A stretch of 64,000 bases of DNA from a virus. This document shows positions 1 to 64,000 of the stretch, piece after piece (the first letter of the stretch is position 1; every line of letters begins with the position of its first letter). Location of the stretch: the IMG/VR virus record IMGVR_UViG_3300030108_005444, positions 1 to 64,000 of that record. One strand, given 5' to 3'. Under the pieces are notes generated by a model that saw only the letters and a program-made list of their open reading frames with translations, was not told where the DNA came from and ran no database searches. The translations under genes and the position numbers were made by a program.

Positions 1-1
1 T

Positions 2-880
2 CGTGGTACCACTACATCTTCAGCAAGACGCGAAACACCTTCACAAGTGTTTGGCATATCGACTCCTGGGCCTATAGACTTTGAGGGTCAAAAAATAGAC
101 AAAAGAGAATCAATCAATAGACATGGAAAAATTTATCAAGACTCAAACAATGAATTTGATTTCAATTCGGTAGCACATTCAAGACTTGGAGGTAATACTT
201 TTGTAATGGATGACGGCACTCCGAGACTTAGGGAAGGCAATAACGATGTTACTGAAATAAAAAATGAAATGATAAGTTTAAGGACACGTTCAGGTGCACA
301 ATTACTACTGCATAATACTGAAGGATTAGCTTACATTATTAATAATGATGGCACAGCATGGTTAGAATTCTCCAAAGACGGCAAAGTTGATATCTATGCC
401 CGAGATTCAGTAAGCGTACACACAGACAATGATTTTAATCTTAGAGCCGAACGTGACATCAATATTGAAGCTGGACGAAATGTTAACATCAAGGCCACAG
501 GACAAAATGCAACTCCAAATTTAATTAACTCTGCCATATCTGCAACGACTGGCAGAGTACGCATAGAATCGGCAGCTAACACAGAATTGTTTATTGGCAC
601 AGATGGTTTAATCCGTGCAGGCAACGATGTAAAAACATTTGCAACCAATGACTTTTTAGTAAACACTGATAACGAAATACATTTCAACACCTCTGGAAAA
701 GTTCTTACAAGTGTTTTGACAGCACTAACAACATTTAAAAATGCAGGAGTCAACCAGGAACAGTCAATTATGAAACGTGTGCCAACAGTTGAACCATATG
801 CTGAACATGAAAACAAAAAGGCCGAGACCAACGCAGGACACACTGACCGTGAGGCCGTCGACACAAGGAACATCACATAA
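2..880 (+). CDS. 5: Baseplate hub / tail-spike gp5-like protein, C-terminal part (5'-truncated by window)
   Basis: The frame is open to the left edge, so the true start lies outside the window; the internal GTG at 47 is not a convincing start. The visible 292 residues begin in a linker and continue into a VgrG/gp5-like part: an OB/beta-rich segment, then a stretch of alternating short strands with repeats of the type 'DINIEAGRNVNIKA' (about residues 140-160), typical of the triple-stranded beta-helix needle of T4 gp5 and VgrG. Family knowledge: gp5 forms the central membrane-puncturing spike under the tail tube; any lysozyme domain would be upstream of what is visible. The stop overlaps the start of the PAAR gene by one base (TAATG), matching the physical order of spike and tip. 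Identification rests on the repeat architecture and the gene order to PAAR, gp25 and gp6. Confidence 0.8.
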   Translation, partial: RGTTTSSARRETPSQVFGISTPGPIDFEGQKIDKRESINRHGKIYQDSNNEFDFNSVAHSRLGGNTFVMDDGTPRLREGNNDVTEIKNEMISLRTRSGAQLLLHNTEGLAYIINNDGTAWLEFSKDGKVDIYARDSVSVHTDNDFNLRAERDINIEAGRNVNIKATGQNATPNLINSAISATTGRVRIESAANTELFIGTDGLIRAGNDVKTFATNDFLVNTDNEIHFNTSGKVLTSVLTALTTFKNAGVNQEQSIMKRVPTVEPYAEHENKKAETNAGHTDREAVDTRNIT

Positions 881-1176
881 TGCCTGGCATAGTTAGAGTG
901 GGAGAGGATACACACGTTGGCCACGCTTCACCAACGCCCAATCCATTCCATCAAACTTCCTATGCAACAGGTGCCGCAAAAGTTTTTGTTAATGGTGCCA
1001 AAGTTGTTAGGATAGGAGATACTACAGGTTGTGGAGATCCAGCGGCGGCAGGATCCAGCAACGTGTTTGCTGAGGGTATTGGAGTTCACAGAATAGGTGA
1101 CGCAACCAGTGGGCATGGATCTTGGGTGGCTAATGCCGCGGCTACCGGTTCGGGAGATGTTAAAGCAAATGGCTAA
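880..1176 (+). CDS. PAAR-domain spike-tip protein
   Basis: A 98-residue protein made almost entirely of a PAAR domain: it opens MPGIVRVGED, has the repeated 'V.V.G..V.RIGD' turns ('AKVVRIGDTTGCGDP', 'IGVHRIGDATSGHG') and conserved His/Cys residues (His in 'THVGHASPTP' and Cys in 'TGCGDP') that in the family bind one metal ion at the cone apex. PAAR proteins cap the VgrG/gp5 needle and sharpen it for membrane penetration. The start codon overlaps the gp5 stop (TAATG), so the two are translationally coupled, fitting a 1:3 tip-to-spike assembly. Length is normal for phage PAAR proteins. The function is well supported by motif and position; the metal is inferred from the family. Confidence 0.9.
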   Translation: MPGIVRVGEDTHVGHASPTPNPFHQTSYATGAAKVFVNGAKVVRIGDTTGCGDPAAAGSSNVFAEGIGVHRIGDATSGHGSWVANAAATGSGDVKANG

Positions 1177-1429
1177 TCCTGATTATGCGACACTATTGCC
1201 ACAGATAGCCGCTGAAAGTGATCCAACTGCCAAACAGGCATTGATTGACCAGTGCTATGTGTTTGAAACTACACCAACTGTGTCAGAACAAAATTTGTTC
1301 AATTACATGGAGTCAGACTACGTAGAAGACAATCCAGGTAACACTGATGACTCATCTTCAGCTGACTCATCTACTTTATTTTCTGCCTATGCAGGAGTTT
1401 ATGTTAACAATGATGGAGAATCGACATGA
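1169..1429 (+). CDS. Small acidic baseplate-region protein, unknown function
   Basis: About 86 residues starting MANPDYATLLPQ; an in-frame ATG at 1157 would add four residues and sits directly behind GGGAG, so the start is uncertain. The start overlaps the PAAR gene. The protein is acidic, with a helical N-terminal half (many Ala/Gln) and a Ser/Asp-rich linker ('DDSSSADSS') before a short hydrophobic end. I see no catalytic motif or membrane segment. Its place between PAAR and gp25, and its 4-nt overlap with the next gene, suggest a minor baseplate or assembly protein made with the tail. I do not recognise a family. Confidence 0.6.
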   Translation: MANPDYATLLPQIAAESDPTAKQALIDQCYVFETTPTVSEQNLFNYMESDYVEDNPGNTDDSSSADSSTLFSAYAGVYVNNDGEST

Positions 1430-1896
1430 CATTAACTAAACGCTCAACCAAAGGATCAGCTTTAACCTATTCAGAACTGGATGGCAATTTCACACATCTA
1501 GGCGGAGATGGCACATATCAATTTCCTTCAACTGATGGCACCAGTGGCCATGTCCTAACCACAAATGGCTCAGGCGCACTAAGTTTTACAAACCTTTCAA
1601 CCACTCCAATTGTTTTCAGTGTGCAGAATCTGACTGGTCCAGGCGCAATCAGTTTGACAGAAACCGTAACATTCATCACCACAACAGGCACAGATGCTTA
1701 CACACTGGCAGATGGCACAGAAGGACAGATCAAAATAATCGTAATGAAGGGGGACGGTGGCAATGGCACTCTTACTCCAGATAATCTTGTGGGGTTCACA
1801 GCTATAAGATTTACTGATGTCAATAATTCAGCTGTATTGCTGTCTGGATCCACTGGGTGGAACATAATAGCACTACAACAGGCAACAAGAATATAA
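1426..1896 (+). CDS. Short fibre-like virion protein
   Basis: A 156-residue Gly/Thr/Ser-rich protein opening MTLTKRSTKGSALTYSELDGNF, a start seen in many marine T4-like phage fibre or decoration proteins ('..G..LTY.E.D.NF..L' is a recurrent tail-fibre N-terminal motif). The middle 'DGTSGHVLTTNGSGALSF' resembles the beta-prism repeats of phage fibres. The C-terminal half is beta-rich with no cysteine or catalytic signature. It overlaps the preceding gene by 4 nt (ATGA) and precedes gp25, so it is probably made late and attached to the baseplate. The structural role is inferred from composition, motif and context, not from a named family. Confidence 0.6.
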   Translation: MTLTKRSTKGSALTYSELDGNFTHLGGDGTYQFPSTDGTSGHVLTTNGSGALSFTNLSTTPIVFSVQNLTGPGAISLTETVTFITTTGTDAYTLADGTEGQIKIIVMKGDGGNGTLTPDNLVGFTAIRFTDVNNSAVLLSGSTGWNIIALQQATRI

Positions 1897-1901
1897 TAGG
1901 T

Positions 1902-1909
1902 AGTAAATA
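1902..1909 (+). promoter_or_regulatory. T4-type late promoter motif (AGTAAATA), gp25
   Basis: AGTAAATA matches the T4 late consensus TATAAATA at 6 of 8 positions and ends exactly 6 nt before the gp25 ATG. The same TAAATA-N6-ATG arrangement precedes four other structural genes here. There is no Shine-Dalgarno sequence between motif and start. Confidence 0.45.
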
Positions 1910-1915
1910 CAACAA

Positions 1916-2374
1916 ATGGCAGTAGTAACATACAAAAATCAAAAAGCAACACCACAAAAGACGCCTAATGCCCAAGTATACAGTGGATTTTCCACACAAG
2001 GTAGAGAGTTCAAAAATCCAAAATTATATGACGTTGAATTAGTAAAACAAGATTTACTCAACCATTTCAACATTAGAAAAGGTGAAAAATTAGAAAATCC
2101 TGACTTTGGCACTAACATTTGGTCATATGTTTTTGATCCTTTGGATGGCGAAACAAAAGATCTAATCATCCAAGAAGTTGAGCAAGTTGTAAACTATGAT
2201 CCTAGAGTGGCTCTTGATCAAATAGAAGTTTTAGATTCGGAACATGGAATACAAGTGAGAATGACTATACTGTACATAGGATATGGACTAGGAGAATCTA
2301 TTAATTTACTATTTGATAACCAACAAGGTTTGTTACAAGGACAGACGCAGGTGTTTTCAAGCCAATCGTATTAA
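1916..2374 (+). CDS. 25: Baseplate wedge subunit gp25 (lysozyme-like fold)
   Basis: A 152-residue protein with the gp25/W family signature: 'RKGEKLENPDFGTNIW' at about residues 54-69, followed by 'DPLD' and the helix '(I)QEVEQVVNYDPRV', and a beta-rich end with 'I.V.Y...G'. In T4, gp25 joins gp6 and gp53 in the baseplate wedge core and connects it to the sheath start; the fold is lysozyme-like but the protein is structural. An extra N-terminal 20 residues are Gln/Thr-rich. The next gene is gp6, its wedge partner, 33 nt downstream. Expression is probably late: a TAAATA motif lies 6 nt before the ATG. Confidence 0.92.
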   Translation: MAVVTYKNQKATPQKTPNAQVYSGFSTQGREFKNPKLYDVELVKQDLLNHFNIRKGEKLENPDFGTNIWSYVFDPLDGETKDLIIQEVEQVVNYDPRVALDQIEVLDSEHGIQVRMTILYIGYGLGESINLLFDNQQGLLQGQTQVFSSQSY

Positions 2375-2393
2375 GTGCTACGTTAATCTTTCA

Positions 2394-2401
2394 AATAAAT
2401 A
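2394..2401 (+). promoter_or_regulatory. T4-type late promoter motif (AATAAATA), gp6
   Basis: AATAAATA differs from TATAAATA at one position and ends 6 nt before the gp6 ATG. It sits in the short gap after gp25. No Shine-Dalgarno sequence is visible between motif and start. Confidence 0.55.
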
Positions 2402-2407
2402 TTTTAA

Positions 2408-5400
2408 ATGGCAACAAATAATCGACAAAATACTCTTTTAGCTAATACAGTTTGGCAAAAAATTTATAGAACATTTTCTCAAGCTGATTTTAAGTCATAT
2501 GATTTTGATACTATTAGACGTACTTTAATTGATTATCTCAAATTAAATTATCCTGAATCTTTTAATGATTTCATTGAGTCATCTGAATATGTGGCTCTAA
2601 TTGATATGATTGCCTATGTTGCCCAATCTATATCATATAGAGTTGATTTGAATTCAAGAGAAAACTTTATTGATCTCGCTGAACGTAAAGAATCTGTTCT
2701 ACGTTTAGCTAGACTTATTTCATATCAGCCTAAAAGAACAATATCTGGTAGCGGCTTCTTAAAAATACAATCCATCACAACCACTGAATCAGTCCTGGAC
2801 AGTAACGGACAGAATCTAGCAGACACTCCGATCCTATGGAACGACTTGACTAACGACAATTGGCAAGATCAATTTAATTCAGTGCTTAATGCATCACTCC
2901 CAAAAAATCAGTTTGTCAACAAACCTGAATTGAGTAGCACCATAGCAGGAGTGCCAACACAATTGTATAGAATAAATGGATCTAATTTTGATCTTCCGAT
3001 ATATCCGTTCAGTAAGTCAATTAATGGAATCAACATGGAATTTGAGGTTGTGCCTTGTTCTTTTGCCAATGAGTCCTATGTTTACGAAGAAGCACCAGTG
3101 CTAGGAAATTCCCTTTCATTGTTGTATAAAAATGACAGTAAAGGCTTTGGATCAAACAACACAGGATATTTTGTTCATTTCAAACAAGGAAATCTTAATT
3201 CACAGGACTTTTCTATTACAAACACAGCTCCAAACACAATTGTATCCATCACAGAAAATAATATTAACAACGATGATGTGTTCCTGTTCAAGTTAGACCA
3301 AAATGGAGTAGTAGAACAAAAATGGACTAAAGTACCTGCTATAATAGGAAACAATGTAATTTACAATAACCTTGAAAAAACAGAAACAGAACAGTTTGCT
3401 GTTGTGTCAAAAGCCAATGATCAAATCGATCTTGTATTTTCGGATGGCGTGTATGGCACTTTGCCGCAAGGCAACTTTAGATCCTTTTTTAGGCAAAGCA
3501 ATGGACTTACATATCAAATTAATAAAAGCGATGTCCAAAACATTAATATAAGTGTAGACTATGTAAGCAAGTCGGGACAAATTAATACAATTACTTTGAA
3601 TTGTTCTTTACAATCAAATGTTTCAAATGCATCAAGATCACAGACAATCAACGATATTAAAACTTTAGCTCCGCAATCATATTATACAAACAACCGTATG
3701 GTGTCTGCAGAAGATTATCAAATAGTTCCACTGACAGAAAATCCATCAATTGTAAAAGCAAAAGCACAGGTTAGATCTGCTTCTGGCATATCTAGATTTT
3801 TAGACATCACTGATCCTACAGGAGTTTATTCACAAACTGACATTGTATCCGATGATGGAGTATTATACACAGAAGAAGATACAGAAACATTTGACTTCCA
3901 ATTTTCGATCGATACAGACATTGAAAATGTTATAGATACAGATCTAACTGATGTAATTCAATCAAGTTCACTAAGGCAATACTATTACAGTAACTTTGCT
4001 AGAATATCAGCTGGTGGAACAAAAACTTGGAATAAAAGCACACAAACAACCAACCAAGTAACTGGATATATTCAAGACACTGGACCATTATCGGTCGGAA
4101 GTTTTACTTCAACCAATCTTTTGTACGTAAGACCTAACACATTACTAAAATTTACAGCTCCTAGTGGCAAGCATTTTATGACACAAAATGGAACATTAAT
4201 GACCGGCACAGCTGGTCATCCAGGATCAGCTGATACTATTTGGTGTAAAGTTATTTCAATAGAAGGTGATGGATCCAACGGAGGACAAGGAAACTTATCA
4301 GACGGAACTGGTCCAATTGTGTTAAATGAACTGGTTCCTACCACAGCAGAATTGGCTGAAATTATTCCTTCATTTGTATCAACTGTGAGTTCTACTCTTA
4401 AAACTTCAATAATAGACAACGTGAAAAACTACAAAAATTTTGGACTTGGATACAATGCTGTTAAAGAAGAATGGTATGTTATTGATCAAGACAATATTAA
4501 CACTGGCGAATTTTCACTGGCTAACGCTGAAGACACAACAGATTCGAACTTAGACTCATCATGGCTAATAAGATTTGAAACCAATGGCGTATCCTATACT
4601 GTATCTAATAGATCAACAAGATATATTTTTCAGTCAGCGTCAAGGAATAAATTTTATTTTGATGAAACTGTTAAAATTAATGATCCTGAAACAGGATTTA
4701 CAATTAAAGATAAAATAAGGATTCTAAAATCAAATACAAAAGCAGATTTTGTATCAAATTTAACATTTGATTATGATTGGCAAATTGTAAAAAATGTCCT
4801 TGATTCAGACGGATACGCTGACACAAGAAAAATGCAGGTTGGATTTTTTGACGCCGATGATGACGGAGTCGTTGACAATCCTGACCTTTTTACTCTTATA
4901 GTCGATCCTAAGACAGATGTTACAAAAAAATACGTCTTCTTACAAACAACAACAACAAGTGGTTTCGAAGAAACTAATATTATCGACAACACTAATTTTG
5001 TTGTTGTGGCAACAGAAGATGATATAACACAACCTAGTGCTTATCCTAATGGACAATTATTTTATTTTTATGATTCTGACACTTTTAAAACTTATGACTC
5101 CACAGAAGATGAGTTAGTGTCCGCCACTGGATATACTGCTAAATTAGGCAGACAAGATCTATTATATAACTATAACCATGGAGCTCCTAGAAATAGGAGA
5201 ATAGATCCAGCAGTTTCTAATTTAATTGACATCTATGTAATCACTAGGTCATACAATGAAAATATTAGAGAATGGTTGCGAAATAATCAAACAACAACCA
5301 GACCAAGCGAACCAACAATTTTTGAACTCGAAAATGATTATTTGAAAAACTTAGATTCACTTAAAAGTGTAAGTGATGAAATTATTTTTAATCCTGGCGA

Positions 5401-5914
5401 ATTCAAATTATTGTTTGGACCAGGAGCAGACTCTAAGTTACAGGCAACATTTAAAATTGTTAAAAATAAAAACGCTACAATAAGTGACAGTCAAATTAAA
5501 TCAGATGTAATAAGTGCCATTGACACTTTCTTTAGTATTGATTTTTGGGACTTCGGAGAAAATTTTTACTTTACAGAATTGGCAGCTTATATACATAACC
5601 AAACAGCACCAGATGTGTCTAGTGTTGTGATTGTTCCGTCTGAATCAGGAAATTCATTTGGATCTCTGTTCCAAGTGTACGCTGAAGACAACCAAATTTT
5701 TATTAGTAGTGCCACTGTAGATAATGTTGAAATAATAACTTCAATATCTGCAGAAACTATTAAAGCAACAGGCACTGTTGTTTCTTCATCAACCACTGTT
5801 TCTTCAACAGGCACAACAACATCTACAAGCACCACAGGAACAACAAGTACAACAGGCACAGTAGCAAGTTCTGTAACAACGACAACAGGAGGTACTAGTG
5901 GAGGCTACTACTAA
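2408..5914 (+). CDS. 6: Baseplate wedge subunit gp6
   Basis: An 1168-residue protein. The first ~110 residues carry the gp6/baseplate J-like hallmark of T4-like marine phages: 'FDTIRRTLIDYLK', 'FNDFIESSEYVALIDMIAY', 'SRENFIDLAERKESVLRLARL'. Later parts include 'SDGVYGTLPQG' and 'QSYYTNNRMVSAEDYQ' (about residues 345-440), typical of baseplate J/gp6 rings, and a gp6-like C-terminal 'IKSDVISAIDTFF...FGENFYFTEL' (about 1020-1065). T4 gp6 (660 residues) forms the continuous iris of the baseplate; this one is far longer because of inserted beta-rich domains. The last ~48 residues are almost only Ser, Thr, Gly and Val, which is odd for a wedge protein. The stop overlaps the next start (TAATG). Confidence 0.9.
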   Translation: MATNNRQNTLLANTVWQKIYRTFSQADFKSYDFDTIRRTLIDYLKLNYPESFNDFIESSEYVALIDMIAYVAQSISYRVDLNSRENFIDLAERKESVLRLARLISYQPKRTISGSGFLKIQSITTTESVLDSNGQNLADTPILWNDLTNDNWQDQFNSVLNASLPKNQFVNKPELSSTIAGVPTQLYRINGSNFDLPIYPFSKSINGINMEFEVVPCSFANESYVYEEAPVLGNSLSLLYKNDSKGFGSNNTGYFVHFKQGNLNSQDFSITNTAPNTIVSITENNINNDDVFLFKLDQNGVVEQKWTKVPAIIGNNVIYNNLEKTETEQFAVVSKANDQIDLVFSDGVYGTLPQGNFRSFFRQSNGLTYQINKSDVQNINISVDYVSKSGQINTITLNCSLQSNVSNASRSQTINDIKTLAPQSYYTNNRMVSAEDYQIVPLTENPSIVKAKAQVRSASGISRFLDITDPTGVYSQTDIVSDDGVLYTEEDTETFDFQFSIDTDIENVIDTDLTDVIQSSSLRQYYYSNFARISAGGTKTWNKSTQTTNQVTGYIQDTGPLSVGSFTSTNLLYVRPNTLLKFTAPSGKHFMTQNGTLMTGTAGHPGSADTIWCKVISIEGDGSNGGQGNLSDGTGPIVLNELVPTTAELAEIIPSFVSTVSSTLKTSIIDNVKNYKNFGLGYNAVKEEWYVIDQDNINTGEFSLANAEDTTDSNLDSSWLIRFETNGVSYTVSNRSTRYIFQSASRNKFYFDETVKINDPETGFTIKDKIRILKSNTKADFVSNLTFDYDWQIVKNVLDSDGYADTRKMQVGFFDADDDGVVDNPDLFTLIVDPKTDVTKKYVFLQTTTTSGFEETNIIDNTNFVVVATEDDITQPSAYPNGQLFYFYDSDTFKTYDSTEDELVSATGYTAKLGRQDLLYNYNHGAPRNRRIDPAVSNLIDIYVITRSYNENIREWLRNNQTTTRPSEPTIFELENDYLKNLDSLKSVSDEIIFNPGEFKLLFGPGADSKLQATFKIVKNKNATISDSQIKSDVISAIDTFFSIDFWDFGENFYFTELAAYIHNQTAPDVSSVVIVPSESGNSFGSLFQVYAEDNQIFISSATVDNVEIITSISAETIKATGTVVSSSTTVSSTGTTTSTSTTGTTSTTGTVASSVTTTTGGTSGGYY

Positions 5915-8900
5915 TGAGCAAATCTTCTAGATCTTCAAGTTCACTTCTTCCTGGAATATTTCAAACAGAAAAAAACAAAAGATTTATATCTAGCACAATT
6001 GATCAATTAATTGAACCTACAGTACTAGATAGATTGAATGCATATGTAGGTCAAAGATATAGACCAAGTTATAGGACAAATGATTTATTTTTAGATGAGT
6101 CTTCTTCAGATAGACAAAACTATCAATTGGAGCCAACAGTAATTTATAAGACTGATGGTGAAAATATTGATTTTGCCACAACCTATATTGACACTGTAAA
6201 CAAAATACAAGCTGACGGAGGATCAACATCCAGTCATGCCAGTTTATGGAAGCAAACACATTATTCATATCAACCTCCAATCAACATTGACAAATTGTCC
6301 AATTATAGACAGTACTATTGGCTAGAAAATGACCTGCCGAATATCACTTCTAGATTAGGAACTCCAGGGAGTGAAGTTACATTTAGTGTGACAAATAACG
6401 CTTTCGGAGGATACCAGTTTACACATAAATCTCAAAGCAATCCTGATATTATTGTGTACAAAGGAAACACATATAACTTTGACATCAACGCTTTAGGACA
6501 TCCATTCCATATAAAAACAAAACTAGGCACAGGCACAGATAATCAATTCGAAGACTATGTAACCAATAATGGCACAGATAATGGAACAGTCACGCTGAAA
6601 GTTCCTGCTTCTGATAGTTCTAGTCAAGTCGAAACAGTTCTATTTTACCAATGTCAGTATCATGCCGCAATGCACGGAAGAATAATAATCAAAGATTTAG
6701 CTGATGAAAAATTTGACGTGACAGAAAATATTGTTGGCTGTAAAAAATACACTGATCCAACAGGCTTAGTGTTTAGTAATGGAATGAACATTAGTTTACT
6801 TGATGATGTTGAAGGCACATACGCTAATTCAACATTTCATGTGACAGGAGTAGGAGAATATATTACTCTTACAGAAAAAGATAATTTTGTGGTGTATGAA
6901 AGTTTTGCTACTACAACAGGTAATCTTTTCGATGAAAGCGGCACTACTGGATTCGACACTGTGGGATTCGACCAGACTACAGGACAAAGTAGCAAGCCAG
7001 ACTACTGGACAATCTCTCGAGGAAGTAGAGACTTAAACGCTTGGTCACGTTCCAACAGATGGGTACATGCAGATGTGATTAAAACTGCGGCCGATAAAAA
7101 CAATGTCGAGATCAAACTATCAGAAGATATCAGGGCCAAAAGACCCATTGTGGAATTTGTTGCTGGCATTGAATTGTATAATCATGGCATTGATGGACAA
7201 GTTGTTGATGTAATTGATACAAGTATCACAGATGCACTGTCCAAAATCCAAGGAAGTTTAGGATTCATAGCAGATGGTACATCATTAAAAAAGGGCGATA
7301 AAGTAATTTTTTTAAATGATCCAGATGTTAATAATAAAGTTTTTACAGTTGATTTTGTTACAATAGGAGACAGCACACAACTTTTACAATTGTATTTGAT
7401 TGATGATTCAACAACTTTAGCAAGTGGAACTAGTATAGTGTCCAAACGAGGAGACACCAAAGGAGTCACATATCATTATGATGGCTCAACGTGGAAAGCA
7501 TCGCAATCTAAAACTAAAATACAACAAAAACCATTGTTTGATATCTTTGATAAAGAACATGTATCGTTATCTGATAACTCCAAATATATTTCCTCAAATT
7601 TTACAGGTACAACATTATTTGAAGTTGCTACAGATTCGCAAGGCACGCCAGACACTGTGTATGGTACAACTGTATTATATGATAGTGTTGGACTGATAAA
7701 CAATTTAAAGTTTAACGATACATACAATTCAGAAAGTTTTTCGTATGTTGATAATGGTGTGCTACAAACACAATCCATACGTCAATATCATTTCCATATT
7801 AGAAGGCCGCTTGATTTAAAATTTAGTGCTAGAAACAATTGGATTACTTGTAGTATTTCAAATCCACAAAAAATCATACAACTATATCAACCGCAAACAG
7901 ATCAAGTTGATTTCATAGTTGATCATTACAATAATGCTTATCAGCTGTCTGATCTCGAAATCCAAGTGTTTGTTGACGGTGTACGAACTAGTGATTATAC
8001 AACAGTAACAAAGGGTACAAAACTTTTTGTAAGACTATCTGATCCCAAAAATGATAGTGTTATATCAATCAAATGTTTTAGCACAGCAGGAACTCCTTCA
8101 GGCACAGGATTTTTTGAAGTGCCATTAGGATTACAACGAAATCCTTTAAATGACAATATCACCTCTATGACACTTGGAGATATAATAAAACACTATTCAT
8201 TAGCAACAGATGAACATCCTGATTTTGTAGGCACTGCGATAGGATCTAATAATAGTCGCGATATTAGTGGGCTTTTGTCCTACGGCACATTAATCATGCA
8301 ACATGAAGGTAATGACGCCCTTGCTTCAATTTTAGCACGTGATGAAGTATTAAATTTGACCAAAGCCATCAGATTTGTAGGTAGAAGTTATGATCAAATA
8401 AAAAATTCTATAATACAAAATGCTAATTCTGTAATTGACCCAGGCAACACAGCAGATTATCTTGATTTAATACTAACAAATATTAACCAAAACAAAAATT
8501 CTACAATGCCATTTTTTGCTTCAGACATGCTACAGTATTCCAACGATAAAAACATTTTAGAATATACAGTTGTGGATGGCACAATAAAAAATTATCCAAT
8601 GTCATCAGCATTCAATTTAAACACGCTTACATCTAAAGCTGTGTATGTGTATATCAACAATAATCAAATTTCTTTTTCACAGGACTATAAATTTATTAGT
8701 GCTGATGATTCCACAGCAATGGATGGAATCAACATTTCAGCATCTCTATCAGTAGGAGACAAAATTAAAATTGTTGAATATGATAATACAAATGGCAATT
8801 ACATTCCACCAACTCCAGCCAAACTAGGATTGGCGCCTAAATTTGTACCCGAAAAATTTTTAGATGACAGTTATGTTACAACACAAAATGTTATTAGAGG

Positions 8901-11900
8901 TCATGATGGATCAATCACCATTGCTTATGACGACTTCAGAGATGATTTACTATTAGAATTTGAAAAAAGGATTTACAACAACATTAAAATTGAGTATGAT
9001 TACAACATTGAAATAGACTATGGTTACTTCCGAAATAATGAATACACAAAAGCAGAAACTAACAGGGTATTCGCTAAAGACTTTTATACATGGAGCGGAA
9101 AGAATGCTGTAGATTATACCACAAATGAATTTTATGATAAAGCAGAACCTTTTACATACAATTGGTCGCAGTATCGAAACTCAATTGATAATAAAAGATT
9201 GACAGGACATTGGCGAGCAATTTATAAAGAATGGTATGACACTGATACTCCACATCTAACTCCATGGCAAATGTTTGGATTTTCTGTCAAGCCAGATTGG
9301 TGGGATACACGTTATGGTGAAGCACCATATACATCTGGAAACGCACTACTTTGGAATGACGTAGAAAATGGATTTATTTCTCAAGGCACTAGGGCAGGGT
9401 ACAACAAATATTATGCACGTCCTGGTGTGTCAACAGTAATTCCTGTCAACGAAGCTGGCCAATTACTTGCTCCTGACAATGCAGGCATTATCGGACAAAG
9501 CACAATACTTGAACGTAGACAAGGTGATAATTGGTTATATGGCGATGAAGGTCCTCCCGAAACGGCTTGGAGGAGGTCATCTAGTTATAGATATGCTGAA
9601 CAATGTGCTAAGTTTTTGCTTAAACCTTCACTCTACGCAGGAACTATGTTTGATGTAAGTAGAGTGTCTACGAACGCTGTAGGACAAAAAACCTATAACA
9701 ATTTATACAGGACTAAAATAAGTGATTATATTTTACCTAATGGTGGAAATCTAACAGCTGGGTACATCAATTTAATTTATGATTATCTTACACATCTTGG
9801 ACATACTCCAACTTCATATATTGCTAATAGATTTGCTCATATTTCAACACAACTTTCATATAAATTGGGAGGTTTTTCTAACAAAGAAAATCTAAAAGTT
9901 GTCTTAGGCGCAGTAAGTCCAGCAAGTACTAATAGGAGTATTTTTATACCTGAAGAAAATTATAATTTACTGCTTTATAAAAGTGCCCCAGTCAAAGCAA
10001 TAAATTATTCTGGAGTAATCGTACAAAATGATAGCAATGGATATAAACTTTCAGGATACGCTAACTTTGATAGAACATTCACATATTACAAGCCAAAACA
10101 ATTTAGTGATTTTGATTTAATCAGGATAGGAGCTACAACAGAGTCTTTTACTTTTTGGCAACCTAACACATTTTACACTGCCGGAAGCGTTGTTAAAGAA
10201 GGTAACATATTTTATAGAGCGGCATCTAATATAACGAGTGGATCACAGTTTAGTTCAAACAATTGGTCTGAAATAGGAACAGTTTTGCCTCTCAAAGGTG
10301 GCACAAGTGTCAAAAGGTATAAAAATTATGACGCGGTAGCTACTAAAATTCCATATGGAACAAAATTTAATGATGCTCAATCTGTAGCAGATTTCCTATA
10401 CGGATATGATCGATATTTACAACAGGAAGGATTTGTGTTTGACGGATACACTGTTGAACTAGAACAACCCACTGATTGGGACTTGAGTGTGCGTGAATTT
10501 TTATTTTGGTCACAACAACAATGGAGTGATTCTGCCGTCATTACTTTGTCTCCAGCGGCGCAACAAATTAAATTTGTTTTGGAAAACACAATCGGTGATG
10601 ATATCACTGATAATGAACAATATTATTCTTTACTACAACAAGATGGATTGCCTATTAATCCTAATGATTTTACAACCAAGCGAGATAATGGAGAGTTTAC
10701 AATCAGTACTAATCCTGATACAGATGGCATTTATAATATTGAAATACGAGCAGTACAGAAGGAACACCTTTTAATAGTTGATAATATCACACGATTTTCA
10801 AATGTTGTGTTTGATGAGAAACTTGGAAACAGGCAGGATCGAATAAAACTAATAGGATTTAGAACTGCTAATTGGAACGGTGACTATTATTCTCCAGGAT
10901 TTGTAGTTGATAGAGCAGTAGTTTCAACATGGACAGCTAATAATGATTATCGAATAGGTGATGTAGTAATACATCAAACAAAATATTACACCGCGATAAA
11001 AACACACACATCAGGTGATAATTTTGATGCTACATTTTGGAAGGAGAAGCAACAACCAGTAGCAGATCTATTACCTAACTGGGATAATAAGGCAGAAAGT
11101 TTTAGAGATTTTTATTCACTAGATACAGAAAATTTTGACGCTGATCAACAAAGATACGCTCAACATTTAATTGGATATCAACAAAGAAGTTATTTTGACA
11201 ATCTTGGATTAGATGAATTAACACAATATAAATTTTATCAAGGAATGATTAGGGATAAAGGCACCATATCACCTATACAAAAGTTTGTTTCTGCTCCACA
11301 AAATAATCAAACTGTTTCATATGAATTGTTTGAAGAATATGGTTTCAGGGTAGGAGATTATGGAGGACACCGAACTCAGATTGAACATGAATTTATTATT
11401 AATGAACAGACACATCGTGAACAACAACTGGCATATGAAGTTACCTCCACAACAAAGAATGATGAAGGCTCTATAATCAACGTTAGCCAGACCGATCTTG
11501 TAAAGCGTCCTACTGTGTTTTCTACTGTATTGTTTGACACATTCACATACAATACAACAAACACTATAGACAGCATATTCAAATTTCCTGTGGCAGGTTA
11601 TGTTCCACCAGGGGCAACAAATTACGCAGTATTCAATGAAGAAGACATTGTTAACTTAGATAATACTGATTTCAAAGAAGGTTCAACTGTTTGGATAGCC
11701 AACACACCAAAAAATGATTGGGACGTAAGAAGACTAAATTCATTAGGAGTATTTGTAAAGGAATATAAAAGTTTCGATAAAAAGTTACAGATAACAACAT
11801 CAGAGCCTCATAATTTAAATACAGATGATTATATTGCAATTATCTCAGTCAACGATTCAGTAAACGGAACATATCAAGTAATAGAAGATGACAGTACAGA

Positions 11901-14900
11901 TAACGATAGGAAGTTTACAATAAGTTTTGACAAGACACTTGATTCAACTAATGATATTGGTGATATCTTTAGATGGCAGACTGTAAGGATTGATAGTATG
12001 AATCAAATCAATACTATTGAGCCGGCAAAAGGATTCAACGCTGGGGATTATGTATATGTTGATAATGATTATAAAAATGGAAATGGAACTTGGGCCATCT
12101 ATCAAAAACAACAAAAAAGTCAATATGAACGAAATACTGATGACTCTTTTTCACAAGTTTTAAGTGCCAACGGTGAAGCAGGTTCAGACATCATTGTTAA
12201 CGACACAGGCACTGTGGCCGCTATAGGCGTTCCTGGCGCAAACAAAGTTTTTGTTTATTATAGATCATCCAGAGATAAAAGTTTTACACTAAGAAACGAA
12301 GTTGAACTAGACATTGGCAACACAGCAAATGACGATTTATTTGGAAAAAATATCACCGCAACCACAGATGGTGACAGAATTTTTTCTTCTGCCCAAGCAA
12401 CAGGCGATATAGTAAAACTAACACTATCCACTACCCCAAGAATCTTTGTAAGGGGAGCAACAATTACTGGCGCAACTTCGGGAGCAACAGGAAAAATATT
12501 ACATGCTGATGCTGATCTTGATGTAATATATGTTAAAAACACAGGAATAACCAATTTTGAAGAAGAAGACTTAGATTCTGGAGATTCATCGTCGATAGTG
12601 ACCGTGACAAAGGTACAAGGGTCTGACGCAACAAATCAAGGAACAGTATGTTGGATAAATGTGGATGCTAGAATCAATTACGCAATAACACAAAATATTC
12701 TTCCGCCTGAAGTTAACAACGGTGGAGAATTTGGCTTTGACTTGTCTGTGTCTGGAGATGGAACATGGCTCATTGTTGGCCAACCTGGTGGTCCAACCGA
12801 TTCAGTTGGCGATGATAGGGGTACAGTGCATGTTTTCAAATATGCGGCAGACGGATCAAGTGCTAGATACGATCATGTCCAGACATTAGTTCCTGACAGT
12901 GAATCACAAGTTGGCTCAAGGTTCGGAGCATCAGTGTCTATTTCTAAAGATGGAAATACAATAGCAGTTGGTTCGCCAAAAGCAAACAATGATAGCACTA
13001 CTACTGACGATGGCGCTGTCTTTATATTCCGTTTGATAGGAAATACTTTTAATGAACAGGAAAAATTACGACCAACAAGTTTCGACACTGAAAAATTTGG
13101 CACTGCCATAAAATTATCAGAGGATGGAACAGATTTATTTGTGGGTGCGCCTTTTTATACAGGGACTCTTGTGGATCAAGGCTGTGTTTATCATTACAGG
13201 TTAAATCAGAATAGTTTCATTGGTGATGGAAGCACCACCTCATTTACAACTGATTTTGATATTGATCAGTCTGTCAAAATTGGTGTAGTTGATGGTGCTT
13301 TGAATGTGGTTCAAAATAACGATGGTTCAACAGTACCATATTTTATTGCGAGCGGATCAAGGGGAATTGAATTTTCAGCGGCACCCGATTCTGGAAATAG
13401 AATTACAGTAAGCCAATACAGCATAGTTGAACAACTTGTTTCAAGCAACCCTCAGAATAGTCAAAACTTTGGAAATAATATTGAATACAATGACGATACA
13501 CTCGTTGTTCAGGCTGTACAAGGCGATCAAAAAATTACTACAAGTTTTGATTTATATCTTGATGACGGAAGCACAATACAACAAAATGACACTACATTCG
13601 ACAATGAGTCAACTAGATTCGTAACTACTAAATTAGATGTTGGCCAAGTTTTTGTATTTTCTAAGTTCGAAAAGAATTATGCTCAAGAGCAGTCGCTGAC
13701 AATAAATGATTTACAAAAAGGTAGTAGATTCGGTGATGCCATAGCAATATCTGGCCTTGAACTTTTTGTTACTGCTTCGCAACAAGACACAACTTTTGAA
13801 CAAAGTGGACAAATTTATAGTTTTAACAAGGCAAATAATAACACTGGATATGCATTAATAAATTCACAACCAAATGTTATAGAGGTGGATAAGATTAATA
13901 AGTCTTTTGTTTACAACAACAAAACAAAAAAACTTCTTACTACAATGCCTATTATAGATCCATCTAAAGGAAGATTGTTTCCAGAAGTAGAAAAAAATAT
14001 TGATTTTAAAACGCCTTATGATCCTGCCGACTATAACAGTTGGGGATCAAAACAATTAGGACAGGTTTGGTTAAATTTATCAAAATTAAAATTTGCTTGG
14101 TATGAACAAGGTAACATAGAAACAAGATTACGAAATTGGGGCAAACTACATCCATCTTCTGTTGTAGAAGCAAAAGAATGGGTTCAGTCAAAACTTACAC
14201 CAACACAATGGAATGTTTCAAGTATTACAAACGAAGGACAGTCAGAAGGCATTACAGGCGTAGCAGAAGATAATTTTGTTACTAAGAGAGTTTTTAATTC
14301 AACAAAAGGTATATTTGAAAATGTATATTTTTATTGGGTAACCAATCCAACCGTTCTTCCTAGCTCAAATAACAGAACAGTGTCAGCCAATCAGATAGCA
14401 CAGTCATTGGTATCACCTAAGTCCTTTTCAACAAATTTCGCCGTTGTGTTAAACAATAATTCCATAGGGATATCAATTGATAACAATTTGCTAGAAGCAC
14501 AAGACACAATATATCATATTGAAAACACCACTGACAAAAATCAATTATCAAAGCACGTTGAACATGTAATGATAGCTAAAAATGATCCTTCATCAGTCAT
14601 CCCTACAAAATTATCAGATAAACTGTTTGACAGTCTGATCGGATTTGACAAATCAGGTAATCCAGTTCCAGATCCTACTTTGCCCGAAAGCATGAAATAC
14701 GGTTCTCTTGATCGACCAAGGCAAGGATGGTTCAAAAATAGAATTAACACACTTGAAGTAATTACAAAATTTATAAATTCAAAATTATTATTACGTCCAT
14801 ATTCTACGCTTAAGGATTTTACAAATTTTAATTTAATTGATCCTATTCCAAGTTTAAAATTAGGTGAATATGATATAGAAGTAGATACCGAACTAGAATT

Positions 14901-17900
14901 AGATTATATTAACACAGAATCGTTTTTATCTGGAGTAAAAGTTTTAGTTTTAAACGACTCTACTGCTAATAACAGATGGTCGCTTTACACATATCTTGGC
15001 ACTGACAAGGGATATGAAAGAACAAAAACACAAACTTTTGACACAACACTATTTTGGAAATATATTGATTGGTATGCTAGTGGCTATGATAGTGGCACTG
15101 TGCCTGACATTGTAGTTGAAAATGAAAAAGACAAAAATGTAGCCCAATATACTCCTGGTCAAATTGTAAAAGTAAAAAGTTCATATGATGGGAATTTTAG
15201 AATTTATCTTGTTGGATCTACCAGTTTAGAAACAATTGCTATAGAAAAAGGCACCATAGAACTTGCAGATTCTCTATACAATTATGTTGACAACCAAGTT
15301 GGATTTGGAGCTGATGCTTATGATGACAATCTATTTGACGAAGAAGCAGTTGAAGAACTTAGAAACATTCTAAATGGCATACTAGATTGGTCAATTGATG
15401 AAGATGCTGTCCTATTCAATGAATTATTTTTCTTAGCAACAAGAATAGCACAAGTCGAGCAAAAAGATATTGATTGGGTGTTTAAATCATCATTTGTTAA
15501 GTTGATAAATTCTTATTCAAGTTTGGAGCAATTGAGAGAATATCAAATAAACACAACAGAATCTGTATCTGAATTTCTAAGAGAAATTTTGCCTTTCAAG
15601 TCCACAGTAAGAGAGGAAGTAACAGCTTATGAAAATATTGATACATTTGCTGGCGATGTGACAGACTTCGACAACAAATCTTACTATGACAAAGACAACA
15701 AACAATATGTTTCACCTTATGTTGACTATGATGATAGCACATATTTTAGTGTGTACAATGACAATCCTTGGAAATTATATTCTGAAAACTACAAATATAC
15801 AATAGGCAAAATTGTTGTAGATATACCAGGAGTTGGATACACAGAGCCGCCAGTGGTTAGTATCACAGGAGGTGGAGGCAGTGGAGCTCAAGCAACAGCA
15901 GTATTAGGCAATGGAGAAGTTACTGCCATTAACCTGACAAACGCTGGAAGTGGGTATATTACAACTCCAACAGTAACTTTGATAGGGGGAGGTGGATCTA
16001 GTGTAACCACCGAAGCGAAAGCCCATGCTGAAATAGAAAATAAAAAAGTAAGGACACTTGATACTCAACTTAAATTTGATAGAACAGATACACTACACAA
16101 GATTAGCAATGCAACAATCAAAACATGGTCACAATTCACCTCATATGTAACAGGAGACAACATAAGATATCTAGATGAAATATACAGAGTTACTGAACCA
16201 TTTACAAGTGGTAAGACATTTGATTCAGATGTAACTTTATCAGATTCATCAAGTATTTCAAGCACAGCTCCATTAAAAGTTTGGACAGCGGCTGATAGAA
16301 TTCATGCTTATTATTCCCCTACAGCAGGAATGGCAGGACTAATCGGTGATGGCTCTACAACATTCAATGCCTACTCACAGTTGATGTCTGGCATAGAATA
16401 CAAAGGAGTAAAAGTCCAAGGAAATACTTTTTTCTCAAGTGAGGGTTATGATGTTGCTTATTATGATCAAACACTTTATGATGCGACAGCAGATGCGCCA
16501 ATAACAAATCCAGCTGCCATACCTAATTTAGATCAAATTTTAGACTCAAAAACATTCACCACTGACTTAGGCAAACGAGCTGAGGACGTAAATGTAGTTG
16601 GTGATGCATTTATATCAGAATATTCTGCTCATGCTCCTGATGAAGTGTTACCAGGTGGTGTATATGACACAATGGATATGAAAGTATTCACAAAAGCGAC
16701 TGATGGAGCTTCTATAATAGCAAGTAAAGTGTACAAAGGAGACGGATCAACCACCATATTTGCCACTCCTGATTTAGGCGCACTGGATGGATTAAGAGTT
16801 TTTGTTGACAACCAGTATAAAAAAAGCGGCGTTGATTACACATTAGACTATGGATCCAAACAGATTGTTTTTACAACAGCTCCAATTAATAAATCATTAA
16901 TTAATATTAAATCAATCAGGGTGTCACTAGATAATTTGTTAGGCACTTTCAAATTCGATGGTGATGGCACAACATTGGTTTTTAATATTCCAGTAGTGTT
17001 TAGTGTAATTACTCAATCTTATATCTTGGTCGATGGTGTAAGAAATACAACAGCTACACTTTCAGCTAATGGAAAATCTACAGATATCACATTTACTTCA
17101 GCACCAGCATCAACATCTAAAATAGAAATATTTGTGTTTGATTTACCAAGTGGAACAAAAGCCTTTGGCGAAGTAATAACAACTCAATACAATGACTTTG
17201 ATGATAGCACAGCAATTGAACTTGATCCCCGTGCTTTTATACTTGGGCCACACCATCATAGAGTCCTTGTAGAAGGAGTTGCCCATGATGGAACTAATAG
17301 ATATAAATTAAATCCGCCCCAAGTGGCATATTATACAGGAGATGATTCTACTTTTGCTTTCAGTGTGCCGGACAATCCAATATCTTCTACATTAGCTAAC
17401 GAAACAAATATTGAGGTTTGGAAAAATGGATTGTTGCTAGATGCGGGAGATTACACGGTCTCTTTCGATATTTCCAATAAAGGTGTAGTAAATTTAGCTA
17501 CAGTTCCAACTGCTGAGGATGGTATTGCTGTTGTCTTTAAATTAGGGCATGACTATGAAGTATCTGGCAGTGGGCAATTAACATTAGTAGGCGATTGGAG
17601 TGACGGATCAACCTTAAACAACGACACACTATTTGTAACAACTTTTTCAAACCACGACAAGATGGGACTACGCACAGAATTATTCTCAGGAGCCTCTGGT
17701 AGATTTAGAGGTGACACCCAGGATTTTGGCCTAATCACAGCATCAGTTGACTTGGTAGTGGATCGAGGAGACTTAGGGGTTGTAGACACAGCCAGCGAAG
17801 ATTTTGGTTCGATTGGAGAGGGAATATTTTCAATTGACAACCCTATTTCAACATTTACTTTGGCAGCGACACCATTGAATAGTGACTATACATTTGTGAC

Positions 17901-18693
17901 AATCAATAAAGAATACATTTTAGCAAATCATGATTATAGATTAGAAGGCAATAAAATTTTCATTCCTAAAAGAGTCTTGTCCTTGACTGATGTGATTTCT
18001 GTGACATATGTTTCTGCCACTGTAACTCAGCCATCAATAGCATATAGAATTTTTAAAGACATCATCAATAGATATCATTATAGAAGAATTAGTTTAACAC
18101 ACAGTGCCAAGTTAAGTTTTGATATTTCAAAAGACACATCAATTATTGAAGTTACTGACGGAACTGTATTACCCGAACCTTCACCTAGCACAAATACTCC
18201 TGGAGTAGTGTATATAAATCAAGAAAGGATTGCGTATTTTTCAAAAGTTGGAAATGTGCTCAGTCAAATCACCAGAGGCACATTAGGCACGCCTATACAA
18301 AATCACTCAAAATTTGATTTTGTAGTCGATGCTTCCTTGGTACAGGATATTCCATATACTGACACAACGACCACTGTAACCAAAACTGGCGATGGAAGCA
18401 CTGTTAATTTTGATCTTGGATTTGTTCCATCGTCAAAAGATCAAATTTCAGTTTTCGTTGGAGGCACAAGATCATTTGATTTCGAACTTGGAGTAGACTC
18501 AAGTGGCGCAATTACATTTACAACAGCTCCTAGTGACGGAGTTGCTATAGAAATAATTAGAAAAACTGGGACAGTTTGGTACGACCAGGGAACATCCACC
18601 GCTGCCAACGGACTTGGACTTCAAGCGGCTACAGGAGTGCAGGTTAAATTTTTACAAGAACATCCGACGAGTTTATTTTTAATAACAAATTAA
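5914..18693 (+). CDS. Giant multidomain baseplate/tail-fibre structural protein (4259 aa)
   Basis: The largest gene of the window, translationally coupled to gp6 (TAATG) and in the place where T4 has gp7, the wedge initiator; a gp7-equivalent core is possible but I cannot show homology. Domains seen in order: a cupredoxin-like segment at about residues 185-268 with 'GHPFHIKT' and the copper-type 'CQYHAAMHG' (Cys-x2-His-x2-Met); ChtBD3-like modules near 1412, 1673 and 3402 (patterns like 'W.....Y..GDVV....YY.A'); FG-GAP beta-propeller repeats at about 2080-2640 ('SRFGASVSISKDGNTIAVG'); a GGGGSGA-type glycine repeat near 3305-3370; and several 'GDGST..F' fibre repeats near 2435, 3608, 3685, 3810 and 4160. 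Such domains bind glycans or other surfaces, so it probably combines baseplate and adhesin roles. No transmembrane segment or protease motif was seen. Confidence 0.75.
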   Translation: MSKSSRSSSSLLPGIFQTEKNKRFISSTIDQLIEPTVLDRLNAYVGQRYRPSYRTNDLFLDESSSDRQNYQLEPTVIYKTDGENIDFATTYIDTVNKIQADGGSTSSHASLWKQTHYSYQPPINIDKLSNYRQYYWLENDLPNITSRLGTPGSEVTFSVTNNAFGGYQFTHKSQSNPDIIVYKGNTYNFDINALGHPFHIKTKLGTGTDNQFEDYVTNNGTDNGTVTLKVPASDSSSQVETVLFYQCQYHAAMHGRIIIKDLADEKFDVTENIVGCKKYTDPTGLVFSNGMNISLLDDVEGTYANSTFHVTGVGEYITLTEKDNFVVYESFATTTGNLFDESGTTGFDTVGFDQTTGQSSKPDYWTISRGSRDLNAWSRSNRWVHADVIKTAADKNNVEIKLSEDIRAKRPIVEFVAGIELYNHGIDGQVVDVIDTSITDALSKIQGSLGFIADGTSLKKGDKVIFLNDPDVNNKVFTVDFVTIGDSTQLLQLYLIDDSTTLASGTSIVSKRGDTKGVTYHYDGSTWKASQSKTKIQQKPLFDIFDKEHVSLSDNSKYISSNFTGTTLFEVATDSQGTPDTVYGTTVLYDSVGLINNLKFNDTYNSESFSYVDNGVLQTQSIRQYHFHIRRPLDLKFSARNNWITCSISNPQKIIQLYQPQTDQVDFIVDHYNNAYQLSDLEIQVFVDGVRTSDYTTVTKGTKLFVRLSDPKNDSVISIKCFSTAGTPSGTGFFEVPLGLQRNPLNDNITSMTLGDIIKHYSLATDEHPDFVGTAIGSNNSRDISGLLSYGTLIMQHEGNDALASILARDEVLNLTKAIRFVGRSYDQIKNSIIQNANSVIDPGNTADYLDLILTNINQNKNSTMPFFASDMLQYSNDKNILEYTVVDGTIKNYPMSSAFNLNTLTSKAVYVYINNNQISFSQDYKFISADDSTAMDGINISASLSVGDKIKIVEYDNTNGNYIPPTPAKLGLAPKFVPEKFLDDSYVTTQNVIRGHDGSITIAYDDFRDDLLLEFEKRIYNNIKIEYDYNIEIDYGYFRNNEYTKAETNRVFAKDFYTWSGKNAVDYTTNEFYDKAEPFTYNWSQYRNSIDNKRLTGHWRAIYKEWYDTDTPHLTPWQMFGFSVKPDWWDTRYGEAPYTSGNALLWNDVENGFISQGTRAGYNKYYARPGVSTVIPVNEAGQLLAPDNAGIIGQSTILERRQGDNWLYGDEGPPETAWRRSSSYRYAEQCAKFLLKPSLYAGTMFDVSRVSTNAVGQKTYNNLYRTKISDYILPNGGNLTAGYINLIYDYLTHLGHTPTSYIANRFAHISTQLSYKLGGFSNKENLKVVLGAVSPASTNRSIFIPEENYNLLLYKSAPVKAINYSGVIVQNDSNGYKLSGYANFDRTFTYYKPKQFSDFDLIRIGATTESFTFWQPNTFYTAGSVVKEGNIFYRAASNITSGSQFSSNNWSEIGTVLPLKGGTSVKRYKNYDAVATKIPYGTKFNDAQSVADFLYGYDRYLQQEGFVFDGYTVELEQPTDWDLSVREFLFWSQQQWSDSAVITLSPAAQQIKFVLENTIGDDITDNEQYYSLLQQDGLPINPNDFTTKRDNGEFTISTNPDTDGIYNIEIRAVQKEHLLIVDNITRFSNVVFDEKLGNRQDRIKLIGFRTANWNGDYYSPGFVVDRAVVSTWTANNDYRIGDVVIHQTKYYTAIKTHTSGDNFDATFWKEKQQPVADLLPNWDNKAESFRDFYSLDTENFDADQQRYAQHLIGYQQRSYFDNLGLDELTQYKFYQGMIRDKGTISPIQKFVSAPQNNQTVSYELFEEYGFRVGDYGGHRTQIEHEFIINEQTHREQQLAYEVTSTTKNDEGSIINVSQTDLVKRPTVFSTVLFDTFTYNTTNTIDSIFKFPVAGYVPPGATNYAVFNEEDIVNLDNTDFKEGSTVWIANTPKNDWDVRRLNSLGVFVKEYKSFDKKLQITTSEPHNLNTDDYIAIISVNDSVNGTYQVIEDDSTDNDRKFTISFDKTLDSTNDIGDIFRWQTVRIDSMNQINTIEPAKGFNAGDYVYVDNDYKNGNGTWAIYQKQQKSQYERNTDDSFSQVLSANGEAGSDIIVNDTGTVAAIGVPGANKVFVYYRSSRDKSFTLRNEVELDIGNTANDDLFGKNITATTDGDRIFSSAQATGDIVKLTLSTTPRIFVRGATITGATSGATGKILHADADLDVIYVKNTGITNFEEEDLDSGDSSSIVTVTKVQGSDATNQGTVCWINVDARINYAITQNILPPEVNNGGEFGFDLSVSGDGTWLIVGQPGGPTDSVGDDRGTVHVFKYAADGSSARYDHVQTLVPDSESQVGSRFGASVSISKDGNTIAVGSPKANNDSTTTDDGAVFIFRLIGNTFNEQEKLRPTSFDTEKFGTAIKLSEDGTDLFVGAPFYTGTLVDQGCVYHYRLNQNSFIGDGSTTSFTTDFDIDQSVKIGVVDGALNVVQNNDGSTVPYFIASGSRGIEFSAAPDSGNRITVSQYSIVEQLVSSNPQNSQNFGNNIEYNDDTLVVQAVQGDQKITTSFDLYLDDGSTIQQNDTTFDNESTRFVTTKLDVGQVFVFSKFEKNYAQEQSLTINDLQKGSRFGDAIAISGLELFVTASQQDTTFEQSGQIYSFNKANNNTGYALINSQPNVIEVDKINKSFVYNNKTKKLLTTMPIIDPSKGRLFPEVEKNIDFKTPYDPADYNSWGSKQLGQVWLNLSKLKFAWYEQGNIETRLRNWGKLHPSSVVEAKEWVQSKLTPTQWNVSSITNEGQSEGITGVAEDNFVTKRVFNSTKGIFENVYFYWVTNPTVLPSSNNRTVSANQIAQSLVSPKSFSTNFAVVLNNNSIGISIDNNLLEAQDTIYHIENTTDKNQLSKHVEHVMIAKNDPSSVIPTKLSDKLFDSLIGFDKSGNPVPDPTLPESMKYGSLDRPRQGWFKNRINTLEVITKFINSKLLLRPYSTLKDFTNFNLIDPIPSLKLGEYDIEVDTELELDYINTESFLSGVKVLVLNDSTANNRWSLYTYLGTDKGYERTKTQTFDTTLFWKYIDWYASGYDSGTVPDIVVENEKDKNVAQYTPGQIVKVKSSYDGNFRIYLVGSTSLETIAIEKGTIELADSLYNYVDNQVGFGADAYDDNLFDEEAVEELRNILNGILDWSIDEDAVLFNELFFLATRIAQVEQKDIDWVFKSSFVKLINSYSSLEQLREYQINTTESVSEFLREILPFKSTVREEVTAYENIDTFAGDVTDFDNKSYYDKDNKQYVSPYVDYDDSTYFSVYNDNPWKLYSENYKYTIGKIVVDIPGVGYTEPPVVSITGGGGSGAQATAVLGNGEVTAINLTNAGSGYITTPTVTLIGGGGSSVTTEAKAHAEIENKKVRTLDTQLKFDRTDTLHKISNATIKTWSQFTSYVTGDNIRYLDEIYRVTEPFTSGKTFDSDVTLSDSSSISSTAPLKVWTAADRIHAYYSPTAGMAGLIGDGSTTFNAYSQLMSGIEYKGVKVQGNTFFSSEGYDVAYYDQTLYDATADAPITNPAAIPNLDQILDSKTFTTDLGKRAEDVNVVGDAFISEYSAHAPDEVLPGGVYDTMDMKVFTKATDGASIIASKVYKGDGSTTIFATPDLGALDGLRVFVDNQYKKSGVDYTLDYGSKQIVFTTAPINKSLINIKSIRVSLDNLLGTFKFDGDGTTLVFNIPVVFSVITQSYILVDGVRNTTATLSANGKSTDITFTSAPASTSKIEIFVFDLPSGTKAFGEVITTQYNDFDDSTAIELDPRAFILGPHHHRVLVEGVAHDGTNRYKLNPPQVAYYTGDDSTFAFSVPDNPISSTLANETNIEVWKNGLLLDAGDYTVSFDISNKGVVNLATVPTAEDGIAVVFKLGHDYEVSGSGQLTLVGDWSDGSTLNNDTLFVTTFSNHDKMGLRTELFSGASGRFRGDTQDFGLITASVDLVVDRGDLGVVDTASEDFGSIGEGIFSIDNPISTFTLAATPLNSDYTFVTINKEYILANHDYRLEGNKIFIPKRVLSLTDVISVTYVSATVTQPSIAYRIFKDIINRYHYRRISLTHSAKLSFDISKDTSIIEVTDGTVLPEPSPSTNTPGVVYINQERIAYFSKVGNVLSQITRGTLGTPIQNHSKFDFVVDASLVQDIPYTDTTTTVTKTGDGSTVNFDLGFVPSSKDQISVFVGGTRSFDFELGVDSSGAITFTTAPSDGVAIEIIRKTGTVWYDQGTSTAANGLGLQAATGVQVKFLQEHPTSLFLITN

Positions 18694-18715
18694 TTATATT
18701 TTGATTGTAATTAAT
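18689..18715. terminator. Weak AT-only inverted repeat between convergent genes
   Basis: ATTAATTA (18689-18696) and TAATTAAT (18708-18715) can pair as an 8-bp stem with an 11-nt loop exactly where the giant gene (+) and the fibre gene (-) meet stop to stop. A stem made only of A-T pairs is weak, so a terminator role is uncertain. Confidence 0.25.
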
Positions 18716-19992
18716 CTTGGATGTGTATCAGCATCATTAACTAAAGATCGACCGATAACACAGATAGGATTAGGATCTTCTGATACAACAGCATGTCCAG
18801 GAGTTGATGATGTTACTAGGGCATCACCTTTGTTTACTGATCCAACAACTTTACATTGTACCTTACCTTTAAGTGCTATAGCAGGCCCATCTTCATGTTG
18901 ATTCATTAGAAATGCCCACTTCTCACTCACAACGCCAGCAACCTTTGGATCATTCTGTTGTGAAGATTCAGTTATTTCCGCACTTCCACCAATGACCATT
19001 ACATGTCCTTCAGAATACACCGCATCAGTTGTATATCTTTCTGCCAAGTCAGCATATTGTGCCGCTGATGCTGTAGTAGATAAAACGTTTGTTGATGGAT
19101 TATAAGTTAGATCTGTGTCTGTTTCGATGCCTTGTGTGCCTGTGGCTCCATCGACAAAAGTTATAAACACACTTTCGTTTGCTGTATTGTTTGCTGATAC
19201 AGTTACATTAGTTGCTTCTGTGGCAGTGGTGGCATTTCCATTAAAGCCACCTGCTGAAGTAACAGCACCTGATATGTTAACAGCATCCGCAATTTGTATT
19301 GCTGATGAGTCTGACGAACTAATTGTGTTTACGTCAATTGATTTGTTGAGCGCAAAAGTCACGCCTGTTCCAGCCACAGTTGCGGTAATGCTGTTGCCTG
19401 ACCTGAATTCTAGATCGTTTGTCTCTAATAAAACTGATCCCGCATTTGATGATGAATCACTAAAATTAAGTGTATCGTGTGCACCAACTTCAGCATCTAC
19501 ATATGCTTTAATAGACTGTTGAGTTGCCAAAGCAGTTGCACTATTACTACCCATTGCGTCTTCATCTAAAATAGTTGACACAGCAACACCACCATCAAAG
19601 GACAAGTTGCCTGTAATAATTAAACCATCGTTTACTGTGACAGAAGTAGAATCTGTTGATGAAATGGTATCTACATCTATTGCTTTATCAAGTGTTACTA
19701 CAACTGTGCCTGCAGAATCTGATGATGTTGTAATACTGTTTGATCCAGTAATACGTAATGTGCCTGTGCCATCAGCGGTCACAGGAACTCCGGCACTGTC
19801 ATCTGCTGATACAGTAAAAGCAAAGGAGCTTGGAATCTCACTAAATTTAGCAATTCTTATTCCTCCTGCTGTGCTACCATCGTGCACTCTCATTGTATTG
19901 AGATCAGTGTCTACGGTTACTTCGCCTATCGCACCAGTAAATGTCGAATGTTGGGAAGTTGTTCCTCTTCGTAATTGTACTTGAGTTGTCAT
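18694..19992 (-). CDS. Tail fibre / receptor-binding protein, inverted orientation
   Basis: 432 residues. The N-terminus 'MTTQVQLRRGTTSQHSTFTGAIGEVTVDT' with 'MRVHDGSTAGG' is the typical attachment domain of phage fibres (hyaluronidase/tropism-determinant type). The middle has repeated 'GNSITA...GTGVTFALNKSIDVNTISSSDSS' beta-prism units. From about residue 307 the C-terminal domain 'AAQYADLAERY...VAGVVSEK...GKVQCKVVGSVNKGD...VIGRSL' is homologous to that of the + strand fibre gene at 23407-24978. It is the only - strand gene in the first 40 kb, converging stop-to-stop with the giant gene and diverging from 20053. A CATAAATA late motif lies 6 nt before its ATG. The receptor-binding role is inferred from the architecture. 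Confidence 0.8.
   Translation of the reverse strand: MTTQVQLRRGTTSQHSTFTGAIGEVTVDTDLNTMRVHDGSTAGGIRIAKFSEIPSSFAFTVSADDSAGVPVTADGTGTLRITGSNSITTSSDSAGTVVVTLDKAIDVDTISSTDSTSVTVNDGLIITGNLSFDGGVAVSTILDEDAMGSNSATALATQQSIKAYVDAEVGAHDTLNFSDSSSNAGSVLLETNDLEFRSGNSITATVAGTGVTFALNKSIDVNTISSSDSSAIQIADAVNISGAVTSAGGFNGNATTATEATNVTVSANNTANESVFITFVDGATGTQGIETDTDLTYNPSTNVLSTTASAAQYADLAERYTTDAVYSEGHVMVIGGSAEITESSQQNDPKVAGVVSEKWAFLMNQHEDGPAIALKGKVQCKVVGSVNKGDALVTSSTPGHAVVSEDPNPICVIGRSLVNDADTHPRLITIKI
19033..19075 (-). repeat. 43-bp inverted repeat, left copy (fibre C-terminal domain boundary)
   Basis: The reverse complement of 19033-19075 matches 24573-24615 at 40 of 43 positions, including a perfect 20-bp run (CTGACTTGGCAGAAAGATAT). 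Both copies encode the junction 'TA.AAQY.DLAERY' in the same codon frame, at the start of the shared C-terminal domain. Recombination between them would invert about 5.5 kb and exchange fibre tips in frame. Confidence 0.8.
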
Positions 19993-19998
19993 GCGTTG

Positions 19999-20006
19999 TA
20001 TTTATG
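19999..20006 (-). promoter_or_regulatory. T4-type late promoter motif (CATAAATA), inverted fibre gene
   Basis: On the - strand CATAAATA matches TATAAATA at 7 of 8 positions and ends 6 nt before the fibre ATG at 19992. It forms a divergent pair with the + strand motif at 20039-20046. Confidence 0.65.
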
Positions 20007-20038
20007 TGGACCAAAAACACACTGCTATAATTTTCGTA

Positions 20039-20046
20039 TATAAATA
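20039..20046 (+). promoter_or_regulatory. T4-type late promoter (perfect TATAAATA)
   Basis: An exact TATAAATA, the -10 element recognised by the T4 late sigma gp55 with gp33/gp45, ends 6 nt before the ATG at 20053. No -35 box is expected for this promoter class, and no Shine-Dalgarno sequence is present. Confidence 0.8.
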
Positions 20047-20052
20047 CACAGC

Positions 20053-20697
20053 ATGGCAGATTCAAACAGTTCAGATCAATCAACAATTAAACCAGACGAA
20101 CAACAGGGTTTAGATATTCAAGGTCATATCAAGATTTTTGATCCTGAATCAGGGCAGGTTTATGTTGATAAAAACAATGCCATACACTATGAAAATTTTT
20201 CAGAAGCACTAGCAAAATCCATAGCAAATAGATCCACAGGATTTATTGAAGAAATGCACTTTGGCAACGGCGGAACATCAGTTGATAACACTGGAATCAT
20301 CACATATTTGACTCCAAACACCACTGGAGACAATGCCAATCTATACAATAGAACATATTATAAAAGTGTAAATGATAATTCGTCGCTTAATACAGATACA
20401 ACGAGAAATAAAATATCAATATTTCATACAAATGGCACAACATTCACAGATTTAGTTGTAACTGCTTTGTTAGATTTTGGCGAACCAGCTGGCCAGGCGG
20501 CATTCGATAATACAACAACAATTAATGACACCTTTACATTTGATGAACTAGGACTGTTTTCATGGGAAGGCACAGCTGGAGCAGGCAATTTGCTTACACA
20601 TGTAATATTCCATCCAGTACAAAAGTCCTTAAATAGACTTATTCAAATAGATTACACAATAAGGATCCAAAGTTTAACAAACTTTGTAGACAGTTAA
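20053..20697 (+). CDS. Virion structural protein of marine T4-like phages
   Basis: A 214-residue protein with a short polar N-terminal arm ('MADSNSSDQSTIKPDEQQG') followed by 'IQGHIKIFDPESGQVYVDKNNAIHYENFSEALAKSIAN', a pattern I associate with structural proteins of marine T4-like myoviruses. The rest is beta-rich ('GFIEEMHFGNGGTS', 'FTFDELGLFSWEG') and ends 'NRLIQIDYTIRIQSLTNFV'. No catalytic motif is visible. It is the first gene of a + strand fibre block and stands behind a perfect late promoter, so it is almost certainly made late. Its exact position in the particle (baseplate, fibre hinge or fibre) cannot be told from sequence alone. Confidence 0.65.
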   Translation: MADSNSSDQSTIKPDEQQGLDIQGHIKIFDPESGQVYVDKNNAIHYENFSEALAKSIANRSTGFIEEMHFGNGGTSVDNTGIITYLTPNTTGDNANLYNRTYYKSVNDNSSLNTDTTRNKISIFHTNGTTFTDLVVTALLDFGEPAGQAAFDNTTTINDTFTFDELGLFSWEGTAGAGNLLTHVIFHPVQKSLNRLIQIDYTIRIQSLTNFVDS

Positions 20698-20700
20698 GAA

Positions 20701-20707
20701 GTAAATA
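20701..20707 (+). promoter_or_regulatory. T4-type late promoter motif (GTAAATA), fibre gene at 20714
   Basis: GTAAATA lies in the 16-nt gap after 20697 and ends 6 nt before the ATG at 20714; with the preceding A it matches TATAAATA at 6 of 8 positions. It is supported mainly by the identical spacing at the other structural genes. Confidence 0.4.
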
Positions 20708-20713
20708 TAAAAA

Positions 20714-22429
20714 ATGGCATATACAATTAACAAAACAGATGGAACAGTTGTAGCAACAGTTGAAGATGGAGTCCTTGATACTACTACAACACTACAATTA
20801 ATTGGAAGAAATTATCAATCATACGGCGAGCCTTTTAATGAAAATCTTGTAAAATTACTTGAAAACTCTGCCAGTACTTCAGCACCTGCTTCTCCACTAA
20901 CAGGCGAACTATGGTATGACAAAAGTGCTAATACACTGAAGGTTTATAACGGATCAAATTTTGTAAATGTTGCTGTGGTCAATTCAAGCACACAACCGAC
21001 AGTTGGATTATCAGAAGGCACACTATGGAACGATACAACAAATGATCAATTGTTTATGTATGATGGATCTGGATTTGATTTAATAGGGCCTATTTTCAAA
21101 ACTGGTGATGGGATTTCTGGTTTTAGAGTTGACGTTACAAATTTAGCAGGTGGAGGAACAACAAATTTATTAGGACTATATTTAGATGGAACACGTGTTG
21201 GTATATTATCAACAGCATTAAGAGAATTAGAAACTGCTCCTGCTGGCTTTGGCACAACAACCATTGAGCAAGGACTTACATTATATTCTCCTAGTGATTC
21301 AACTTCATTTAGACTACAGGGCACTGCTCAAAATGCCTTAGAACTTGGTGGAAAAGCGGCTACTTCTTACATGTCTAATGATGAAAATGAAACTATGACG
21401 GGCACACTTACCATTTCTAACAACAGTGGATTGATTATAGGTGCTTCCAGTGATGGAACGATCGATGTTTCAAATAGTGATTTAGTAATAACAAATAATA
21501 ACGCCAATCAAAATATTATATTCAAAATTAATCAAGCATCAGTTGTCACAACAGCAATGACTGTTACGGATACAGCAGACGTTGTCATAGCAGGAAATTT
21601 AACTGTGGGAGGAAACTTAACCACAGCTGGATCAGCTTCATCCTTTGCGGACAGTGTCATAGCAATCAATGACGAAAACGGAAACAGTGGCACACGTGAT
21701 TCTAACCAAAACGCAGGATTGTTAATAGATGGCGCCGAAGCATCCAATGATGTAACCTTCCAAGTCAACGGAGCTGATGGCGGTCCTTTAAGATCTTCAT
21801 CTGGATTATCCGTAGCATCAGGCAAAGCCTATGACATAGCAGGCACAGATGTTCTATCAGGAACAACCTTAGGATCAACTATTGTTACGTCATCACTTAC
21901 AACAGTTGGAACATTAAATTCAGGATCCATTACAATTGGATTTGGCGACATAGATGTTGGAGATTCTAATTTTGTTGCCGCTGGTACAGTCAGAACAGGC
22001 GCACTGATACTTCCGTTCCAACACAGCGAAGACAGTTCTACAAGAGCACAAATTGACAATGTCAGCAATGACGGAAACCAGGCATCTACAAATCCTGAAA
22101 AAACCATATTGACTGAGCAGGCGATAAGAGCTTATGTAACCAATCAATTACTTGGCACTGATCTAGTGTTTGAACTAGACATAACAGGATTATCAAATGC
22201 CGAGATTGCCGCAGTGTTAGATGTAGCGGCACCTCATCCAGCGTTTCCAAATGGAAAGAAAGCAAGAATCATTGGATTGACACTTTCAGCGTCATCAACA
22301 TCATCATTTAGTTCTGGTTCTATTGGAAATCCAGCTTCGGTATCAACGACCACCACTCTTAATAGATCAAGAAACAGCGACTTATTGTTTACCCTTACAG
22401 CAGGCAACTGGGCATACACATCAGGTTAA
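20714..22429 (+). CDS. Tail fibre-like virion protein (paralogue of 23407-24978)
   Basis: 571 residues. The first ~110 residues ('MAYTINKTDGT', 'DTTTTLQLIGRNYQSYGE', 'NENLVKLLENSA', 'GELWYDKSANTLKVYNG') align closely with the N-terminus of the fibre gene at 23407, marking a duplicated attachment domain. The middle carries fibre repeats ('NNSGLIIGASSDGTIDVSNSDLVITNN', 'NLTVGGNLTTAGSA'). The C-terminal ~70 residues are different from the paralogue: they lack the 'AAQYSDLAERY' domain and end in a Ser/Thr-rich beta segment. It is probably a fibre or fibre-network protein with its own tip specificity. It is followed after 3 nt by a 2OG-Fe(II) oxygenase gene. Confidence 0.75.
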   Translation: MAYTINKTDGTVVATVEDGVLDTTTTLQLIGRNYQSYGEPFNENLVKLLENSASTSAPASPLTGELWYDKSANTLKVYNGSNFVNVAVVNSSTQPTVGLSEGTLWNDTTNDQLFMYDGSGFDLIGPIFKTGDGISGFRVDVTNLAGGGTTNLLGLYLDGTRVGILSTALRELETAPAGFGTTTIEQGLTLYSPSDSTSFRLQGTAQNALELGGKAATSYMSNDENETMTGTLTISNNSGLIIGASSDGTIDVSNSDLVITNNNANQNIIFKINQASVVTTAMTVTDTADVVIAGNLTVGGNLTTAGSASSFADSVIAINDENGNSGTRDSNQNAGLLIDGAEASNDVTFQVNGADGGPLRSSSGLSVASGKAYDIAGTDVLSGTTLGSTIVTSSLTTVGTLNSGSITIGFGDIDVGDSNFVAAGTVRTGALILPFQHSEDSSTRAQIDNVSNDGNQASTNPEKTILTEQAIRAYVTNQLLGTDLVFELDITGLSNAEIAAVLDVAAPHPAFPNGKKARIIGLTLSASSTSSFSSGSIGNPASVSTTTTLNRSRNSDLLFTLTAGNWAYTSG

Positions 22430-22432
22430 TCT

Positions 22433-22930
22433 GTGACTAATTTTAATCCGGAAATTGTTCCGAACTACATTTCTAATGTTGATGAAATTATTCAAGAAAT
22501 AAAACAATATGGTAAGTTCACAAGGAGGCATCCTGGAGATATCCGAGAACACCAGGCCAAAATTAATGGGCCAAAAAGTAGATTTAGTAGTTGGTTCAGC
22601 AAGGACATGCCCCAAAGTACCTTAGATACCATATGGAAGACCATTTCAGATGATAAAAAACACTGTACACAGGTGGTAATAAACAGATATCAACCTGGTG
22701 ATTTTCTTGTAAAACACTGTGATGCACAAGGAGGTTATTGGCAATTCAAACTTATATACTTGACAGATGGCCCTCCTCACTTTTGCTGGTATGATAATGA
22801 TGATAAACCCAATTTTGTCCAAGAATCCAAAGGAGCAATGTTTAAAATGGACATTGGATTGTATCATGAAGTGACCAAAATAAAAGCAGGAGAACCAACC
22901 AAATTTTCTCTGTGCTTAATTTATGAATAA
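22433..22930 (+). CDS. 2-oxoglutarate/Fe(II)-dependent oxygenase (small, prolyl-hydroxylase-like)
   Basis: 165 residues with a GTG start. A jelly-roll dioxygenase core is suggested by 'INRYQPGDFLVKHCDAQGGYWQFKLIYLTD': the HxD iron ligands are in 'KHCDAQ' (about residues 84-86), with the distal His in 'IGLYHEVTKI' (about 144) and a Lys in 'PTKFSLCLIYE' where many relatives have the 2OG-binding Arg/Lys. Family knowledge: such enzymes hydroxylate protein side chains, nucleobases or small molecules using O2 and 2-oxoglutarate. It lies between two paralogous fibre genes in the late structural block, so a virion protein is an attractive substrate; that is inference. No Shine-Dalgarno sequence is evident. 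Confidence 0.75.
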   Translation: MTNFNPEIVPNYISNVDEIIQEIKQYGKFTRRHPGDIREHQAKINGPKSRFSSWFSKDMPQSTLDTIWKTISDDKKHCTQVVINRYQPGDFLVKHCDAQGGYWQFKLIYLTDGPPHFCWYDNDDKPNFVQESKGAMFKMDIGLYHEVTKIKAGEPTKFSLCLIYE

Positions 22931-22933
22931 ATA
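22926..22933 (+). promoter_or_regulatory. T4-type late promoter motif (AATAAATA)
   Basis: AATAAATA (7 of 8 matches to TATAAATA) overlaps the stop of the oxygenase gene and ends 9 nt before the ATG at 22943. Confidence 0.45.
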
Positions 22934-22942
22934 ACTATAGAT

Positions 22943-23407
22943 ATGTCCAAAGAAAAAAAGACTTTAATGTTTAACGCTAAAACTGGAGTGCTCTTAGGAG
23001 CAATGCCACCTAGCACAATCAACGCCGAGTTGAAACTAGATAAATTTAAATTCAAAGAGGTCGAACTTGATCCTATTAATGAATACTGGGATGGGGATTA
23101 CGAATCTGGTCAAATCAAGTCAGTTGATGAGAAACCAAGATTTTCAGAGGCTGGCGTCAATGGTGCAACTGCGGCATCAATTGAAGCACACTATCCTATT
23201 CATAAACAAATTAATATAATTTTAGAAATGCTAAATCAGAGCGAAGTCCCAAATACTTCAGCATTTCAAAAAATGTATGATTATCTAAGCGAGCAAAGAG
23301 AATTAGGTAAACAAAAGAAAAAGACATACCAAGAGTCAGATGCTTTTGATTATGTGTCCGAAAACGATTTACAGGAGTTTGCTAAAAAGGCAATAGACTT
23401 TGATTAA
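22943..23407 (+). CDS. Conserved structural-module protein, unknown function
   Basis: 154 residues, charged and soluble, starting MSKEKKTLMFNAKTGVLLGAMPPSTI. The N-terminal half is beta-rich; the C-terminal half is helical with a Lys-rich turn ('RELGKQKKKTYQESD') and ends in an acidic helix. I see no enzymatic motif, signal peptide or membrane span. It sits between the oxygenase and the second fibre paralogue, whose start overlaps its stop by one base (TAATG), so its product is probably needed with that fibre, for example as an assembly factor or connector. I do not recognise a named family. Confidence 0.6.
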   Translation: MSKEKKTLMFNAKTGVLLGAMPPSTINAELKLDKFKFKEVELDPINEYWDGDYESGQIKSVDEKPRFSEAGVNGATAASIEAHYPIHKQINIILEMLNQSEVPNTSAFQKMYDYLSEQRELGKQKKKTYQESDAFDYVSENDLQEFAKKAIDFD

Positions 23408-24978
23408 TGGCTTATACAATAAACAAAACTGACGGAACGATATTAGCAACCATAGCTGATGGTACAGTAGACACAACAACCAATTTGTCCCTATTCGGAA
23501 AAAACTATGCTGGATACGGTGAATTACTCAATGAAAACCAAGTTAAACTTTTAGAAAATTTTGCTAACACAACAGCCAATGCTCCTGATAAACCTGTTAT
23601 TGGCCAACTTTTTTATGACACAACATTAAATCAAATACAAGTGTATGATGGCACAGTATTCAAAGCATCATCTGGATCAATTATATCGGCTACTGAGCCA
23701 ACATTTGGAGCTGAAGGTGATTTATGGTATGATTCGACCAATGAACAAATTTATGTATACACAGGTTCAGCATGGACATTGGTTGGTCCGGCAGCAACCG
23801 CAGGAGCAGGTACTACAGGATCAATAGTAACAACCATTACTGATTCAACAGGAGTTTCAAGGCCCGTTGTTCAATTGACCACAGGCGATGCTATTGTGGC
23901 AATTATTTCTTCAGTAGAATTTACACCACAGTCAACAATTTCTGGTTATGCTACAATTAAAAAAGGTGTAACACTAGGAACACAAATTTCAAGCAACAAA
24001 TTCCAAGGTACAGCGACCGATTCAGATGCATTAGGCGGAATATCGTCTGCTAATTTTTTAAGATCAAACGAAAATGATACAGCTACAGGAACAATCAGTA
24101 TCCAAAATGATTCATCACTGATTCTTGGGTCAGATGCTGATATTACCATGACACAATCTGGTTCTAATTTTACTTTAAGGAATGTTACAAGCGATGGAAA
24201 TATACTTTTCAATGTAAGCGATGATGGAGTTAACACCACAGCATTGACAGTCACTGGATCAGATGCTTCTGTCACTGTGGCAAACAATTTAACTGTGTCT
24301 GGAAACTTAACGGTATCAGGCACAACAATGACTGTCAACACAACAAACACAAACATTGAAGATCCTCTAATTGTTTTAAACAAAAATTCATCATCTATTG
24401 GTGACAGAGATGTAGGTATTGTGTTTGATAGAGGTATTAACACAAACACAGCATTCTTCTATGATGAATCAGCTGATGAATTTGTCTGTGCTAACACAAC
24501 AGAAGATGGTACAACCGCAGGTAACGTAACTATTGCCACTTATGCTAACCTTAGAGTAGCAACACTTACTGGTACAGCAACAGCGGCACAATACTCTGAC
24601 TTGGCAGAAAGATATCATGCTGACATGCCACTGGAGTCAGGTGATGTTGTTAAATTAGGCGGTGAAAAGGAAATAACAAAAACCACACAAGCAAATGATG
24701 GTCAAGTATTTGGCGTTGTGTCTTCTCAACCAGCTTATATGATGAACGCTTCAGCAGGTGATGATTCAACACATCCATATGTGGCTTTATCAGGAAGAGT
24801 GCCTTGTAAGGTTAAAGGGCCAGTGTCCAAAGGAGATAGGCTAGTCTCATCAGACGAGGCTGGTGTAGCCATGGCAGCTAGTGACTCAGTTGACGTGTTT
24901 GCTGTGATTGGTCGATGTTTAGAAGAAAACAGTTCAGCTGATATTAAATATATTGAAATAGTAGTAGGAAAAAATTAG
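23407..24978 (+). CDS. Tail fibre / receptor-binding protein with exchangeable tip domain
   Basis: 523 residues. Residues 1-120 ('MAYTINKTDGT', 'DTTTNLSLFGKNYAGYGE', 'ENQVKLLENFA') match the N-terminus of the gene at 20714. A repeat region follows ('NDSSLILGSDADITMTQSGSNFTLRN', 'NNLTVSGNLTVSGTTM'). From about residue 391 the C-terminal domain 'AAQYSDLAERYHADMPLESGDVV...VFGVVSSQPAYMMN...GRVPCKVKGPVSKGD...VIGRCL' is shared with the - strand fibre at 18694-19992. The domain boundary coincides with a near-identical inverted repeat in the two genes. The start codon overlaps the previous stop. The adhesin role is inferred from fibre architecture and from the shared tip domain. Confidence 0.8.
   Translation: MAYTINKTDGTILATIADGTVDTTTNLSLFGKNYAGYGELLNENQVKLLENFANTTANAPDKPVIGQLFYDTTLNQIQVYDGTVFKASSGSIISATEPTFGAEGDLWYDSTNEQIYVYTGSAWTLVGPAATAGAGTTGSIVTTITDSTGVSRPVVQLTTGDAIVAIISSVEFTPQSTISGYATIKKGVTLGTQISSNKFQGTATDSDALGGISSANFLRSNENDTATGTISIQNDSSLILGSDADITMTQSGSNFTLRNVTSDGNILFNVSDDGVNTTALTVTGSDASVTVANNLTVSGNLTVSGTTMTVNTTNTNIEDPLIVLNKNSSSIGDRDVGIVFDRGINTNTAFFYDESADEFVCANTTEDGTTAGNVTIATYANLRVATLTGTATAAQYSDLAERYHADMPLESGDVVKLGGEKEITKTTQANDGQVFGVVSSQPAYMMNASAGDDSTHPYVALSGRVPCKVKGPVSKGDRLVSSDEAGVAMAASDSVDVFAVIGRCLEENSSADIKYIEIVVGKN
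24573..24615 (+). repeat. 43-bp inverted repeat, right copy (fibre C-terminal domain boundary)
   Basis: Partner of 19033-19075: 40 of 43 bases match its reverse complement. It lies at the in-frame junction between the repeat shaft and the shared tip domain of the + strand fibre. Confidence 0.8.
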
Positions 24979-24986
24979 GAGTATAA

Positions 24987-25979
24987 ATGGCATACGTTAC
25001 TGGCGATACAATACTAGACGATCATTATAATGGCTTTGCCAACGATAATTCACCTAATAACATCAATAAAATTTGGGGCACAGGCAACGGGAACTATGGA
25101 TATGGACAAAGCAATACAGTATCCACAGTATCAGCAGGTGCGACAGTGGCGGCATCACAATGGAACACTCTATTAAGTAGAATGCAACTTATTGGTGACC
25201 ACCAAGGTACCAATATGACAACAACTGATTCAGGACAACTTTCATCAGGTGATCCTATCGCGGCCATACTAGAAATAAGCACTGATATAACAAGTTTTGG
25301 AAACAATAGATTCAATGCGGCAAGTGACGCTCTTACACAGACATCAAATCCAAACTCTGTAAACAAAACATTCGCCGCAACGTGGACCACCAACACAATT
25401 CATGAAGTGTCATTTACTTTTCCTTCTTCTGATGCTATGAGATTCTTTTTCAATGCAGGTGGAAAAATTACACATGTATGGAACCTATCAGGTGGCACTA
25501 GTGATGGAAAATATGATGAATGGGTTGATTTGTTTAACACCAAGGCAGCTACATTTACATTTGGAAACAACAACGATTCTCTGTCAGGTTCGGGCTCAGC
25601 ATCAACAAATTTAAATGAAGGCTACCATGGGTCAAACTTAGATGGTACGTACACAATATATCAAAAAATGTTTGCAGACACAGCTCCATACACAACAAAC
25701 TATGTGCAGTGGGAAGCAAAAATTGCCGGCGACGCAGGTGACAACGGCGGTAAAGGTAATGTGTTAACAATTAAGGCAACTGCCAGAGACGATGCTGACG
25801 ACAGTGCTGACTTAGGTCAAGCACCACAAGATGCGTTTGACTCAGCGGTAACTGGACTTGATGAAGTTGATGGAAACTTATCTTCAAGTTGGACATTTTC
25901 AAAACCAAACACAACATATCTAAACAATGACGCTGTTGGCACAATTACAGCTGCCGAAGTGTCAGAATCACAAGCATAA
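24987..25979 (+). CDS. Structural/tail protein, last gene of the fibre block
   Basis: 330 residues, opening 'MAYVTGDTILDDHYNGFA' with 'NKIWGTGNGNYGYGQ', a start pattern seen in marine T4-like phage tail proteins. The centre has 'VSAGATVAASQWNTLLSRM' and a beta-sandwich-like half ('FTFPSSDAMRFFFNAGGKI', 'VQWEAKIAGDAGDNGGKGN'). Asp, Ser and Thr are frequent and cysteine is absent. A good ribosome-binding site (AGGAG) lies 8 nt before the ATG, unlike most other structural genes here. It ends the + strand structural module, followed by a hairpin with a T-run. The structural role is inferred from context and composition. Confidence 0.65.
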   Translation: MAYVTGDTILDDHYNGFANDNSPNNINKIWGTGNGNYGYGQSNTVSTVSAGATVAASQWNTLLSRMQLIGDHQGTNMTTTDSGQLSSGDPIAAILEISTDITSFGNNRFNAASDALTQTSNPNSVNKTFAATWTTNTIHEVSFTFPSSDAMRFFFNAGGKITHVWNLSGGTSDGKYDEWVDLFNTKAATFTFGNNNDSLSGSGSASTNLNEGYHGSNLDGTYTIYQKMFADTAPYTTNYVQWEAKIAGDAGDNGGKGNVLTIKATARDDADDSADLGQAPQDAFDSAVTGLDEVDGNLSSSWTFSKPNTTYLNNDAVGTITAAEVSESQA

Positions 25980-25991
25980 TTGCTTTTTTGT
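25972..25991 (+). terminator. Small hairpin with T-run at end of structural module
   Basis: AAGCA-TAAT-TGCTT forms a 5-bp stem (25972-25976 with 25981-25985), followed by T residues. It overlaps the stop codon at 25977-25979 and marks the change from structural genes to the surface-chemistry operon. The stem is short, so its efficiency is doubtful. Confidence 0.4.
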
Positions 25992-26008
25992 TTTATCTAT
26001 AATATAAT
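25980..26008 (+). promoter_or_regulatory. Putative sigma70-type promoter for the 26-40 kb operon
   Basis: TATAAT at 26003-26008 (a second overlapping copy at 25998-26003) with TTGCTT at 25980-25985, spacer 17 nt. The -10 is perfect but the -35 is poor. It is the only gap in front of a run of overlapping genes reaching 40.6 kb. Confidence 0.45.
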
Positions 26009-26014
26009 ATAACA

Positions 26015-26290
26015 ATGAGTCAACGTAGGTTTGCTATTAAAAGAGATCTCAATCTTTTAAGACAAAGATGTGAGGCACAATTAATATTAGTGTATCAAGG
26101 TGGTATGTTTAGATGTAATGAACACATGGTAACATACAGTGAAACACTAAAATCAGGCGACGTTGTAATGGATATTAATTATACTCCTATCAAAATAGAC
26201 GATCCAGAAGAATTTAAGAAAAAAATACAAGAACAGCATCGGATGATAATGAACGAATATGCTCAGGAGTACAAGAAAATTGTTGAATGA
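26015..26290 (+). CDS. Conserved small protein, unknown function
   Basis: 91 residues: a basic N-terminus ('MSQRRFAIKRDLNLLRQRCEAQLIL'), a short beta segment with 'YQGGMFRCN', and a C-terminal charged helix ('DPEEFKKKIQEQHRMIMNEYAQEYKKIVE'). The two Cys residues are not in a zinc pattern. No membrane span or catalytic motif is visible. It is the first gene of the surface-chemistry operon, behind a putative promoter, and its end overlaps the following glycosyltransferase-like gene. It may be a regulatory or adaptor protein, but nothing in the sequence proves a function. Confidence 0.6.
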   Translation: MSQRRFAIKRDLNLLRQRCEAQLILVYQGGMFRCNEHMVTYSETLKSGDVVMDINYTPIKIDDPEEFKKKIQEQHRMIMNEYAQEYKKIVE

Positions 26291-27041
26291 TCAAGGCATC
26301 TTAATTTATAATTTTCCTTCACACATCAATTACACAAAGATTGCTGAATTGTGTGTAAGTCAATGTAAAAATTATTTGCCTGACGTTCCTATAATGAGTG
26401 TAGGACAACCAATACGAGGAGTTGATCTCCACCACAATTTGACTATCCCCTACACTAATAAAAAAGTGTTTGGCAACGTGAGCCGAACTTGGTATAATCT
26501 TGCCAGACATCTTTCATATAAAATTTCTCCGTGGGACAAAACAATTGTGATTGATTCTGATTATATCATAATGTCAAGACAATTAAAAAAATTATTTGAA
26601 AGTGATCAGCAGATTTTAATGCACAGAGAATGGTATGACATTACAAATGATAAACTTAATGTAGTGCCTGTTGGAAAATCTGAAATTGAAATGTTATGGG
26701 CAACTGTATTAAAATTTACCAAGACTCCCGAGGTGAAAGAATTTTTCGAACTATGGGAAAAAATAATCCTAAATTACAATTATTATGCCAAACTTTTGAA
26801 TTTTACTCCACGTGTGATCAGAAATGATTATGCTGTCAGCATAGCTTTGAAACAACTAGTAAATTTTGGATCCGTTGATCATTGTGTGATACCTTGGAGT
26901 CTACAAACCACAAGAGAAAATGTAGAAATAAAAGAAATTACAAAACAAAAAATTGTGCTATCAGACAATAAAAGTGACTTCAATTTAATTTTCGACACAC
27001 ACATTCTAAATAAGGAAAGTTTGGCAGATGCGATATTCTAA
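26259..27041 (+). CDS. Glycosyltransferase-like protein (GT-A fold, GT8-like)
   Basis: Up to 260 residues. The ATG at 26259 overlaps the previous gene by 32 nt; TTG at 26280 or 26283 (protein start 'NDQGILIYNFPSH'), behind AGGAG, is a good alternative. The core 'PWDKTIVIDSDYIIMS' has a DxD-like metal/nucleotide-sugar motif (Asp-Ser-Asp), preceded by a Rossmann-like N-terminus ('GILIYNF') and followed by 'RNDYAVSIALKQL', an arrangement like GT8-type transferases where a late 'NDD' region contacts the acceptor. It would transfer a sugar from a nucleotide donor. The next gene is a likely paralogue overlapping by 14 nt. Donor and acceptor are unknown. Confidence 0.6.
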   Translation: MLRSTRKLLNDQGILIYNFPSHINYTKIAELCVSQCKNYLPDVPIMSVGQPIRGVDLHHNLTIPYTNKKVFGNVSRTWYNLARHLSYKISPWDKTIVIDSDYIIMSRQLKKLFESDQQILMHREWYDITNDKLNVVPVGKSEIEMLWATVLKFTKTPEVKEFFELWEKIILNYNYYAKLLNFTPRVIRNDYAVSIALKQLVNFGSVDHCVIPWSLQTTRENVEIKEITKQKIVLSDNKSDFNLIFDTHILNKESLADAIF

Positions 27042-27837
27042 AAAACAAGGAATAGGATATCTTACGTATGCTCTCAACACAGATATTGATTATGAAAAAT
27101 GTGCAGTATTATGGGCATTAAGTTTAAGGGCAACACAAAAAAACAAAATTAAAATTGCTGTAATAGTTAATGATACGCAAACATGTAGAAAAGATCTTCA
27201 TTCTGTTTGTGATTATGTTATTTCAAAGCCGAAAAAAAAAGTAATTAATGAAATGCACTATGAAGCCGATCTATTAACTTTGACTCCTTTTAAAGAAACA
27301 ATTAAAATGGAGTGTGACATGTTGGTACCTTGCGATATGAATGTGTGGTTACACACTTTTAGATTACAAGATCTCACCATTACTGGACATGTTATAAATC
27401 ACAAAAATAAAAAAGTAAACGATTATCGATATAGGCAATTTATTAAAGTAAACAATCTACCAAATGTTTATAATGGTTTATATTATGTGAGACTTACTGA
27501 ACAAAATGTTAAATTTTATAGAGAATTGGATAAAGTGTTTACAACTTGGGATCAACAAATACGTAAGTTTCGCATGTGGGATAGACACGAAGCATCAACT
27601 GATTTTGCAATGAGTATTGCTTTAAATAATTTAAGCATGGAACATTGTGTAATGAATACTTTTTTACCAACTTTTGTACATAATAAAAGATATTGTGTGG
27701 GCGATTGGCAGTATTATTCTATTCCGGATCCAAGCAACATAATCATCGATGGAGTAAAAATTGATTATCCATGGCATTATCACACAAAATCGATGGCCAC
27801 GGAAAATTTAATATCTAAATACAAGCAACATGTATAG
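27028..27837 (+). CDS. Glycosyltransferase-like protein, probable paralogue of the preceding gene
   Basis: 269 residues. The N-terminus 'GIGYLTYALNTDIDYEKCAVLWALSLRAT' resembles the opening strand-helix of GT-A transferases, with 'KMECDMLVPCDM' at the place of the DxD motif and a late 'STDFAMSIALNNL' that aligns with 'RNDYAVSIALKQL' of the upstream protein, suggesting shared ancestry. The exact DxD is degenerate (E-C-D), so activity or metal dependence may differ. The start overlaps the upstream gene by 14 nt and a purine-rich AAGGAAAG precedes it. It probably acts in the same pathway as its neighbour; substrate unknown. Confidence 0.55.
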   Translation: MRYSKKQGIGYLTYALNTDIDYEKCAVLWALSLRATQKNKIKIAVIVNDTQTCRKDLHSVCDYVISKPKKKVINEMHYEADLLTLTPFKETIKMECDMLVPCDMNVWLHTFRLQDLTITGHVINHKNKKVNDYRYRQFIKVNNLPNVYNGLYYVRLTEQNVKFYRELDKVFTTWDQQIRKFRMWDRHEASTDFAMSIALNNLSMEHCVMNTFLPTFVHNKRYCVGDWQYYSIPDPSNIIIDGVKIDYPWHYHTKSMATENLISKYKQHV

Positions 27838-28141
27838 AATATATTACACACATGAAGGGGAGATTACAATTGTTGGAGCCTCTGATCAGCCAGGAGAGTA
27901 TATTGAATGCGATCTAAAAACTTTAGAAAAAATACAAGCATCACCACACCTATACAGAATAGAAAATAAAAAAATTGTTGAAAAAACAATTGAACACAAA
28001 AAAAGAAAAAAGTTTTGCCATACAGATAGTTTTCCTGGATGGATTTGTGTCAAGGACAACTTATTCAACATATTGGCTTATGCTTCCAATAAACCAAAAT
28101 GGTTTGATGAAAGAAAACATTCTTGGGTGAAGTATGATTGA
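27830..28141 (+). CDS. Small protein, unknown function
   Basis: 103 residues, basic and soluble, starting 'MYRIYYTHEGEITIVGASDQPGEYIECD', i.e. a beta-hairpin-rich N-terminal half followed by 'KLKTLEKIQASPHLYRIENKKIV'-like alternation and a C-terminal part with 'FPGWICVKDN' and 'NKPKWF'. It starts 8 nt inside the upstream transferase and its stop overlaps the next gene, so it is translated as part of the operon. I see no catalytic motif; it could be an accessory subunit of a neighbouring transferase, but this is only context. Confidence 0.55.
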   Translation: MYRIYYTHEGEITIVGASDQPGEYIECDLKTLEKIQASPHLYRIENKKIVEKTIEHKKRKKFCHTDSFPGWICVKDNLFNILAYASNKPKWFDERKHSWVKYD

Positions 28142-28994
28142 TGTAGCAGACCTTGATGTAATATTCCTTTCATATAAGGAACCAAACAAAGAATTCAATT
28201 GGCTTGACCTAAAGTCAAAGTGTCCGTGGGCCAAACGTGTCGATGGAGTCGAAGGTTCTGATGCGGCCCACAAAGCGGCTGGCGAAGCATCCAGCACAGA
28301 AAGATTTGTTCTTGTTGACGGTGACAATATTGTTGATCCTGCTCTGTTTGATCAACAAATTAATTTGAACAATCATAATGAGAACATAGCAATAAGATGG
28401 CGCGGACTTAATAATGTTAATGGTCTGAAATACGGAAATGGCGGAGTATCGTGTTGGACCAAAACATTTGTACAAAATATGCAGACACATGAAAACACTA
28501 GTGGTTCGGATGAATCGTTGGTTGAATTTTGCTATGAAGATGGTTATCTTGCCTATCCTGATTGTTATTCAACCACTGTGATAAACCACACAAAACAACA
28601 GGCATGGCAGGCAGGATTCAGAGAAGGGGTAAAAATGTCATTGGATAGAGGACAACGCAAAACTCCTGCTGACTTTGTTTCCTCAATACACAAACAAAAT
28701 CTTTTGTGTTTATTGACTTGGATGAGTGTGGGTGCTGACGTAAAGCATGGACTATGGGCCATGTATGGCGCATGTGAAGGTTGTTATAAAACAATGATAG
28801 CAGATTGGGACTACGTCAATGTGCGTGACTTTAAATATCTAGAACAATATTGGGACGAAAAACTTATCCAAGAAGAAGATCTCGCAAACAGTATTGATCA
28901 AATGATTGCGGAACTTAACTATACTTTGGGTATATCAGCGTCGAGATTAGGAGCAGAACAGTCAAAGTTTTTTAAGTTTTGTATGAAATGGTAA
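28134..28994 (+). CDS. Glycosyltransferase-like protein (marine-phage GT-A family)
   Basis: 286 residues. The first 70 residues follow a pattern recurrent in marine T4-like phages: 'LDVIFLSYKEPNKEFNW..LK', 'WAKRVDGVEGSDAAHKAAGEAS', 'RFVLVDGDNIVDP'; the 'VDGDN' is a DxD-type site and the preceding 'AHKAAGEAS' helix is typical of the donor-binding half of GT-A enzymes. The rest ('NGGVSCWTK', 'CYEDGYLAYPDCYSTTVINH') would form the acceptor side. The same core appears, degenerate, in the protein at 39131-40654. It overlaps the first radical SAM gene by 7 nt. A role in glycan assembly is inferred; donor and acceptor are unknown. Confidence 0.65.
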   Translation: MIDVADLDVIFLSYKEPNKEFNWLDLKSKCPWAKRVDGVEGSDAAHKAAGEASSTERFVLVDGDNIVDPALFDQQINLNNHNENIAIRWRGLNNVNGLKYGNGGVSCWTKTFVQNMQTHENTSGSDESLVEFCYEDGYLAYPDCYSTTVINHTKQQAWQAGFREGVKMSLDRGQRKTPADFVSSIHKQNLLCLLTWMSVGADVKHGLWAMYGACEGCYKTMIADWDYVNVRDFKYLEQYWDEKLIQEEDLANSIDQMIAELNYTLGISASRLGAEQSKFFKFCMKW

Positions 28995-30352
28995 GCAAAT
29001 ATCAAACAGATGCTAACAAGGCAAGATTAAAACTAGATAAAGTTTCAGATACTATGTGCTTGGCCAAGTGGATGCAGACATCACTGCATCTAACAACAGG
29101 CATGACCAATTCATGTTATCATCCTCCACTCCACAAAATAAATGTTGATCAAATAAAACATGATCCTTCAAAACTACACAACACAGATGAAAAGAAAAAT
29201 CAAAGGGAGCAAATGATTAATGGCAAACGTCCAGCTGGATGTAGTTACTGTTGGAAACTTGAAGACAATAAACAGATGTCTGATAGATTCTATAGAAGCG
29301 GAGAACCGTGGGCTATGGACAACTATGAAAACATATTAGCAAATCCACAAGCAGATGTCGTGCCAACATACGTTGAGGTTGACTTTTCAAATGCATGTAA
29401 TTTTAAATGTTCATACTGCTCACCACAGTTTTCCACAGCATGGGCACAAGAAGTTGAACAACATGGAGCCTATCCAACCAGTGTTCCACACAATGATCCC
29501 ACACATTTCAAAGGCAAACGCAAAGTTTTGTCTCAAAAGGACAATCCGTATGTTGAAGCATTTTGGCGTTGGTGGCCGGATTTGTATCCAAAATTAAAAC
29601 ATTTTAGAATGACAGGAGGCGAACCAATGATGGACAAAAACACATATAAAGTTTTTGAATATGTAATAGATAATCCAAAACAAGATTTACATCTTAATGT
29701 TACATCAAACTTTTGTCCTCCAGTTCCGGCACTAGGTGATAGATATTTCAACATGGTAAAAACTATGTGCGATGGAGCAATGATTGAACATTTCATGCAG
29801 TTTGTATCTTTGGATGCTTGGGGTGAAAAAGCAGAATACATACGCAACGGAATGGACTTTACAACAGTGTGGTATAATGTAAACAAATATTTGACAGACA
29901 TCAAGGGACACAATTCAATTACATTTATTATTACTATGAACAATTTAAGTGTGTCCAGTCTTAAAACACTTATGGAAAATATACTGAGACTCCGTAAAGA
30001 ATATTCAAATACCTATCAACGTGTGTGGTTTGACACTCCTATATTGCGTACTCCAACTTGGCAACACATTGGCTTGTTAGATCAATCATTTGATGTTTAT
30101 TTTGAAGAGGCAATCGACTACATGAAGACGCATCATCATAGCACAGACATGGTTGCTTTTAGAGATTTCGAAATTGCTAAACTGCAACGCTGTTATGCTA
30201 CAATGAGGCAAGGAATCGAAGATAAACATACACATATGGCTAATTTTTGGCGTTTTTTTGTGGCACATGATGTAAGAAGAAATACTAGTTTGTTAAAAAC
30301 TTTTCCCGAATATGATCATTGGTTTAAGGAGTGCCAGCAATTAACAAAATGA
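28988..30352 (+). CDS. Radical SAM protein with N-terminal twitch/SPASM-like domain (subfamily 1, A)
   Basis: 454 residues from ATG 28988 (the in-frame TTG at 28979 is less likely). The radical SAM core has Cys137-x3-Cys-x2-Cys ('CNFKCSYC') for the [4Fe-4S] cluster and 'MTGGEPMM' (SAM-binding GGE motif). Ahead of it is a cysteine-rich module, 'MCLAKWMQTSLHLTTGMTNSC' and 'GCSYCWKLED', which resembles a twitch/SPASM auxiliary-cluster domain placed before, not after, the core. Such enzymes make SAM-derived radicals to modify sugars, peptides or other small molecules. It is the first of five consecutive relatives, closest to the next gene ('HKI.V.QIKHDPS', 'KK.QR.QM..G.RP.GC.YCWK.ED'). Substrate unknown. 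Confidence 0.85.
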   Translation: MVSKYQTDANKARLKLDKVSDTMCLAKWMQTSLHLTTGMTNSCYHPPLHKINVDQIKHDPSKLHNTDEKKNQREQMINGKRPAGCSYCWKLEDNKQMSDRFYRSGEPWAMDNYENILANPQADVVPTYVEVDFSNACNFKCSYCSPQFSTAWAQEVEQHGAYPTSVPHNDPTHFKGKRKVLSQKDNPYVEAFWRWWPDLYPKLKHFRMTGGEPMMDKNTYKVFEYVIDNPKQDLHLNVTSNFCPPVPALGDRYFNMVKTMCDGAMIEHFMQFVSLDAWGEKAEYIRNGMDFTTVWYNVNKYLTDIKGHNSITFIITMNNLSVSSLKTLMENILRLRKEYSNTYQRVWFDTPILRTPTWQHIGLLDQSFDVYFEEAIDYMKTHHHSTDMVAFRDFEIAKLQRCYATMRQGIEDKHTHMANFWRFFVAHDVRRNTSLLKTFPEYDHWFKECQQLTK

Positions 30353-31692
30353 ACGATTTAGAATTCAAACAAAAATATTTAGACAGCAAATCTCCTTCTT
30401 TTTGTGCGGCCAAATGGTACAATGCTACAATATGGTTAGGAAGTGGCATGACAACAAGTTGTCATCATCCCTTGCCACATAAAATTGACATTGAAGAAAT
30501 AAAACATAATCCAAGTGCTATTCATAATACAAAAGAAAAAAAAGCACAAAGGAGACAGATGCAGTGTGGTGAAAGGCCATCAGGGTGCGAATACTGTTGG
30601 AAAATTGAAGATATCGGCAGGGATTCGATCAGCGATAGAGTATACAAGTCAAAAATTTACACAGATAACGATCTCGACTTAGCTTATCAATCAGATCATC
30701 AAAGAGATTTTAACTTACGCACATTAGAAATTGCTTTTGATAGGACTTGTAATTTTGCTTGTTCATACTGTAATCCAGCATTCAGCACTACATGGGCAAG
30801 GGATATTAACCAAGGTGGCCCATACACAGACATGACCACAGATGGTAGAAATCATTTTACACATTCTCATGCTTCTGCTGAACCATACAAAAAGGATGAG
30901 ACTAATCCTTATGTGGAAGCATTTTATAAATGGTGGGAGTCTGATCTACACAAAAGTTTAGATGAACTGAGAATTACAGGTGGCGAGCCTATGATGAGTC
31001 CAAATTTATGGAGATTACTCGATTGGATTGAAACACAAGGTCATAAGATGAATCCTAAGATGCGAATTGCCATTAACAGTAACCTTGGCGCAAAACAATC
31101 AATAATTGACCGTTTCAAACAAAAATTGAAGAATTTCAAAAACTTTCACTTGTATACCAGTAACGAATCCATAGGTACTAATGCTGAATATATTAGGGAT
31201 GGTTTGAATTATACACAGTGGCACGAAAATATGTTGTCTATGATGAAAGAGAATATTCCCTCTGAAATACACAACATGGCAACAATTAATGCTTTGTGTT
31301 TAGAAACATTACCACAGTTTTTAGAAAGTTTAGTTGAATTGAAAACCGCTTGTAAATTATATGGACCCAGTTTAAACTTTACTTTAAATATTTTGAGATT
31401 TCCAAGTTTTCAATCTCCGTTGGTATTACCCAACGAACTAAGAAATACATTTAAGGATAATTTAGAAAAGTTTTTAGCCAAAAACAAAAAATACTTGGAA
31501 CATATGGAAGTGAATCATACTCAACGATTGATTGATTATTTAGATGTCGTGAAAACTCCACATGCAGGAGCGGCCACACAGGAAAAACTCCAGAAAGATT
31601 TTAAAGTTTTTTATAGCCAATATGATAAAAGAAGAGGAAAAGACTTCAAAAAAACTTTTCCTATTATAGGGGAGTGGTATGGCCAACTATGA
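30349..31692 (+). CDS. Radical SAM protein with N-terminal twitch/SPASM-like domain (subfamily 1, B)
   Basis: 447 residues from the ATG at 30349, which overlaps the previous stop as ATGA (a GTG at 30331 is less likely). Core cluster motif 'CNFACSYC' at about residue 134 and 'ITGGEPMM'. The N-terminal cysteine module is 'FCAAKWYNATIWLGSGMTTSC' plus 'GCEYCWKIED', closely parallel to the upstream protein; both keep 'HHP/YHP..HKI', so they form one subfamily, probably from tandem duplication. The C-terminal third is helical and lacks a canonical SPASM Cys set. Tight coupling to its relatives suggests that the five proteins act successively or in a complex on one substrate. Confidence 0.85.
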   Translation: MNDLEFKQKYLDSKSPSFCAAKWYNATIWLGSGMTTSCHHPLPHKIDIEEIKHNPSAIHNTKEKKAQRRQMQCGERPSGCEYCWKIEDIGRDSISDRVYKSKIYTDNDLDLAYQSDHQRDFNLRTLEIAFDRTCNFACSYCNPAFSTTWARDINQGGPYTDMTTDGRNHFTHSHASAEPYKKDETNPYVEAFYKWWESDLHKSLDELRITGGEPMMSPNLWRLLDWIETQGHKMNPKMRIAINSNLGAKQSIIDRFKQKLKNFKNFHLYTSNESIGTNAEYIRDGLNYTQWHENMLSMMKENIPSEIHNMATINALCLETLPQFLESLVELKTACKLYGPSLNFTLNILRFPSFQSPLVLPNELRNTFKDNLEKFLAKNKKYLEHMEVNHTQRLIDYLDVVKTPHAGAATQEKLQKDFKVFYSQYDKRRGKDFKKTFPIIGEWYGQL

Positions 31693-32959
31693 AGATAAGT
31701 TACCTAACAAGTATAAGTTAAAGGATCTAACCACCCTAGAAAAAACTTATTTGACTGCCAGCAAATATTTTTGTATGCTACCATGGACGCATCTTCATTC
31801 TTATCCAAATGGAGACGCTTATCCTTGCTGTTTAGCATCACACAAACACCCAATAGGAACTATGCGTGAACAAACTATTGAACAATTGTGGAATAATGAT
31901 GAAATGAGACAGTTAAGACAAAATATGTTACAAGAAAAATCTAGTAAACAGTGTGTCAAATGTTATGAACAAGAAAATAATGGATGGACATCAATGCGTA
32001 AATCTGCTAACAAACATTTTGGTCATCATATCAAAGAAGTCCATGACACTAAACCAAATGGTCATTACGATAAAGTTAATATGATTTATTGGGACATAAG
32101 ATTTTCAAACTTGTGTAATCTTTCGTGCAGATACTGTGGAACTTATTTTTCATCAAACTGGTATGATGATCAAGTTGCACTGTTTGGCAAACCTAATCAT
32201 CCAAAGGTAACCTATGCCGGTAGATCAAAAACTGATGCCTATGATCAATTAATAAACTATTTGCCAATGGTAGAGCAAGTATATTTTGCTGGCGGCGAGC
32301 CACTAATTATGGAAGAACATTATAAAATATTGAAAGCATTAATTGATATTGGGAAAGCAGACCAAGTTAGGCTGATATACAATACAAATTTCACAAAACT
32401 GTCTTATAAGAAATTAAATGTGCTAGATCTTTGGCCCGAGTTCAAGGATGTGTCAGTTGGAGCTTCTCTTGATGCCATGGGTCCTAGAGCAGAACTTGTT
32501 AGAAATGGGACTGTTTGGAAGGACGTCGAAAATAATCGCGAACAAATGTTGAAGAAATGTCCTAAAGTAGACTTTTATATAAGTGCAACATTATCTGCTT
32601 TCAACCATAGACATGTCATTGATTTTCATAACGAATGGGTAGACAAAGGCTTTATTAAGTGGCAAGACTGGAATATGAATGTTGTTCAAGACCCAGAACA
32701 TTATAGAGCTGATATTCTCCCACTCTCTGTTAAGGAAAAAGTGACTGTGGAATATCAACAACACATTGAAAAAATTGAACCTTTTGATCATTTAGGAAGA
32801 GCAACTAATGGTTTTAGAAGTGCGATAAAATTTATAAACTCCACAGATAATACAAAGTTATTGCCAAAATTTCGCAAATACGTAGAACTGTTGGATAAAA
32901 GAAGACAACAAAACACATTACAGGTCTTTCCTGAACTAAAAGAGGTGATCAATGAATAA
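31679..32959 (+). CDS. Radical SAM protein with N-terminal twitch/SPASM-like domain (subfamily 2, C)
   Basis: 426 residues, with a strong ribosome site (AGGGGAG) before an ATG overlapping the previous gene by 14 nt. The N-terminal module is clear: 'YFCMLPWTHLHSYPNGDAYPCC', 'IGTM...IEQLWN.DEMRQLRQNML', 'CVKCYEQE', which is the C-x-x-P-W...P-G...C-C...W...R...C-x2-C layout of SPASM/twitch domains. The radical SAM core follows with 'CNLSCRYC' at about residue 146 and 'FAGGEPLI'. Domain order is reversed relative to anaerobic sulfatase-maturase-type SPASM enzymes. Function is unknown; it is closest to the next two genes. Confidence 0.85.
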   Translation: MANYEDKLPNKYKLKDLTTLEKTYLTASKYFCMLPWTHLHSYPNGDAYPCCLASHKHPIGTMREQTIEQLWNNDEMRQLRQNMLQEKSSKQCVKCYEQENNGWTSMRKSANKHFGHHIKEVHDTKPNGHYDKVNMIYWDIRFSNLCNLSCRYCGTYFSSNWYDDQVALFGKPNHPKVTYAGRSKTDAYDQLINYLPMVEQVYFAGGEPLIMEEHYKILKALIDIGKADQVRLIYNTNFTKLSYKKLNVLDLWPEFKDVSVGASLDAMGPRAELVRNGTVWKDVENNREQMLKKCPKVDFYISATLSAFNHRHVIDFHNEWVDKGFIKWQDWNMNVVQDPEHYRADILPLSVKEKVTVEYQQHIEKIEPFDHLGRATNGFRSAIKFINSTDNTKLLPKFRKYVELLDKRRQQNTLQVFPELKEVINE

Positions 32960-34097
32960 AATATGCACTCTTCCATGGATGCATCTTGAAACAACTCCTT
33001 TAGGGGAATTTAGGCCATGCTGTCTTGCTGAGGAAACTATTCCTGACTATAATATTTCTAGAGGTGACACAATTAATAATGCTTTTAATTCTGCCTACAT
33101 GGAAAATTTACGACAACAATTTTTAGACGGTAAACAACCAAAAACATGTTCAAAGTGTTGGTCTCTTGAATCAGCTGGGGGCACATCTAAAAGGATGATA
33201 TCAAACAAAAAGTTTGGCGTAGACACATCACAAAAACGCCTTAAGTTTTTAGATCTAAAACTTGGAAACATATGTAATCTTAAGTGTAGGATATGTGGCG
33301 CCTGGTCTTCTTCAAAATGGGCTCAAGAAGAAATTGAACTTGGCAACCCAACAGCACGTGACTGGCTTGCTCAAGGTCGATGGCCAAGGCAAAAAAACAA
33401 AGTATGGAACGAAATTATATCGCTTCTACCATATGTAGAATATTTTGAATTCACAGGAGGAGAACCATTTTTAATTAAAGAACATTTTGATATACTTGAA
33501 AAAAGTGTTGAATTAGGAACAAGTAAAAAACAACAAATACACTACAATACAAATGGAACAACATTTCCTACTCATGCTGTTGAAAATATATGGCCACACT
33601 TCAAAGAAGTAGAAATAGCATTTAGCGTTGATGATATAGGAGAAAGGTTTGAGTATCAAAGATTTCCTGCTGTTTGGCAAAAGGTAAATGAAAACATTAG
33701 AAAATTTAATGCGTTAAAAAAAACACATAAAAATATTAAGACACAAGTTTGTTGTACAATAAACATGCAGAATATTTTTAATCTTGAAGCAGTGGCAAAC
33801 TGGATTCAATCCCAATCATTTGACTACGTGTTCTACAATTATCTACATGAAGCAAAAGAATGGAACGTGCAGTATTTGCCAAAAAATTATAAGCAATTCA
33901 TACAAACAAAACTATTGAATAACAAGTCTCCAGGAATTCACAAGGAAGAGTTAGGAAAAGCATTAGTGTTTATGATGGATAAAGATTTAGGTGACGATCA
34001 AATACATTGGCAAAGATCTCAAAAAATCAAAGCAAGTGATAATTTTAGAAATCAATCATTTGTAAAGGTACATCCAGAATATCAAGGGTTACTATGA
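32952..34097 (+). CDS. Radical SAM protein with N-terminal twitch/SPASM-like domain (subfamily 2, D)
   Basis: 381 residues, the shortest of the five, starting right at the cysteine module ('MNKICTLPWMHLETTPLGEFRPCC', 'CSKCWSLE'). Core motif 'CNLKCRICG' at about residue 108 and 'FTGGEPFLI'; 'SVDDIGERFEYQR' later matches the 'S.D..G...E..R' strand conserved in the array. GAGGTGA precedes the ATG, which lies 8 nt inside the upstream gene. The compact form shows which parts are essential: auxiliary-cluster module, partial TIM barrel and a helical C-terminal cap. Substrate unknown. Confidence 0.85.
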   Translation: MNKICTLPWMHLETTPLGEFRPCCLAEETIPDYNISRGDTINNAFNSAYMENLRQQFLDGKQPKTCSKCWSLESAGGTSKRMISNKKFGVDTSQKRLKFLDLKLGNICNLKCRICGAWSSSKWAQEEIELGNPTARDWLAQGRWPRQKNKVWNEIISLLPYVEYFEFTGGEPFLIKEHFDILEKSVELGTSKKQQIHYNTNGTTFPTHAVENIWPHFKEVEIAFSVDDIGERFEYQRFPAVWQKVNENIRKFNALKKTHKNIKTQVCCTINMQNIFNLEAVANWIQSQSFDYVFYNYLHEAKEWNVQYLPKNYKQFIQTKLLNNKSPGIHKEELGKALVFMMDKDLGDDQIHWQRSQKIKASDNFRNQSFVKVHPEYQGLL

Positions 34098-35419
34098 CAT
34101 ATTTTAAACCAAGTGAAGGCAACAAAACGTTTTGTATGGCGCCTTGGACCCATACATATTTGTCGCCACAATCAGAGCGAAGATTGTGTTGTGCATCGAC
34201 TGAACCAGCACAAAATTTTAAACAGTACATTGATACTAATGGTGGCACTAACACATACAATCCTATGTCTCTGGACGAATGGTGGAACTCTGATCATTTG
34301 AAGTCTGTCAGGAAGAGAATGCTTAAAGGAGAGGAACTTCCTGAATGTCAAGTGTGTAACAAAAAATTATTGCACACCACTGTGTATAGGGATCATTTTA
34401 ATATGCTTTTTAAAGATATAATAGATCAAGCATATCAAAACACAAAAGAAGATGGGTCAACTGACATGAAATGTGTAAGCTTTGATTATAGGTTTTCTAA
34501 TCTATGTAATTTCATGTGTAGAATGTGTGGCTCTAATTTAAGTTCAAGTTGGGAAGCAGAAGAAAAAAAATACATTGAAGGATTTGAGAATGAAAGATTA
34601 TGGGCCACTAAGGAAAACAAGAAAAAAATGGACGAATTTGTTATCAACATTGCGGAACCAGAGTTTGAAGAAGCTATTACTGATAGAAGAATTAGAGAAA
34701 TATATTGGGTAGGCGGTGAACCATTAATGTATCCACAACATTGGAAATATATGAAAATGTTAACAGATAATAATTTAGGCAATCAGGTCTATGCTAGATA
34801 CAACACCAATCTAAGTAGAATTGTTTTTAATAAAATTAACTTGTTCGATGATATATTAAAAAATTTTAGTGCTTGGGAAGTATGTGCTTCAATTGACGGA
34901 ACAAACCAAATTGGCGAATATGTAAGAACTGGACTAGATTATAATAAGTTTATTGAAAACTTTGAACATGGATTAAAGTTTGCTAATGGAAGAAACAAAA
35001 GGTTAAATTTGGATTTTACCATTACTACCCCTGGTTTGTTTGAAATAGAAAAAATGTTTGAACTAAGTTTAAAGTATGATGTTAATATTATTACTAAAAC
35101 TACATTTGCTTTTACTTCTAATGTTTTTATGAGTCCTTTAGTATTGCCAAGGAAAATACTAACAAGAATTATAAATGATGTGCTTAATAAAATAAAACCT
35201 AGAGCAACAATGAAGCAAAAGGGAATGATAGATATACTTGAAGGATATAGTCAAAGGCAAACATTTGAAGAAGACTATGATGATTGGTTTACAGGCAGAA
35301 GTAAAGGAAAAGCATTTTTACTCGAAATGGAAGCTAGGAGGAAAAATCCAATTACAATGGAAGAAGTTATGAAAAAAGATGAGGAAATGTATGATTGGTG
35401 GAGATCAATTGAAGTATAA
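34094..35419 (+). CDS. Radical SAM protein with N-terminal twitch/SPASM-like domain (subfamily 2, E)
   Basis: 441 residues. N-terminal module 'FCMAPWTHTYLSPQSERRLCC' and 'CQVCNKK'; the usual Gly after Pro is replaced by 'QSE'. Core 'CNFMCRMCG' at about residue 138, 'WVGGEPLMYP', then 'CASIDGTNQIGEYVRTG'. The start codon overlaps the previous stop (ATGA), and the last 11 nt overlap the next gene. It ends the row of five radical SAM genes. The long charged insertion between the cluster and GGEP motifs ('ENERLWATKENKKKMDEF') is unique to this member, suggesting a different partner or acceptor. Confidence 0.85.
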   Translation: MTYFKPSEGNKTFCMAPWTHTYLSPQSERRLCCASTEPAQNFKQYIDTNGGTNTYNPMSLDEWWNSDHLKSVRKRMLKGEELPECQVCNKKLLHTTVYRDHFNMLFKDIIDQAYQNTKEDGSTDMKCVSFDYRFSNLCNFMCRMCGSNLSSSWEAEEKKYIEGFENERLWATKENKKKMDEFVINIAEPEFEEAITDRRIREIYWVGGEPLMYPQHWKYMKMLTDNNLGNQVYARYNTNLSRIVFNKINLFDDILKNFSAWEVCASIDGTNQIGEYVRTGLDYNKFIENFEHGLKFANGRNKRLNLDFTITTPGLFEIEKMFELSLKYDVNIITKTTFAFTSNVFMSPLVLPRKILTRIINDVLNKIKPRATMKQKGMIDILEGYSQRQTFEEDYDDWFTGRSKGKAFLLEMEARRKNPITMEEVMKKDEEMYDWWRSIEV

Positions 35420-36092
35420 AAAACTAGTTTCTGCTGGATGTTCATTTATACAAGGCAGTGAATTAGGAGACGAAGTTCCATATTCGAAAAACACATATCC
35501 AGCACTATTAGCCAAACATTATAATTTAGATTATGATTGTATTGCTTATCCTTCTGCTTCAAACCAAGGGATTGCCAAAAAAATATTTGATTACAAAAAT
35601 ATTCAAGAATGTTTGTTTGTTGTGCAGTGGACTTTTCCAAGTAGATTAGGAGTTGATTTATCATACAATTATTTTGATAAAAATAAAAATAAAACAAACT
35701 GGTTTGACCTTGCCCCTAATAATTGGGATCTAATTGATCATTTTCATGAATATAGAGAATACACACAACAACTCAAAGATTTGGGCATAGATAAATTATC
35801 AAACACAATATACAAGCATATTGGGAATGACAGCCATTTTTTGTTTCAATCAAAAATCTGTATGGATGCTGTTAGATTACACCTAAGCAATGGTGATGCA
35901 CAATTTTTGTTTATAGCTGGATGTAATTCTTTGTTGGATTATCCACAAATTATTTCCTTTGAAAACAAAGGATTTGTTGAATGGTGCCATGCTAAAAAAT
36001 TCAAAGTGGGACAATACAAACATCCTCTGCATGATGCTCATCGATTTGCTTTCGAGTATATTTCGAAAAACGTAAATATTCAAAATGATTAG
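35409..36092 (+). CDS. SGNH/GDSL-like hydrolase or acyltransferase-type protein
   Basis: 227 residues from TTG 35409, chosen because GGAG stands 6 nt ahead and the protein then begins '(M)KYKKLVSAGCSFIQGSELGDE', the usual start of such phage proteins; ATGs at 35379 and 35391 are alternatives. Block I is 'SAGCSF..G.ELGD' (nucleophile Ser in 'CSF'), block III may be 'AYPSASNQG' (Asn/Gly), and block V 'HDAHRFAFEYI' supplies Asp and His of the triad. SGNH proteins remove or add acyl groups on sugars. Its place between radical SAM proteins and a methyltransferase suggests trimming or acylation of the same product. Confidence 0.6.
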   Translation: MKYKKLVSAGCSFIQGSELGDEVPYSKNTYPALLAKHYNLDYDCIAYPSASNQGIAKKIFDYKNIQECLFVVQWTFPSRLGVDLSYNYFDKNKNKTNWFDLAPNNWDLIDHFHEYREYTQQLKDLGIDKLSNTIYKHIGNDSHFLFQSKICMDAVRLHLSNGDAQFLFIAGCNSLLDYPQIISFENKGFVEWCHAKKFKVGQYKHPLHDAHRFAFEYISKNVNIQND

Positions 36093-36674
36093 ATGGATAA
36101 AAAAGTTATTTTACAAAGTTCGATTAGAGATCCAATATCGGAAAAAAATCAGAGAATTAAAAAAGAAAGATCCTTTCATATACCACTAGAAGTTGATCAT
36201 TACGGCATGATCAAAGGAAATATTGCGGGATGGATGCACATCGATGAAGCTCAAGTGTTATGTGAATCTGTTGTTGGTAGGACACACTGCTTAGAACTTG
36301 GCACACACAAAGGATTAAGCACATCATTAATAGCATTGGCTAATCCACATGCTAAAATTATAACTACAGAAATATTTTTAGATCTTACTAATCAAGCAAA
36401 ACAAAATTGTAAAAATTTAAATAATATTAACTTTATTACAACTGATAGTAATGATTGGTTAGCAGATTGTAAAACAAAATTTGATTGGGTGTTTGTTGAT
36501 CATTGTCATGACAAAGATTATATGGATGTTACCATGGAGTTATTGCCATCACGCCTGCAGGATAATCATAAGGTTTTATTACATGATACACACTTAGATG
36601 GTGTTCGATCACAACTGAAAAAATTTAAGGACTATACAGTACATAGAAATCTTGGCATAGGAAAATTTTGGTAG
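36093..36674 (+). CDS. Class I SAM-dependent methyltransferase (Methyltransf_24-like)
   Basis: 193 residues with the Rossmann SAM-binding signature 'CLELGTHKGLSTSLIALA' (motif I), the acidic end of strand 2 ('IITTEIF'), 'FITTDSNDWL' (motif II/III) and 'FDWVFVDHCHDKDYMDVTMELL' (motif IV), the layout of Methyltransf_24 / O-methyltransferases linked to sugar and antibiotic pathways. The start directly abuts the previous stop (TAG-ATG) and has no clear ribosome site, so translation is probably coupled. It may methylate a hydroxyl of the glycan or metabolite made by the operon. Acceptor unknown. Confidence 0.75.
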   Translation: MDKKVILQSSIRDPISEKNQRIKKERSFHIPLEVDHYGMIKGNIAGWMHIDEAQVLCESVVGRTHCLELGTHKGLSTSLIALANPHAKIITTEIFLDLTNQAKQNCKNLNNINFITTDSNDWLADCKTKFDWVFVDHCHDKDYMDVTMELLPSRLQDNHKVLLHDTHLDGVRSQLKKFKDYTVHRNLGIGKFW

Positions 36675-36685
36675 TATAATTTAGT

Positions 36686-37678
36686 ATGAAGAAAAAACTT
36701 TCTATTTGGGAACCAATAGCACAAGGAGTGCCATCTGAAGACTTCATAAAAATTCTATCAAAACATTTTACACATTGTTTAGAGAATAATATTGATATTG
36801 TTTTAGACTTTTTTCCAGAAGGTCCTAATTTATATGAAAACAATATTTGGGGATTGATACAAAATGTCTGTAATTCATTTGATGTTGACACATCCAATAT
36901 CCAGATTGAAATTTGTGATTTCAATGCTGACTATCCTTGTAAGGTTATAAAAAGACAGCCTTACTGGTTCAATGCTCTATATAAGTTTCCAGATCTATTT
37001 GATCATACAATAAATCCTAAAATTGAAAAATTATTTGGACATTTTGTAGGGAGGCCAAGTTGGGATAGATTAGTTCTACATTCTACAATAAAACAAACTA
37101 ACAATAGTCTGTTCACTTTTTGGCAAGGTAAAGATAAGCCTGCTTCATACCAAAAAACTTTACAAAATATACAAAAATTATACCCAAATGATTATGAAAA
37201 ATATAAAAAAATTTTAGACGCGACGCCACATTCGAACATAAAAATGAAGCCAGTTTATAAAGACTTCACAACTTTTCCGCGAAACGTATATCCTCTAAAA
37301 CCTTATTATCAAAAAATATTTGTTGATATTGTAAGTGAAACATTTATCTATGATCGCACATGCTTTATCACGGAAAAAACAGCAAGACCTATTGTGTTTA
37401 GAACTCCATTTATTATAATGGGTGGCCTTGGTTTCTTGAAAATATTGAAGGAATTAGGTTTCAAAACTTTTGACAAATGGTGGCCTGAGGAGTATGACAA
37501 CTACAGTGGCCAAGAAAGAGTAAAACAAATTCAGCAAGTAATTAAATTAATACAAGCCAAGGACAATATCGAACAAATAAAAAATGAAATGTTACCTGTA
37601 GTAGAACACAATTATAAACATCTAATGTCACGCAGTTGGAATCAATTCGCAAAAAAATTAGGACTTAATCATGTCTAA
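36686..37678 (+). CDS. GT-B-like glycosyltransferase family protein, copy 1
   Basis: 330 residues. The C-terminal third has 'ETFIYDRTCFITEKTARPIVFRTPFIIMGG', then 'LKELGFKTFDKWWPEEYD' and 'RVKQIQQVI'. The 'TEK....I......P..' stretch resembles the donor-binding segment of GT-B enzymes such as GT10 fucosyltransferases ('..TEK...A...G..P'). Two related genes occur on the other strand (48144-49196 and 53127-54209), sharing '(T/S)E......RPF(I/V)' and 'L..(L/R)GF..F'. The N-terminal half is divergent. A role in sugar transfer fits the operon; the assignment to a GT family is tentative. Confidence 0.5.
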   Translation: MKKKLSIWEPIAQGVPSEDFIKILSKHFTHCLENNIDIVLDFFPEGPNLYENNIWGLIQNVCNSFDVDTSNIQIEICDFNADYPCKVIKRQPYWFNALYKFPDLFDHTINPKIEKLFGHFVGRPSWDRLVLHSTIKQTNNSLFTFWQGKDKPASYQKTLQNIQKLYPNDYEKYKKILDATPHSNIKMKPVYKDFTTFPRNVYPLKPYYQKIFVDIVSETFIYDRTCFITEKTARPIVFRTPFIIMGGLGFLKILKELGFKTFDKWWPEEYDNYSGQERVKQIQQVIKLIQAKDNIEQIKNEMLPVVEHNYKHLMSRSWNQFAKKLGLNHV

Positions 37679-39131
37679 AATTGTTTGGGGCATATCTGCT
37701 TTGTTTCATGATGCTGGATTGTCCGTAATAAAAGACAATGAACTGGTATTTGGCGCTCATGCTGAAAGATACTCAGGCGTAAAACATGACGATAAATTAA
37801 ACCGAAACTTAATCAAGGAAGCATTAAAATATGGCCATCCTGATCATGTGGTATGGTATGAGAATCCTTGGAAGAAAAGATTAAGACAAATTTTTTCAAC
37901 AGAAGTTTTTTATGGGAAGTGGTGTCCTAATCCAAAAAAATATCTCCATAATTTCGGGATAAGATGTCCTGTATCATTTGTTGATCATCATTATTCACAT
38001 GCTTGTGCGGGTGCGTACACTTCTGAATATAGTAGGGCAATTGTTGTGGTTATAGATGCTATTGGCGAACTTGACACTTGCTCAGTATGGGAATATAGCA
38101 AAGACTTAGGCCTATTTAAAAAATGGTCTGTGAAATATCCCACATCCATGGGCCTGCTCTATTCAGCCTTCACAAAACGTTGTGGACTAAAACCAATGGA
38201 TGAAGAGTATATTACAATGGGTATGGCGGCATGGGGAAAGCCAATCTATGTTGAACAAATTAAAATGGATTTTATAGAATCTTACAATCCTTTCAAAATG
38301 AAACGTAATGTACACAAAGGCATTGCTGACTATCTGCCTGATGCTAATCCAATGGATCTTGCGGCCTCAATACAATGTATCGCAGAAGAATTTATAACCA
38401 CTTTTATTCAACAAGCGGTCAACCATCACGATAATCTACCAGTCATATATCAAGGAGGAGTGGCACTTAATTGTGTTGCCAATACCAAACTGCTGGACAT
38501 ATGTAAACATGGATTATGGATCATGCCAAATCCAGGCGATTGTGGAAGTTCTGTGGGAGCGGCATTGTCCTACACAAAAAAACCCATTATTTGGCCTGGA
38601 CCCTATATTGGCACTGATATTCGTAAACCATACCCTGTAGACGCTTGTATCACTGAATTAAGCACCAATAAAATGGTGGGTGTAGCGTCTGGACGTGCTG
38701 AATTTGGGCCTAGAGCACTAGGACATAGATCGCTTCTAGCAGATCCAAGAGGGCATGATATCAAGGATAAAGTAAATGAAATTAAACGTAGACAAAAGTT
38801 TCGTCCATTTGCGCCTGCCATACTTGAAGAACATTTACATGATTATTTTGAAATAAACACCGACACTTCACCTTACATGCAGTATGTAGGAATTTGTAAG
38901 CATCCAGATAAATTTCCTGCCATTGTACATATAGATGGTACATCAAGAATACAAACTGTAGGAAAGTCTGATTCAACTGGTTTTAGGAAACTGTTAGAAA
39001 AGTGGTATGCTAAGACAGGTTGTCCAATGCTATTAAACACGTCCCTGAACATCAGGGGAAAGCCAATGGTTAATAATCGAGATGATGCTGATCAGTTTGA
39101 AAATGAATATGGCATTAAAGTTTTATCATAA
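37671..39131 (+). CDS. Carbamoyltransferase (NodU/CmcH family)
   Basis: 486 residues. N-terminal ASKHA-like domain: 'GISALFHDAGLSVI', 'AERYSGVKHD', 'DHHYSHACAGAY' (metal/nucleotide-binding His residues) and 'VVVIDAIGE'. C-terminal YrdC-like carbamoyltransferase part: 'GGVALNCVANTKL', 'PGDCGSSVGAAL', 'EFGPRALGHRSLLADPR', 'RQKFRPFAPAIL', 'LNTSLNIRGKPMV'. Enzymes of this family use carbamoyl phosphate and ATP to O-carbamoylate sugars or antibiotics. The protein is somewhat shorter than typical (about 550-600). NodU-like genes are known in marine T4-like phages. Here it overlaps its neighbours by 8 and 1 nt and would put a carbamoyl group on the operon's product. Confidence 0.9.
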   Translation: MSKIVWGISALFHDAGLSVIKDNELVFGAHAERYSGVKHDDKLNRNLIKEALKYGHPDHVVWYENPWKKRLRQIFSTEVFYGKWCPNPKKYLHNFGIRCPVSFVDHHYSHACAGAYTSEYSRAIVVVIDAIGELDTCSVWEYSKDLGLFKKWSVKYPTSMGLLYSAFTKRCGLKPMDEEYITMGMAAWGKPIYVEQIKMDFIESYNPFKMKRNVHKGIADYLPDANPMDLAASIQCIAEEFITTFIQQAVNHHDNLPVIYQGGVALNCVANTKLLDICKHGLWIMPNPGDCGSSVGAALSYTKKPIIWPGPYIGTDIRKPYPVDACITELSTNKMVGVASGRAEFGPRALGHRSLLADPRGHDIKDKVNEIKRRQKFRPFAPAILEEHLHDYFEINTDTSPYMQYVGICKHPDKFPAIVHIDGTSRIQTVGKSDSTGFRKLLEKWYAKTGCPMLLNTSLNIRGKPMVNNRDDADQFENEYGIKVLS

Positions 39132-40654
39132 TGTACGATCGTTTTGAATACAATGGCACCTTAACAAATTATCCTAGCAAAACTAATTGGTATTGGATAA
39201 CACATTCTGATAATAATTACACAAATTTTGATTTTGATTACCACACACCTGAATGGGAATCATATTGTGTTCAAGTGTTTGGTGATCAACATTCAAAAAA
39301 TTCTCACACATATCTTGTTAACAAAGAACACGATGATAACTCACCTTGGCAATTCCATGAAAACAAAGTGGATAGAATAGGCAAAGTTCCTATTTTTCAT
39401 GCCACCAACTTTCAACCGGATGAAACAGAAGGCGTAAGAATGTTCTCCAATTTTTTTAATTTTATCAAAAGATGTTGTAACAAAACTGACAGCGATTTTT
39501 TTTGGATTACATCTTCAGTTTGCGATTATTCTAGTTTCGACTTTACGTGGCATCCTGACATAGGTGAAGAAAAGTTTTTACACACGTGGACCACGCAGGA
39601 CAACAAGTATGGATACACATTTTTTGTGCCAAGACAGGAGTTTATGCGTCAATGTCAAACACTTCAAAAATTAGAATGGTTCAAACAAATAAAATACCAT
39701 TATGAAGTTAGTATAAACCAATTGCCTGTCAGTTTTTTTACTTTAGAAAATGGAGTGGCAGAAACAATTAAGCATCATAAATTTACGCATCACTATGAAT
39801 GGTTTGTAGAACAGGGAGTTATGTTTGACACTGAAAAATTCCAACCATCAAGATGGGACGATATCCAAATAGAAACATATGGCCGTAATTCAAATGCACT
39901 GTTAGTACCAAGGGAAGCCAAGTCGTTTGTAGTGGATCAAGTTTATGATTATCCACATATCGTGAATAAACCTTACATAATTAAAGAGCCTGAATTTGAT
40001 ATGTTTGTATTAGGCTATAAAGAGCCTGACTTGGAACGGAACTATGATGAAGTTAAATTAAAATACCCCAATGCTAAACTTGTGTCCGGCATTCAAGGCA
40101 ATGTAAATGCTTACAAAGAATGTGCAGAACAAAGCAAAACAGAATATTTTTGGATTATATTTGGCAAGTCTAAAATCAATAAAAATTTTACATTTGATTA
40201 TCATCCCAACTGTATGGAAAGGCCACATCATCATATTTTTAAATGCTATAATCCTATGATTGATTATGCGTATGGACATATGGGCATAGTGTTATACCAT
40301 AAAAAAATGGTTTTGGATGCTACAGAGTGGGGTCCAGACTTTACATGTTCTTTTCCTGTAAAACTAATTGATCAAATATCAAACATAGCGAATTATTTTC
40401 AAACAGAATTTTTAACTTATAGAACTGCATTCAGAGAGTGTGTAAAATTAGCGTCAAACTGCATCAAAGGAAGTGATCCAAATACTAATAATGTGATTTT
40501 AACTAAATGGTTGAATAATTCGAATGGCACACATGCTAATTGGAACCAACAAGGGGCCGAAGATGCTGTAAAATTTGTTGCTGAAGGTCAAGACCTTAAC
40601 AAAATCTGGGATTGGAACTTTATTAATTCAATGTTCCAAAAACACAAACTATGA
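39131..40654 (+). CDS. Repeat protein with three glycosyltransferase-like segments
   Basis: 507 residues. Three copies of a segment recur: 'NWYWITHSDNNYTNFDFDYHTPEW' (about 18-41), 'DFFWITSSVCDYSSFDFTWHPDIGEEKFLHTW' (about 119-151) and 'EYFWIIFGKSKINKNFTFDYHPNCMERPHHHIF' (about 337-369). The third is preceded by 'FDMFVLGYKEPDLERNYDEVKLKYPNAKLVSGI' and 'AYKECAEQS', matching the donor-binding half of the GT-A-like protein at 28134-28994 ('IFLSYKEPN...NW..LK...WAKRV.G'). The DxD of that protein is not kept, so catalysis is doubtful; it may bind glycans or be a scaffold. It ends the + strand operon, converging with 40649-41731. Confidence 0.55.
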   Translation: MYDRFEYNGTLTNYPSKTNWYWITHSDNNYTNFDFDYHTPEWESYCVQVFGDQHSKNSHTYLVNKEHDDNSPWQFHENKVDRIGKVPIFHATNFQPDETEGVRMFSNFFNFIKRCCNKTDSDFFWITSSVCDYSSFDFTWHPDIGEEKFLHTWTTQDNKYGYTFFVPRQEFMRQCQTLQKLEWFKQIKYHYEVSINQLPVSFFTLENGVAETIKHHKFTHHYEWFVEQGVMFDTEKFQPSRWDDIQIETYGRNSNALLVPREAKSFVVDQVYDYPHIVNKPYIIKEPEFDMFVLGYKEPDLERNYDEVKLKYPNAKLVSGIQGNVNAYKECAEQSKTEYFWIIFGKSKINKNFTFDYHPNCMERPHHHIFKCYNPMIDYAYGHMGIVLYHKKMVLDATEWGPDFTCSFPVKLIDQISNIANYFQTEFLTYRTAFRECVKLASNCIKGSDPNTNNVILTKWLNNSNGTHANWNQQGAEDAVKFVAEGQDLNKIWDWNFINSMFQKHKL

Positions 40655-41731
40655 ATATTTGCGTACCCAATTGTTGATATGTTGAATCACATATGATTGT
40701 TCAGATTGTGTCATTGAATAATAACAAGGCAAACTAACAATTTGTTCACACACCCATTCAGATTTGACACATTGTTGAAATGGGTAATAAGGCCTATGGG
40801 TGTTGATTGACGTAGGATAATGTATTTTTGTTTGTATACCCTTTTCCATCATGTGCTGTCGAAAAAGATTCCTATTTGGAACTTGTATTACATAAGCATA
40901 AAATGAATGTAAACAATTTTTTTTAATTTTAGGGGTCACACATTTTAACTCATTGTTATATGTACTTGCTATGATCCTTTTTTTATTGTTCCAATCCAAA
41001 TAAAATTTAATTTTTTCTAATAACACTGAAGCCTGAATACAATCCATTCTAGCATTATATCCAATTTCTACGTAGTTGTCATGATCAATTCTTCCATGGT
41101 CTCTTAATATTTTTACTTTATCAATTAGATTTTGTTGCCCAGTCACAGCACCAGCATCTCCTATAGCTCCTAAGTTTTTGATAGGATTAAAAGAAAAACA
41201 AGTTAGGTCTACCAATCCTCCAACTCTTTTATTATTATATTCTGCTCCAGTGCTGTGTGCCGCATCTTCGATCAGTTTCAAATTATATTTTTCACTAATT
41301 AATTTTAATCTTGATATATCAGGAGTCTGCCCATACAAATCAACAAATAATATTGCTTTTGTTTTAGGACTTATTTTTTCTTCTATTTTGTCAGAATCAA
41401 TATGATAATAATCATCTATGTCTACAAACACAGGATCAGCACCTATTGATTTGATTGCTTCCACTGTTGAGACATATGTGTGGGGGGTTGTGATAACTTG
41501 ATGTCCATGTCTAACTCCACAGGCTCTTAGTGCTAGAACCAGTGCTTGTGTGCCATTAGATACTGCGGCACTTCCTTCTGCTGAACAATGTTTTGCCCAC
41601 TTCTGTTCAAAAACTTTGATGATCGGACCGTTCACAAATTCAGTTGTGTTCAGAATCTTGTTGATTGCTTTATCAATCTCTGACCTGCAGTCATTGTATT
41701 GGTCATCAAGTTTAGTAAATGGAATATTCAT
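40649..41731 (-). CDS. DegT/DnrJ/EryC1-family aminotransferase (nucleotide-sugar aminotransferase)
   Basis: 360 residues, full length for the family. 'NGTQALVLALRACGV' binds the PLP phosphate, 'PHTYVST' and 'FVDIDDYYHID' are typical, 'IEDAAHSTGAEY' carries the PLP-contacting Asp, and 'CFSFNPIKNLGAIGDAGAV' holds the Schiff-base Lys. These enzymes transfer an amino group from glutamate or glutamine to a keto-sugar nucleotide. The C-terminal 'TKIHYPTSINTHRPY' is the usual substrate-side end. It overlaps the upstream epimerase gene by 20 nt, so the two probably make an amino-sugar donor. It converges with the repeat protein, overlapping by 6 nt. Confidence 0.9.
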   Translation of the reverse strand: MNIPFTKLDDQYNDCRSEIDKAINKILNTTEFVNGPIIKVFEQKWAKHCSAEGSAAVSNGTQALVLALRACGVRHGHQVITTPHTYVSTVEAIKSIGADPVFVDIDDYYHIDSDKIEEKISPKTKAILFVDLYGQTPDISRLKLISEKYNLKLIEDAAHSTGAEYNNKRVGGLVDLTCFSFNPIKNLGAIGDAGAVTGQQNLIDKVKILRDHGRIDHDNYVEIGYNARMDCIQASVLLEKIKFYLDWNNKKRIIASTYNNELKCVTPKIKKNCLHSFYAYVIQVPNRNLFRQHMMEKGIQTKIHYPTSINTHRPYYPFQQCVKSEWVCEQIVSLPCYYSMTQSEQSYVIQHINNWVRKYS

Positions 41732-42647
41732 CTATTTTTTCCAATGCTTGAAAAAAATCAAACTTGCGTTTGTAACCTAATAAATTTTTTATTTTCTGGA
41801 TGTTTAATGATCCTCTGTTTGGAAAATACTTTTCTCTATTTACGGGTACAAGAGTGCTTTTACTATCATAATGTTGCTTTATAGTTTCTGCTAATTGTTT
41901 AATTGACAGACTATGTTCACCACTAATGTTGAATGTTTCATTTGTTACATCTGAATCGATCGCTAAGTCAATTGATGTTACAAAGTCATCCACATAAGTT
42001 ATATCTGTAAATGTATCCTGTGCGTAAAAAATTTCCTGCCCTGTTATAGCAGACTTGATAAATTTTGACACCAGCCTATCACCTATGTCATTGTTACCAA
42101 ACACACAGATTGGTCTAAAAATTATGTAAGAAAAGTTTTTATTTTTCGCATTTGATTTCAGCAAATACTCTTGACTTAACTTGAGACTACCATATAAATT
42201 GATTGGAGCACATAATGTGTTTTCGTCAGCATCATGTTGATAATTTCCATACACATTTGAACTGCTTACATGAATATATTTTTTTACCGGATATTTCATT
42301 GTGTTTATCATGCCTTGGATCATGCCTTCAGCACTAAGGACAGGATATTTTTCTGATAAACTTACTCTTGGATAAGCGGCCAAATTTATTATAATTTCTG
42401 GCTTAAAATTATCGATAGTGTCTTGGATAAGAGAATGATCAATTACGGAGCCATTAACAGTATCAACATTGTACCACTGTTTGGTTCTGTCTTGGATGAT
42501 TTGATTTTTTATTCTTTCATGCGTGATGCCAAAAATATTAAAATTATCATACACACAAATATCATGCTTAGATTGTAGAAGATTAACTAAATGATGCCCT
42601 ATAAAACCAGCACCACCAAATATAAGGATTTTATTCTTCTGTGTCAT
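41712..42647 (-). CDS. NAD-dependent epimerase/dehydratase (extended SDR)
   Basis: 311 residues with the N-terminal NAD-binding 'ILIFGGAGFIGHHLVNLL' (GxxGxxG, residues 8-25), 'HVSSSNVYG' (Ser of the triad), 'LYGSLKLSQEY' (Tyr-x3-Lys) and 'FRPICVFG'. It belongs to the GalE/RmlB-type nucleotide-sugar epimerases and dehydratases. 'QDTFTDITYVDD' is the usual substrate loop. Paired with the aminotransferase downstream, it would supply the keto-sugar substrate. Its start lies 17 nt inside the end of the omega-like gene, making one transcript with transcription-related genes, which is unusual. Confidence 0.9.
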   Translation of the reverse strand: MTQKNKILIFGGAGFIGHHLVNLLQSKHDICVYDNFNIFGITHERIKNQIIQDRTKQWYNVDTVNGSVIDHSLIQDTIDNFKPEIIINLAAYPRVSLSEKYPVLSAEGMIQGMINTMKYPVKKYIHVSSSNVYGNYQHDADENTLCAPINLYGSLKLSQEYLLKSNAKNKNFSYIIFRPICVFGNNDIGDRLVSKFIKSAITGQEIFYAQDTFTDITYVDDFVTSIDLAIDSDVTNETFNISGEHSLSIKQLAETIKQHYDSKSTLVPVNREKYFPNRGSLNIQKIKNLLGYKRKFDFFQALEKIDEYSIY

Positions 42648-42912
42648 CTAAAGTGGGCGGAGATACTTTCTGCATAGACTTAATTAATTCATCTTTCAGT
42701 TCAATCATGTCTAGTTGCCCAGTCTCAAAATCACGCAGAGCATTTACTGTGTGCGATTGGCCCCTTTGGTGTTCTTCATGAACCAATGTGCGACTACTTC
42801 CTTTGTTCAGCTGTTTAGCTCTGTGTGAGGCCAAAAGGATCATTTCATAGCGATTACCAACTCCTTGTTCTTGGCACTTATTCCAAGCTTCTTGGGCAAA
42901 TACTCTTGCCAC
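42631..42912 (-). CDS. rpoZ: RNA polymerase omega subunit-like protein
   Basis: 93 residues. It begins 'MARV' like proteobacterial RpoZ and keeps the family core: 'VGNRYEMILLASHRAKQLNKGSS' (omega: 'NRFELVLLAARRARQ...G') and 'HTVNALRDFETGQLDMIELKDELIKS' (omega: 'TVIALREI..G....'). Omega binds the C-terminal end of the beta-prime subunit, helps enzyme assembly and forms part of the ppGpp site. A phage copy could replace or compete with the host subunit to change polymerase behaviour in infection. An insertion 'LVHEEHQRGQS' sits between the two conserved blocks. It overlaps the epimerase gene and follows two conserved small genes. Homology is by eye and should be tested by profile search. Confidence 0.75.
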   Translation of the reverse strand: MARVFAQEAWNKCQEQGVGNRYEMILLASHRAKQLNKGSSRTLVHEEHQRGQSHTVNALRDFETGQLDMIELKDELIKSMQKVSPPTLDDTEE

Positions 42913-42915
42913 TAT

Positions 42916-43509
42916 CTATGCCTCTTCAGTTTGTTTTTTTGGTCGACCTTTTTTAGGTTTCAGTTCTGGATCAAGTTCGTATGCTCTTTCTTTCAACACA
43001 TTCATTTTCTTTTCCAGTCTTTCTGCTCGTGCCAACATTAGTTTTGCTTCATTTTTGCCTGAAGTGCCTGCCGCAGTAGTGTCAGGTTGTATTGATAGAC
43101 CTGCTAGGTCCACACCTTTTTGACTTGCTATCATCTCATTTAGTTTGTCTAACTGAACAGCGTCTGCTCCTTCTTCTGTGACCATTACATTTTCAGTTGC
43201 TTGTTTCAGCAATTTACCATTGCTATGGAGATATTCTAATACTGTTACTCCTTGTACTGATGTTGCTTGATCTTGAACAATTGGATTTTGCGAGTCTTCC
43301 AGAGGCATTTTGTGTCTACCTAAAATGTGTGCGAATTCAAATGATTCCTGGCCATCTGGTGATTCTAACAATCCTTCAATTATATCTTCTTCAAACGGAA
43401 GCATAGCATCTCTATCTATCACAAGACTAGAATAAGGATCATTAGGTATTGTACGATAGGCAATTATTACTTTAGTGCCTGTGGTTTTTAACATCCCGAT
43501 GTGTTTCAT
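42916..43509 (-). CDS. Conserved marine T4-like phage protein with basic C-terminal tail
   Basis: 197 residues. It opens 'MKHIGMLKTTGTKVIIAYRTIPNDPYSSLVIDRDAMLP', a start I associate with conserved proteins of T4-like marine phages. The middle holds 'TVLEYLHSNGKLLKQATENVMVT' and 'VQLDKLNEMIASQKGVDLAGL'. The end is a coiled-coil-like helix followed by 'KPKKGRPKKQT', an AT-hook-like basic motif that could touch nucleic acid. No enzyme signature is seen. It abuts the genes on both sides within a short operon that also carries the RpoZ-like protein. A DNA- or polymerase-associated role is possible but unproven. Confidence 0.6.
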   Translation of the reverse strand: MKHIGMLKTTGTKVIIAYRTIPNDPYSSLVIDRDAMLPFEEDIIEGLLESPDGQESFEFAHILGRHKMPLEDSQNPIVQDQATSVQGVTVLEYLHSNGKLLKQATENVMVTEEGADAVQLDKLNEMIASQKGVDLAGLSIQPDTTAAGTSGKNEAKLMLARAERLEKKMNVLKERAYELDPELKPKKGRPKKQTEEA

Positions 43510-43794
43510 TTATTTCTCCTCTGTTTTTACCTCAGCAGGCGAATCAGTGTTTGCTGTTTCTTCTGCTTTTGCTTTGGCATCGACTGCTTTTAAAAATACA
43601 TCTAATTTTTCAAACACTTCTCCTACTGTCTTCAGTTCAACGCCTTTGAATGCGCCACGTTGAGATGAAATGTCAATAATTGTTCTGATGTTTCTAAGAT
43701 CAGCAACTGTTAGCGAGGGCGCCTCTGCTTGTGGAGTAGACACAGTGCCATCCTGCATCGGAGCAGTGTCTTCTTTTTTTGTTTCTTCTACCAT
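43510..43794 (-). CDS. Small conserved protein, helical
   Basis: 94 residues: a polar Glu/Thr/Gln-rich N-terminus ('MVEETKKEDTAPMQDGTVSTPQAEAP'), a predicted helical core 'LTVADLRNIRTIIDISSQRGAFKGVELKTVGEVFEKLDVFLKAV' and an acidic tail. It is first in an operon with the AT-hook-tailed protein and the RpoZ-like gene, 1 nt apart from the next. AAGGAG lies 8 nt before the ATG, and a sigma70-type promoter with a perfect 20-bp palindrome precedes it. Similar core helices occur in marine T4-like phages as far as I recall; function is unknown. Confidence 0.65.
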   Translation of the reverse strand: MVEETKKEDTAPMQDGTVSTPQAEAPSLTVADLRNIRTIIDISSQRGAFKGVELKTVGEVFEKLDVFLKAVDAKAKAEETANTDSPAEVKTEEK

Positions 43795-43815
43795 ACGGAG
43801 TCTCCTTGGTTATAT

Positions 43816-43835
43816 TATAATATACGTATATTATA
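43816..43835. promoter_or_regulatory. 20-bp perfect palindrome in promoter (operator candidate)
   Basis: Positions 43816-43835 read the same on both strands (10-bp arms centred on ACGT). The palindrome contains the -10 box of the - strand promoter for the 43794 gene. A dimeric repressor or phage regulator could bind here; AT-rich palindromes also arise by chance. Confidence 0.4.
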
Positions 43836-43859
43836 TTTTATTTGTTTGGAAAAAGTCAA
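43830..43859 (-). promoter_or_regulatory. Sigma70-type promoter for 43794-40649 operon
   Basis: TTGACT (43859-43854) and TATAAT (43835-43830) on the - strand, spacer 18 nt. The -35 overlaps the last codons of the VWA gene. It drives the two conserved genes, rpoZ-like, epimerase and aminotransferase genes. Confidence 0.65.
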
Positions 43860-45034
43860 CCATAATAAACGGTTTGTCCAAAAGGTGGTTTTACTTTGTG
43901 GTTTGTATGAATTACCCAAAGTGTATCACAGTAGTCTGCATCTCCCCAACGATCCCAAGTTTCACCATCTGTAAAACAAACTAAAAGTTGTGGTTTTACA
44001 TCATTGTTTTGCATCCATTTCCAGTTTACTGAAATATCAGTACCACCATAACCTTGTGGAGTGTATGTAGTGATATCTTTTCCATCCCATGTTTCAAATT
44101 GTTCTGGAGCATGGACTTCTGTATCAAAACACCATATTTTTATTTTGTAGTCATCAAATTCTTCTGCTATGCCATTTATTTCTGAAAGAAAATCTTTTAG
44201 CATTGATTCGGATATTGAACCAGATGTGTCAATGGATACACATATGTCTAGTTCATTCTGGACATCAAGTCCTGGCAACACCGCATTTGTTGAATACATC
44301 TTACGCGAAGGCCTCATCCATGTGTAGTTGTTTTTGATTTGGCTTTTAATAGTTTGTCTCAACATGCTCCTCCAGTCCAGTTTTGGTTGTGTGATGTCAG
44401 TTATTAGTCTTTCAAGTCCTCTAGGAATACTGCCTGCCCCAGATTGTGCCGCTTTAGCAGATTGTAAAAGCGAATTTTTTATTTCATCTTTAAGTTGATC
44501 TTGTTCTGCTTTTGATAATTTAGGCATTTTAAGTTTTTTCTCTTTGCCATTTTTATCTTTTACAGTAGCCTCTCCTTTGTCAAGATCAATGTGAACATCA
44601 AGAGTTGATTGCTGTTTCTGCGAATCAGATAGTCCATCATAAATTTGTTCGGCTGACAGATCCCTGTATTTTGAATCTAAAAGAGGAGCATCATTACCTG
44701 TGGGTTTGGATCCTATGTTTTCATCATCAAGTATTTGGTTGATAGCATAATCGGCCGCAACGTTCCAACCTGAAGGATCTCTATCACCACGTCTAATCAT
44801 GTGTTCGAATGCCACATGTAACACTTCATGTGCTAATAAAAATTCAACTTGTTTAACATCCAATCGATCAATGAATTCTGGGGCATACCAAAGATGTCTT
44901 CCATCAGTCGCCGCTGTCATTATTTCTGGTTTTTCGATAAGTTTTAACCTTGTTGCCATATTGCCAAAAAAAGGCTTTTTAAGTAATAAGGATATTCTGG
45001 CTGTAACTATTTTTTCTTCTTGAGAAGTTCTCAT
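43856..45034 (-). CDS. VWA-like / putative metallopeptidase protein (DUF2201-type)
   Basis: 392 residues. The N-terminal half carries a zinc-metallopeptidase-like 'LLAHEVLHVAFEHMIRRGDRD' (HExxH, about residue 70) and 'WNVAADYAINQIL'. The C-terminal third is a von Willebrand A-like domain with 'CVSIDTSGSISESMLKDFLSEI' (MIDAS DxSGS), 'KIWCFDTEVHAPEQF' and 'VCFTDGETWDRWGD'. This two-domain build occurs with MoxR-type AAA+ ATPases, and the ATPase gene directly precedes it, with overlapping stop/start. Family knowledge: MoxR-VWA pairs act as chaperones or metal-insertion machines for specific complexes; in marine phages the target is unknown. Confidence 0.85.
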   Translation of the reverse strand: MRTSQEEKIVTARISLLLKKPFFGNMATRLKLIEKPEIMTAATDGRHLWYAPEFIDRLDVKQVEFLLAHEVLHVAFEHMIRRGDRDPSGWNVAADYAINQILDDENIGSKPTGNDAPLLDSKYRDLSAEQIYDGLSDSQKQQSTLDVHIDLDKGEATVKDKNGKEKKLKMPKLSKAEQDQLKDEIKNSLLQSAKAAQSGAGSIPRGLERLITDITQPKLDWRSMLRQTIKSQIKNNYTWMRPSRKMYSTNAVLPGLDVQNELDICVSIDTSGSISESMLKDFLSEINGIAEEFDDYKIKIWCFDTEVHAPEQFETWDGKDITTYTPQGYGGTDISVNWKWMQNNDVKPQLLVCFTDGETWDRWGDADYCDTLWVIHTNHKVKPPFGQTVYYG

Positions 45035-46113
45035 TATCCCTCCATACTTGCCACAACATATTTTCCAAACTTTTCATGGAACTTGTTGAATGACTTTAAC
45101 TTACTTGGCTTCATTGGAAGTTTGTATGTTGATAGAGCAATCTTGGCACCCATTACAGTAAGTTCTGTGTCAAAGTTGTCCATCATAAAGTTTAAGAAAC
45201 AATCTGCCTGTTTATCAAAGTCTTTGTTTTTTTCATTCTCTTTAAGTTCATAACACATTGATACAGCCAATGAGTACTGTCCTGATACTTCAACTGCCTT
45301 AGGCATCTTCTTAATTTTGCCGGATAGTATGTCTGTTGGGTTGGGAAGGTCAGCCGCAATTTTACGATGAGCCATAAATTTAATGGCTGTACCTTCACCA
45401 ACAGCACCTGCAACTAAGTCGGTGAGTGTGTTGTCCGGCAGGTGTTCTGTTAGTAATTGACTTACGAAACTCCAAGTTCTTGGTGTAGCAAATGCCTTTG
45501 AAGAACCTTTTGGATCGAAGTCATACAAATCGTTTTTAGCAAACGAGCAGTAACCTACTACATCTGCGTGAATATTATTAAGGGTGGCCCATTCAAACCA
45601 ATCATCAAAGTCTACTTTCATTTCGATATGTACAAAACGATTTGAAAGTGGAGCAGGCATTCTGAATGTAACACCTCTGTCTGTCTCTCTGTTACCAGCG
45701 GCCACTATGGATACGCCTTCAGGCAAATCATAGGCACCAACCTTCCTATTAAGAATAAGTTGATATGCCGCGGCCTGTACAGCGGGTGGTGCCGCATTTA
45801 TTTCATCTAAAAATAAAATTGCTGTGGATTTAGGATCCGAAGGCAGTTCAATCGGTGGCGCCCATTCCATTTTGTTAGAAGATGAATTGTAAAAAGGGAT
45901 ACCTTTGATGTCAGTAGGTTCCCATAATGGTAATCTAATATCAATCACTTCACGTGACTGTTCGTCTCCAATCTGTTTAACAATATCGGACTTTCCAATA
46001 CCTGGAGCACCCCATATCATCACTGGTCTCTTAAGTTTGATACAATGCTGTAATGCTGTTATTGCCTGTCTTGGCCCTATTTGTCTTGTAGTTTCAATTG
46101 TTTTATCGCTCAT
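45034..46113 (-). CDS. MoxR-type AAA+ ATPase
   Basis: 359 residues. Walker A 'IWGAPGIGKSDIVKQIG' (about residues 34-50), Walker B 'AILFLDEINAAPPAVQAAAYQLIL', sensor-1 'IVAAGNRETDRGVTFRMPAPLSNRF' with the Arg finger region after it. This is the MoxR/RavA class of AAA+ proteins, which remodel or activate partner complexes with a VWA protein. The partner gene follows with the stop and start sharing one base. AAGGAG stands 11 nt before the ATG, and a consensus sigma70-type promoter is 30 nt upstream. Conserved among T4-like marine phages as far as I know. Confidence 0.9.
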   Translation of the reverse strand: MSDKTIETTRQIGPRQAITALQHCIKLKRPVMIWGAPGIGKSDIVKQIGDEQSREVIDIRLPLWEPTDIKGIPFYNSSSNKMEWAPPIELPSDPKSTAILFLDEINAAPPAVQAAAYQLILNRKVGAYDLPEGVSIVAAGNRETDRGVTFRMPAPLSNRFVHIEMKVDFDDWFEWATLNNIHADVVGYCSFAKNDLYDFDPKGSSKAFATPRTWSFVSQLLTEHLPDNTLTDLVAGAVGEGTAIKFMAHRKIAADLPNPTDILSGKIKKMPKAVEVSGQYSLAVSMCYELKENEKNKDFDKQADCFLNFMMDNFDTELTVMGAKIALSTYKLPMKPSKLKSFNKFHEKFGKYVVASMEG

Positions 46114-46139
46114 CGTCTAGTACACTCCTTATGTATATT

Positions 46140-46167
46140 ATTATATTGCCATATTGTAGAGTGTCAA
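46140..46167 (-). promoter_or_regulatory. Consensus sigma70 promoter for MoxR-VWA operon
   Basis: TTGACA (46167-46162), 16-nt spacer, TATAAT (46145-46140) on the - strand, both boxes perfect. It lies in the 87-nt gap between 46113 and 46201, the rest of which shows nothing else. Confidence 0.8.
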
Positions 46168-46200
46168 CCACCTAAAAGTCGCTATAATTGGGATATTTTA

Positions 46201-46764
46201 TTACCAAGGTTTTTTGTTTTGATCTAATGCTATTAGAGGAATAGTGTGAATTTGTTGAGTTATCCAAAATATTAACTCTGCTACATCAATTGGTTTTATC
46301 CAATTATTTGTTTGTTGTGTTCCTATGTCAATCCCACCTAGAATTATGTGTGTAGTCTGGACTCTAAAGTTGTTAAGTTGTAGACTTTTTGTTTTAAGTT
46401 TGTTCTTTGAATCACTGTATGATGTTTCACCCAGTTTATCATATTCATTAGTGCTACCAATATTAAAAATTTGTCCTAGTTTCATATTGTCAGCGGCATG
46501 ACTAAGCAGATTTATTTGTGTATTTGGACTTATGTAACTGGCGTTAATAAATGTGTTGTGGTTTTTCAGTACACTTAAAAATTTATCTATATCCTTAGTT
46601 AAATCTATTCCCATACTTTTATGAACAAATGTTACATTTTTAAAAATTTTTTTTACTCCATGTGCTATATTTTTAGGATCAGATGGGTTGCCTGTACATA
46701 GTATTTTTCTTTCTTTCATGAATCTATTACGCACAGTGATTAAACTTTTTTCATATCGATTCAT
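46201..46764 (-). CDS. Short NAD(P)-binding SDR-like protein
   Basis: Up to 187 residues (an internal ATG at 46719 would remove 15 and start at 'MKERKILCTGNPSDP', closer to the expected Rossmann strand). 'KILCTGNPSDPKNI' is a degenerate nucleotide-binding loop, 'TFINASYISP' may be strand 4 and 'IFNIGSTNEYDKLGETSYSDSKNKLKTKSL' fits the SDR catalytic Ser...Tyr-x3-Lys ('YSDSKNK'). The end '(IK)PIDVAELIFWI' is also SDR-like. It is shorter than the 230-300 residue norm. It follows the radical SAM gene with a 14-nt overlap. It may reduce a keto group in a modified sugar; inference only. Confidence 0.55.
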   Translation of the reverse strand: MNRYEKSLITVRNRFMKERKILCTGNPSDPKNIAHGVKKIFKNVTFVHKSMGIDLTKDIDKFLSVLKNHNTFINASYISPNTQINLLSHAADNMKLGQIFNIGSTNEYDKLGETSYSDSKNKLKTKSLQLNNFRVQTTHIILGGIDIGTQQTNNWIKPIDVAELIFWITQQIHTIPLIALDQNKKPW

Positions 46765-47692
46765 GGCACATCTTTCTACATTTCATTTTACAAAGCACGT
46801 CGGCAGTCCCACTGAGGCCTTTTTGTTTTACATTTTCTATCCATTTTTGAATAATTGTGTTTGCTTGACTGTATGTTGTTTTTGCTATATTCAAATTTTC
46901 CAACCAATATTTGTTTGTCCAGAGTTCAGATTTGTAGAATGTTTTTGGGTTTCGGATCCAATCGCATGGCATAAAGTAACCATCTGCTGAAATAGTTTTT
47001 GTTGTATTACACTTTGGAACAATTTCAATTGGACTATTTTCATTGTATTCACTCTTATAAAAATAGTTTGATTCCGTGTTTTTTAGTTCAGGTTTTAATT
47101 TTTCATCACCAAATCTATGCGTTTTAATAGTAAAAAAATCACATCCTTTATCAATAGCAAAATTTTTTATTTCGTCGATCTTATATTGATTAAAACTAAA
47201 AATAATTGTTTGCCATTTTATTTTTGCTTTGCCTTTTGTTGTAATATCAATGGCGTTCATGATACTATTCCAATTAGCATTTTTCCTATACATTAGATTA
47301 TCTTGTTCTAGTCCATCTACAGCAAACACAATAGTATCCTGAACTGTTAACAAACTATTAAGTTTGTTCCACCAATCTACATTCTTGTAACTACCATTAG
47401 TGTGAATAGAAAAACTTTTTGTATCCCTAAATTTTTCAATCAAATCAAATAGTTTAGGATAATAAATTGGATCGCCATAGTCTCCACACAAAGTGAATTT
47501 TTTAATATTTTTTCCTTGATCACATTGTAAAAAATTATACAATTCTTCATAATTTAAATCTAAATTATGTATAGGTTTTCCTAACAACTGTTTCCATTCA
47601 GTACGAGGACACGCTGGACAAGACAATGTGCATCTTGTGGTGGGTTCAATGTGTAGAATGCTATCAGTCAAGGTGTTGAAAAAACCATACAT
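46751..47692 (-). CDS. Radical SAM protein with C-terminal SPASM-like cysteines
   Basis: 313 residues from ATG 47692 (an ATG at 47728 adds 12). The start 'MYGFFNTLTDSILHIEPTTRC' leads into Cys21-x3-Cys-x2-Cys ('CTLSCPACP'). Where most members have GGEP this one has 'CGDYGDPIYYP', a known variation in SPASM proteins. 'HTNGSYKN' and 'FAVDGLEQDN' fit the barrel strands. The C-terminus has 'CNTTKTISADGYFMPCDW' and a final cysteine cluster ('LCKMKCRKMC'), i.e. a SPASM-like auxiliary-cluster domain in the usual C-terminal position, unlike the five tandem enzymes. It lies between a beta-rich protein and an SDR-like protein. Substrate unknown. Confidence 0.8.
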   Translation of the reverse strand: MYGFFNTLTDSILHIEPTTRCTLSCPACPRTEWKQLLGKPIHNLDLNYEELYNFLQCDQGKNIKKFTLCGDYGDPIYYPKLFDLIEKFRDTKSFSIHTNGSYKNVDWWNKLNSLLTVQDTIVFAVDGLEQDNLMYRKNANWNSIMNAIDITTKGKAKIKWQTIIFSFNQYKIDEIKNFAIDKGCDFFTIKTHRFGDEKLKPELKNTESNYFYKSEYNENSPIEIVPKCNTTKTISADGYFMPCDWIRNPKTFYKSELWTNKYWLENLNIAKTTYSQANTIIQKWIENVKQKGLSGTADVLCKMKCRKMCHESI

Positions 47693-48116
47693 GGATTGGC
47701 ATTGTAAAACACAAACTGTATATGCCATTAAAATTAAACTGGTTTGTGTGCAGTTGTTCGGGTAAATTTTGTTCTGACTCTTTTAAATTGCTAGGGTACA
47801 AAGGCTGATAAGTGCCCTTCATAATCATTGCAGGTTGTAATAATACATCATCTATTTCTATGTCTTCTAAAATAACGTATTGGTCCTTTATAATTTTTCC
47901 ATTATCCTGAACAGTTTGATCGTTCGTTTTATTTTGTAAACAAATTTGTAATTTGTTGTTCTCTTTTAGTTGTAGTTTATAAGACAAAACAACAGATGTG
48001 TTTGATTTGTCGAATAATTTTATATCATCAATAATTTTTCCATTCATTGTCACAAGCACATTCGGAGGCCTGTCCCAAAAAATAGGCCTTAATGTAATTT
48101 TTGTTTTATATTCCAT
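47664..48116 (-). CDS. Beta-rich protein, unknown function
   Basis: 150 residues, with alternating hydrophobic/polar strands ('KTKITLRPIFWDRPPNVLVTMNG', 'VLSYKLQLKENNKLQICLQNK', 'YVILEDIEIDDVLLQPAMIMKGTYQPLYPSN'), consistent with a beta-sandwich or carbohydrate-binding-like fold. No catalytic motif is visible. The C-terminal 'NQFNFNGIYSLCFTMPIHVWFFQHL' is aromatic-rich. Its last 29 nt overlap the radical SAM gene start, so the two are probably made together. It may be a binding partner or carrier; that is speculation from position. Confidence 0.5.
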   Translation of the reverse strand: MEYKTKITLRPIFWDRPPNVLVTMNGKIIDDIKLFDKSNTSVVLSYKLQLKENNKLQICLQNKTNDQTVQDNGKIIKDQYVILEDIEIDDVLLQPAMIMKGTYQPLYPSNLKESEQNLPEQLHTNQFNFNGIYSLCFTMPIHVWFFQHLD

Positions 48117-48143
48117 TGCCTTAATTATATAAGTTTTATAGTC

Positions 48144-49196
48144 CTAAGCAAACATTGTTTTGACTTTGTTGTTTTGTTCCTTGCTATATTCATAAAAATG
48201 TTTTTGATTATGTATCAAATCGGGCAACATTTCATTATACATTTTTAATAATATATCGTCATCTGTTTTACACACCCAATGCAACACCTTGATAATCTCG
48301 TCATGTACACGATTGGATTGATTGTTTTCAAGATCTGCGAAATCAAAGTAATGATTGAATGTTTTAAATCCCCTATCTCTTAACCATTGATAAGTCTTTG
48401 TGTTGCCGTTTATTACAAATGGACGCAAGCCTAGTATGGGCTTAAATTGTGTTTCACTGACAAAGATATCATCTGTAGGATAAAACATTGTGGCTCCCAC
48501 TACATTAAGAAAATGATGTTGCCAATATTCTAATCTGTGCAGACTCAACACATCATGTGGGATTCCTGTTGGGTCTGGTTGGGACAAATCATGCCAATGT
48601 CCTGCTGAAACGTAGTCTTCTGCTTTTTCGCCTAGTGATAAAAAAAGTTTATTATTAGGATCAAGATCATATGTAGGATCTGGTTTTCCAATGGTCAATA
48701 ATCCAAATTTATCTAATTCATGCTGTAAGATTTTTTTAATCAAATCTACCCTATGAAATCTTGGCTTTCTATTGTAATTTATAAATTTGTGTTTAATTTT
48801 AGTCAATAACAAGTCTTCATTTTCATATTCTAAAAATTCTTGTGCTAATACAGGAGCAAAAAAATTAAATTCATACGCACTATGGTCAAAATTTCCTATC
48901 TTAAAAACATTTACCTTTCCCATAAGTTCAATAAATTGATCATAATCAGGAGGAGACATATACAAAGGATCTACACTTGCGTACAAAAATAAGTTATCTA
49001 TTTTCCTAGCATAGGTTAATGCTTTTTCGTATGCGCCAGTTTTAAAGGTTGGTCCAAACCATGTTGTATCTATAAACAAGTTTTTTTGCTTGTTAAATTT
49101 TTTTCCTATGGCATGTGTTATTGTTTGAATAAAATTATTGTTGTACTTTTGCCATAACCATTCACTAGGAAAGCCTTTACTAATAATTTCTAGCAT
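48144..49196 (-). CDS. GT-B-like glycosyltransferase family protein, copy 2
   Basis: 350 residues. The C-terminal part 'DIFVSETQFKPILGLRPFVINGNTKTYQWLRDRGFKTFNHYFDF' aligns with 'CFITEKTARPIVFRTPFIIMGG...LKELGFKTFDKWW' of the protein at 36686-37678. The N-terminal half is different ('GKKFNKQKNLFIDTTWFGPTFKTGAYEKALTYARKIDNLFLYASVDP'). An intervening 'IPHDVLSLHRLEYWQHHFLNVVGATMFYP' could be the inter-domain hinge. Such split conservation is typical of GT-B enzymes, where the donor side is kept and the acceptor side varies. Tentative assignment; donor unknown. Confidence 0.5.
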   Translation of the reverse strand: MLEIISKGFPSEWLWQKYNNNFIQTITHAIGKKFNKQKNLFIDTTWFGPTFKTGAYEKALTYARKIDNLFLYASVDPLYMSPPDYDQFIELMGKVNVFKIGNFDHSAYEFNFFAPVLAQEFLEYENEDLLLTKIKHKFINYNRKPRFHRVDLIKKILQHELDKFGLLTIGKPDPTYDLDPNNKLFLSLGEKAEDYVSAGHWHDLSQPDPTGIPHDVLSLHRLEYWQHHFLNVVGATMFYPTDDIFVSETQFKPILGLRPFVINGNTKTYQWLRDRGFKTFNHYFDFADLENNQSNRVHDEIIKVLHWVCKTDDDILLKMYNEMLPDLIHNQKHFYEYSKEQNNKVKTMFA

Positions 49197-49210
49197 ATTT
49201 TCATTATAAC

Positions 49211-49555
49211 TTATAATTCAAAATTCTGCAAATCGCCATCTAACAGCTGTAACATGACCGCTGGTTTTTCAGCAAAGAGAATCAAATATTTTCTTTTTTG
49301 TGGAATATAATAAGGAGCAGGACAAGAGCGATTTAGATTTAAAAATCCTTTTATTGTTAAAGGCTTGTTCATTCTAATTTTATATGATTGAAATTTAGCA
49401 TATTTTAATAAATGATAACCTTTGTATGTAAGATTGAAGTGACTTTCATTAGATACAAATGATTTAAACATCATTTTGACTATCTTGCCAATTGGCAAAT
49501 CAAGATCACACTGTTGTTTGATTAGTTCTGCTAGTTTGGTTTTAGTTAGTTTCAT
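49211..49555 (-). CDS. Conserved marine T4-like phage protein, unknown function
   Basis: 114 residues: 'MKLTKTKLAELIKQQCDLDLPIGKIVKMMFKSFVSNESHFNLTYKGYHLLK' then 'NKPLTIKGFLNLNRSCPAPYYIPQKRKYLILFAEKPAVMLQLLDGDL'. The protein is basic, with an N-terminal helix-turn-helix-like start and a beta C-terminal end. I recall this opening in cyanophage hypothetical proteins, always beside a partner like the next gene, with which it overlaps by 14 nt. No enzyme motif or membrane segment is apparent. The pair may work together in nucleic-acid metabolism, but that is only a guess from the neighbourhood of glutaredoxin and RNase H. Confidence 0.6.
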   Translation of the reverse strand: MKLTKTKLAELIKQQCDLDLPIGKIVKMMFKSFVSNESHFNLTYKGYHLLKYAKFQSYKIRMNKPLTIKGFLNLNRSCPAPYYIPQKRKYLILFAEKPAVMLQLLDGDLQNFEL

Positions 49556-49838
49556 CTTTCAATAACTTGCCTTGAGTAAGTTCATATACAGCAAAGTCTT
49601 GACATTTGAATGTATCATTTAGTTTTTGAGCAAGATTGAAAGCATGACCAGGATTTGAAAAGGATGTTTTTTTATATTTTGGACCAGGATAGTTTGAAAT
49701 TATCGATGAGGATTTTAAGTTTATAGGCTTGCCTTGATAAAACACTGCCCATATGGCAGTTGACTCTAATATTTCTTCCATTTTATAGGACTTCTTATTA
49801 GTGTGCTGTAATAAGGTTTTTGGTTTTGGTCTACTCAT
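49542..49838 (-). CDS. Conserved marine T4-like phage protein, partner of downstream gene
   Basis: 98 residues, basic: 'MSRPKPKTLLQHTNKKSYKMEEILESTAIWAVFYQGKPINLKSS', then 'YPGPKYKKTSFSNPGHAFNLAQKLNDTF', ending in 'FAVYELTQGKLL'. The motif 'YPGPKYKK.SFSNPGHA.NLA..LN' is one I recall from cyanophage proteins of unknown function. A perfect TATAAATA late promoter precedes it, with a short palindrome (ACTCATATATATGAGT) across the start region. It overlaps the next gene by 14 nt. Function unknown. Confidence 0.65.
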   Translation of the reverse strand: MSRPKPKTLLQHTNKKSYKMEEILESTAIWAVFYQGKPINLKSSSIISNYPGPKYKKTSFSNPGHAFNLAQKLNDTFKCQDFAVYELTQGKLLKDETN

Positions 49839-49847
49839 ATATATGAG

Positions 49848-49855
49848 TATTTATA
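49848..49855 (-). promoter_or_regulatory. T4-type late promoter (perfect TATAAATA)
   Basis: TATAAATA on the - strand, 9 nt before the ATG at 49838, in the gap after the glutaredoxin gene. An ACTCATATATATGAGT palindrome (49833-49848) overlaps the motif's end and the start codon. Confidence 0.65.
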
Positions 49856-49861
49856 GGTGAT

Positions 49862-50086
49862 TTATTGGCTAAAATGGGATTTCAGGTGCTCGTAGTTTCC
49901 AATATATTTGTCATCTAAAAATATTTGTGGCAAAGATCTTGCTGTTGGCACAGCCTCCATTAATTGTTCTTTGGTCCAGCCACTACCAATATTTCTTTCT
50001 TCATATTCTATGCCTTTTTGTTTTAAAAGTCCCTTGGCCATGTCACAAAATGTACAGCCTGGTTTAGTCCAAACGATTGCTTTCAT
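49862..50086 (-). CDS. Glutaredoxin
   Basis: 74 residues, a minimal glutaredoxin: 'IVWTKPGCTFCDMAKGLLKQKGIEYEERNIG' with active site Cys-Thr-Phe-Cys (residues 11-14), the cis-Pro in 'ARSLPQIFLDDKYIGNYEHLKSHF' and the Gly-Asn pair that binds glutathione. Phage glutaredoxins supply electrons to ribonucleotide reductase (as T4 NrdC does) or to other thiol enzymes. It overlaps the upstream 74-residue protein gene by 4 nt (ATGA) and belongs to a nucleotide/DNA metabolism stretch with RNase H. The RNR genes are not in the window. Confidence 0.9.
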   Translation of the reverse strand: MKAIVWTKPGCTFCDMAKGLLKQKGIEYEERNIGSGWTKEQLMEAVPTARSLPQIFLDDKYIGNYEHLKSHFSQ

Positions 50087-50307
50087 TTAAAATCTCCTCC
50101 GTCCATACTTATCTGTGATTCTCCGCCTTGGTCTTGTTTTCTACTCTGTATTTCTACATAATGTAACAACAAGGTGGTGAGACTGTTTCTTACTTTTTTT
50201 GCTTGTGCTAAGTTTATCTTGACTTCTTTTTGTTTTGCATTTTCAGATTTGTCAATTAGATCGATAAAATTTTTTAAATGGAGAGTATCATCTACTTTTG
50301 TTGACAT
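50083..50307 (-). CDS. Small helical protein, unknown function
   Basis: 74 residues from ATG 50307 ('MSTKVDDTLHLKNFIDLIDKSENAKQKEVKINLAQAKKVRNSLTTLLLHYVEIQSRKQ'), chosen because AGAAAGG lies 9 nt upstream; an in-frame start at 50331 would overlap the upstream gene much more. The protein is helical and basic with a polar Gly/Ser/Asp-rich end. It overlaps the glutaredoxin gene by 4 nt. No family recognised. Confidence 0.55.
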   Translation of the reverse strand: MSTKVDDTLHLKNFIDLIDKSENAKQKEVKINLAQAKKVRNSLTTLLLHYVEIQSRKQDQGGESQISMDGGDFK

Positions 50308-50797
50308 CTGAAAATACCTTTCTCTGTTCAATTATAGTTTTGAAAGGCCCTCTGTATTCATTATCTGCTATGGTGGCAAGTTTTGGGCAAAATCCTTTGA
50401 CCCATCCTTTTGAAAATTTTATACAGTAATAGCCTGCGGCATACATGTTATTTGAATTTTTCGATTTGGAATACAATGGTAACTTTTGTTGTACGTCAAA
50501 CACAGAGTTGTAAGGTATGTGCTTTGTAGGGAATCCATAACATTCATAATCTACAGGTGTAGTATCCTTTGGCTTGGACAGTTGTTGATGAAAAAGATCG
50601 AACTTTTCGTTGATCTCATCTAATGTTAGTGTAGCAACAGATGAATCAGAACCAGTAATAATAAACTGATTTATATCATGTCTTTGTATAGTTCCAATTC
50701 GGGTTCCGTTCTGTTCTATTATCCAAAACCGATCAGGCAATAGTTGCTTTGTTTTAACTGAGTCTAGCATTGAAAGGTTCTGCGTAAAATTTGACAT
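50288..50797 (-). CDS. Conserved phage protein next to RNase H, unknown function
   Basis: 169 residues (an internal ATG at 50770 would start 'MLDSVKTKQLLPDRFWIIE'). 'LLPDRFWIIEQNGTRIGTI', 'YECYGFPTKHIPYNSVFDVQQKLPLYSKS' and 'MYAAGYYCIKFSKGWVKGFCPKLATIADNEYRGPFKT' form a pattern I recall from cyanophage hypothetical proteins located near RNase H. The fold is probably mixed alpha/beta; no catalytic motif stands out. The start overlaps the end of the RNase H gene by 44 nt. A role in DNA metabolism is a guess from position. Confidence 0.6.
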   Translation of the reverse strand: MSNFTQNLSMLDSVKTKQLLPDRFWIIEQNGTRIGTIQRHDINQFIITGSDSSVATLTLDEINEKFDLFHQQLSKPKDTTPVDYECYGFPTKHIPYNSVFDVQQKLPLYSKSKNSNNMYAAGYYCIKFSKGWVKGFCPKLATIADNEYRGPFKTIIEQRKVFSDVNKSR

Positions 50798-51743
50798 TAT
50801 CTCTTATCCTAACTAAATCGTGCTTGGCACAAAATTTTAATAAATGTACACCAACATTTGCTATAGATTTGGATGTTTCTGTAGCATTCGTTATTGTATT
50901 AGCAATGTTTATTTTAACATTATCTGGTTGCATGGTCAAGTCAATTAGTTGTTCATTTATAGCGTATTCATCCCTGACTACTCTTTCGTTGCCATCATGA
51001 TCAATCCATCTAGTCAACATCATGTTGTTCCAAACAAACCCTTGATTTTTTCTATCTTCAAATGCTTCTTTTAGTTTTGTCGTGCGTACTTTAGGAAAAG
51101 CAGAAAACACATTGTCTGACGAATCACCACGCATACATTTTTCAAACAACAACCATTGTGGATTAGGGGCTGACTTTGGTAATTTTGTTTTTTTGTCTAC
51201 AACGGGATTATTGTTATCATCAAAAAATCCTTCTATTGTTATTAAGGTATCAGTAATGCCATTGTATTGGGAAACATTATCAGATAAAAGTTGATAAAAA
51301 TCTGAATCAGAAGATACAATAACATGTTTGTCATTTGGATGAGATTGAATCCAGCCAGCAATTAAATCATCTGCTTCAAGTTCATTATGTCTTAATGTTG
51401 TACAATTTGATTTTGTGTCTACAAATGTTTTGAATTCATCGAATGTTTCCCAAAATATTTGATCTGCTTCTTGTTCTGCAGGAGACATAGCATCTCTAGT
51501 TTCTTTTCTATTTTGTTTGTATCTAGGATAAAAATCTTTACGCCAAGACCTGCCTTCAAAACAAAAAATAACATGATCTGCTTTAAATTTTTCCCAACAC
51601 TTTTTGACTGAGTTCATACAAATATGTAGAGCAAGGCCTGTTTTAGTTGTTATGTCGTCGCCACGAACCACATGTCTGGCTCTAAAAAATGTATTTGCCG
51701 AATCTATAATAAGATATGTTTTAGGAGATTTCAGTTTTGCCAT
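50754..51743 (-). CDS. rnh: RNase H / 5'-3' exonuclease (T4 Rnh, FEN-type)
   Basis: 329 residues from ATG 51743 ('MAKLKSPKTYLIIDSANTFFRARHVV'). The FEN/PIN-type acidic metal centre is seen in 'LIIDSANTFF' (first Asp), 'VIFCFEGRSWRKDFYPRYKQNRK', 'ELEADDLIAGWIQ' (paired Asp), and 'VIVSSDSDFYQLLSDNVSQYNG' (Asp-x-Asp). This matches T4 RNase H, which removes RNA primers and 5' flaps in lagging-strand synthesis. An upstream start at 51800 is possible but would overlap the preceding gene strongly. It overlaps its neighbours on both sides. Well supported by motifs and length (T4 Rnh is 305 residues). Confidence 0.9.
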   Translation of the reverse strand: MAKLKSPKTYLIIDSANTFFRARHVVRGDDITTKTGLALHICMNSVKKCWEKFKADHVIFCFEGRSWRKDFYPRYKQNRKETRDAMSPAEQEADQIFWETFDEFKTFVDTKSNCTTLRHNELEADDLIAGWIQSHPNDKHVIVSSDSDFYQLLSDNVSQYNGITDTLITIEGFFDDNNNPVVDKKTKLPKSAPNPQWLLFEKCMRGDSSDNVFSAFPKVRTTKLKEAFEDRKNQGFVWNNMMLTRWIDHDGNERVVRDEYAINEQLIDLTMQPDNVKINIANTITNATETSKSIANVGVHLLKFCAKHDLVRIRDNVKFYAEPFNARLS

Positions 51744-52059
51744 CCTCTCGCTTTTCTTCTTTGACAATAGCATTGTCTGTGGCGAGTGGGGTGGCCTCAT
51801 CTGCTATTGTATTACACAAAACAGAAAACCAATGATCAACAACTTCTTCGTCTGTGTTGCCTGAAAATCCATGTTTTTTTAAATTTTCAACAAAGTGTTG
51901 ATTCCAATCAAGTTCGAAATATCCATACTTAGGATTTTTTGGATCAACATTTGTGTCTAAAACTTTTATGTAAGGCTCGCCACGTTCTGTTGCTGTCTCC
52001 TTAGCAGTTTTTTCTAGTGCCTGCTGTTTAGTGAATATATTTTTTAACTTATCAAGCAT
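51721..52059 (-). CDS. Conserved marine T4-like phage protein
   Basis: 112 residues from ATG 52059 ('MLDKLKNIFTKQQALEKTAKETATERGEPYIKVLDTNVDPKNPKYGYFELDWNQHFVENLKKHGF'). The block 'KVLDTNVDPKNPKYGYFELDWN..FV..L...GF.G.TDEEVVDHWFSVLC' is a pattern I recall from T4-like cyanophages, function unknown. The acidic C-terminus is variable. The start codon lies 16 nt inside a 37-residue membrane-peptide gene, and a sigma70-type promoter lies within that gene. It precedes RNase H with a 23-nt overlap. Confidence 0.65.
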   Translation of the reverse strand: MLDKLKNIFTKQQALEKTAKETATERGEPYIKVLDTNVDPKNPKYGYFELDWNQHFVENLKKHGFSGNTDEEVVDHWFSVLCNTIADEATPLATDNAIVKEEKREDGKTEIS

Positions 52060-52157
52060 GTTAATAATAATATAACAAATAAACCAAAAATTGTCAACAC
52101 CATCCAATTATTGTTTGATTGTTTATAACTTTTGTCATCTGAAGGCAATGGCTTCAT
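52044..52157 (-). CDS. 37-residue single-span membrane peptide
   Basis: An ATG at 52157 behind a clear ribosome site (AAGGAG, 7 nt spacer) opens a 37-codon frame: a charged N-terminus ('MKPLPSDDKSYKQSNNN') then a hydrophobic span 'WMVLTIFGLFVILLLTC' and 'LIS', stop TAA at 52044. The predicted topology is one transmembrane helix with a polar N-terminus. It begins 24 nt after QueE and overlaps the next gene by 16 nt. Phages use such peptides as holin-like, superinfection-exclusion or membrane-targeting factors; the sequence does not say which. The strong ribosome site and hydrophobic span make it credible. Confidence 0.6.
   Translation of the reverse strand: MKPLPSDDKSYKQSNNNWMVLTIFGLFVILLLTCLIS
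52069..52097 (-). promoter_or_regulatory. Sigma70-type promoter inside the membrane-peptide gene
   Basis: TTGACA (52097-52092), 17-nt spacer, TATATT (52074-52069) on the - strand, 10 nt before the ATG at 52059. The boxes fall inside the 37-codon frame (TTG ACA codons 21-22). Confidence 0.6.
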
Positions 52158-52180
52158 AAAATTTCTCCTTGAAAACACTC

Positions 52181-53080
52181 TCATGTGCCTATCTTATTTC
52201 CAAACAAATACACATGAACTCTTGCGGCCACATTGTAGCCTCTTTTAAATGCCTTAGCGGCCACTTCACCAGCGGTGGCATGTTGTTCTTCTTCTCTTGC
52301 TCCTGTTGGCATGATCCACACTGGCCAATCAACACCAGCACTTCTAAATTTTTCAACTGCTTCTTCCATTTCATCCCACTCACGTTGTTTAGGCCCTAAA
52401 ACAAATTTAAGTTGTCCAGCTTTGGAAAGTTTGTGATATTCAGCAACAGTTTCAGGCTTGATTGCTTTTTCTGGTTTTTCACCTGATACTGTAAACAATT
52501 TAGGACTACAAGAAAAGAAAACTTCTGTGTCTATTGAACGCACCCAATCAATGAAAGGATCTTTTAAGATTTGTGTGCCGTTTGTTTCAAAAGTCATTGA
52601 TCCAGGAAGATTGTTTTGCTCTTTCAATGTGTTGTAGATACCAACCACAGCCTGTTGTCCTGTTACCATTAATGGTTCACCACCTGTAAAACACAAATGT
52701 TGTTTTTGTTTTGTAACAGGATGTAAGAATTTTCCTTCGGGATTGGATTCATTTTTCAAACAGTCAACAATTTTTTCTGCCAACACCGATGGAGTTTCTT
52801 GCCCCATCAGTCCTTTGAATTTTTTCGCCCATGTATAACTTGAGTCGCATCCTTTTTCCCATACTGGAAGATCTTCAACTCTTTTAACAGTTGTTACATC
52901 AAAGTCTTCAAATGGCAGATCATACGTATCTGGATTAGTAGGATCTATTTGTCCAAATCCACTACATTGTAAGTTACACAAAAAGAATCTTATCCAGGCA
53001 GTAGGAACACCAGTATAGTGTCCTTCACCTTGGATAGAATAAAAAATTTCTGAATAATAGTATTTTTTGTCCACTGTCAT
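52181..53080 (-). CDS. queE: 7-carboxy-7-deazaguanine synthase-like radical SAM enzyme (QueE)
   Basis: 299 residues. The opening 'YYYSEIFYSIQGEGHYTGVPTAWIRFFLCNLQC' is the QueE hallmark (SIQGEG...PT.WIR...CNL.C), and 'CFTGGEPLM' is the SAM-binding motif. QueE converts CPH4 to CDG, the step towards preQ0, used in tRNA queuosine and phage deazaguanine DNA. The iron-sulfur cysteines are unusual: Cys35-x3-Cys39 and then no Cys two residues on ('CSGF'); the third candidate is Cys78 ('KGCDSSYTW'), giving CX3CX38C. FolE and a QueD-like gene lie downstream in map order (60-62 kb). The ATG has no ribosome site and follows a consensus promoter closely. Confidence 0.85.
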   Translation of the reverse strand: MTVDKKYYYSEIFYSIQGEGHYTGVPTAWIRFFLCNLQCSGFGQIDPTNPDTYDLPFEDFDVTTVKRVEDLPVWEKGCDSSYTWAKKFKGLMGQETPSVLAEKIVDCLKNESNPEGKFLHPVTKQKQHLCFTGGEPLMVTGQQAVVGIYNTLKEQNNLPGSMTFETNGTQILKDPFIDWVRSIDTEVFFSCSPKLFTVSGEKPEKAIKPETVAEYHKLSKAGQLKFVLGPKQREWDEMEEAVEKFRSAGVDWPVWIMPTGAREEEQHATAGEVAAKAFKRGYNVAARVHVYLFGNKIGT

Positions 53081-53113
53081 ATTATATTTAGGCTATACTA
53101 TATTATATTTAGG
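53080..53113 (-). repeat. Tandem 13-bp repeat, 21-bp period, at QueE promoter
   Basis: TATTATATTTAGG occurs at 53080-53092 and 53101-53113. The distal copy carries the -10 box and the proximal copy abuts the QueE start codon. A 21-bp period equals two DNA helix turns, so a regulator could bind both on one face. Confidence 0.5.
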
Positions 53114-53130
53114 TTATAGTTTTTTGTCAA
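53102..53130 (-). promoter_or_regulatory. Consensus sigma70 promoter for QueE operon
   Basis: TTGACA (53130-53125), 17-nt spacer, TATAAT (53107-53102) on the - strand: both boxes and spacing are ideal. The -35 overlaps the stop codon of the upstream gene. The expected leader is about 15 nt and has no Shine-Dalgarno sequence. Confidence 0.8.
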
Positions 53131-54209
53131 TTCATTTTTTCATCACATAGGGCAAGGAAATCAGGGTGTAAATCTACTTGTGTCCAATTAAGATTGCTTT
53201 TATTATAATAATCAATGAATAGTTTAAGGTCTTTTCTAAACACATCAAAAAAGTGATCAATATCAAGAGCCAACCTTTTATTATGCTCTAGTCTTTTTTG
53301 TTGATCTATATAGTGTTCATGACAGAGATCGATATCATCGAAAAGATGTTTGTTGTCTTCTAAACCTTGGATAACCGATTGGTATCTGTCTAATGTGCTC
53401 AAATGGTTATGTTTCAGGACATCTCCAAATACATCAAAACCTAACTTTCTAAACAATTTATGGTGTTTATAACTGCCTAACCACAATGGAAAATTATATG
53501 ATATGAATGGTCTAATGGACATTTCGGTCAAAGCACCGTGTAGTTCTAAACTATGGGCTTCGGTGATAAAATTAATATATGACTGTCCTGTAATTTCAGG
53601 CATAAGATAGTTGTAAAAAAATGACGGATCGTCGTATGACCATTCATCAACCGCTCCGTATCTCAAAGGTAAATTGCTATCAATAATGTATTTTTTATGT
53701 AAAAACTTTTTTTTATCTAGTTTTACTTTACAAGCACTTGATTCAATTAATGGAACTAGTTCTGTAAGATCGTTGTTTTCCATCATGGTGTATCTAAACT
53801 TATCTGACTTTAGATACAAAGCACACCAAAAAGATAAAAAAGATCGATGCCATCTATTTCTTCCACCAATAGTACATGTTGTGAAGTTTTTTTTCTCTAG
53901 TGATATTTCAGGCCATCTTCCATGTTGTTTGTGTTGAAATATTTGACACATAAAATACAAAGGCAAAAATATACAATTGTTGGGTTGCCCATTTACAAAC
54001 TGTGGATTATTGAAAAAAAAGAAAAGTTTGTTTGGATTAGACAAAACTATTTCATCTAACTTTGTTGAATTAGTTTTTGTATACTCAATTGATGTTTCGT
54101 GATTAGGGATTCCTGGCAAGTTGGAATGATCTGGAATGCAGAACACATCATCTCTCTGAATTTTTGATTGTATATGATCAATTTGATCTTTTGGACTTAT
54201 GCTTAACAT
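53127..54209 (-). CDS. GT-B-like glycosyltransferase family protein, copy 3
   Basis: 360 residues. The C-terminal third 'YINFITEAHSLELHGALTEMSIRPFISYNFPLWLGSYKHHKLFRKLGFDVFGDVLKH' aligns in outline with the proteins at 36686 and 48144 ('F(I/V)(T/S)E...RPF(I/V)...L..LGF..F'), as does the helical end. 'RNRWHRSFLSFWCALYLKSDKFRYTMMENND' lies before. The N-terminal part is divergent. The gene abuts the amidinotransferase gene (stop 54210), and its stop region holds the -35 box of the QueE promoter. Sugar transfer is suspected from the shared C-terminal domain; substrate unknown. Confidence 0.5.
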   Translation of the reverse strand: MLSISPKDQIDHIQSKIQRDDVFCIPDHSNLPGIPNHETSIEYTKTNSTKLDEIVLSNPNKLFFFFNNPQFVNGQPNNCIFLPLYFMCQIFQHKQHGRWPEISLEKKNFTTCTIGGRNRWHRSFLSFWCALYLKSDKFRYTMMENNDLTELVPLIESSACKVKLDKKKFLHKKYIIDSNLPLRYGAVDEWSYDDPSFFYNYLMPEITGQSYINFITEAHSLELHGALTEMSIRPFISYNFPLWLGSYKHHKLFRKLGFDVFGDVLKHNHLSTLDRYQSVIQGLEDNKHLFDDIDLCHEHYIDQQKRLEHNKRLALDIDHFFDVFRKDLKLFIDYYNKSNLNWTQVDLHPDFLALCDEKMN

Positions 54210-55187
54210 TTAAAAATACCAATCTAATACATATTCTCTTTCCAATTCACTAGTACAACAATGAGGTCCACCGCCTAAAGTCCTCTGATGACGCATCATC
54301 ACAGGAACAACTTCGTAACCAAGTTTTTCTAAAAATTTTATTGTAGTTGGTTGTGAGGCATTTACTACTACAGTATTCTCGTCCAATGAAACTAAGTTTA
54401 AATTACACCACTTAGACATCATTGGATAAGAGCCGAAATATTTCATTTCATCATACATAGGCGCTTCTATAATATCCCATTTTTGTAGAGGCTTAGGAAG
54501 ATCAGTTTTTTTTACCCTAGCAGGATTAACTAACATTGTCCCTGGTCGTAGAAAAGCAATTGTAGAATCTATGTGCGATAGTGCATAAACATCAGTTAAA
54601 ACGTGTACTTTGAAATCAGAGCCTAAAATTTTTTGTAATTGTTTTGCGCCTAACATGTTGCCAGTATTGCTGTGGAGATACCAAATATCTCTACCTGCTC
54701 TCAAAATGTTTGCCGCGTCCCACATAGGTTTAAAGTTGTTTGTAGAAAGTATTCCTTCATTTTGAATACAATCGTTGTTGTAATCTTGATCATCAAATAG
54801 TTGTGTTGATAAATCATGATTAATTGGTATGTTTAAACTTTTTATTTCGTCCTTTCTACCATTGACAGACATAGGTGATGCAATAATTTTATTGTGTATT
54901 TTAATAATAAAATCTCGTGGACAATATAGATATTGATAATTTTTAACATTAGTAGAAAACTTTGGCCTAATTACTTCTGCCCCAAATTGTCTATACACAC
55001 TTGCTAGATTTTCGAGATCTTCATTTGCTTCGTCAATTATAGTTTGTGAGAATTGTTCATATGGAATCGACCAATCATTTGGGTATTCTGCCCAATTGAT
55101 ATGCCTGTTTCCTGGGCATGGGGGACAAAATTGGCTTTTATCAGCAATGCCCACAATGACTTTTTTGACTCGGCCCCATTCATTCAT
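54210..55187 (-). CDS. Amidinotransferase (glycine/inosamine amidinotransferase type)
   Basis: 325 residues. The pentein-fold signatures of arginine:glycine-type amidinotransferases are present: 'YLYCPRDFIIKIHNKIIASPM', 'MWDAANILRAGRDIWYLHSNTGN', the His of 'LSHIDSTIAFLRPGTMLVNP', and the catalytic Cys in 'RTLGGGPHCCTSEL'. These enzymes move an amidino group from arginine to an amine (glycine, scyllo-inosamine in streptomycin synthesis, or others), making a guanidino group. Length is normal. It is followed by a SPASM radical SAM gene and a GT-B-like gene, which suggests a guanidinylated sugar or amino acid. Such enzymes are rare in phages; acceptor unknown. Confidence 0.85.
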   Translation of the reverse strand: MNEWGRVKKVIVGIADKSQFCPPCPGNRHINWAEYPNDWSIPYEQFSQTIIDEANEDLENLASVYRQFGAEVIRPKFSTNVKNYQYLYCPRDFIIKIHNKIIASPMSVNGRKDEIKSLNIPINHDLSTQLFDDQDYNNDCIQNEGILSTNNFKPMWDAANILRAGRDIWYLHSNTGNMLGAKQLQKILGSDFKVHVLTDVYALSHIDSTIAFLRPGTMLVNPARVKKTDLPKPLQKWDIIEAPMYDEMKYFGSYPMMSKWCNLNLVSLDENTVVVNASQPTTIKFLEKLGYEVVPVMMRHQRTLGGGPHCCTSELEREYVLDWYF

Positions 55188-56218
55188 TATAGGATTATTC
55201 TTTCAAGATTGCTTGTTTTGTCTATATCTTCTTGAATTAAATTATTAACTTTGTTTGGTTTACAAGGAGGGCATAAGGTTGTGTTTATAGAATTATAAAT
55301 TTTCATGTGTTTTTGTCCAAACCAAAGATCTCTTATGTCATCAGTTTTCCAGTTGCCTAATACAAAGCGTTTTTGTCCTCTACCCTCGCAACATAAACTT
55401 ATCTCACCATTGGCAGCTAAAATTGGATATAAAAACATTTGATGACATTTTGTATATTTTCTTGGTTGTTGTCTGTATTGTGGCAGATTATAACTTACAT
55501 TAAGTTCTGAACTAATTTTACTAATAAGCGTTTTTAATTCATCTGACACGTGAAAAAGTTTATTTGTAAATTGATCAACTATTGGCCTGATATGTAGTTT
55601 TCTTGCCTGTACATCTTTGGCAAAGTGGAATAAAGAATATAATTCTTTTTCACTCGTATTTTCTTCCATTAACAATGCCTTAACATCACAAACATATCCT
55701 TTATCTACTGCTCTTTTGATATTATCTTTTACTTGGTCAAATAAAGATTCTTTTGTCAATGATCTTCTGATTTTTTCATACGTTTGTTTGTTGCCAGCGT
55801 CGATGTCTATGCCTATCCATGCTATTGATTGAATTTTATGTTGCGGAAGATAATCAATCAACTTGTTTAATTTAGATCCATTTGTAATCAAACTTACTAA
55901 AAAATTACAATCAATTGCTTTTTCAATAATTTTATGATAATCTTTGTGTACAGTAGGTTCACCACCACCTGTAAAATTAATATTTCTCACTGTGCCTGCA
56001 CTGTAAGGAGTATGGGTCCTCCAATTGTAAAGTTGGTCGATCAGTTTAACATATTCTTTGTATGAAGACTGCACTAAATTTTTTTGTCTAAAATTAAAAC
56101 TATTACAATAAAAACAGTCTTGGTTGCAGACATTAGTTAAATCGAGATCGATGTGGCTAGGTAATACTGGAAGATTGGTTTTTCCGCAGAGGTTGAGACT
56201 TAGATCTGTATAGGGCAT
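55187..56218 (-). CDS. Radical SAM protein with C-terminal SPASM domain
   Basis: 343 residues. Cluster Cys31-x3-Cys35-x2-Cys38 ('CNQDCFYC'), 'NFTGGGEPTVHKDY' (SAM-binding), 'LITNGSKL' and 'IGIDIDAGNKQTYEKIRR' give the barrel. The C-terminus has a SPASM-like set: 'KCHQMFLYPILAANGEISLCCEGRGQKRFVLGNWKTDDIRDLWFGQ' and 'TTLCPPCKPN', the usual order for anaerobic sulfatase maturase- and peptide-modifying enzymes. The stop base is shared with the amidinotransferase start. It may act on the same substrate as that enzyme, for example an amine donor. Substrate unknown. Confidence 0.88.
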   Translation of the reverse strand: MPYTDLSLNLCGKTNLPVLPSHIDLDLTNVCNQDCFYCNSFNFRQKNLVQSSYKEYVKLIDQLYNWRTHTPYSAGTVRNINFTGGGEPTVHKDYHKIIEKAIDCNFLVSLITNGSKLNKLIDYLPQHKIQSIAWIGIDIDAGNKQTYEKIRRSLTKESLFDQVKDNIKRAVDKGYVCDVKALLMEENTSEKELYSLFHFAKDVQARKLHIRPIVDQFTNKLFHVSDELKTLISKISSELNVSYNLPQYRQQPRKYTKCHQMFLYPILAANGEISLCCEGRGQKRFVLGNWKTDDIRDLWFGQKHMKIYNSINTTLCPPCKPNKVNNLIQEDIDKTSNLERIIL

Positions 56219-56223
56219 TACAA

Positions 56224-56724
56224 TTAGTTATTGACACAAGTGATCTGCAGAGTATATCTATGTTCAGTTCCTAGGTTATAAGCGGCATGAAGTGTGGTTC
56301 CCTGCCAACTTACATAGTCTCCAGCATGCCATGTTGACCAAACCTTGTCTTTGATCTGCATAAGATGTCCTGGTTTGGAATCCTCTAAAAAAATTATGAA
56401 TCTTGTAATGTCATTAATATTTTTAACATTGTAGATCTTGCTGTATATTTGATACATGTCACCATGTAGAGGCAAAACATTACCAGGAGGAGTTCTGTTG
56501 AATGCGGCAGCTTTAAAATTAAAATCAAAATGTTCTAATACTTTATCAACAAATTTAGGCAGTGGACTAGGTAGTGTGTACACATCATTGTTAATTATTG
56601 TTTTGTAGGCTTCTTCTTTGTAATCAAGTAAATTTGGATGAAGATAACCGCCTTTACTTTCATAGGCTAGATCCTTGTAATCATTTTCTTGCCAACAAAC
56701 AGGTATATTTCTTAAACTTCCCAT
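56224..56724 (-). CDS. HxD-type 2OG-Fe(II) oxygenase-like protein (1)
   Basis: 166 residues from ATG 56724 (a TTG at 56739 is an alternative). 'FNRTPPGNVLPLHGDMYQIY' carries the HxD iron ligands, 'ITRFIIFLEDSKPGHLMQIKDKVWSTWHAGDYVSWQGTTLHAAYNLG' the jelly-roll strands with the distal His, and 'HRYTLQITCV' the 2OG-contacting Arg. This matches aspartyl/asparaginyl hydroxylase- or phytanoyl-type small oxygenases, and the gene at 58789 is a relative ('PPG..(L/F)...H.D', '(W/T).H...N.G...R'). Hydroxylation of a sugar, lipid or side chain is likely; the substrate is unknown. Confidence 0.7.
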   Translation of the reverse strand: MGSLRNIPVCWQENDYKDLAYESKGGYLHPNLLDYKEEAYKTIINNDVYTLPSPLPKFVDKVLEHFDFNFKAAAFNRTPPGNVLPLHGDMYQIYSKIYNVKNINDITRFIIFLEDSKPGHLMQIKDKVWSTWHAGDYVSWQGTTLHAAYNLGTEHRYTLQITCVNN

Positions 56725-57170
56725 GGGTACACAATCCAAGCAGGATCTTTGTTTTTATCAATTTTTTCTGCCCAGTAATCAACATCAAATTCAGATGGTT
56801 CATTATCTATCAAAACAGCGTATTCCGTATATCTTGCGCCGCGGTGATGCATAATCTCACGCACCTTTTTAAATGTGTGGCCAGTATCATTGATGTCATC
56901 CACCACTAAAAATTTGTAGTGATCAATCCAATTTTCGCCAGTGCCATGTCCAACCGGAAAGTCGGGAATCATTTCTTTAGCATGATCTCGGGTTGATAGT
57001 GAAATAGGAATCATAGGGATATCTAGCCTGTGTGAAATGATAGTGGCAGGAATACAACCTCCTCTGGACACTCCTATAATGTGTGTAAAATATTTACTTT
57101 CCACTGCATCAGCCAAGTTGCTAGACATCTGATGTATTTGCTTCCATGAATAATATTTTTTATCGGGCAT
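56712..57170 (-). CDS. Purine-type phosphoribosyltransferase
   Basis: 152 residues from ATG 57170. The PRPP-binding motif is plain: 'YKFLVVDDINDTGHTFKKVREIM' (DD-x3-TG), and 'HIIGVSRGGCIPATIISHRLDIP' supplies the PPi loop. The short hood and 'WIVYPWEV' at the end match xanthine/guanine/hypoxanthine phosphoribosyltransferases (Gpt type): 'W..YPWE' is the conserved base-binding end. It would convert free guanine, xanthine or hypoxanthine plus PRPP to nucleotides. It directly follows GMP reductase (11-nt overlap), which uses GMP, so the two form a salvage unit. The exact base preference is not readable from sequence. Confidence 0.85.
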   Translation of the reverse strand: MPDKKYYSWKQIHQMSSNLADAVESKYFTHIIGVSRGGCIPATIISHRLDIPMIPISLSTRDHAKEMIPDFPVGHGTGENWIDHYKFLVVDDINDTGHTFKKVREIMHHRGARYTEYAVLIDNEPSEFDVDYWAEKIDKNKDPAWIVYPWEV

Positions 57171-58206
57171 CACCAAACACCGTGTTAATTTGTTGTGTGC
57201 ATCTTACAAAAGTGGCACATTTTGGCATATCTTTTATCCTTTCTGCCCCAATATATGTACAGGAACTCCTTACACCACCTAAAATTTCAGTAATGGTGTG
57301 TTGTACTGGCCCACGATAGGGAATCTGTACAGTTTTGCCTTCTGCACCTCTGTATCCATCTTTGCGTCTACCATGTTTTGCCATTGCTTCATTGGAACTC
57401 ATCCCATAAAATGTTATTTTGCCATCGACTACTTCTCCGCCTGATTCATCATGTCCAGCTAACATACCTCCTAACATAACAAAGTGTGCTCCTGCTCCAA
57501 AGGCTTTAGCAACATCACCTGGATACACACAACCACCATCAGCTATAATATGGCCGCCTATCCCATTAGCTGCGTCAGCACATTCTATGATACCAGATAG
57601 CTGAGGAACGCCAACACCAGTCATGGTCCTTGTGGTGCAGACTGATCCAGGACCAATACCAACTTTCACAACATCTGCTCCTCTGATAATAAGTTCTTCG
57701 GTCATTTCTGCTGTTACTACATTACCTGCTATAATTGTCTTATTTGGATACTGTTCTCTAAGATGTTCAATAAAGTCACCAAAATTTTCATGATACGCAT
57801 TAGCAACATCAACGGTTATGAATTTAATGTCTGGATACATCTCTAGTACTTTTTTAGCAGTGTGATAGTCAACTGCTTCCTTGTCCCAGATGTAAGATGT
57901 ACCTAAACAAACACTGATGTGATTCATGTTAACACCATCGCCAATTGCTTGTTTCCAATCATCTACTAAATTGTGTTTGCCTATCACAGTAAACATTTGT
58001 TCTTGTTGTAGTGCTTTTGCCATGCCAAAAGTTCCAACACCATCCATATTAGATGCCATAATAGGAACTCCCTTCCATTCATTTCCACTATTATGAAAAG
58101 TAAATGTTCTTATAAGATCAACGTCTCTCCTGCTTTCAAGCTTGGATCTTTTAGGCTTGAATAGCACATCTTTGAAATCCAATTTTATATCTTGTTCTAT
58201 TCTCAT
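57160..58206 (-). CDS. guaC: GMP reductase
   Basis: 348 residues, collinear with bacterial GuaC throughout: '[31 protein letters not shown]', '[17 protein letters not shown]', '[16 protein letters not shown]', '[29 protein letters not shown]' (catalytic Cys), '[33 protein letters not shown]', '[11 protein letters not shown]', '[23 protein letters not shown]'. It lacks the CBS domains of IMP dehydrogenase. GMP reductase converts GMP + NADPH to IMP and ammonia. In a phage it would shift guanine nucleotides towards the IMP/adenine branch. It overlaps the DegT-like gene by 4 nt. Confidence 0.95.
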
Positions 58207-58796
58207 TTTAATATCTCATATTCAGTCAACAACGGATAGTCTTGATCGCTCCATGTTTTTATTTTTTTTACTTTATACATTTTATCTATGCCTTGTTGAG
58301 CTGTTTCGGGCGTCATGTAATAGTGATACCCAATGGTAGAAATTTTTTGATCATACCAAAGTTTCTGTGAAAAAGGGTCTCTTCCATCGTGACTCATTTG
58401 TTTAAGTATTATATAATCTTTTTCATTGTTACACAATATAGCACCTCCTCTACCGAGCGACAAAGTTTTTTTATACTGAAAACTTAAACACATAAACGAG
58501 TCATTGACATAACCATCCTTTTGCCAGTGTGTTGCGGCATCTATAATATTAGTATTACCAATTGTGTAATAATCTTGCCATGGTTTGTCGTTCCATTTCC
58601 ATGTTAAATTTAATTTTTTAAATGTAATTGGTACTGAAATATATGTTCTGCTCGGGCAAGATACATCATTATAATTTTTATATCTGAGACAAATTTCAAT
58701 GGCATGTGTGCAACAATCTGTGGCCACAGCAAATTTACTCCCCCAAAAAGTTGATAATTGTTTTTCGAAATCTAAGACAGTGTTGAAATCAATCAC
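58203..58796 (-). CDS. Short DegT/DnrJ-like PLP protein
   Basis: 197 residues, about half the usual length. 'LSTFWGSKFAVATDCCTHAIEICLRYKNYND' matches the N-terminal PLP-phosphate loop region ('V.N.T.AL..AL'), 'SCPSRTYISVPITF' the 'P..TY.ST' segment, 'NIIDAATHW' the Asp-x-Ala segment, and 'MCLSFQYKKTLSLGRGGAILCNN' the Schiff-base Lys followed by GRGG-A. The C-terminal domain is missing and replaced by ~30 helical residues, so it is a natural miniature or a decayed gene; conserved catalytic features argue for function. Probably acts on a keto-sugar or related carbonyl. Confidence 0.65.
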   Translation of the reverse strand: MIDFNTVLDFEKQLSTFWGSKFAVATDCCTHAIEICLRYKNYNDVSCPSRTYISVPITFKKLNLTWKWNDKPWQDYYTIGNTNIIDAATHWQKDGYVNDSFMCLSFQYKKTLSLGRGGAILCNNEKDYIILKQMSHDGRDPFSQKLWYDQKISTIGYHYYMTPETAQQGIDKMYKVKKIKTWSDQDYPLLTEYEILK

Positions 58797-59331
58797 TTTT
58801 CACTCCAGTAACTGTAATTATTAGTCTATTTTCTAATCCTGCGTTGGCGGTGGAATGCCATGTAAGATAAGGCCATGTTAATACATCGCCTTTGCGCCAG
58901 TTTGTAAATGTATGATCTGGAAAGCAAAAACTTTGCCCCCATTTCCAGTTGTCTAAGAATACAACATACCTTTCAACTTTACTTGCCTTTTGATCATCAA
59001 TTTTATTTTTTTGACAGTATCCAATGAAACTATCATAATGAGGATTAGTAAACATTCCTGGTGGTTGATTAATAAAACAAAATGACTTTTTTTCTAAGTT
59101 GAACACACTATCAAATTCATCCCATGGTAAATGTTTGACATCTTTTTGATCTGCGAACGCAATATAGTTACAGTTATTATGTTCGTTATAATAATTTTTT
59201 GTAATTTTAATCACCTCAGGATTTGTAGACAGATCTGGTTTTAGTGTTCTTATACTTGATAAATTTTTAGCAAAAATGTAGAAAGGCTCTAAATTAATTT
59301 TATCAGCAATATTTTTTACTTTGTATTTCAT
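58789..59331 (-). CDS. HxD-type 2OG-Fe(II) oxygenase-like protein (2)
   Basis: 180 residues. 'CFINQPPGMFTNPHYDSFIGY' carries HxD ('HYD'), 'ERYVVFLDNWKWGQSFCFPDHTFTNWRKGDVLTWPYLTWHSTANAGLENRLIITVTGV' the double-stranded helix with the distal His ('WHST') and the Arg for 2-oxoglutarate. It is related to the gene at 56224-56724. It overlaps its neighbours on both sides. A hydroxylation step in the surface-chemistry pathway is inferred from the PLP and glycan enzymes around it. Confidence 0.7.
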   Translation of the reverse strand: MKYKVKNIADKINLEPFYIFAKNLSSIRTLKPDLSTNPEVIKITKNYYNEHNNCNYIAFADQKDVKHLPWDEFDSVFNLEKKSFCFINQPPGMFTNPHYDSFIGYCQKNKIDDQKASKVERYVVFLDNWKWGQSFCFPDHTFTNWRKGDVLTWPYLTWHSTANAGLENRLIITVTGVKSD

Positions 59332-60221
59332 TCAACATCTGATAGACTATTAGACACACAGACTCTGTTATGATCGCCGCCTCTGTTAAAATGTTTATAT
59401 TCTTCGCCCCCAATAGCATGGCATATTGAGTTAGTTGGATGTAGAGAATTAAATTTACACACATCAAGATACTTTGTACCATATGTGTTCCATAGCCAAT
59501 CTGGATCAAAAGTTTTAAGTATTTTTTCTCCTACAGCAATAGAGTGTAAGGGTACAGTTTTCCATTTGTTAAAAATATCCAAATTATCATCTCTGTCCTT
59601 GCGTTGAAATCTTATACCTAGTCTTAGTTTATCGATTCCCCAGAAGCCTTTACTCAATGAAAAAGTAATCGTATCTATACAAGGATGGTCAAAGTCAAAT
59701 TCTATGTTTTTAGCCAGTATCATGTACGCACAATCAATTAATACAGGCACACCTTTTATATTACATTGGTCAATAATATTTTCCATTTCTGGATGTTTGT
59801 CTCCTATGTCTGAATAAGGAAGGCTTATAATTACAGCATCATTTTGTTGTATTGTATCATCTTCTAAGTAACAAAAATTATATGAATTGTTTTTACAGTT
59901 CAATCTATGGAATACAAATTCAGCTTTGAATGTTCTGAAGCGTCTATGGTTATACCTAGTAGTAAAATTTATAAATGACTCTGATGTACCCGCTGAATAT
60001 GATACCCAATTAAATTTGTTTAAATTTTTAAGTTTATTAAGTTTGGTTGATTGTATCCAGTCACTGTATGTTTCCTTGTACCTTTGTAAACAGTCATAGT
60101 CAAACATAGTCTGTTCCAAATTTATTTCTAACTGTTTGTAAAAATCAAGCACCCTTTGGCTTGGAATAGGCACTGATCCTTTTATAAAATCTTCGTTAGT
60201 ATCATTAGCATGATACTGCAT
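59328..60221 (-). CDS. PLP-dependent aminotransferase-fold protein
   Basis: 297 residues. The second half fits aminotransferase class I/II: 'VIISLPYSDIGDKHPEMENIIDQCNIKGVPVLIDCAYMILAKN' (Asp pairing with PLP nitrogen), then 'IDTITFSLSKGFWGIDKLRLGIRFQR' (Ser-Leu-Ser-Lys, the Schiff-base Lys, and the phosphate Arg). The N-terminal part 'FNWVSYSAGTSESFINFTTRY' may be the 'G.S.A' phosphate loop. The C-terminal domain is short and the total is about 90 residues below the norm, so it is a divergent member. It starts in the last base of FolE. Substrate unknown; it may be an amino-transfer step of the surface pathway. Confidence 0.6.
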   Translation of the reverse strand: MQYHANDTNEDFIKGSVPIPSQRVLDFYKQLEINLEQTMFDYDCLQRYKETYSDWIQSTKLNKLKNLNKFNWVSYSAGTSESFINFTTRYNHRRFRTFKAEFVFHRLNCKNNSYNFCYLEDDTIQQNDAVIISLPYSDIGDKHPEMENIIDQCNIKGVPVLIDCAYMILAKNIEFDFDHPCIDTITFSLSKGFWGIDKLRLGIRFQRKDRDDNLDIFNKWKTVPLHSIAVGEKILKTFDPDWLWNTYGTKYLDVCKFNSLHPTNSICHAIGGEEYKHFNRGGDHNRVCVSNSLSDVE

Positions 60222-60907
60222 TATCTAGGAGCAAACTCTTGCTGAAGTTTGATGTTATCCATAAACTCTTTTTTTGTAGTTTGATCTTGATCAAAAGCGC
60301 CTTTAAGAACTGTTGTTTGTGTCAAACTGGAGTGTGCGTGTATGCCTCTATTTTCACAACATCCATGTGTTGCTTGTATATAAACGCCAACATTTTTTGA
60401 GCCTGTTGCCTTCATTATTTGACGTGCTATTTCATTGTTAAGTTCTTCTTGTAGTGTGCCACGTCTAGCACACCATTGTGCTATTCTAGTATACTTGGAT
60501 AGTCCTATCAATGTGTCCGCGGCTATTATTCCAATGTATGCCACTCCAGCCACTGGCTGATGGTGATGTGAACACAAACTTTTAATTTCACTTCTCACAA
60601 CCAACATGCCACCATAACCATCTTCTACATGATTAGGAAAAGCAGTTGCGTTTGGCATAGGAAAATATCTGCCACGCATCAATTCATTGACATACATCTT
60701 TGCCATCCTTCTTCCTGTGTCTTGCGAGTTGGGATCATTGTGTCTATCAATTATCAAACTGTCAAGCACTGCTTCAAACTTAGGTGTTAGTTCATCAATA
60801 ATTAATTGATGTTCTCCTTCTTTGATGTGTTGTGAAATATTGTCTCCTGCCCAATACCTTGTATCGGATTCTTTCAATCTTTGTTTTATAGTGTCAGTAA
60901 TGTTCAT
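60221..60907 (-). CDS. folE: GTP cyclohydrolase I
   Basis: 228 residues. The family core is intact: 'LCSHHHQPVAGVAYIGIIAADTLIGLSKYTRI' (zinc Cys and His) and 'ARRGTLQEELNNEIARQIMKAT..KNVGVYIQATHGCCENRGIHAHSSLTQT' (second zinc Cys; 'CCENRG'). GTP cyclohydrolase I opens GTP to 7,8-dihydroneopterin triphosphate, the start of both folate and 7-deazaguanine synthesis. In phages with queuosine-pathway genes it feeds QueD. A QueD-like gene (62261) and QueE (52181) are in the same strand and region, which supports the deazaguanine use. It overlaps the PLP protein gene by one base. Confidence 0.95.
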   Translation of the reverse strand: MNITDTIKQRLKESDTRYWAGDNISQHIKEGEHQLIIDELTPKFEAVLDSLIIDRHNDPNSQDTGRRMAKMYVNELMRGRYFPMPNATAFPNHVEDGYGGMLVVRSEIKSLCSHHHQPVAGVAYIGIIAADTLIGLSKYTRIAQWCARRGTLQEELNNEIARQIMKATGSKNVGVYIQATHGCCENRGIHAHSSLTQTTVLKGAFDQDQTTKKEFMDNIKLQQEFAPR

Positions 60908-60909
60908 CT

Positions 60910-61962
60910 TTATATTATAGTTTCATCTATTGTTTCATACAAGTTTCGTCCATGGAAAAATTCAGTTTGTAATTTTTTCTTTTGCTGTGATATTTTTGAA
61001 ATATACTTAGGATAATTTTCCATATAGTCAACAATTTTATCAATAACTTTTTGTTTATTAAGTTGATAGTGTTGCATGTCTTCTGTCCAGTGGCTAGGAT
61101 ATCGGAAAGCATCAAGAAACATTTCCTTATATGATAATCTATCAGGAACCATTACCATGGTGTCTAGTATTAGTGCTTCATAACCTGATATACCTAATGT
61201 TTCCTGCAGATTAGCGGAAAATACTAACTTTGACTCAGCAAGTAAATTGTGATATTCATATTTTTTGAGTTGTTTTTCTTGACACACCACAAAATTGTAC
61301 TGCGGCAGTGCCTCTTTCAAATCATAAAATATCTCTGGTTGTTTTTCTGGAGCAATACGATGTGGAAAGACGATAGTATTTTTCTTAGTTACACCCTTAT
61401 ATGCTTCCAGTTCAGCGTCGAAATATTCCATTGGCCATCCTGTGCGTACAACTTTTTCTGGTTGCACGTTGTTAAATGTTTTGTTCCATAGTTTTATATG
61501 AAAATCTGTAGCATAAAAATTATGATCATAACATTCAAACATGCTGTGTTCAGCATGTCTTACCCATGGTTTGTCGCCAATCAGTCTGCCAAGAAAGTCT
61601 GCTGGATCATATGAACCAGCATGCCACATGCCGCCAATGCTAATATTAATACCCAACAACTCAGCCATATACCTAAGCTGAATAACAGTTGGATTCCAAG
61701 CGTCAGTGTACAAAAAGTAGTCGCCATCATTAATTTTGCCTTCGCAAAATAAGGTTGCAATTTGTTCCAATTGATTTGATTTGTATACATTGGTTCCTCC
61801 GAAATTTAAAAATGCTCCTGGGGTTGTTGCCTGCGGAGTGTCACCACCTGATATGGTAGTCACCTTGGATTGTGTGTGTTTTTGTATTTGCCATGGCAAA
61901 TACTTTTTCCATTCGGATGTGTATCTTGTTTCTACTGCTTCAATATCAATAATATAAATCAT
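60910..61962 (-). CDS. Glycosyltransferase, GT-B fold (GT4-like)
   Basis: 350 residues. 'NTIVFPHRIAPEKQPEIFYDLKEALPQYNFVV' is the GT4-type start of the donor domain ('..HR...EKQP..'), 'YEYHNLLAESKLVFSANLQETLGISGYEALILDTMVMVPDRLSYKEMF' holds the conserved E-x7-E region ('ETLGISGYEAL'). The N-terminal domain has 'IIDIEAVETRYTSEWKKY' and a 'GWPMEYFDAEL' linker. It would transfer a sugar from a nucleotide donor. It overlaps the neighbours by 4 nt or abuts them. Marine T4-like phages sometimes carry such genes, possibly for glucosylating DNA bases or surface glycans; which one is unknown. Confidence 0.75.
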   Translation of the reverse strand: MIYIIDIEAVETRYTSEWKKYLPWQIQKHTQSKVTTISGGDTPQATTPGAFLNFGGTNVYKSNQLEQIATLFCEGKINDGDYFLYTDAWNPTVIQLRYMAELLGINISIGGMWHAGSYDPADFLGRLIGDKPWVRHAEHSMFECYDHNFYATDFHIKLWNKTFNNVQPEKVVRTGWPMEYFDAELEAYKGVTKKNTIVFPHRIAPEKQPEIFYDLKEALPQYNFVVCQEKQLKKYEYHNLLAESKLVFSANLQETLGISGYEALILDTMVMVPDRLSYKEMFLDAFRYPSHWTEDMQHYQLNKQKVIDKIVDYMENYPKYISKISQQKKKLQTEFFHGRNLYETIDETII

Positions 61963-62261
61963 CCGTGTATGCTATCTTCTGGTGCAACAGTTGTATAAGA
62001 AGTTGAAAGATATGTTAATAACTTTGGATCTTTCACCGAAAAACACACTTCACTAAGGCCAGCATCTTCAAAGTAAAAGTCTTTTCCATATTCATACCCT
62101 TTTCTTCCTAAATCGTTTGATACAATACATCCAACATCGAAGTCTGTATAGTTGCCATTCAGTGCTCCGCCTTCTGTCTCATAGTGCCCTTCACGTGTTG
62201 TAGTCTGGTCAGATGAAATTACAATAGTGTGTGCAAACTTATAAGGTCCAGGATTAGACAT
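61959..62261 (-). CDS. Conserved small protein, unknown function
   Basis: 100 residues: 'MSNPGPYKFAHTIVISSDQTTTREGHYETEGGALNGNYTDFDVGCIVSNDLGRKGYEYGKDFYFEDAGLSEVCFSVKDPK'. The protein is acidic with short strands and a 'FDVGCIVSNDLGRKGYEYGKDF' core. No enzyme motif is recognised. It lies between the QueD-like gene (shares one base) and the glycosyltransferase (4-nt overlap), so its product may accompany either. Function unknown. Confidence 0.55.
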   Translation of the reverse strand: MSNPGPYKFAHTIVISSDQTTTREGHYETEGGALNGNYTDFDVGCIVSNDLGRKGYEYGKDFYFEDAGLSEVCFSVKDPKLLTYLSTSYTTVAPEDSIHG

Positions 62262-62620
62262 CAGTTAACTGCCTTTTTGTAAGTGTTATCACATCCATTT
62301 TCACCGTCTTCGGATACTTCAATCCTTATTTCCCGACCTGGGTGTTTCATTTGTATCTGATGTGCCAGTTCATCCGCAATCATTTCGCATGACTTGTAGT
62401 CAAGTTCAAGAGTGCCTTGATACAATGCTTCTAACCATCTTTTGAACTGTATAAATTCAATATCTCTATCATCATGGAATACTTCTATCCAAACTTTGAA
62501 ATGGAAGATGTGTCTGTGTGGATATCCAAGAAAACTAACATCTTGTAGTTTGGGATCTTCAAGTGCCGCTGGATACTTATGAATACCTTCTTTTTTAAAT
62601 GTTACCCATATTTGTTTCAT
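62261..62620 (-). CDS. QueD-like 6-pyruvoyltetrahydropterin synthase-fold protein (divergent)
   Basis: 119 residues, the usual length of QueD (about 120). The centre 'LGYPHRHIFHFKVWIEVFHDDRDIEFIQFKRWLEALYQG' resembles 'HGH.Y.V.V.V.G..GMV.DF..LK', and 'ELDYKSCEMIADELAHQIQMKHPGREIRIEVSEDGENG' resembles '.NPT.E.LA..I....V.VSET'. Zinc ligands would be His residues in 'HRHIFHF'; the N-terminal His and the catalytic Cys of classic QueD are not evident, so activity is doubtful or altered. QueD makes CPH4 from dihydroneopterin triphosphate, between FolE and QueE, both present here. The assignment is moderate and rests on pattern and context. Confidence 0.55.
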   Translation of the reverse strand: MKQIWVTFKKEGIHKYPAALEDPKLQDVSFLGYPHRHIFHFKVWIEVFHDDRDIEFIQFKRWLEALYQGTLELDYKSCEMIADELAHQIQMKHPGREIRIEVSEDGENGCDNTYKKAVN

Positions 62621-63129
62621 ATTATTTCATCATCTCCATATTCATTCCAATCAGTAAAATGTTTGTCATCGATCATATCCCTCACTGACCAACACCATAT
62701 GCCAGGATTTGTTGCTTTGAAATCAGCGTCATCTAACTTAATAATAACGTTTCCTTTCATATCCATGATATTGTCCATTCGTATACCATATACTAACGTA
62801 AATTTAGGATTTGTCAATAGTGTTAAGATGTTATCAAATCTAGATGCAGGATTTGTGTCCATGGTGACATAATATCCTTTATTTAGAAAATATTTTAATT
62901 GTCCAGCAATAGATTCAACTTCTGAGCCATCTAAAACTTTGTAAGAGTGATTTGCTCCAAAATAAATGTGTTTACATTTATATTTCTCTGCGTATCTCAT
63001 TACTTTAGCAGTCTTTTGTAATCCAACCACAAACAGAGTGTGCATTCCTTCAGTGGCAGTTTTTTCTACTTCTTGTCCAACAAAAAAATGTGCGTTTTCT
63101 TTTATACCGTCTTTGTAATCACGTTTCAT
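62617..63129 (-). CDS. Conserved marine T4-like phage protein, unknown function
   Basis: 170 residues from ATG 63129 ('MKRDYKDGIKENAHFFVGQEVEKTATEGMHTLFVVGLQ'); an ATG at 63183 would add 18. The block 'DYKDGIKENAHFFVGQEVE', 'KHIYFGANHSYKVLDGSEVESIAGQLKYFLNKGYYVTMDTN' and 'NVIIKLDDADFKATNPGIWCWSVRDM' is one I recall from T4-like cyanophage genomes, always near QueD-like genes, without an assigned function. The fold seems to be alternating alpha/beta. It shares 4 nt with the QueD-like gene. A role in the deazaguanine pathway is possible from context only. Confidence 0.6.
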   Translation of the reverse strand: MKRDYKDGIKENAHFFVGQEVEKTATEGMHTLFVVGLQKTAKVMRYAEKYKCKHIYFGANHSYKVLDGSEVESIAGQLKYFLNKGYYVTMDTNPASRFDNILTLLTNPKFTLVYGIRMDNIMDMKGNVIIKLDDADFKATNPGIWCWSVRDMIDDKHFTDWNEYGDDEII

Positions 63130-63319
63130 CTTTATCCAACTCCGCAAGTATTTCTTTGTAGCGTAATTTAAGTTTTTTAGCATCTAGCAGTTCGGCTTTA
63201 TGAGCCCATTCTCTAACTTTCTCGCGTTGTGCCTCCATTTGTTTAACTTTCTTTTTTAATATCTTAAGTTCTTGTTTTATTTCAGCTTTTGTCATTACTG
63301 TTGAATCATTGTGTAACAT
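63119..63319 (-). CDS. Small coiled-coil protein
   Basis: 66 residues, almost one long charged helix: 'MLHNDSTVMTKAEIKQELKILKKKVKQMEAQREKVREWAHKAELLDAKKLKLRYKEILAELDKDET', with a heptad-like spacing of Leu/Ile/Val. It would form a coiled coil or bind another protein. It shares one base with the upstream gene's stop and overlaps the next start by 11 nt. An ATG at 63295 ('MTKAEIKQELKIL') may be the real start. Function unknown. Confidence 0.55.
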   Translation of the reverse strand: MLHNDSTVMTKAEIKQELKILKKKVKQMEAQREKVREWAHKAELLDAKKLKLRYKEILAELDKDET

Positions 63320-63999
63320 TATACCTCCTCAAACAGATTGTTAAATTGTGTTGACGCATTTACTGTTTTTTTTCCTGTGGCTCCTCTTGTTCCTATAATA
63401 CTCATCCAATATTTTGTGTACTCTTCAATTATAGCATCTGCTATAGATCTGTCACTAGTAGAAAATATTGCTTCAACTATATCCTTGAACATGATTCTAT
63501 CAAAAGTTTCATTTACCAACATATTTGGAATTTTTCCATTGTCATACTGCCTGTTTGCTTCTTGTACAGAGTTAATGTGCATCCAAACATTGTGTCCCAT
63601 GAGTATGGCATAAGAAAAAGAATCCCATGAAGTTTTCCCTTCTTTACCAATTTTATTTAGATCGCCTGGAGCATAAACACACACATCTTTAGCAAGTAAT
63701 CCTTTGGTAATAGGAGACTCCAAAAAGGAGTTGTGTTTTCCTTCTCTTACGAATGCTTTACTGAATGACGTGCTGTCTGTTGCTAACTTTTTATCATCAA
63801 TTGATGGAACCATTCTGTACACCCATTTAGATCTGTCTTCAGTTTCAATTTGACAATACACTTGACCATTTGCTGTAGCAAGAAAGGGAGAAGCACAATC
63901 AAATGTAACAGTAAAATTAGGATTGTGATATTTCCTTACTGCCCTTTGGATGTCTGTCAAAAGTGTTGCCCATTCAAGTTTTGATGTACCTAAAAAGTG
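63319..63999 (-). CDS. C-terminal part of a protein running off the right edge; TGT/DpdA-like suspected
   Basis: The frame stays open to the right edge (visible 226 residues; the TTG at 63960 is not a convincing start because coding pattern continues upstream as 'HFLGTSKLEWATL'). Visible: 'IQRAVRKYHNPNFTVTFDCASPFLATANGQVYCQIE' followed by 'WDSFSYAILMGHNVWMHINSVQEANRQYD' and a helical end 'RSIADAIIEEYTKYWMSIIG'. The 'FDCASPF' stretch and the nearby deazaguanine genes make me suspect a tRNA-guanine-transglycosylase-type (DpdA-like) DNA-modifying enzyme, but I see no decisive motif. Treat it as conserved phage protein of unknown function until searched. Confidence 0.5.
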   Translation of the reverse strand, partial: HFLGTSKLEWATLLTDIQRAVRKYHNPNFTVTFDCASPFLATANGQVYCQIETEDRSKWVYRMVPSIDDKKLATDSTSFSKAFVREGKHNSFLESPITKGLLAKDVCVYAPGDLNKIGKEGKTSWDSFSYAILMGHNVWMHINSVQEANRQYDNGKIPNMLVNETFDRIMFKDIVEAIFSTSDRSIADAIIEEYTKYWMSIIGTRGATGKKTVNASTQFNNLFEEV

Positions 64000-64000
64000 C

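Follow-up and report, generated by a model that had tools for sequence, protein, structure and literature searches.

A conserved array of five N-twitch radical SAM enzymes linked to tail genes in uncultured aquatic phages

Known relatives of the enzymes and of the phage locus

Radical SAM enzymes share a CxxxCxxC cluster motif, a GGE motif and a partial TIM barrel, and twitch and SPASM domains normally lie C-terminal to this core. BtrN is a sugar-alcohol dehydrogenase. Together with SpeY it represents the dehydrogenases of aminocyclitol and aminosugar antibiotics that contain one twitch auxiliary cluster, as do the enzymes described here, although in BtrN and SpeY the twitch follows the core, whereas in our proteins it precedes it, and sequence similarity is weak. 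The BtrN auxiliary cluster, which is ligated by four Cys, takes part in a two-electron oxidation (PMC9012708). The auxiliary-domain-first order is the defining trait of the NCBIfam family NF033640 ('N_Twi_rSAM'), but its entry covers individual proteins with no assigned function and describes neither a five-clade set nor a tail-linked cassette.

Among phages, the host-recognition clusters of pelagimyophages have been reported to include radical SAM cassettes, with tail-fibre and LPS genes close by (PMC7029224), and 12 radical SAM genes were noted in a T4-like marine genome (PMC5332604). Like the cassette analyzed here, these are cases of marine phages with several radical SAM genes, but both are passing reports that do not describe the gene set, its order, its clades or a link to GT8-like genes. 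A precedent for virion sugars comes from mycobacteriophages, in which, according to PMC12619734 (citing Freeman et al. 2023), a phage-encoded sugar is placed on capsid and tail proteins; these are different phages, and no radical SAM enzymes are mentioned there.

Five orthologous radical SAM enzymes with the twitch domain in front

We analyzed a window of 64,000 nucleotides (IMG/VR virus record IMGVR_UViG_3300030108_005444, positions 1 to 64,000). Positions 28988-35419 encode five consecutive N-twitch radical SAM enzymes, named A to E:

28988..30352, + strand: A, cassette core member, ATG start; NF033640 315 bits; clade A support 0.965
30349..31692, + strand: B, probable ATG start; NF033640 311 bits; clade B support 0.942
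31679..32959, + strand: C; NF033640 405 bits; SPASM and Radical_SAM above the Pfam cutoffs; AlphaFold2 pLDDT 95.6; clade support 0.979
32952..34097, + strand: D; NF033640 331 bits; clade D support 0.979
34094..35419, + strand: E; NF033640 293 bits; clade E support 1.0

The genes had been predicted to overlap by 4-14 nt, and ORF analysis gave overlaps of 4 (ATGA), 14, 8 and 4 nt, in that order, all on the same strand. An alternative TTG start for A is listed at 28979; the ATG at 28988 was taken. In all five proteins the CxxxCxxC and GGEP motifs are preceded by four more invariant cysteines (C32, C51, C92 and C95 in C), in agreement with the N-terminal Cys module of the original prediction. CxxxCxxC and GGE are invariant in A-E and their relatives, and the model of C matches radical SAM structures in the PDB, placing the proteins in this superfamily. 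All five match NF033640 over nearly their full length (293-405 bits, cutoff 170). An auxiliary-cluster domain ahead of the core is present, as predicted; this layout already defines NF033640. What is new is the conserved five-gene set and the cassette around it.

The N-terminal domain of A-E can be aligned with the twitch that lies C-terminal in BtrN, and the four Cys ligands of BtrN align with the four conserved cysteines; in C, this domain also matches Pfam SPASM above the cutoff. In a twitch, cysteines flank a beta-hairpin and further Cys follow beyond the next helix (PMC6231123). The model of C reproduces this arrangement (C32, hairpin 38-48, C51, helix 74-84, C92/C95), so that structure prediction supports the extra cluster site. 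The N-terminal position of the twitch is a permutation common to all NF033640 proteins. SPASM proper, with a seven-cysteine motif and two auxiliary clusters, does not describe A-E, in which only four auxiliary cysteines are universally kept, with a CC neighbour in C-E. Foldseek matches of the C model include anSME, CteB and SpeY; because Foldseek is order-dependent, the permuted twitch was out of its reach. Across 810 copies, each of the seven cluster cysteines (four auxiliary, three core) is conserved at 99% or more. This rules out a loss of cluster cysteines in relatives, the outcome that the original prediction had named as speaking against it.

Scans of IMG/VR recovered at least about 600 stretches with relatives for each of three different cassette baits. 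The bait for E was the E-clade alignment; a single E protein gave just 7 loci. Among the matches listed, all five genes were present in 33 of the 81 loci found with the C bait and in 69/85 found with the E bait, and many phages share both the set and its order. Gene order was conserved with three different baits, which excludes a random collection of genes, and the neighbourhood proved strongly conserved. The same five radical enzymes occur in the same order in hundreds of uncultured aquatic phages. B-E are nearly always present or absent together (Fisher test for D-E in 16 loci, p=1e-4), whereas A is sometimes found without them and is therefore separable. The core cassette genes tested had no match in any of 50,697 phage records, which makes a cassette that is common in aquatic phages invisible to cultured-phage biology. 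Cellular homologues, found with the clade C alignment as bait, are mostly single-copy; their neighbours are mixed (other radical SAM, SDR and PhyH genes) and these neighbourhoods gave no substrate hint.

The relatives form five orthologous clades, largely with one copy per phage, and clade E is represented by a single copy in every one of 41 loci. In a 379-copy tree, A and B separate from C-E with SH-like support of 0.94-0.995, and the two groups differ in their marks (KW..SC versus PW..CC), which bears out the two subfamilies anticipated from the window. The repeated duplication proposed with them needs redating: since the five clades are deep and a phage has one ortholog of each, recent local duplication is excluded, and the duplications are ancient, older than these phages, with no local expansion. 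Because the five enzymes are distinct and co-inherited, the proposed division of labour is upheld. With dN/dS values of 0.05-0.09, A-E are under purifying selection.

A larger cassette behind tail genes

The array itself is real, but it is part of a larger unit than predicted, which begins with tail genes, a GT8-like pair, u7 and G0 upstream of A and continues downstream of E with SGNH and carbamoyltransferase genes. The conserved block is TAIL, TAIL2, a small protein, two GT8-like glycosyltransferases, u7, G0, A-B-C-D-E, SGNH/u8 and carbamoyltransferase. Baseplate wedge and tail genes confirm that it is phage-encoded. Upstream of A are:

23407..24978, + strand: TAIL, tail-fibre-like structural protein, 523 aa; TAIL-cluster HMM 187 bits; upstream of the cassette in relatives too
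24987..25979, + strand: TAIL2, tail or virion structural protein, 330 aa, candidate acceptor; bait results; virion role suggested by position and similarity to TAIL
26015..26290, + strand: sm91, conserved small protein, 91 aa; in 77/79 TAIL2-bait and 74/80 G0-bait loci
26259..27041, + strand: G1a, GT8-like glycosyltransferase of the G1b family; DSD motif, C-terminal HxxxK
27028..27837, + strand: G1b, GT8-like glycosyltransferase; AlphaFold2 pLDDT 92.8; best Foldseek matches glycogenin and UGGT, E 1.6e-8
27830..28141, + strand: u7, small cassette protein, 103 aa; HMM 42 bits; in most loci, missing in some
28134..28994, + strand: G0, probable nucleotide-sugar enzyme, GT2-like by motif only (DGDN)

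With TAIL2 as bait, 59/59 assessable loci contained the GT8-like pair together with G0 and one or more radical SAM genes; with G0, a radical SAM gene was present in 78 of the 80 loci among the matches listed. A-E are thus linked to tail genes. TAIL2 proteins of different phages share about 30-40% identity, and among them the order TAIL-TAIL2-sm91-G1-G1-G0-A is rigid. This tight linkage could partly reflect vertical inheritance of synteny in one viral lineage. Alignment columns of G0 from 11 phages average 63% identity, and sm91 had no match in cultured phages. The G1 proteins combine a glycogenin-like fold with an invariant acidic residue and a C-terminal His, which predicts GT8/GT-A activity. 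G1b resembles glycogenin and UGGT (GT8 and GT24, GT-A fold) in fold (prob 1.00) and likewise has an acidic DxD-like motif and C-terminal HxxxK, but identity is 12-15% and G1b has no Pfam or PHROG match.

Downstream of E are:

35379..36092, + strand: SGNH-hydrolase-like protein; GCSF motif; cluster in 17/33 full loci
36093..36674, + strand: methyltransferase, PF13578, 42.8 bits, above cutoff
36686..37678, + strand: G2, putative glycosyltransferase-like protein, assigned by motif only; cluster in 24/33 full loci
37671..39131, + strand: carbamoyltransferase, NodU/TobZ type; PF16861 178 bits, PF02543 111 bits; 26/33 full loci
39131..40654, + strand: second, longer G0-family protein (cluster G0)
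40649..41731, - strand: DegT/StrS aminotransferase, PF01041 308 bits
41712..42647, - strand: NAD epimerase, PF01370 110 bits

The aminotransferase and epimerase, a pair also found near other cassettes, probably supply sugar nucleotides. The accessory families gave almost no matches to Pfam and PHROG; one of the sampled accessory proteins matched Lipase_GDSL_2, in keeping with the SGNH-hydrolase-like assignment. Transmembrane-like stretches occur in fewer than 6% of the members of any cassette family, which indicates soluble enzymes. A tRNA search found no tRNA genes.

Candidate functions of the cassette

A five-enzyme set behind tail-fibre genes and beside sugar-transferring enzymes probably makes an unusual sugar coat, for which the tail is the likeliest site. 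We give about an even chance to a tail-linked cassette for glycan assembly and tailoring in uncultured large-tailed phages. The glycan product is suggested by the glycogenin/UGGT fold of G1b, the adjoining carbamoyltransferase, aminotransferase, epimerase and methyltransferase genes, and the alignment to the BtrN twitch. The cassette and the tail genes would probably be transcribed together as late genes. In the cytoplasm, the GT8-like pair, G0 and A would assemble a core glycan, which B-E may then alter stepwise, all five enzymes presumably acting on one scaffold. In each, the core cluster would cleave SAM and the 5'-deoxyadenosyl radical would abstract a hydrogen from a sugar carbon; either the fully cysteine-ligated N-terminal twitch cluster would then accept an electron, giving a BtrN-like dehydrogenation, or a clade-specific cysteine, which in E is C264, would return a hydrogen from the opposite face, giving an epimerisation. 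The carbamoyltransferase, methyltransferase, SGNH-type esterase and further transferases could decorate the product, for which a tail protein, TAIL or TAIL2, is the most likely acceptor; no attachment site was found. The mostly single-copy state and mixed neighbours of the cellular homologues do not favour a glycan, and function in this twitch/SPASM subfamily cannot be predicted from sequence networks (PMC6231123).

Gene types typical of O-antigen loci, and the pelagimyophage host-recognition cluster that holds both radical SAM cassettes and LPS genes (PMC7029224), would also fit a cassette that acts during infection on the LPS O-chain, a glycan of the host surface, and so might prevent superinfection or keep new virions from adsorbing to lysate debris, its tail linkage reflecting a place in a host-recognition island. 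This is unlikely, as the cassette contains no membrane transferase, flippase or polymerase and hardly any transmembrane stretches, and the order from TAIL to A, rigid at such low TAIL2 identity, is unlike a hypervariable island. Direct modification of a protein or peptide (RiPP-like or maturation), with TAIL2, sm91 or u7 as the substrate, seems improbable too: the Pfam scan found no RRE/PqqD-type recognition domain in A-E, sm91 and u7 show no obvious leader-core layout, u7 is absent from some loci, and the constant partners are glycosyltransferase-like. Nevertheless, most SPASM/twitch enzymes are peptide modifiers and C matches anSME and CteB, two observations that also speak against a glycan, and both small proteins are conserved inside the cassette.

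QueE-like and GTP cyclohydrolase I proteins are encoded elsewhere in this phage, and DNA is among the possible substrates of phage glycosyltransferases, which raises DNA hypermodification, with A-E altering a modified base to which the glycosyltransferases add a sugar. Since those genes lie in another region, on the opposite strand (52-61 kb), and the cassette is linked to tail rather than replication genes, we consider this very unlikely. Hardly tenable is a small-molecule pathway served by auxiliary metabolic genes, such as haem synthesis (ahbD), the kind of annotation that SPASM radical SAM genes receive in viral surveys. It is prompted by the reported place of ahbD among 14 viral AMGs conserved worldwide (PMC7288430) and by a weak match of C to TIGR04545, but this match reaches 22.4 bits against a cutoff of 500, is centred on the twitch and does not make C an AhbD; in addition, there are no haem genes near the array, and five divergent paralogues behind tail genes fit a single haem step poorly.

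Returning to the tail glycan, we tentatively propose a new kind of virion modification, in which uncultured phages of a wide clade would coat their own tail fibres with a glycan tailored by radical SAM enzymes. The five-enzyme pathway would be heritable, with an A core and a B-E extension, and the cassette would also contribute much of the 'ahbD' signal in viral metagenomes. It may thereby account for surveys that call this haem gene a globally conserved viral auxiliary gene. NF033640, so far a name only, can now be seen in a genomic context, with labour divided among five members and a role that is open to testing. If a tail glycan is built, the pathway would be unusually elaborate for post-translational modification by a phage and would bear directly on host recognition.

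The radical SAM array and its N-terminal domain

The window covers bases 1–64,000 of a 72,314-base virus record. Its array consists of 5 plus-strand ORFs (A to E, 28988–35419) with successive overlaps of 4, 14, 8, and 4 nt, and the gene upstream of A overlaps A by 7 nt. Each protein carries CxxxCxxC and GGEP, with 4 more invariant cysteines N-terminal to both, and all 5 match the NCBIfam NF033640 (N_Twi_rSAM) profile nearly full length (293–405 bits, cutoff 170). These matches and the 4 preceding cysteines bear out the original prediction that an auxiliary-cluster domain stands ahead of the radical SAM core. The layout is not new, being already the defining trait of the named family NF033640; in the literature, twitch and SPASM domains are C-terminal extensions (PMC9012708).

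Residues 21–94 of the A–E profile aligned to BtrN chain residues 183–259, which form the C-terminal twitch of BtrN, and the start of the core aligned to the BtrN N-terminus. The N-terminal module of C scored over the Pfam SPASM cutoff (48 versus 21.5 bits). In the AlphaFold2 model of C (pLDDT 95.6), C32 lies before a β-hairpin (38–48), C51 behind this hairpin, and C92/C95 past the next helix, which is the twitch arrangement (PMC6231123). Because only 4 auxiliary cysteines are universally conserved, the module is a twitch and not a two-cluster SPASM domain. In having 4 Cys ligands and no open site, it is more like BtrN than MoaA. BtrN uses its auxiliary cluster to oxidize a sugar-like hydroxyl by two electrons (PMC9012708). 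Beyond the array lie 2 more radical SAM genes (55187–56218 and 46751–47728, both minus strand), one with a conventional C-terminal SPASM domain and one without a recognized auxiliary domain.

Five clades of array genes

An IMG/VR alignment scan headed by C gave at least 600 stretches and at least 552 confirmed relatives; copy counts and the tree used the best 80 of these relatives' loci plus the window (81 loci). Nearly every one of these loci contained an array of 3–9 copies. The tree of 379 copies showed 5 clades around A, B, C, D, and E (supports 0.965, 0.942, 0.979, 0.979, and 1.0, respectively), each with close to 1 copy per locus, and all 5 occurred in 33 of the 81 loci in the order A-B-C-D-E or A-B-C-E-D. 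The AB|CDE split (support 0.94–0.995) agrees with the 2 subfamilies, first 2 and last 3 genes, that had been predicted. Because C had headed the alignment that fetched the first loci, the search was repeated with an E-clade bait: among the matches listed, 69 of 85 loci had the full set, and 5 of the remaining loci were distant relatives from an earlier single-protein scan.

The 7 cluster cysteines were each kept in at least 99% of 810 copies, and most clades have a specific extra cysteine (A, C452, 94%; B, C323, 92%; D, C267, 88%; E, C264, 97%). Pairwise dN/dS medians for A–E were 0.05–0.09. The deep, one-per-locus clades, the kept cysteines, and the low dN/dS indicate that the duplications are old and every copy is constrained. 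Of the repeated duplication and division of labor proposed originally, the division of labor stands, with 5 old, constrained clades; a recent expansion is ruled out by the age of these clades, their copy number of about 1 per locus, and the dN/dS values.

A tail-linked cassette

The array forms the middle of a rigid block composed of 2 tail structural genes (TAIL and TAIL2), the small cassette protein sm91, 2 GT8-like glycosyltransferases (G1), the small protein u7, the probable nucleotide-sugar enzyme G0, A, and mostly B–E. The cassette families G2 and u8, together with an SGNH hydrolase-like protein and a carbamoyltransferase, are placed after or between the array genes; the window has every element except u8. 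The G0 bait gave, among the matches listed, 80 loci, of which 78 contained N_Twi_rSAM genes; clade A was the only one in 28 of the 78 (contig ends cut some loci). With TAIL2 as bait, G1, G0, and at least 1 radical SAM gene were found in 59/59 loci with >6 kb downstream. The non-radical-SAM baits also fetched 16 non-redundant loci whose sequence extends far downstream, and in these B–E were nearly all-or-none (9 none, 5 all; D–E Fisher p=1e-4). Since A occurs alone and B–E nearly all-or-none, A is the core member and B–E an extension module. The TAIL2/cassette linkage could partly be inherited synteny, against which we weigh the TAIL2 identity of only about 30–40% across the compared loci. In a second cassette type (L044, L045, L047, L071, L073, and others), C or A is followed by other N_Twi_rSAM copies, accompanied by the radical SAM-like protein u10; this type was never found with the full A–E set.

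The AlphaFold2 model of the G1 protein G1b (pLDDT 92.8) has glycogenin and UGGT as top PDB matches and identifies it, as modeled, as a GT-A, GT8-like glycosyltransferase. G0 (DGDN) and G2 look like putative glycosyltransferases by motif only. The cassette also encodes a methyltransferase besides the carbamoyltransferase, and a DegT/StrS aminotransferase and an epimerase adjoin it on the opposite strand. An amidinotransferase-like cluster, possibly pointing to guanidino sugar chemistry, lies near 10 of 33 full cassettes, mostly on the opposite strand.

Features outside the array, in the window unless a relative's locus is named
5914–18693, plus: single ORF of 4259 aa, flanked by the baseplate wedge gene on one side and the tail genes on the other
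18694–19992, minus (opposite to the tail genes): protein with Mtd_N domain (major tropism determinant N-terminus; PF18454, 50.9 bits)
43856–45034 and 45034–46113, minus: DUF2201 VWA-like metallopeptidase protein and adjoining AAA_3 (MoxR-like) ATPase, a typical chaperone-like pair
52181–53080, minus: QueE-like radical SAM protein
54210–55187, minus: arginine-deiminase/amidinotransferase-superfamily-like protein (weak PF02274; phrog_25854)
L016 19531–20550, minus: arginine-deiminase/amidinotransferase-superfamily-like protein, same cluster as the window copy
57160–58206, minus: IMP dehydrogenase/GMP reductase-like protein
60221–60907, minus: GTP cyclohydrolase I

Distribution and proposed role

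TAIL2, G0, G1b, u7, sm91, and u8 had no match among 50,697 phage records, in which the sole matches to A and C were distant radical SAM genes, carried by a single-cell marine virus and a handful of Vibrio phages. The baseplate wedge of the window is 35–36% identical over about 95% to the wedges of jumbo phages such as Phosso and Atu_ph07; the 72-kb record may therefore be part of a large phage genome. Among bacterial assemblies, the nearest relatives proved to be pieces of phage that had been binned into MAGs and share this block of tail and cassette genes (L090–L092, L094); true cellular homologues were mostly single genes with mixed neighbors. One Bacteriovoracaceae MAG contig (L096) has 8 N_Twi_rSAM copies without phage cassette genes. 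Earlier papers report that the host-recognition clusters of pelagimyophages contain radical SAM cassettes (PMC7029224) and that one T4-like marine genome contains 12 radical SAM genes (PMC5332604); in the open-access papers searched, neither the five-clade set nor its tail-glycosyltransferase context turned up.

The enzyme class, cluster ligands, gene set, gene order, and linkage rest on the observations above; from these we infer the following timing, glycan, acceptor, and chemistry for the cassette. Late in infection, the 2 GT8-like enzymes and G0 would assemble a glycan that A would modify, with B–E contributing further radical steps. The radical step could be an oxidation via the twitch cluster, or an epimerization in which the clade-specific cysteine would hand hydrogen back; carbamoyl, methyl, and ester tailoring would come afterwards. 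The acceptor would likely be TAIL or TAIL2.

The cassette could instead modify the host surface. Transmembrane-like segments occur in <6% of members of every cassette family, and the proteins are thus considered soluble and cytoplasmic, as expected for tail-protein modification and fitting a stand-alone O-antigen system less well. Other rivals to glycan modification on the tail are direct modification of a protein or peptide and modification of DNA; the QueE-like, IMP dehydrogenase/GMP reductase-like, and GTP cyclohydrolase I proteins are a possible 7-deazaguanine DNA-modification or nucleotide module. The last rival is heme synthesis.

In viral surveys, the heme gene ahbD is among 14 globally conserved AMGs (PMC7288430) and has 261 instances in the Baltic (PMC9301287); inferences on its function are called speculative there. 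C scored 22 bits against the ahbD model, with the best stretch in the twitch domain. Many of the viral genes called 'ahbD' may, we infer, belong to the A–E cassette.
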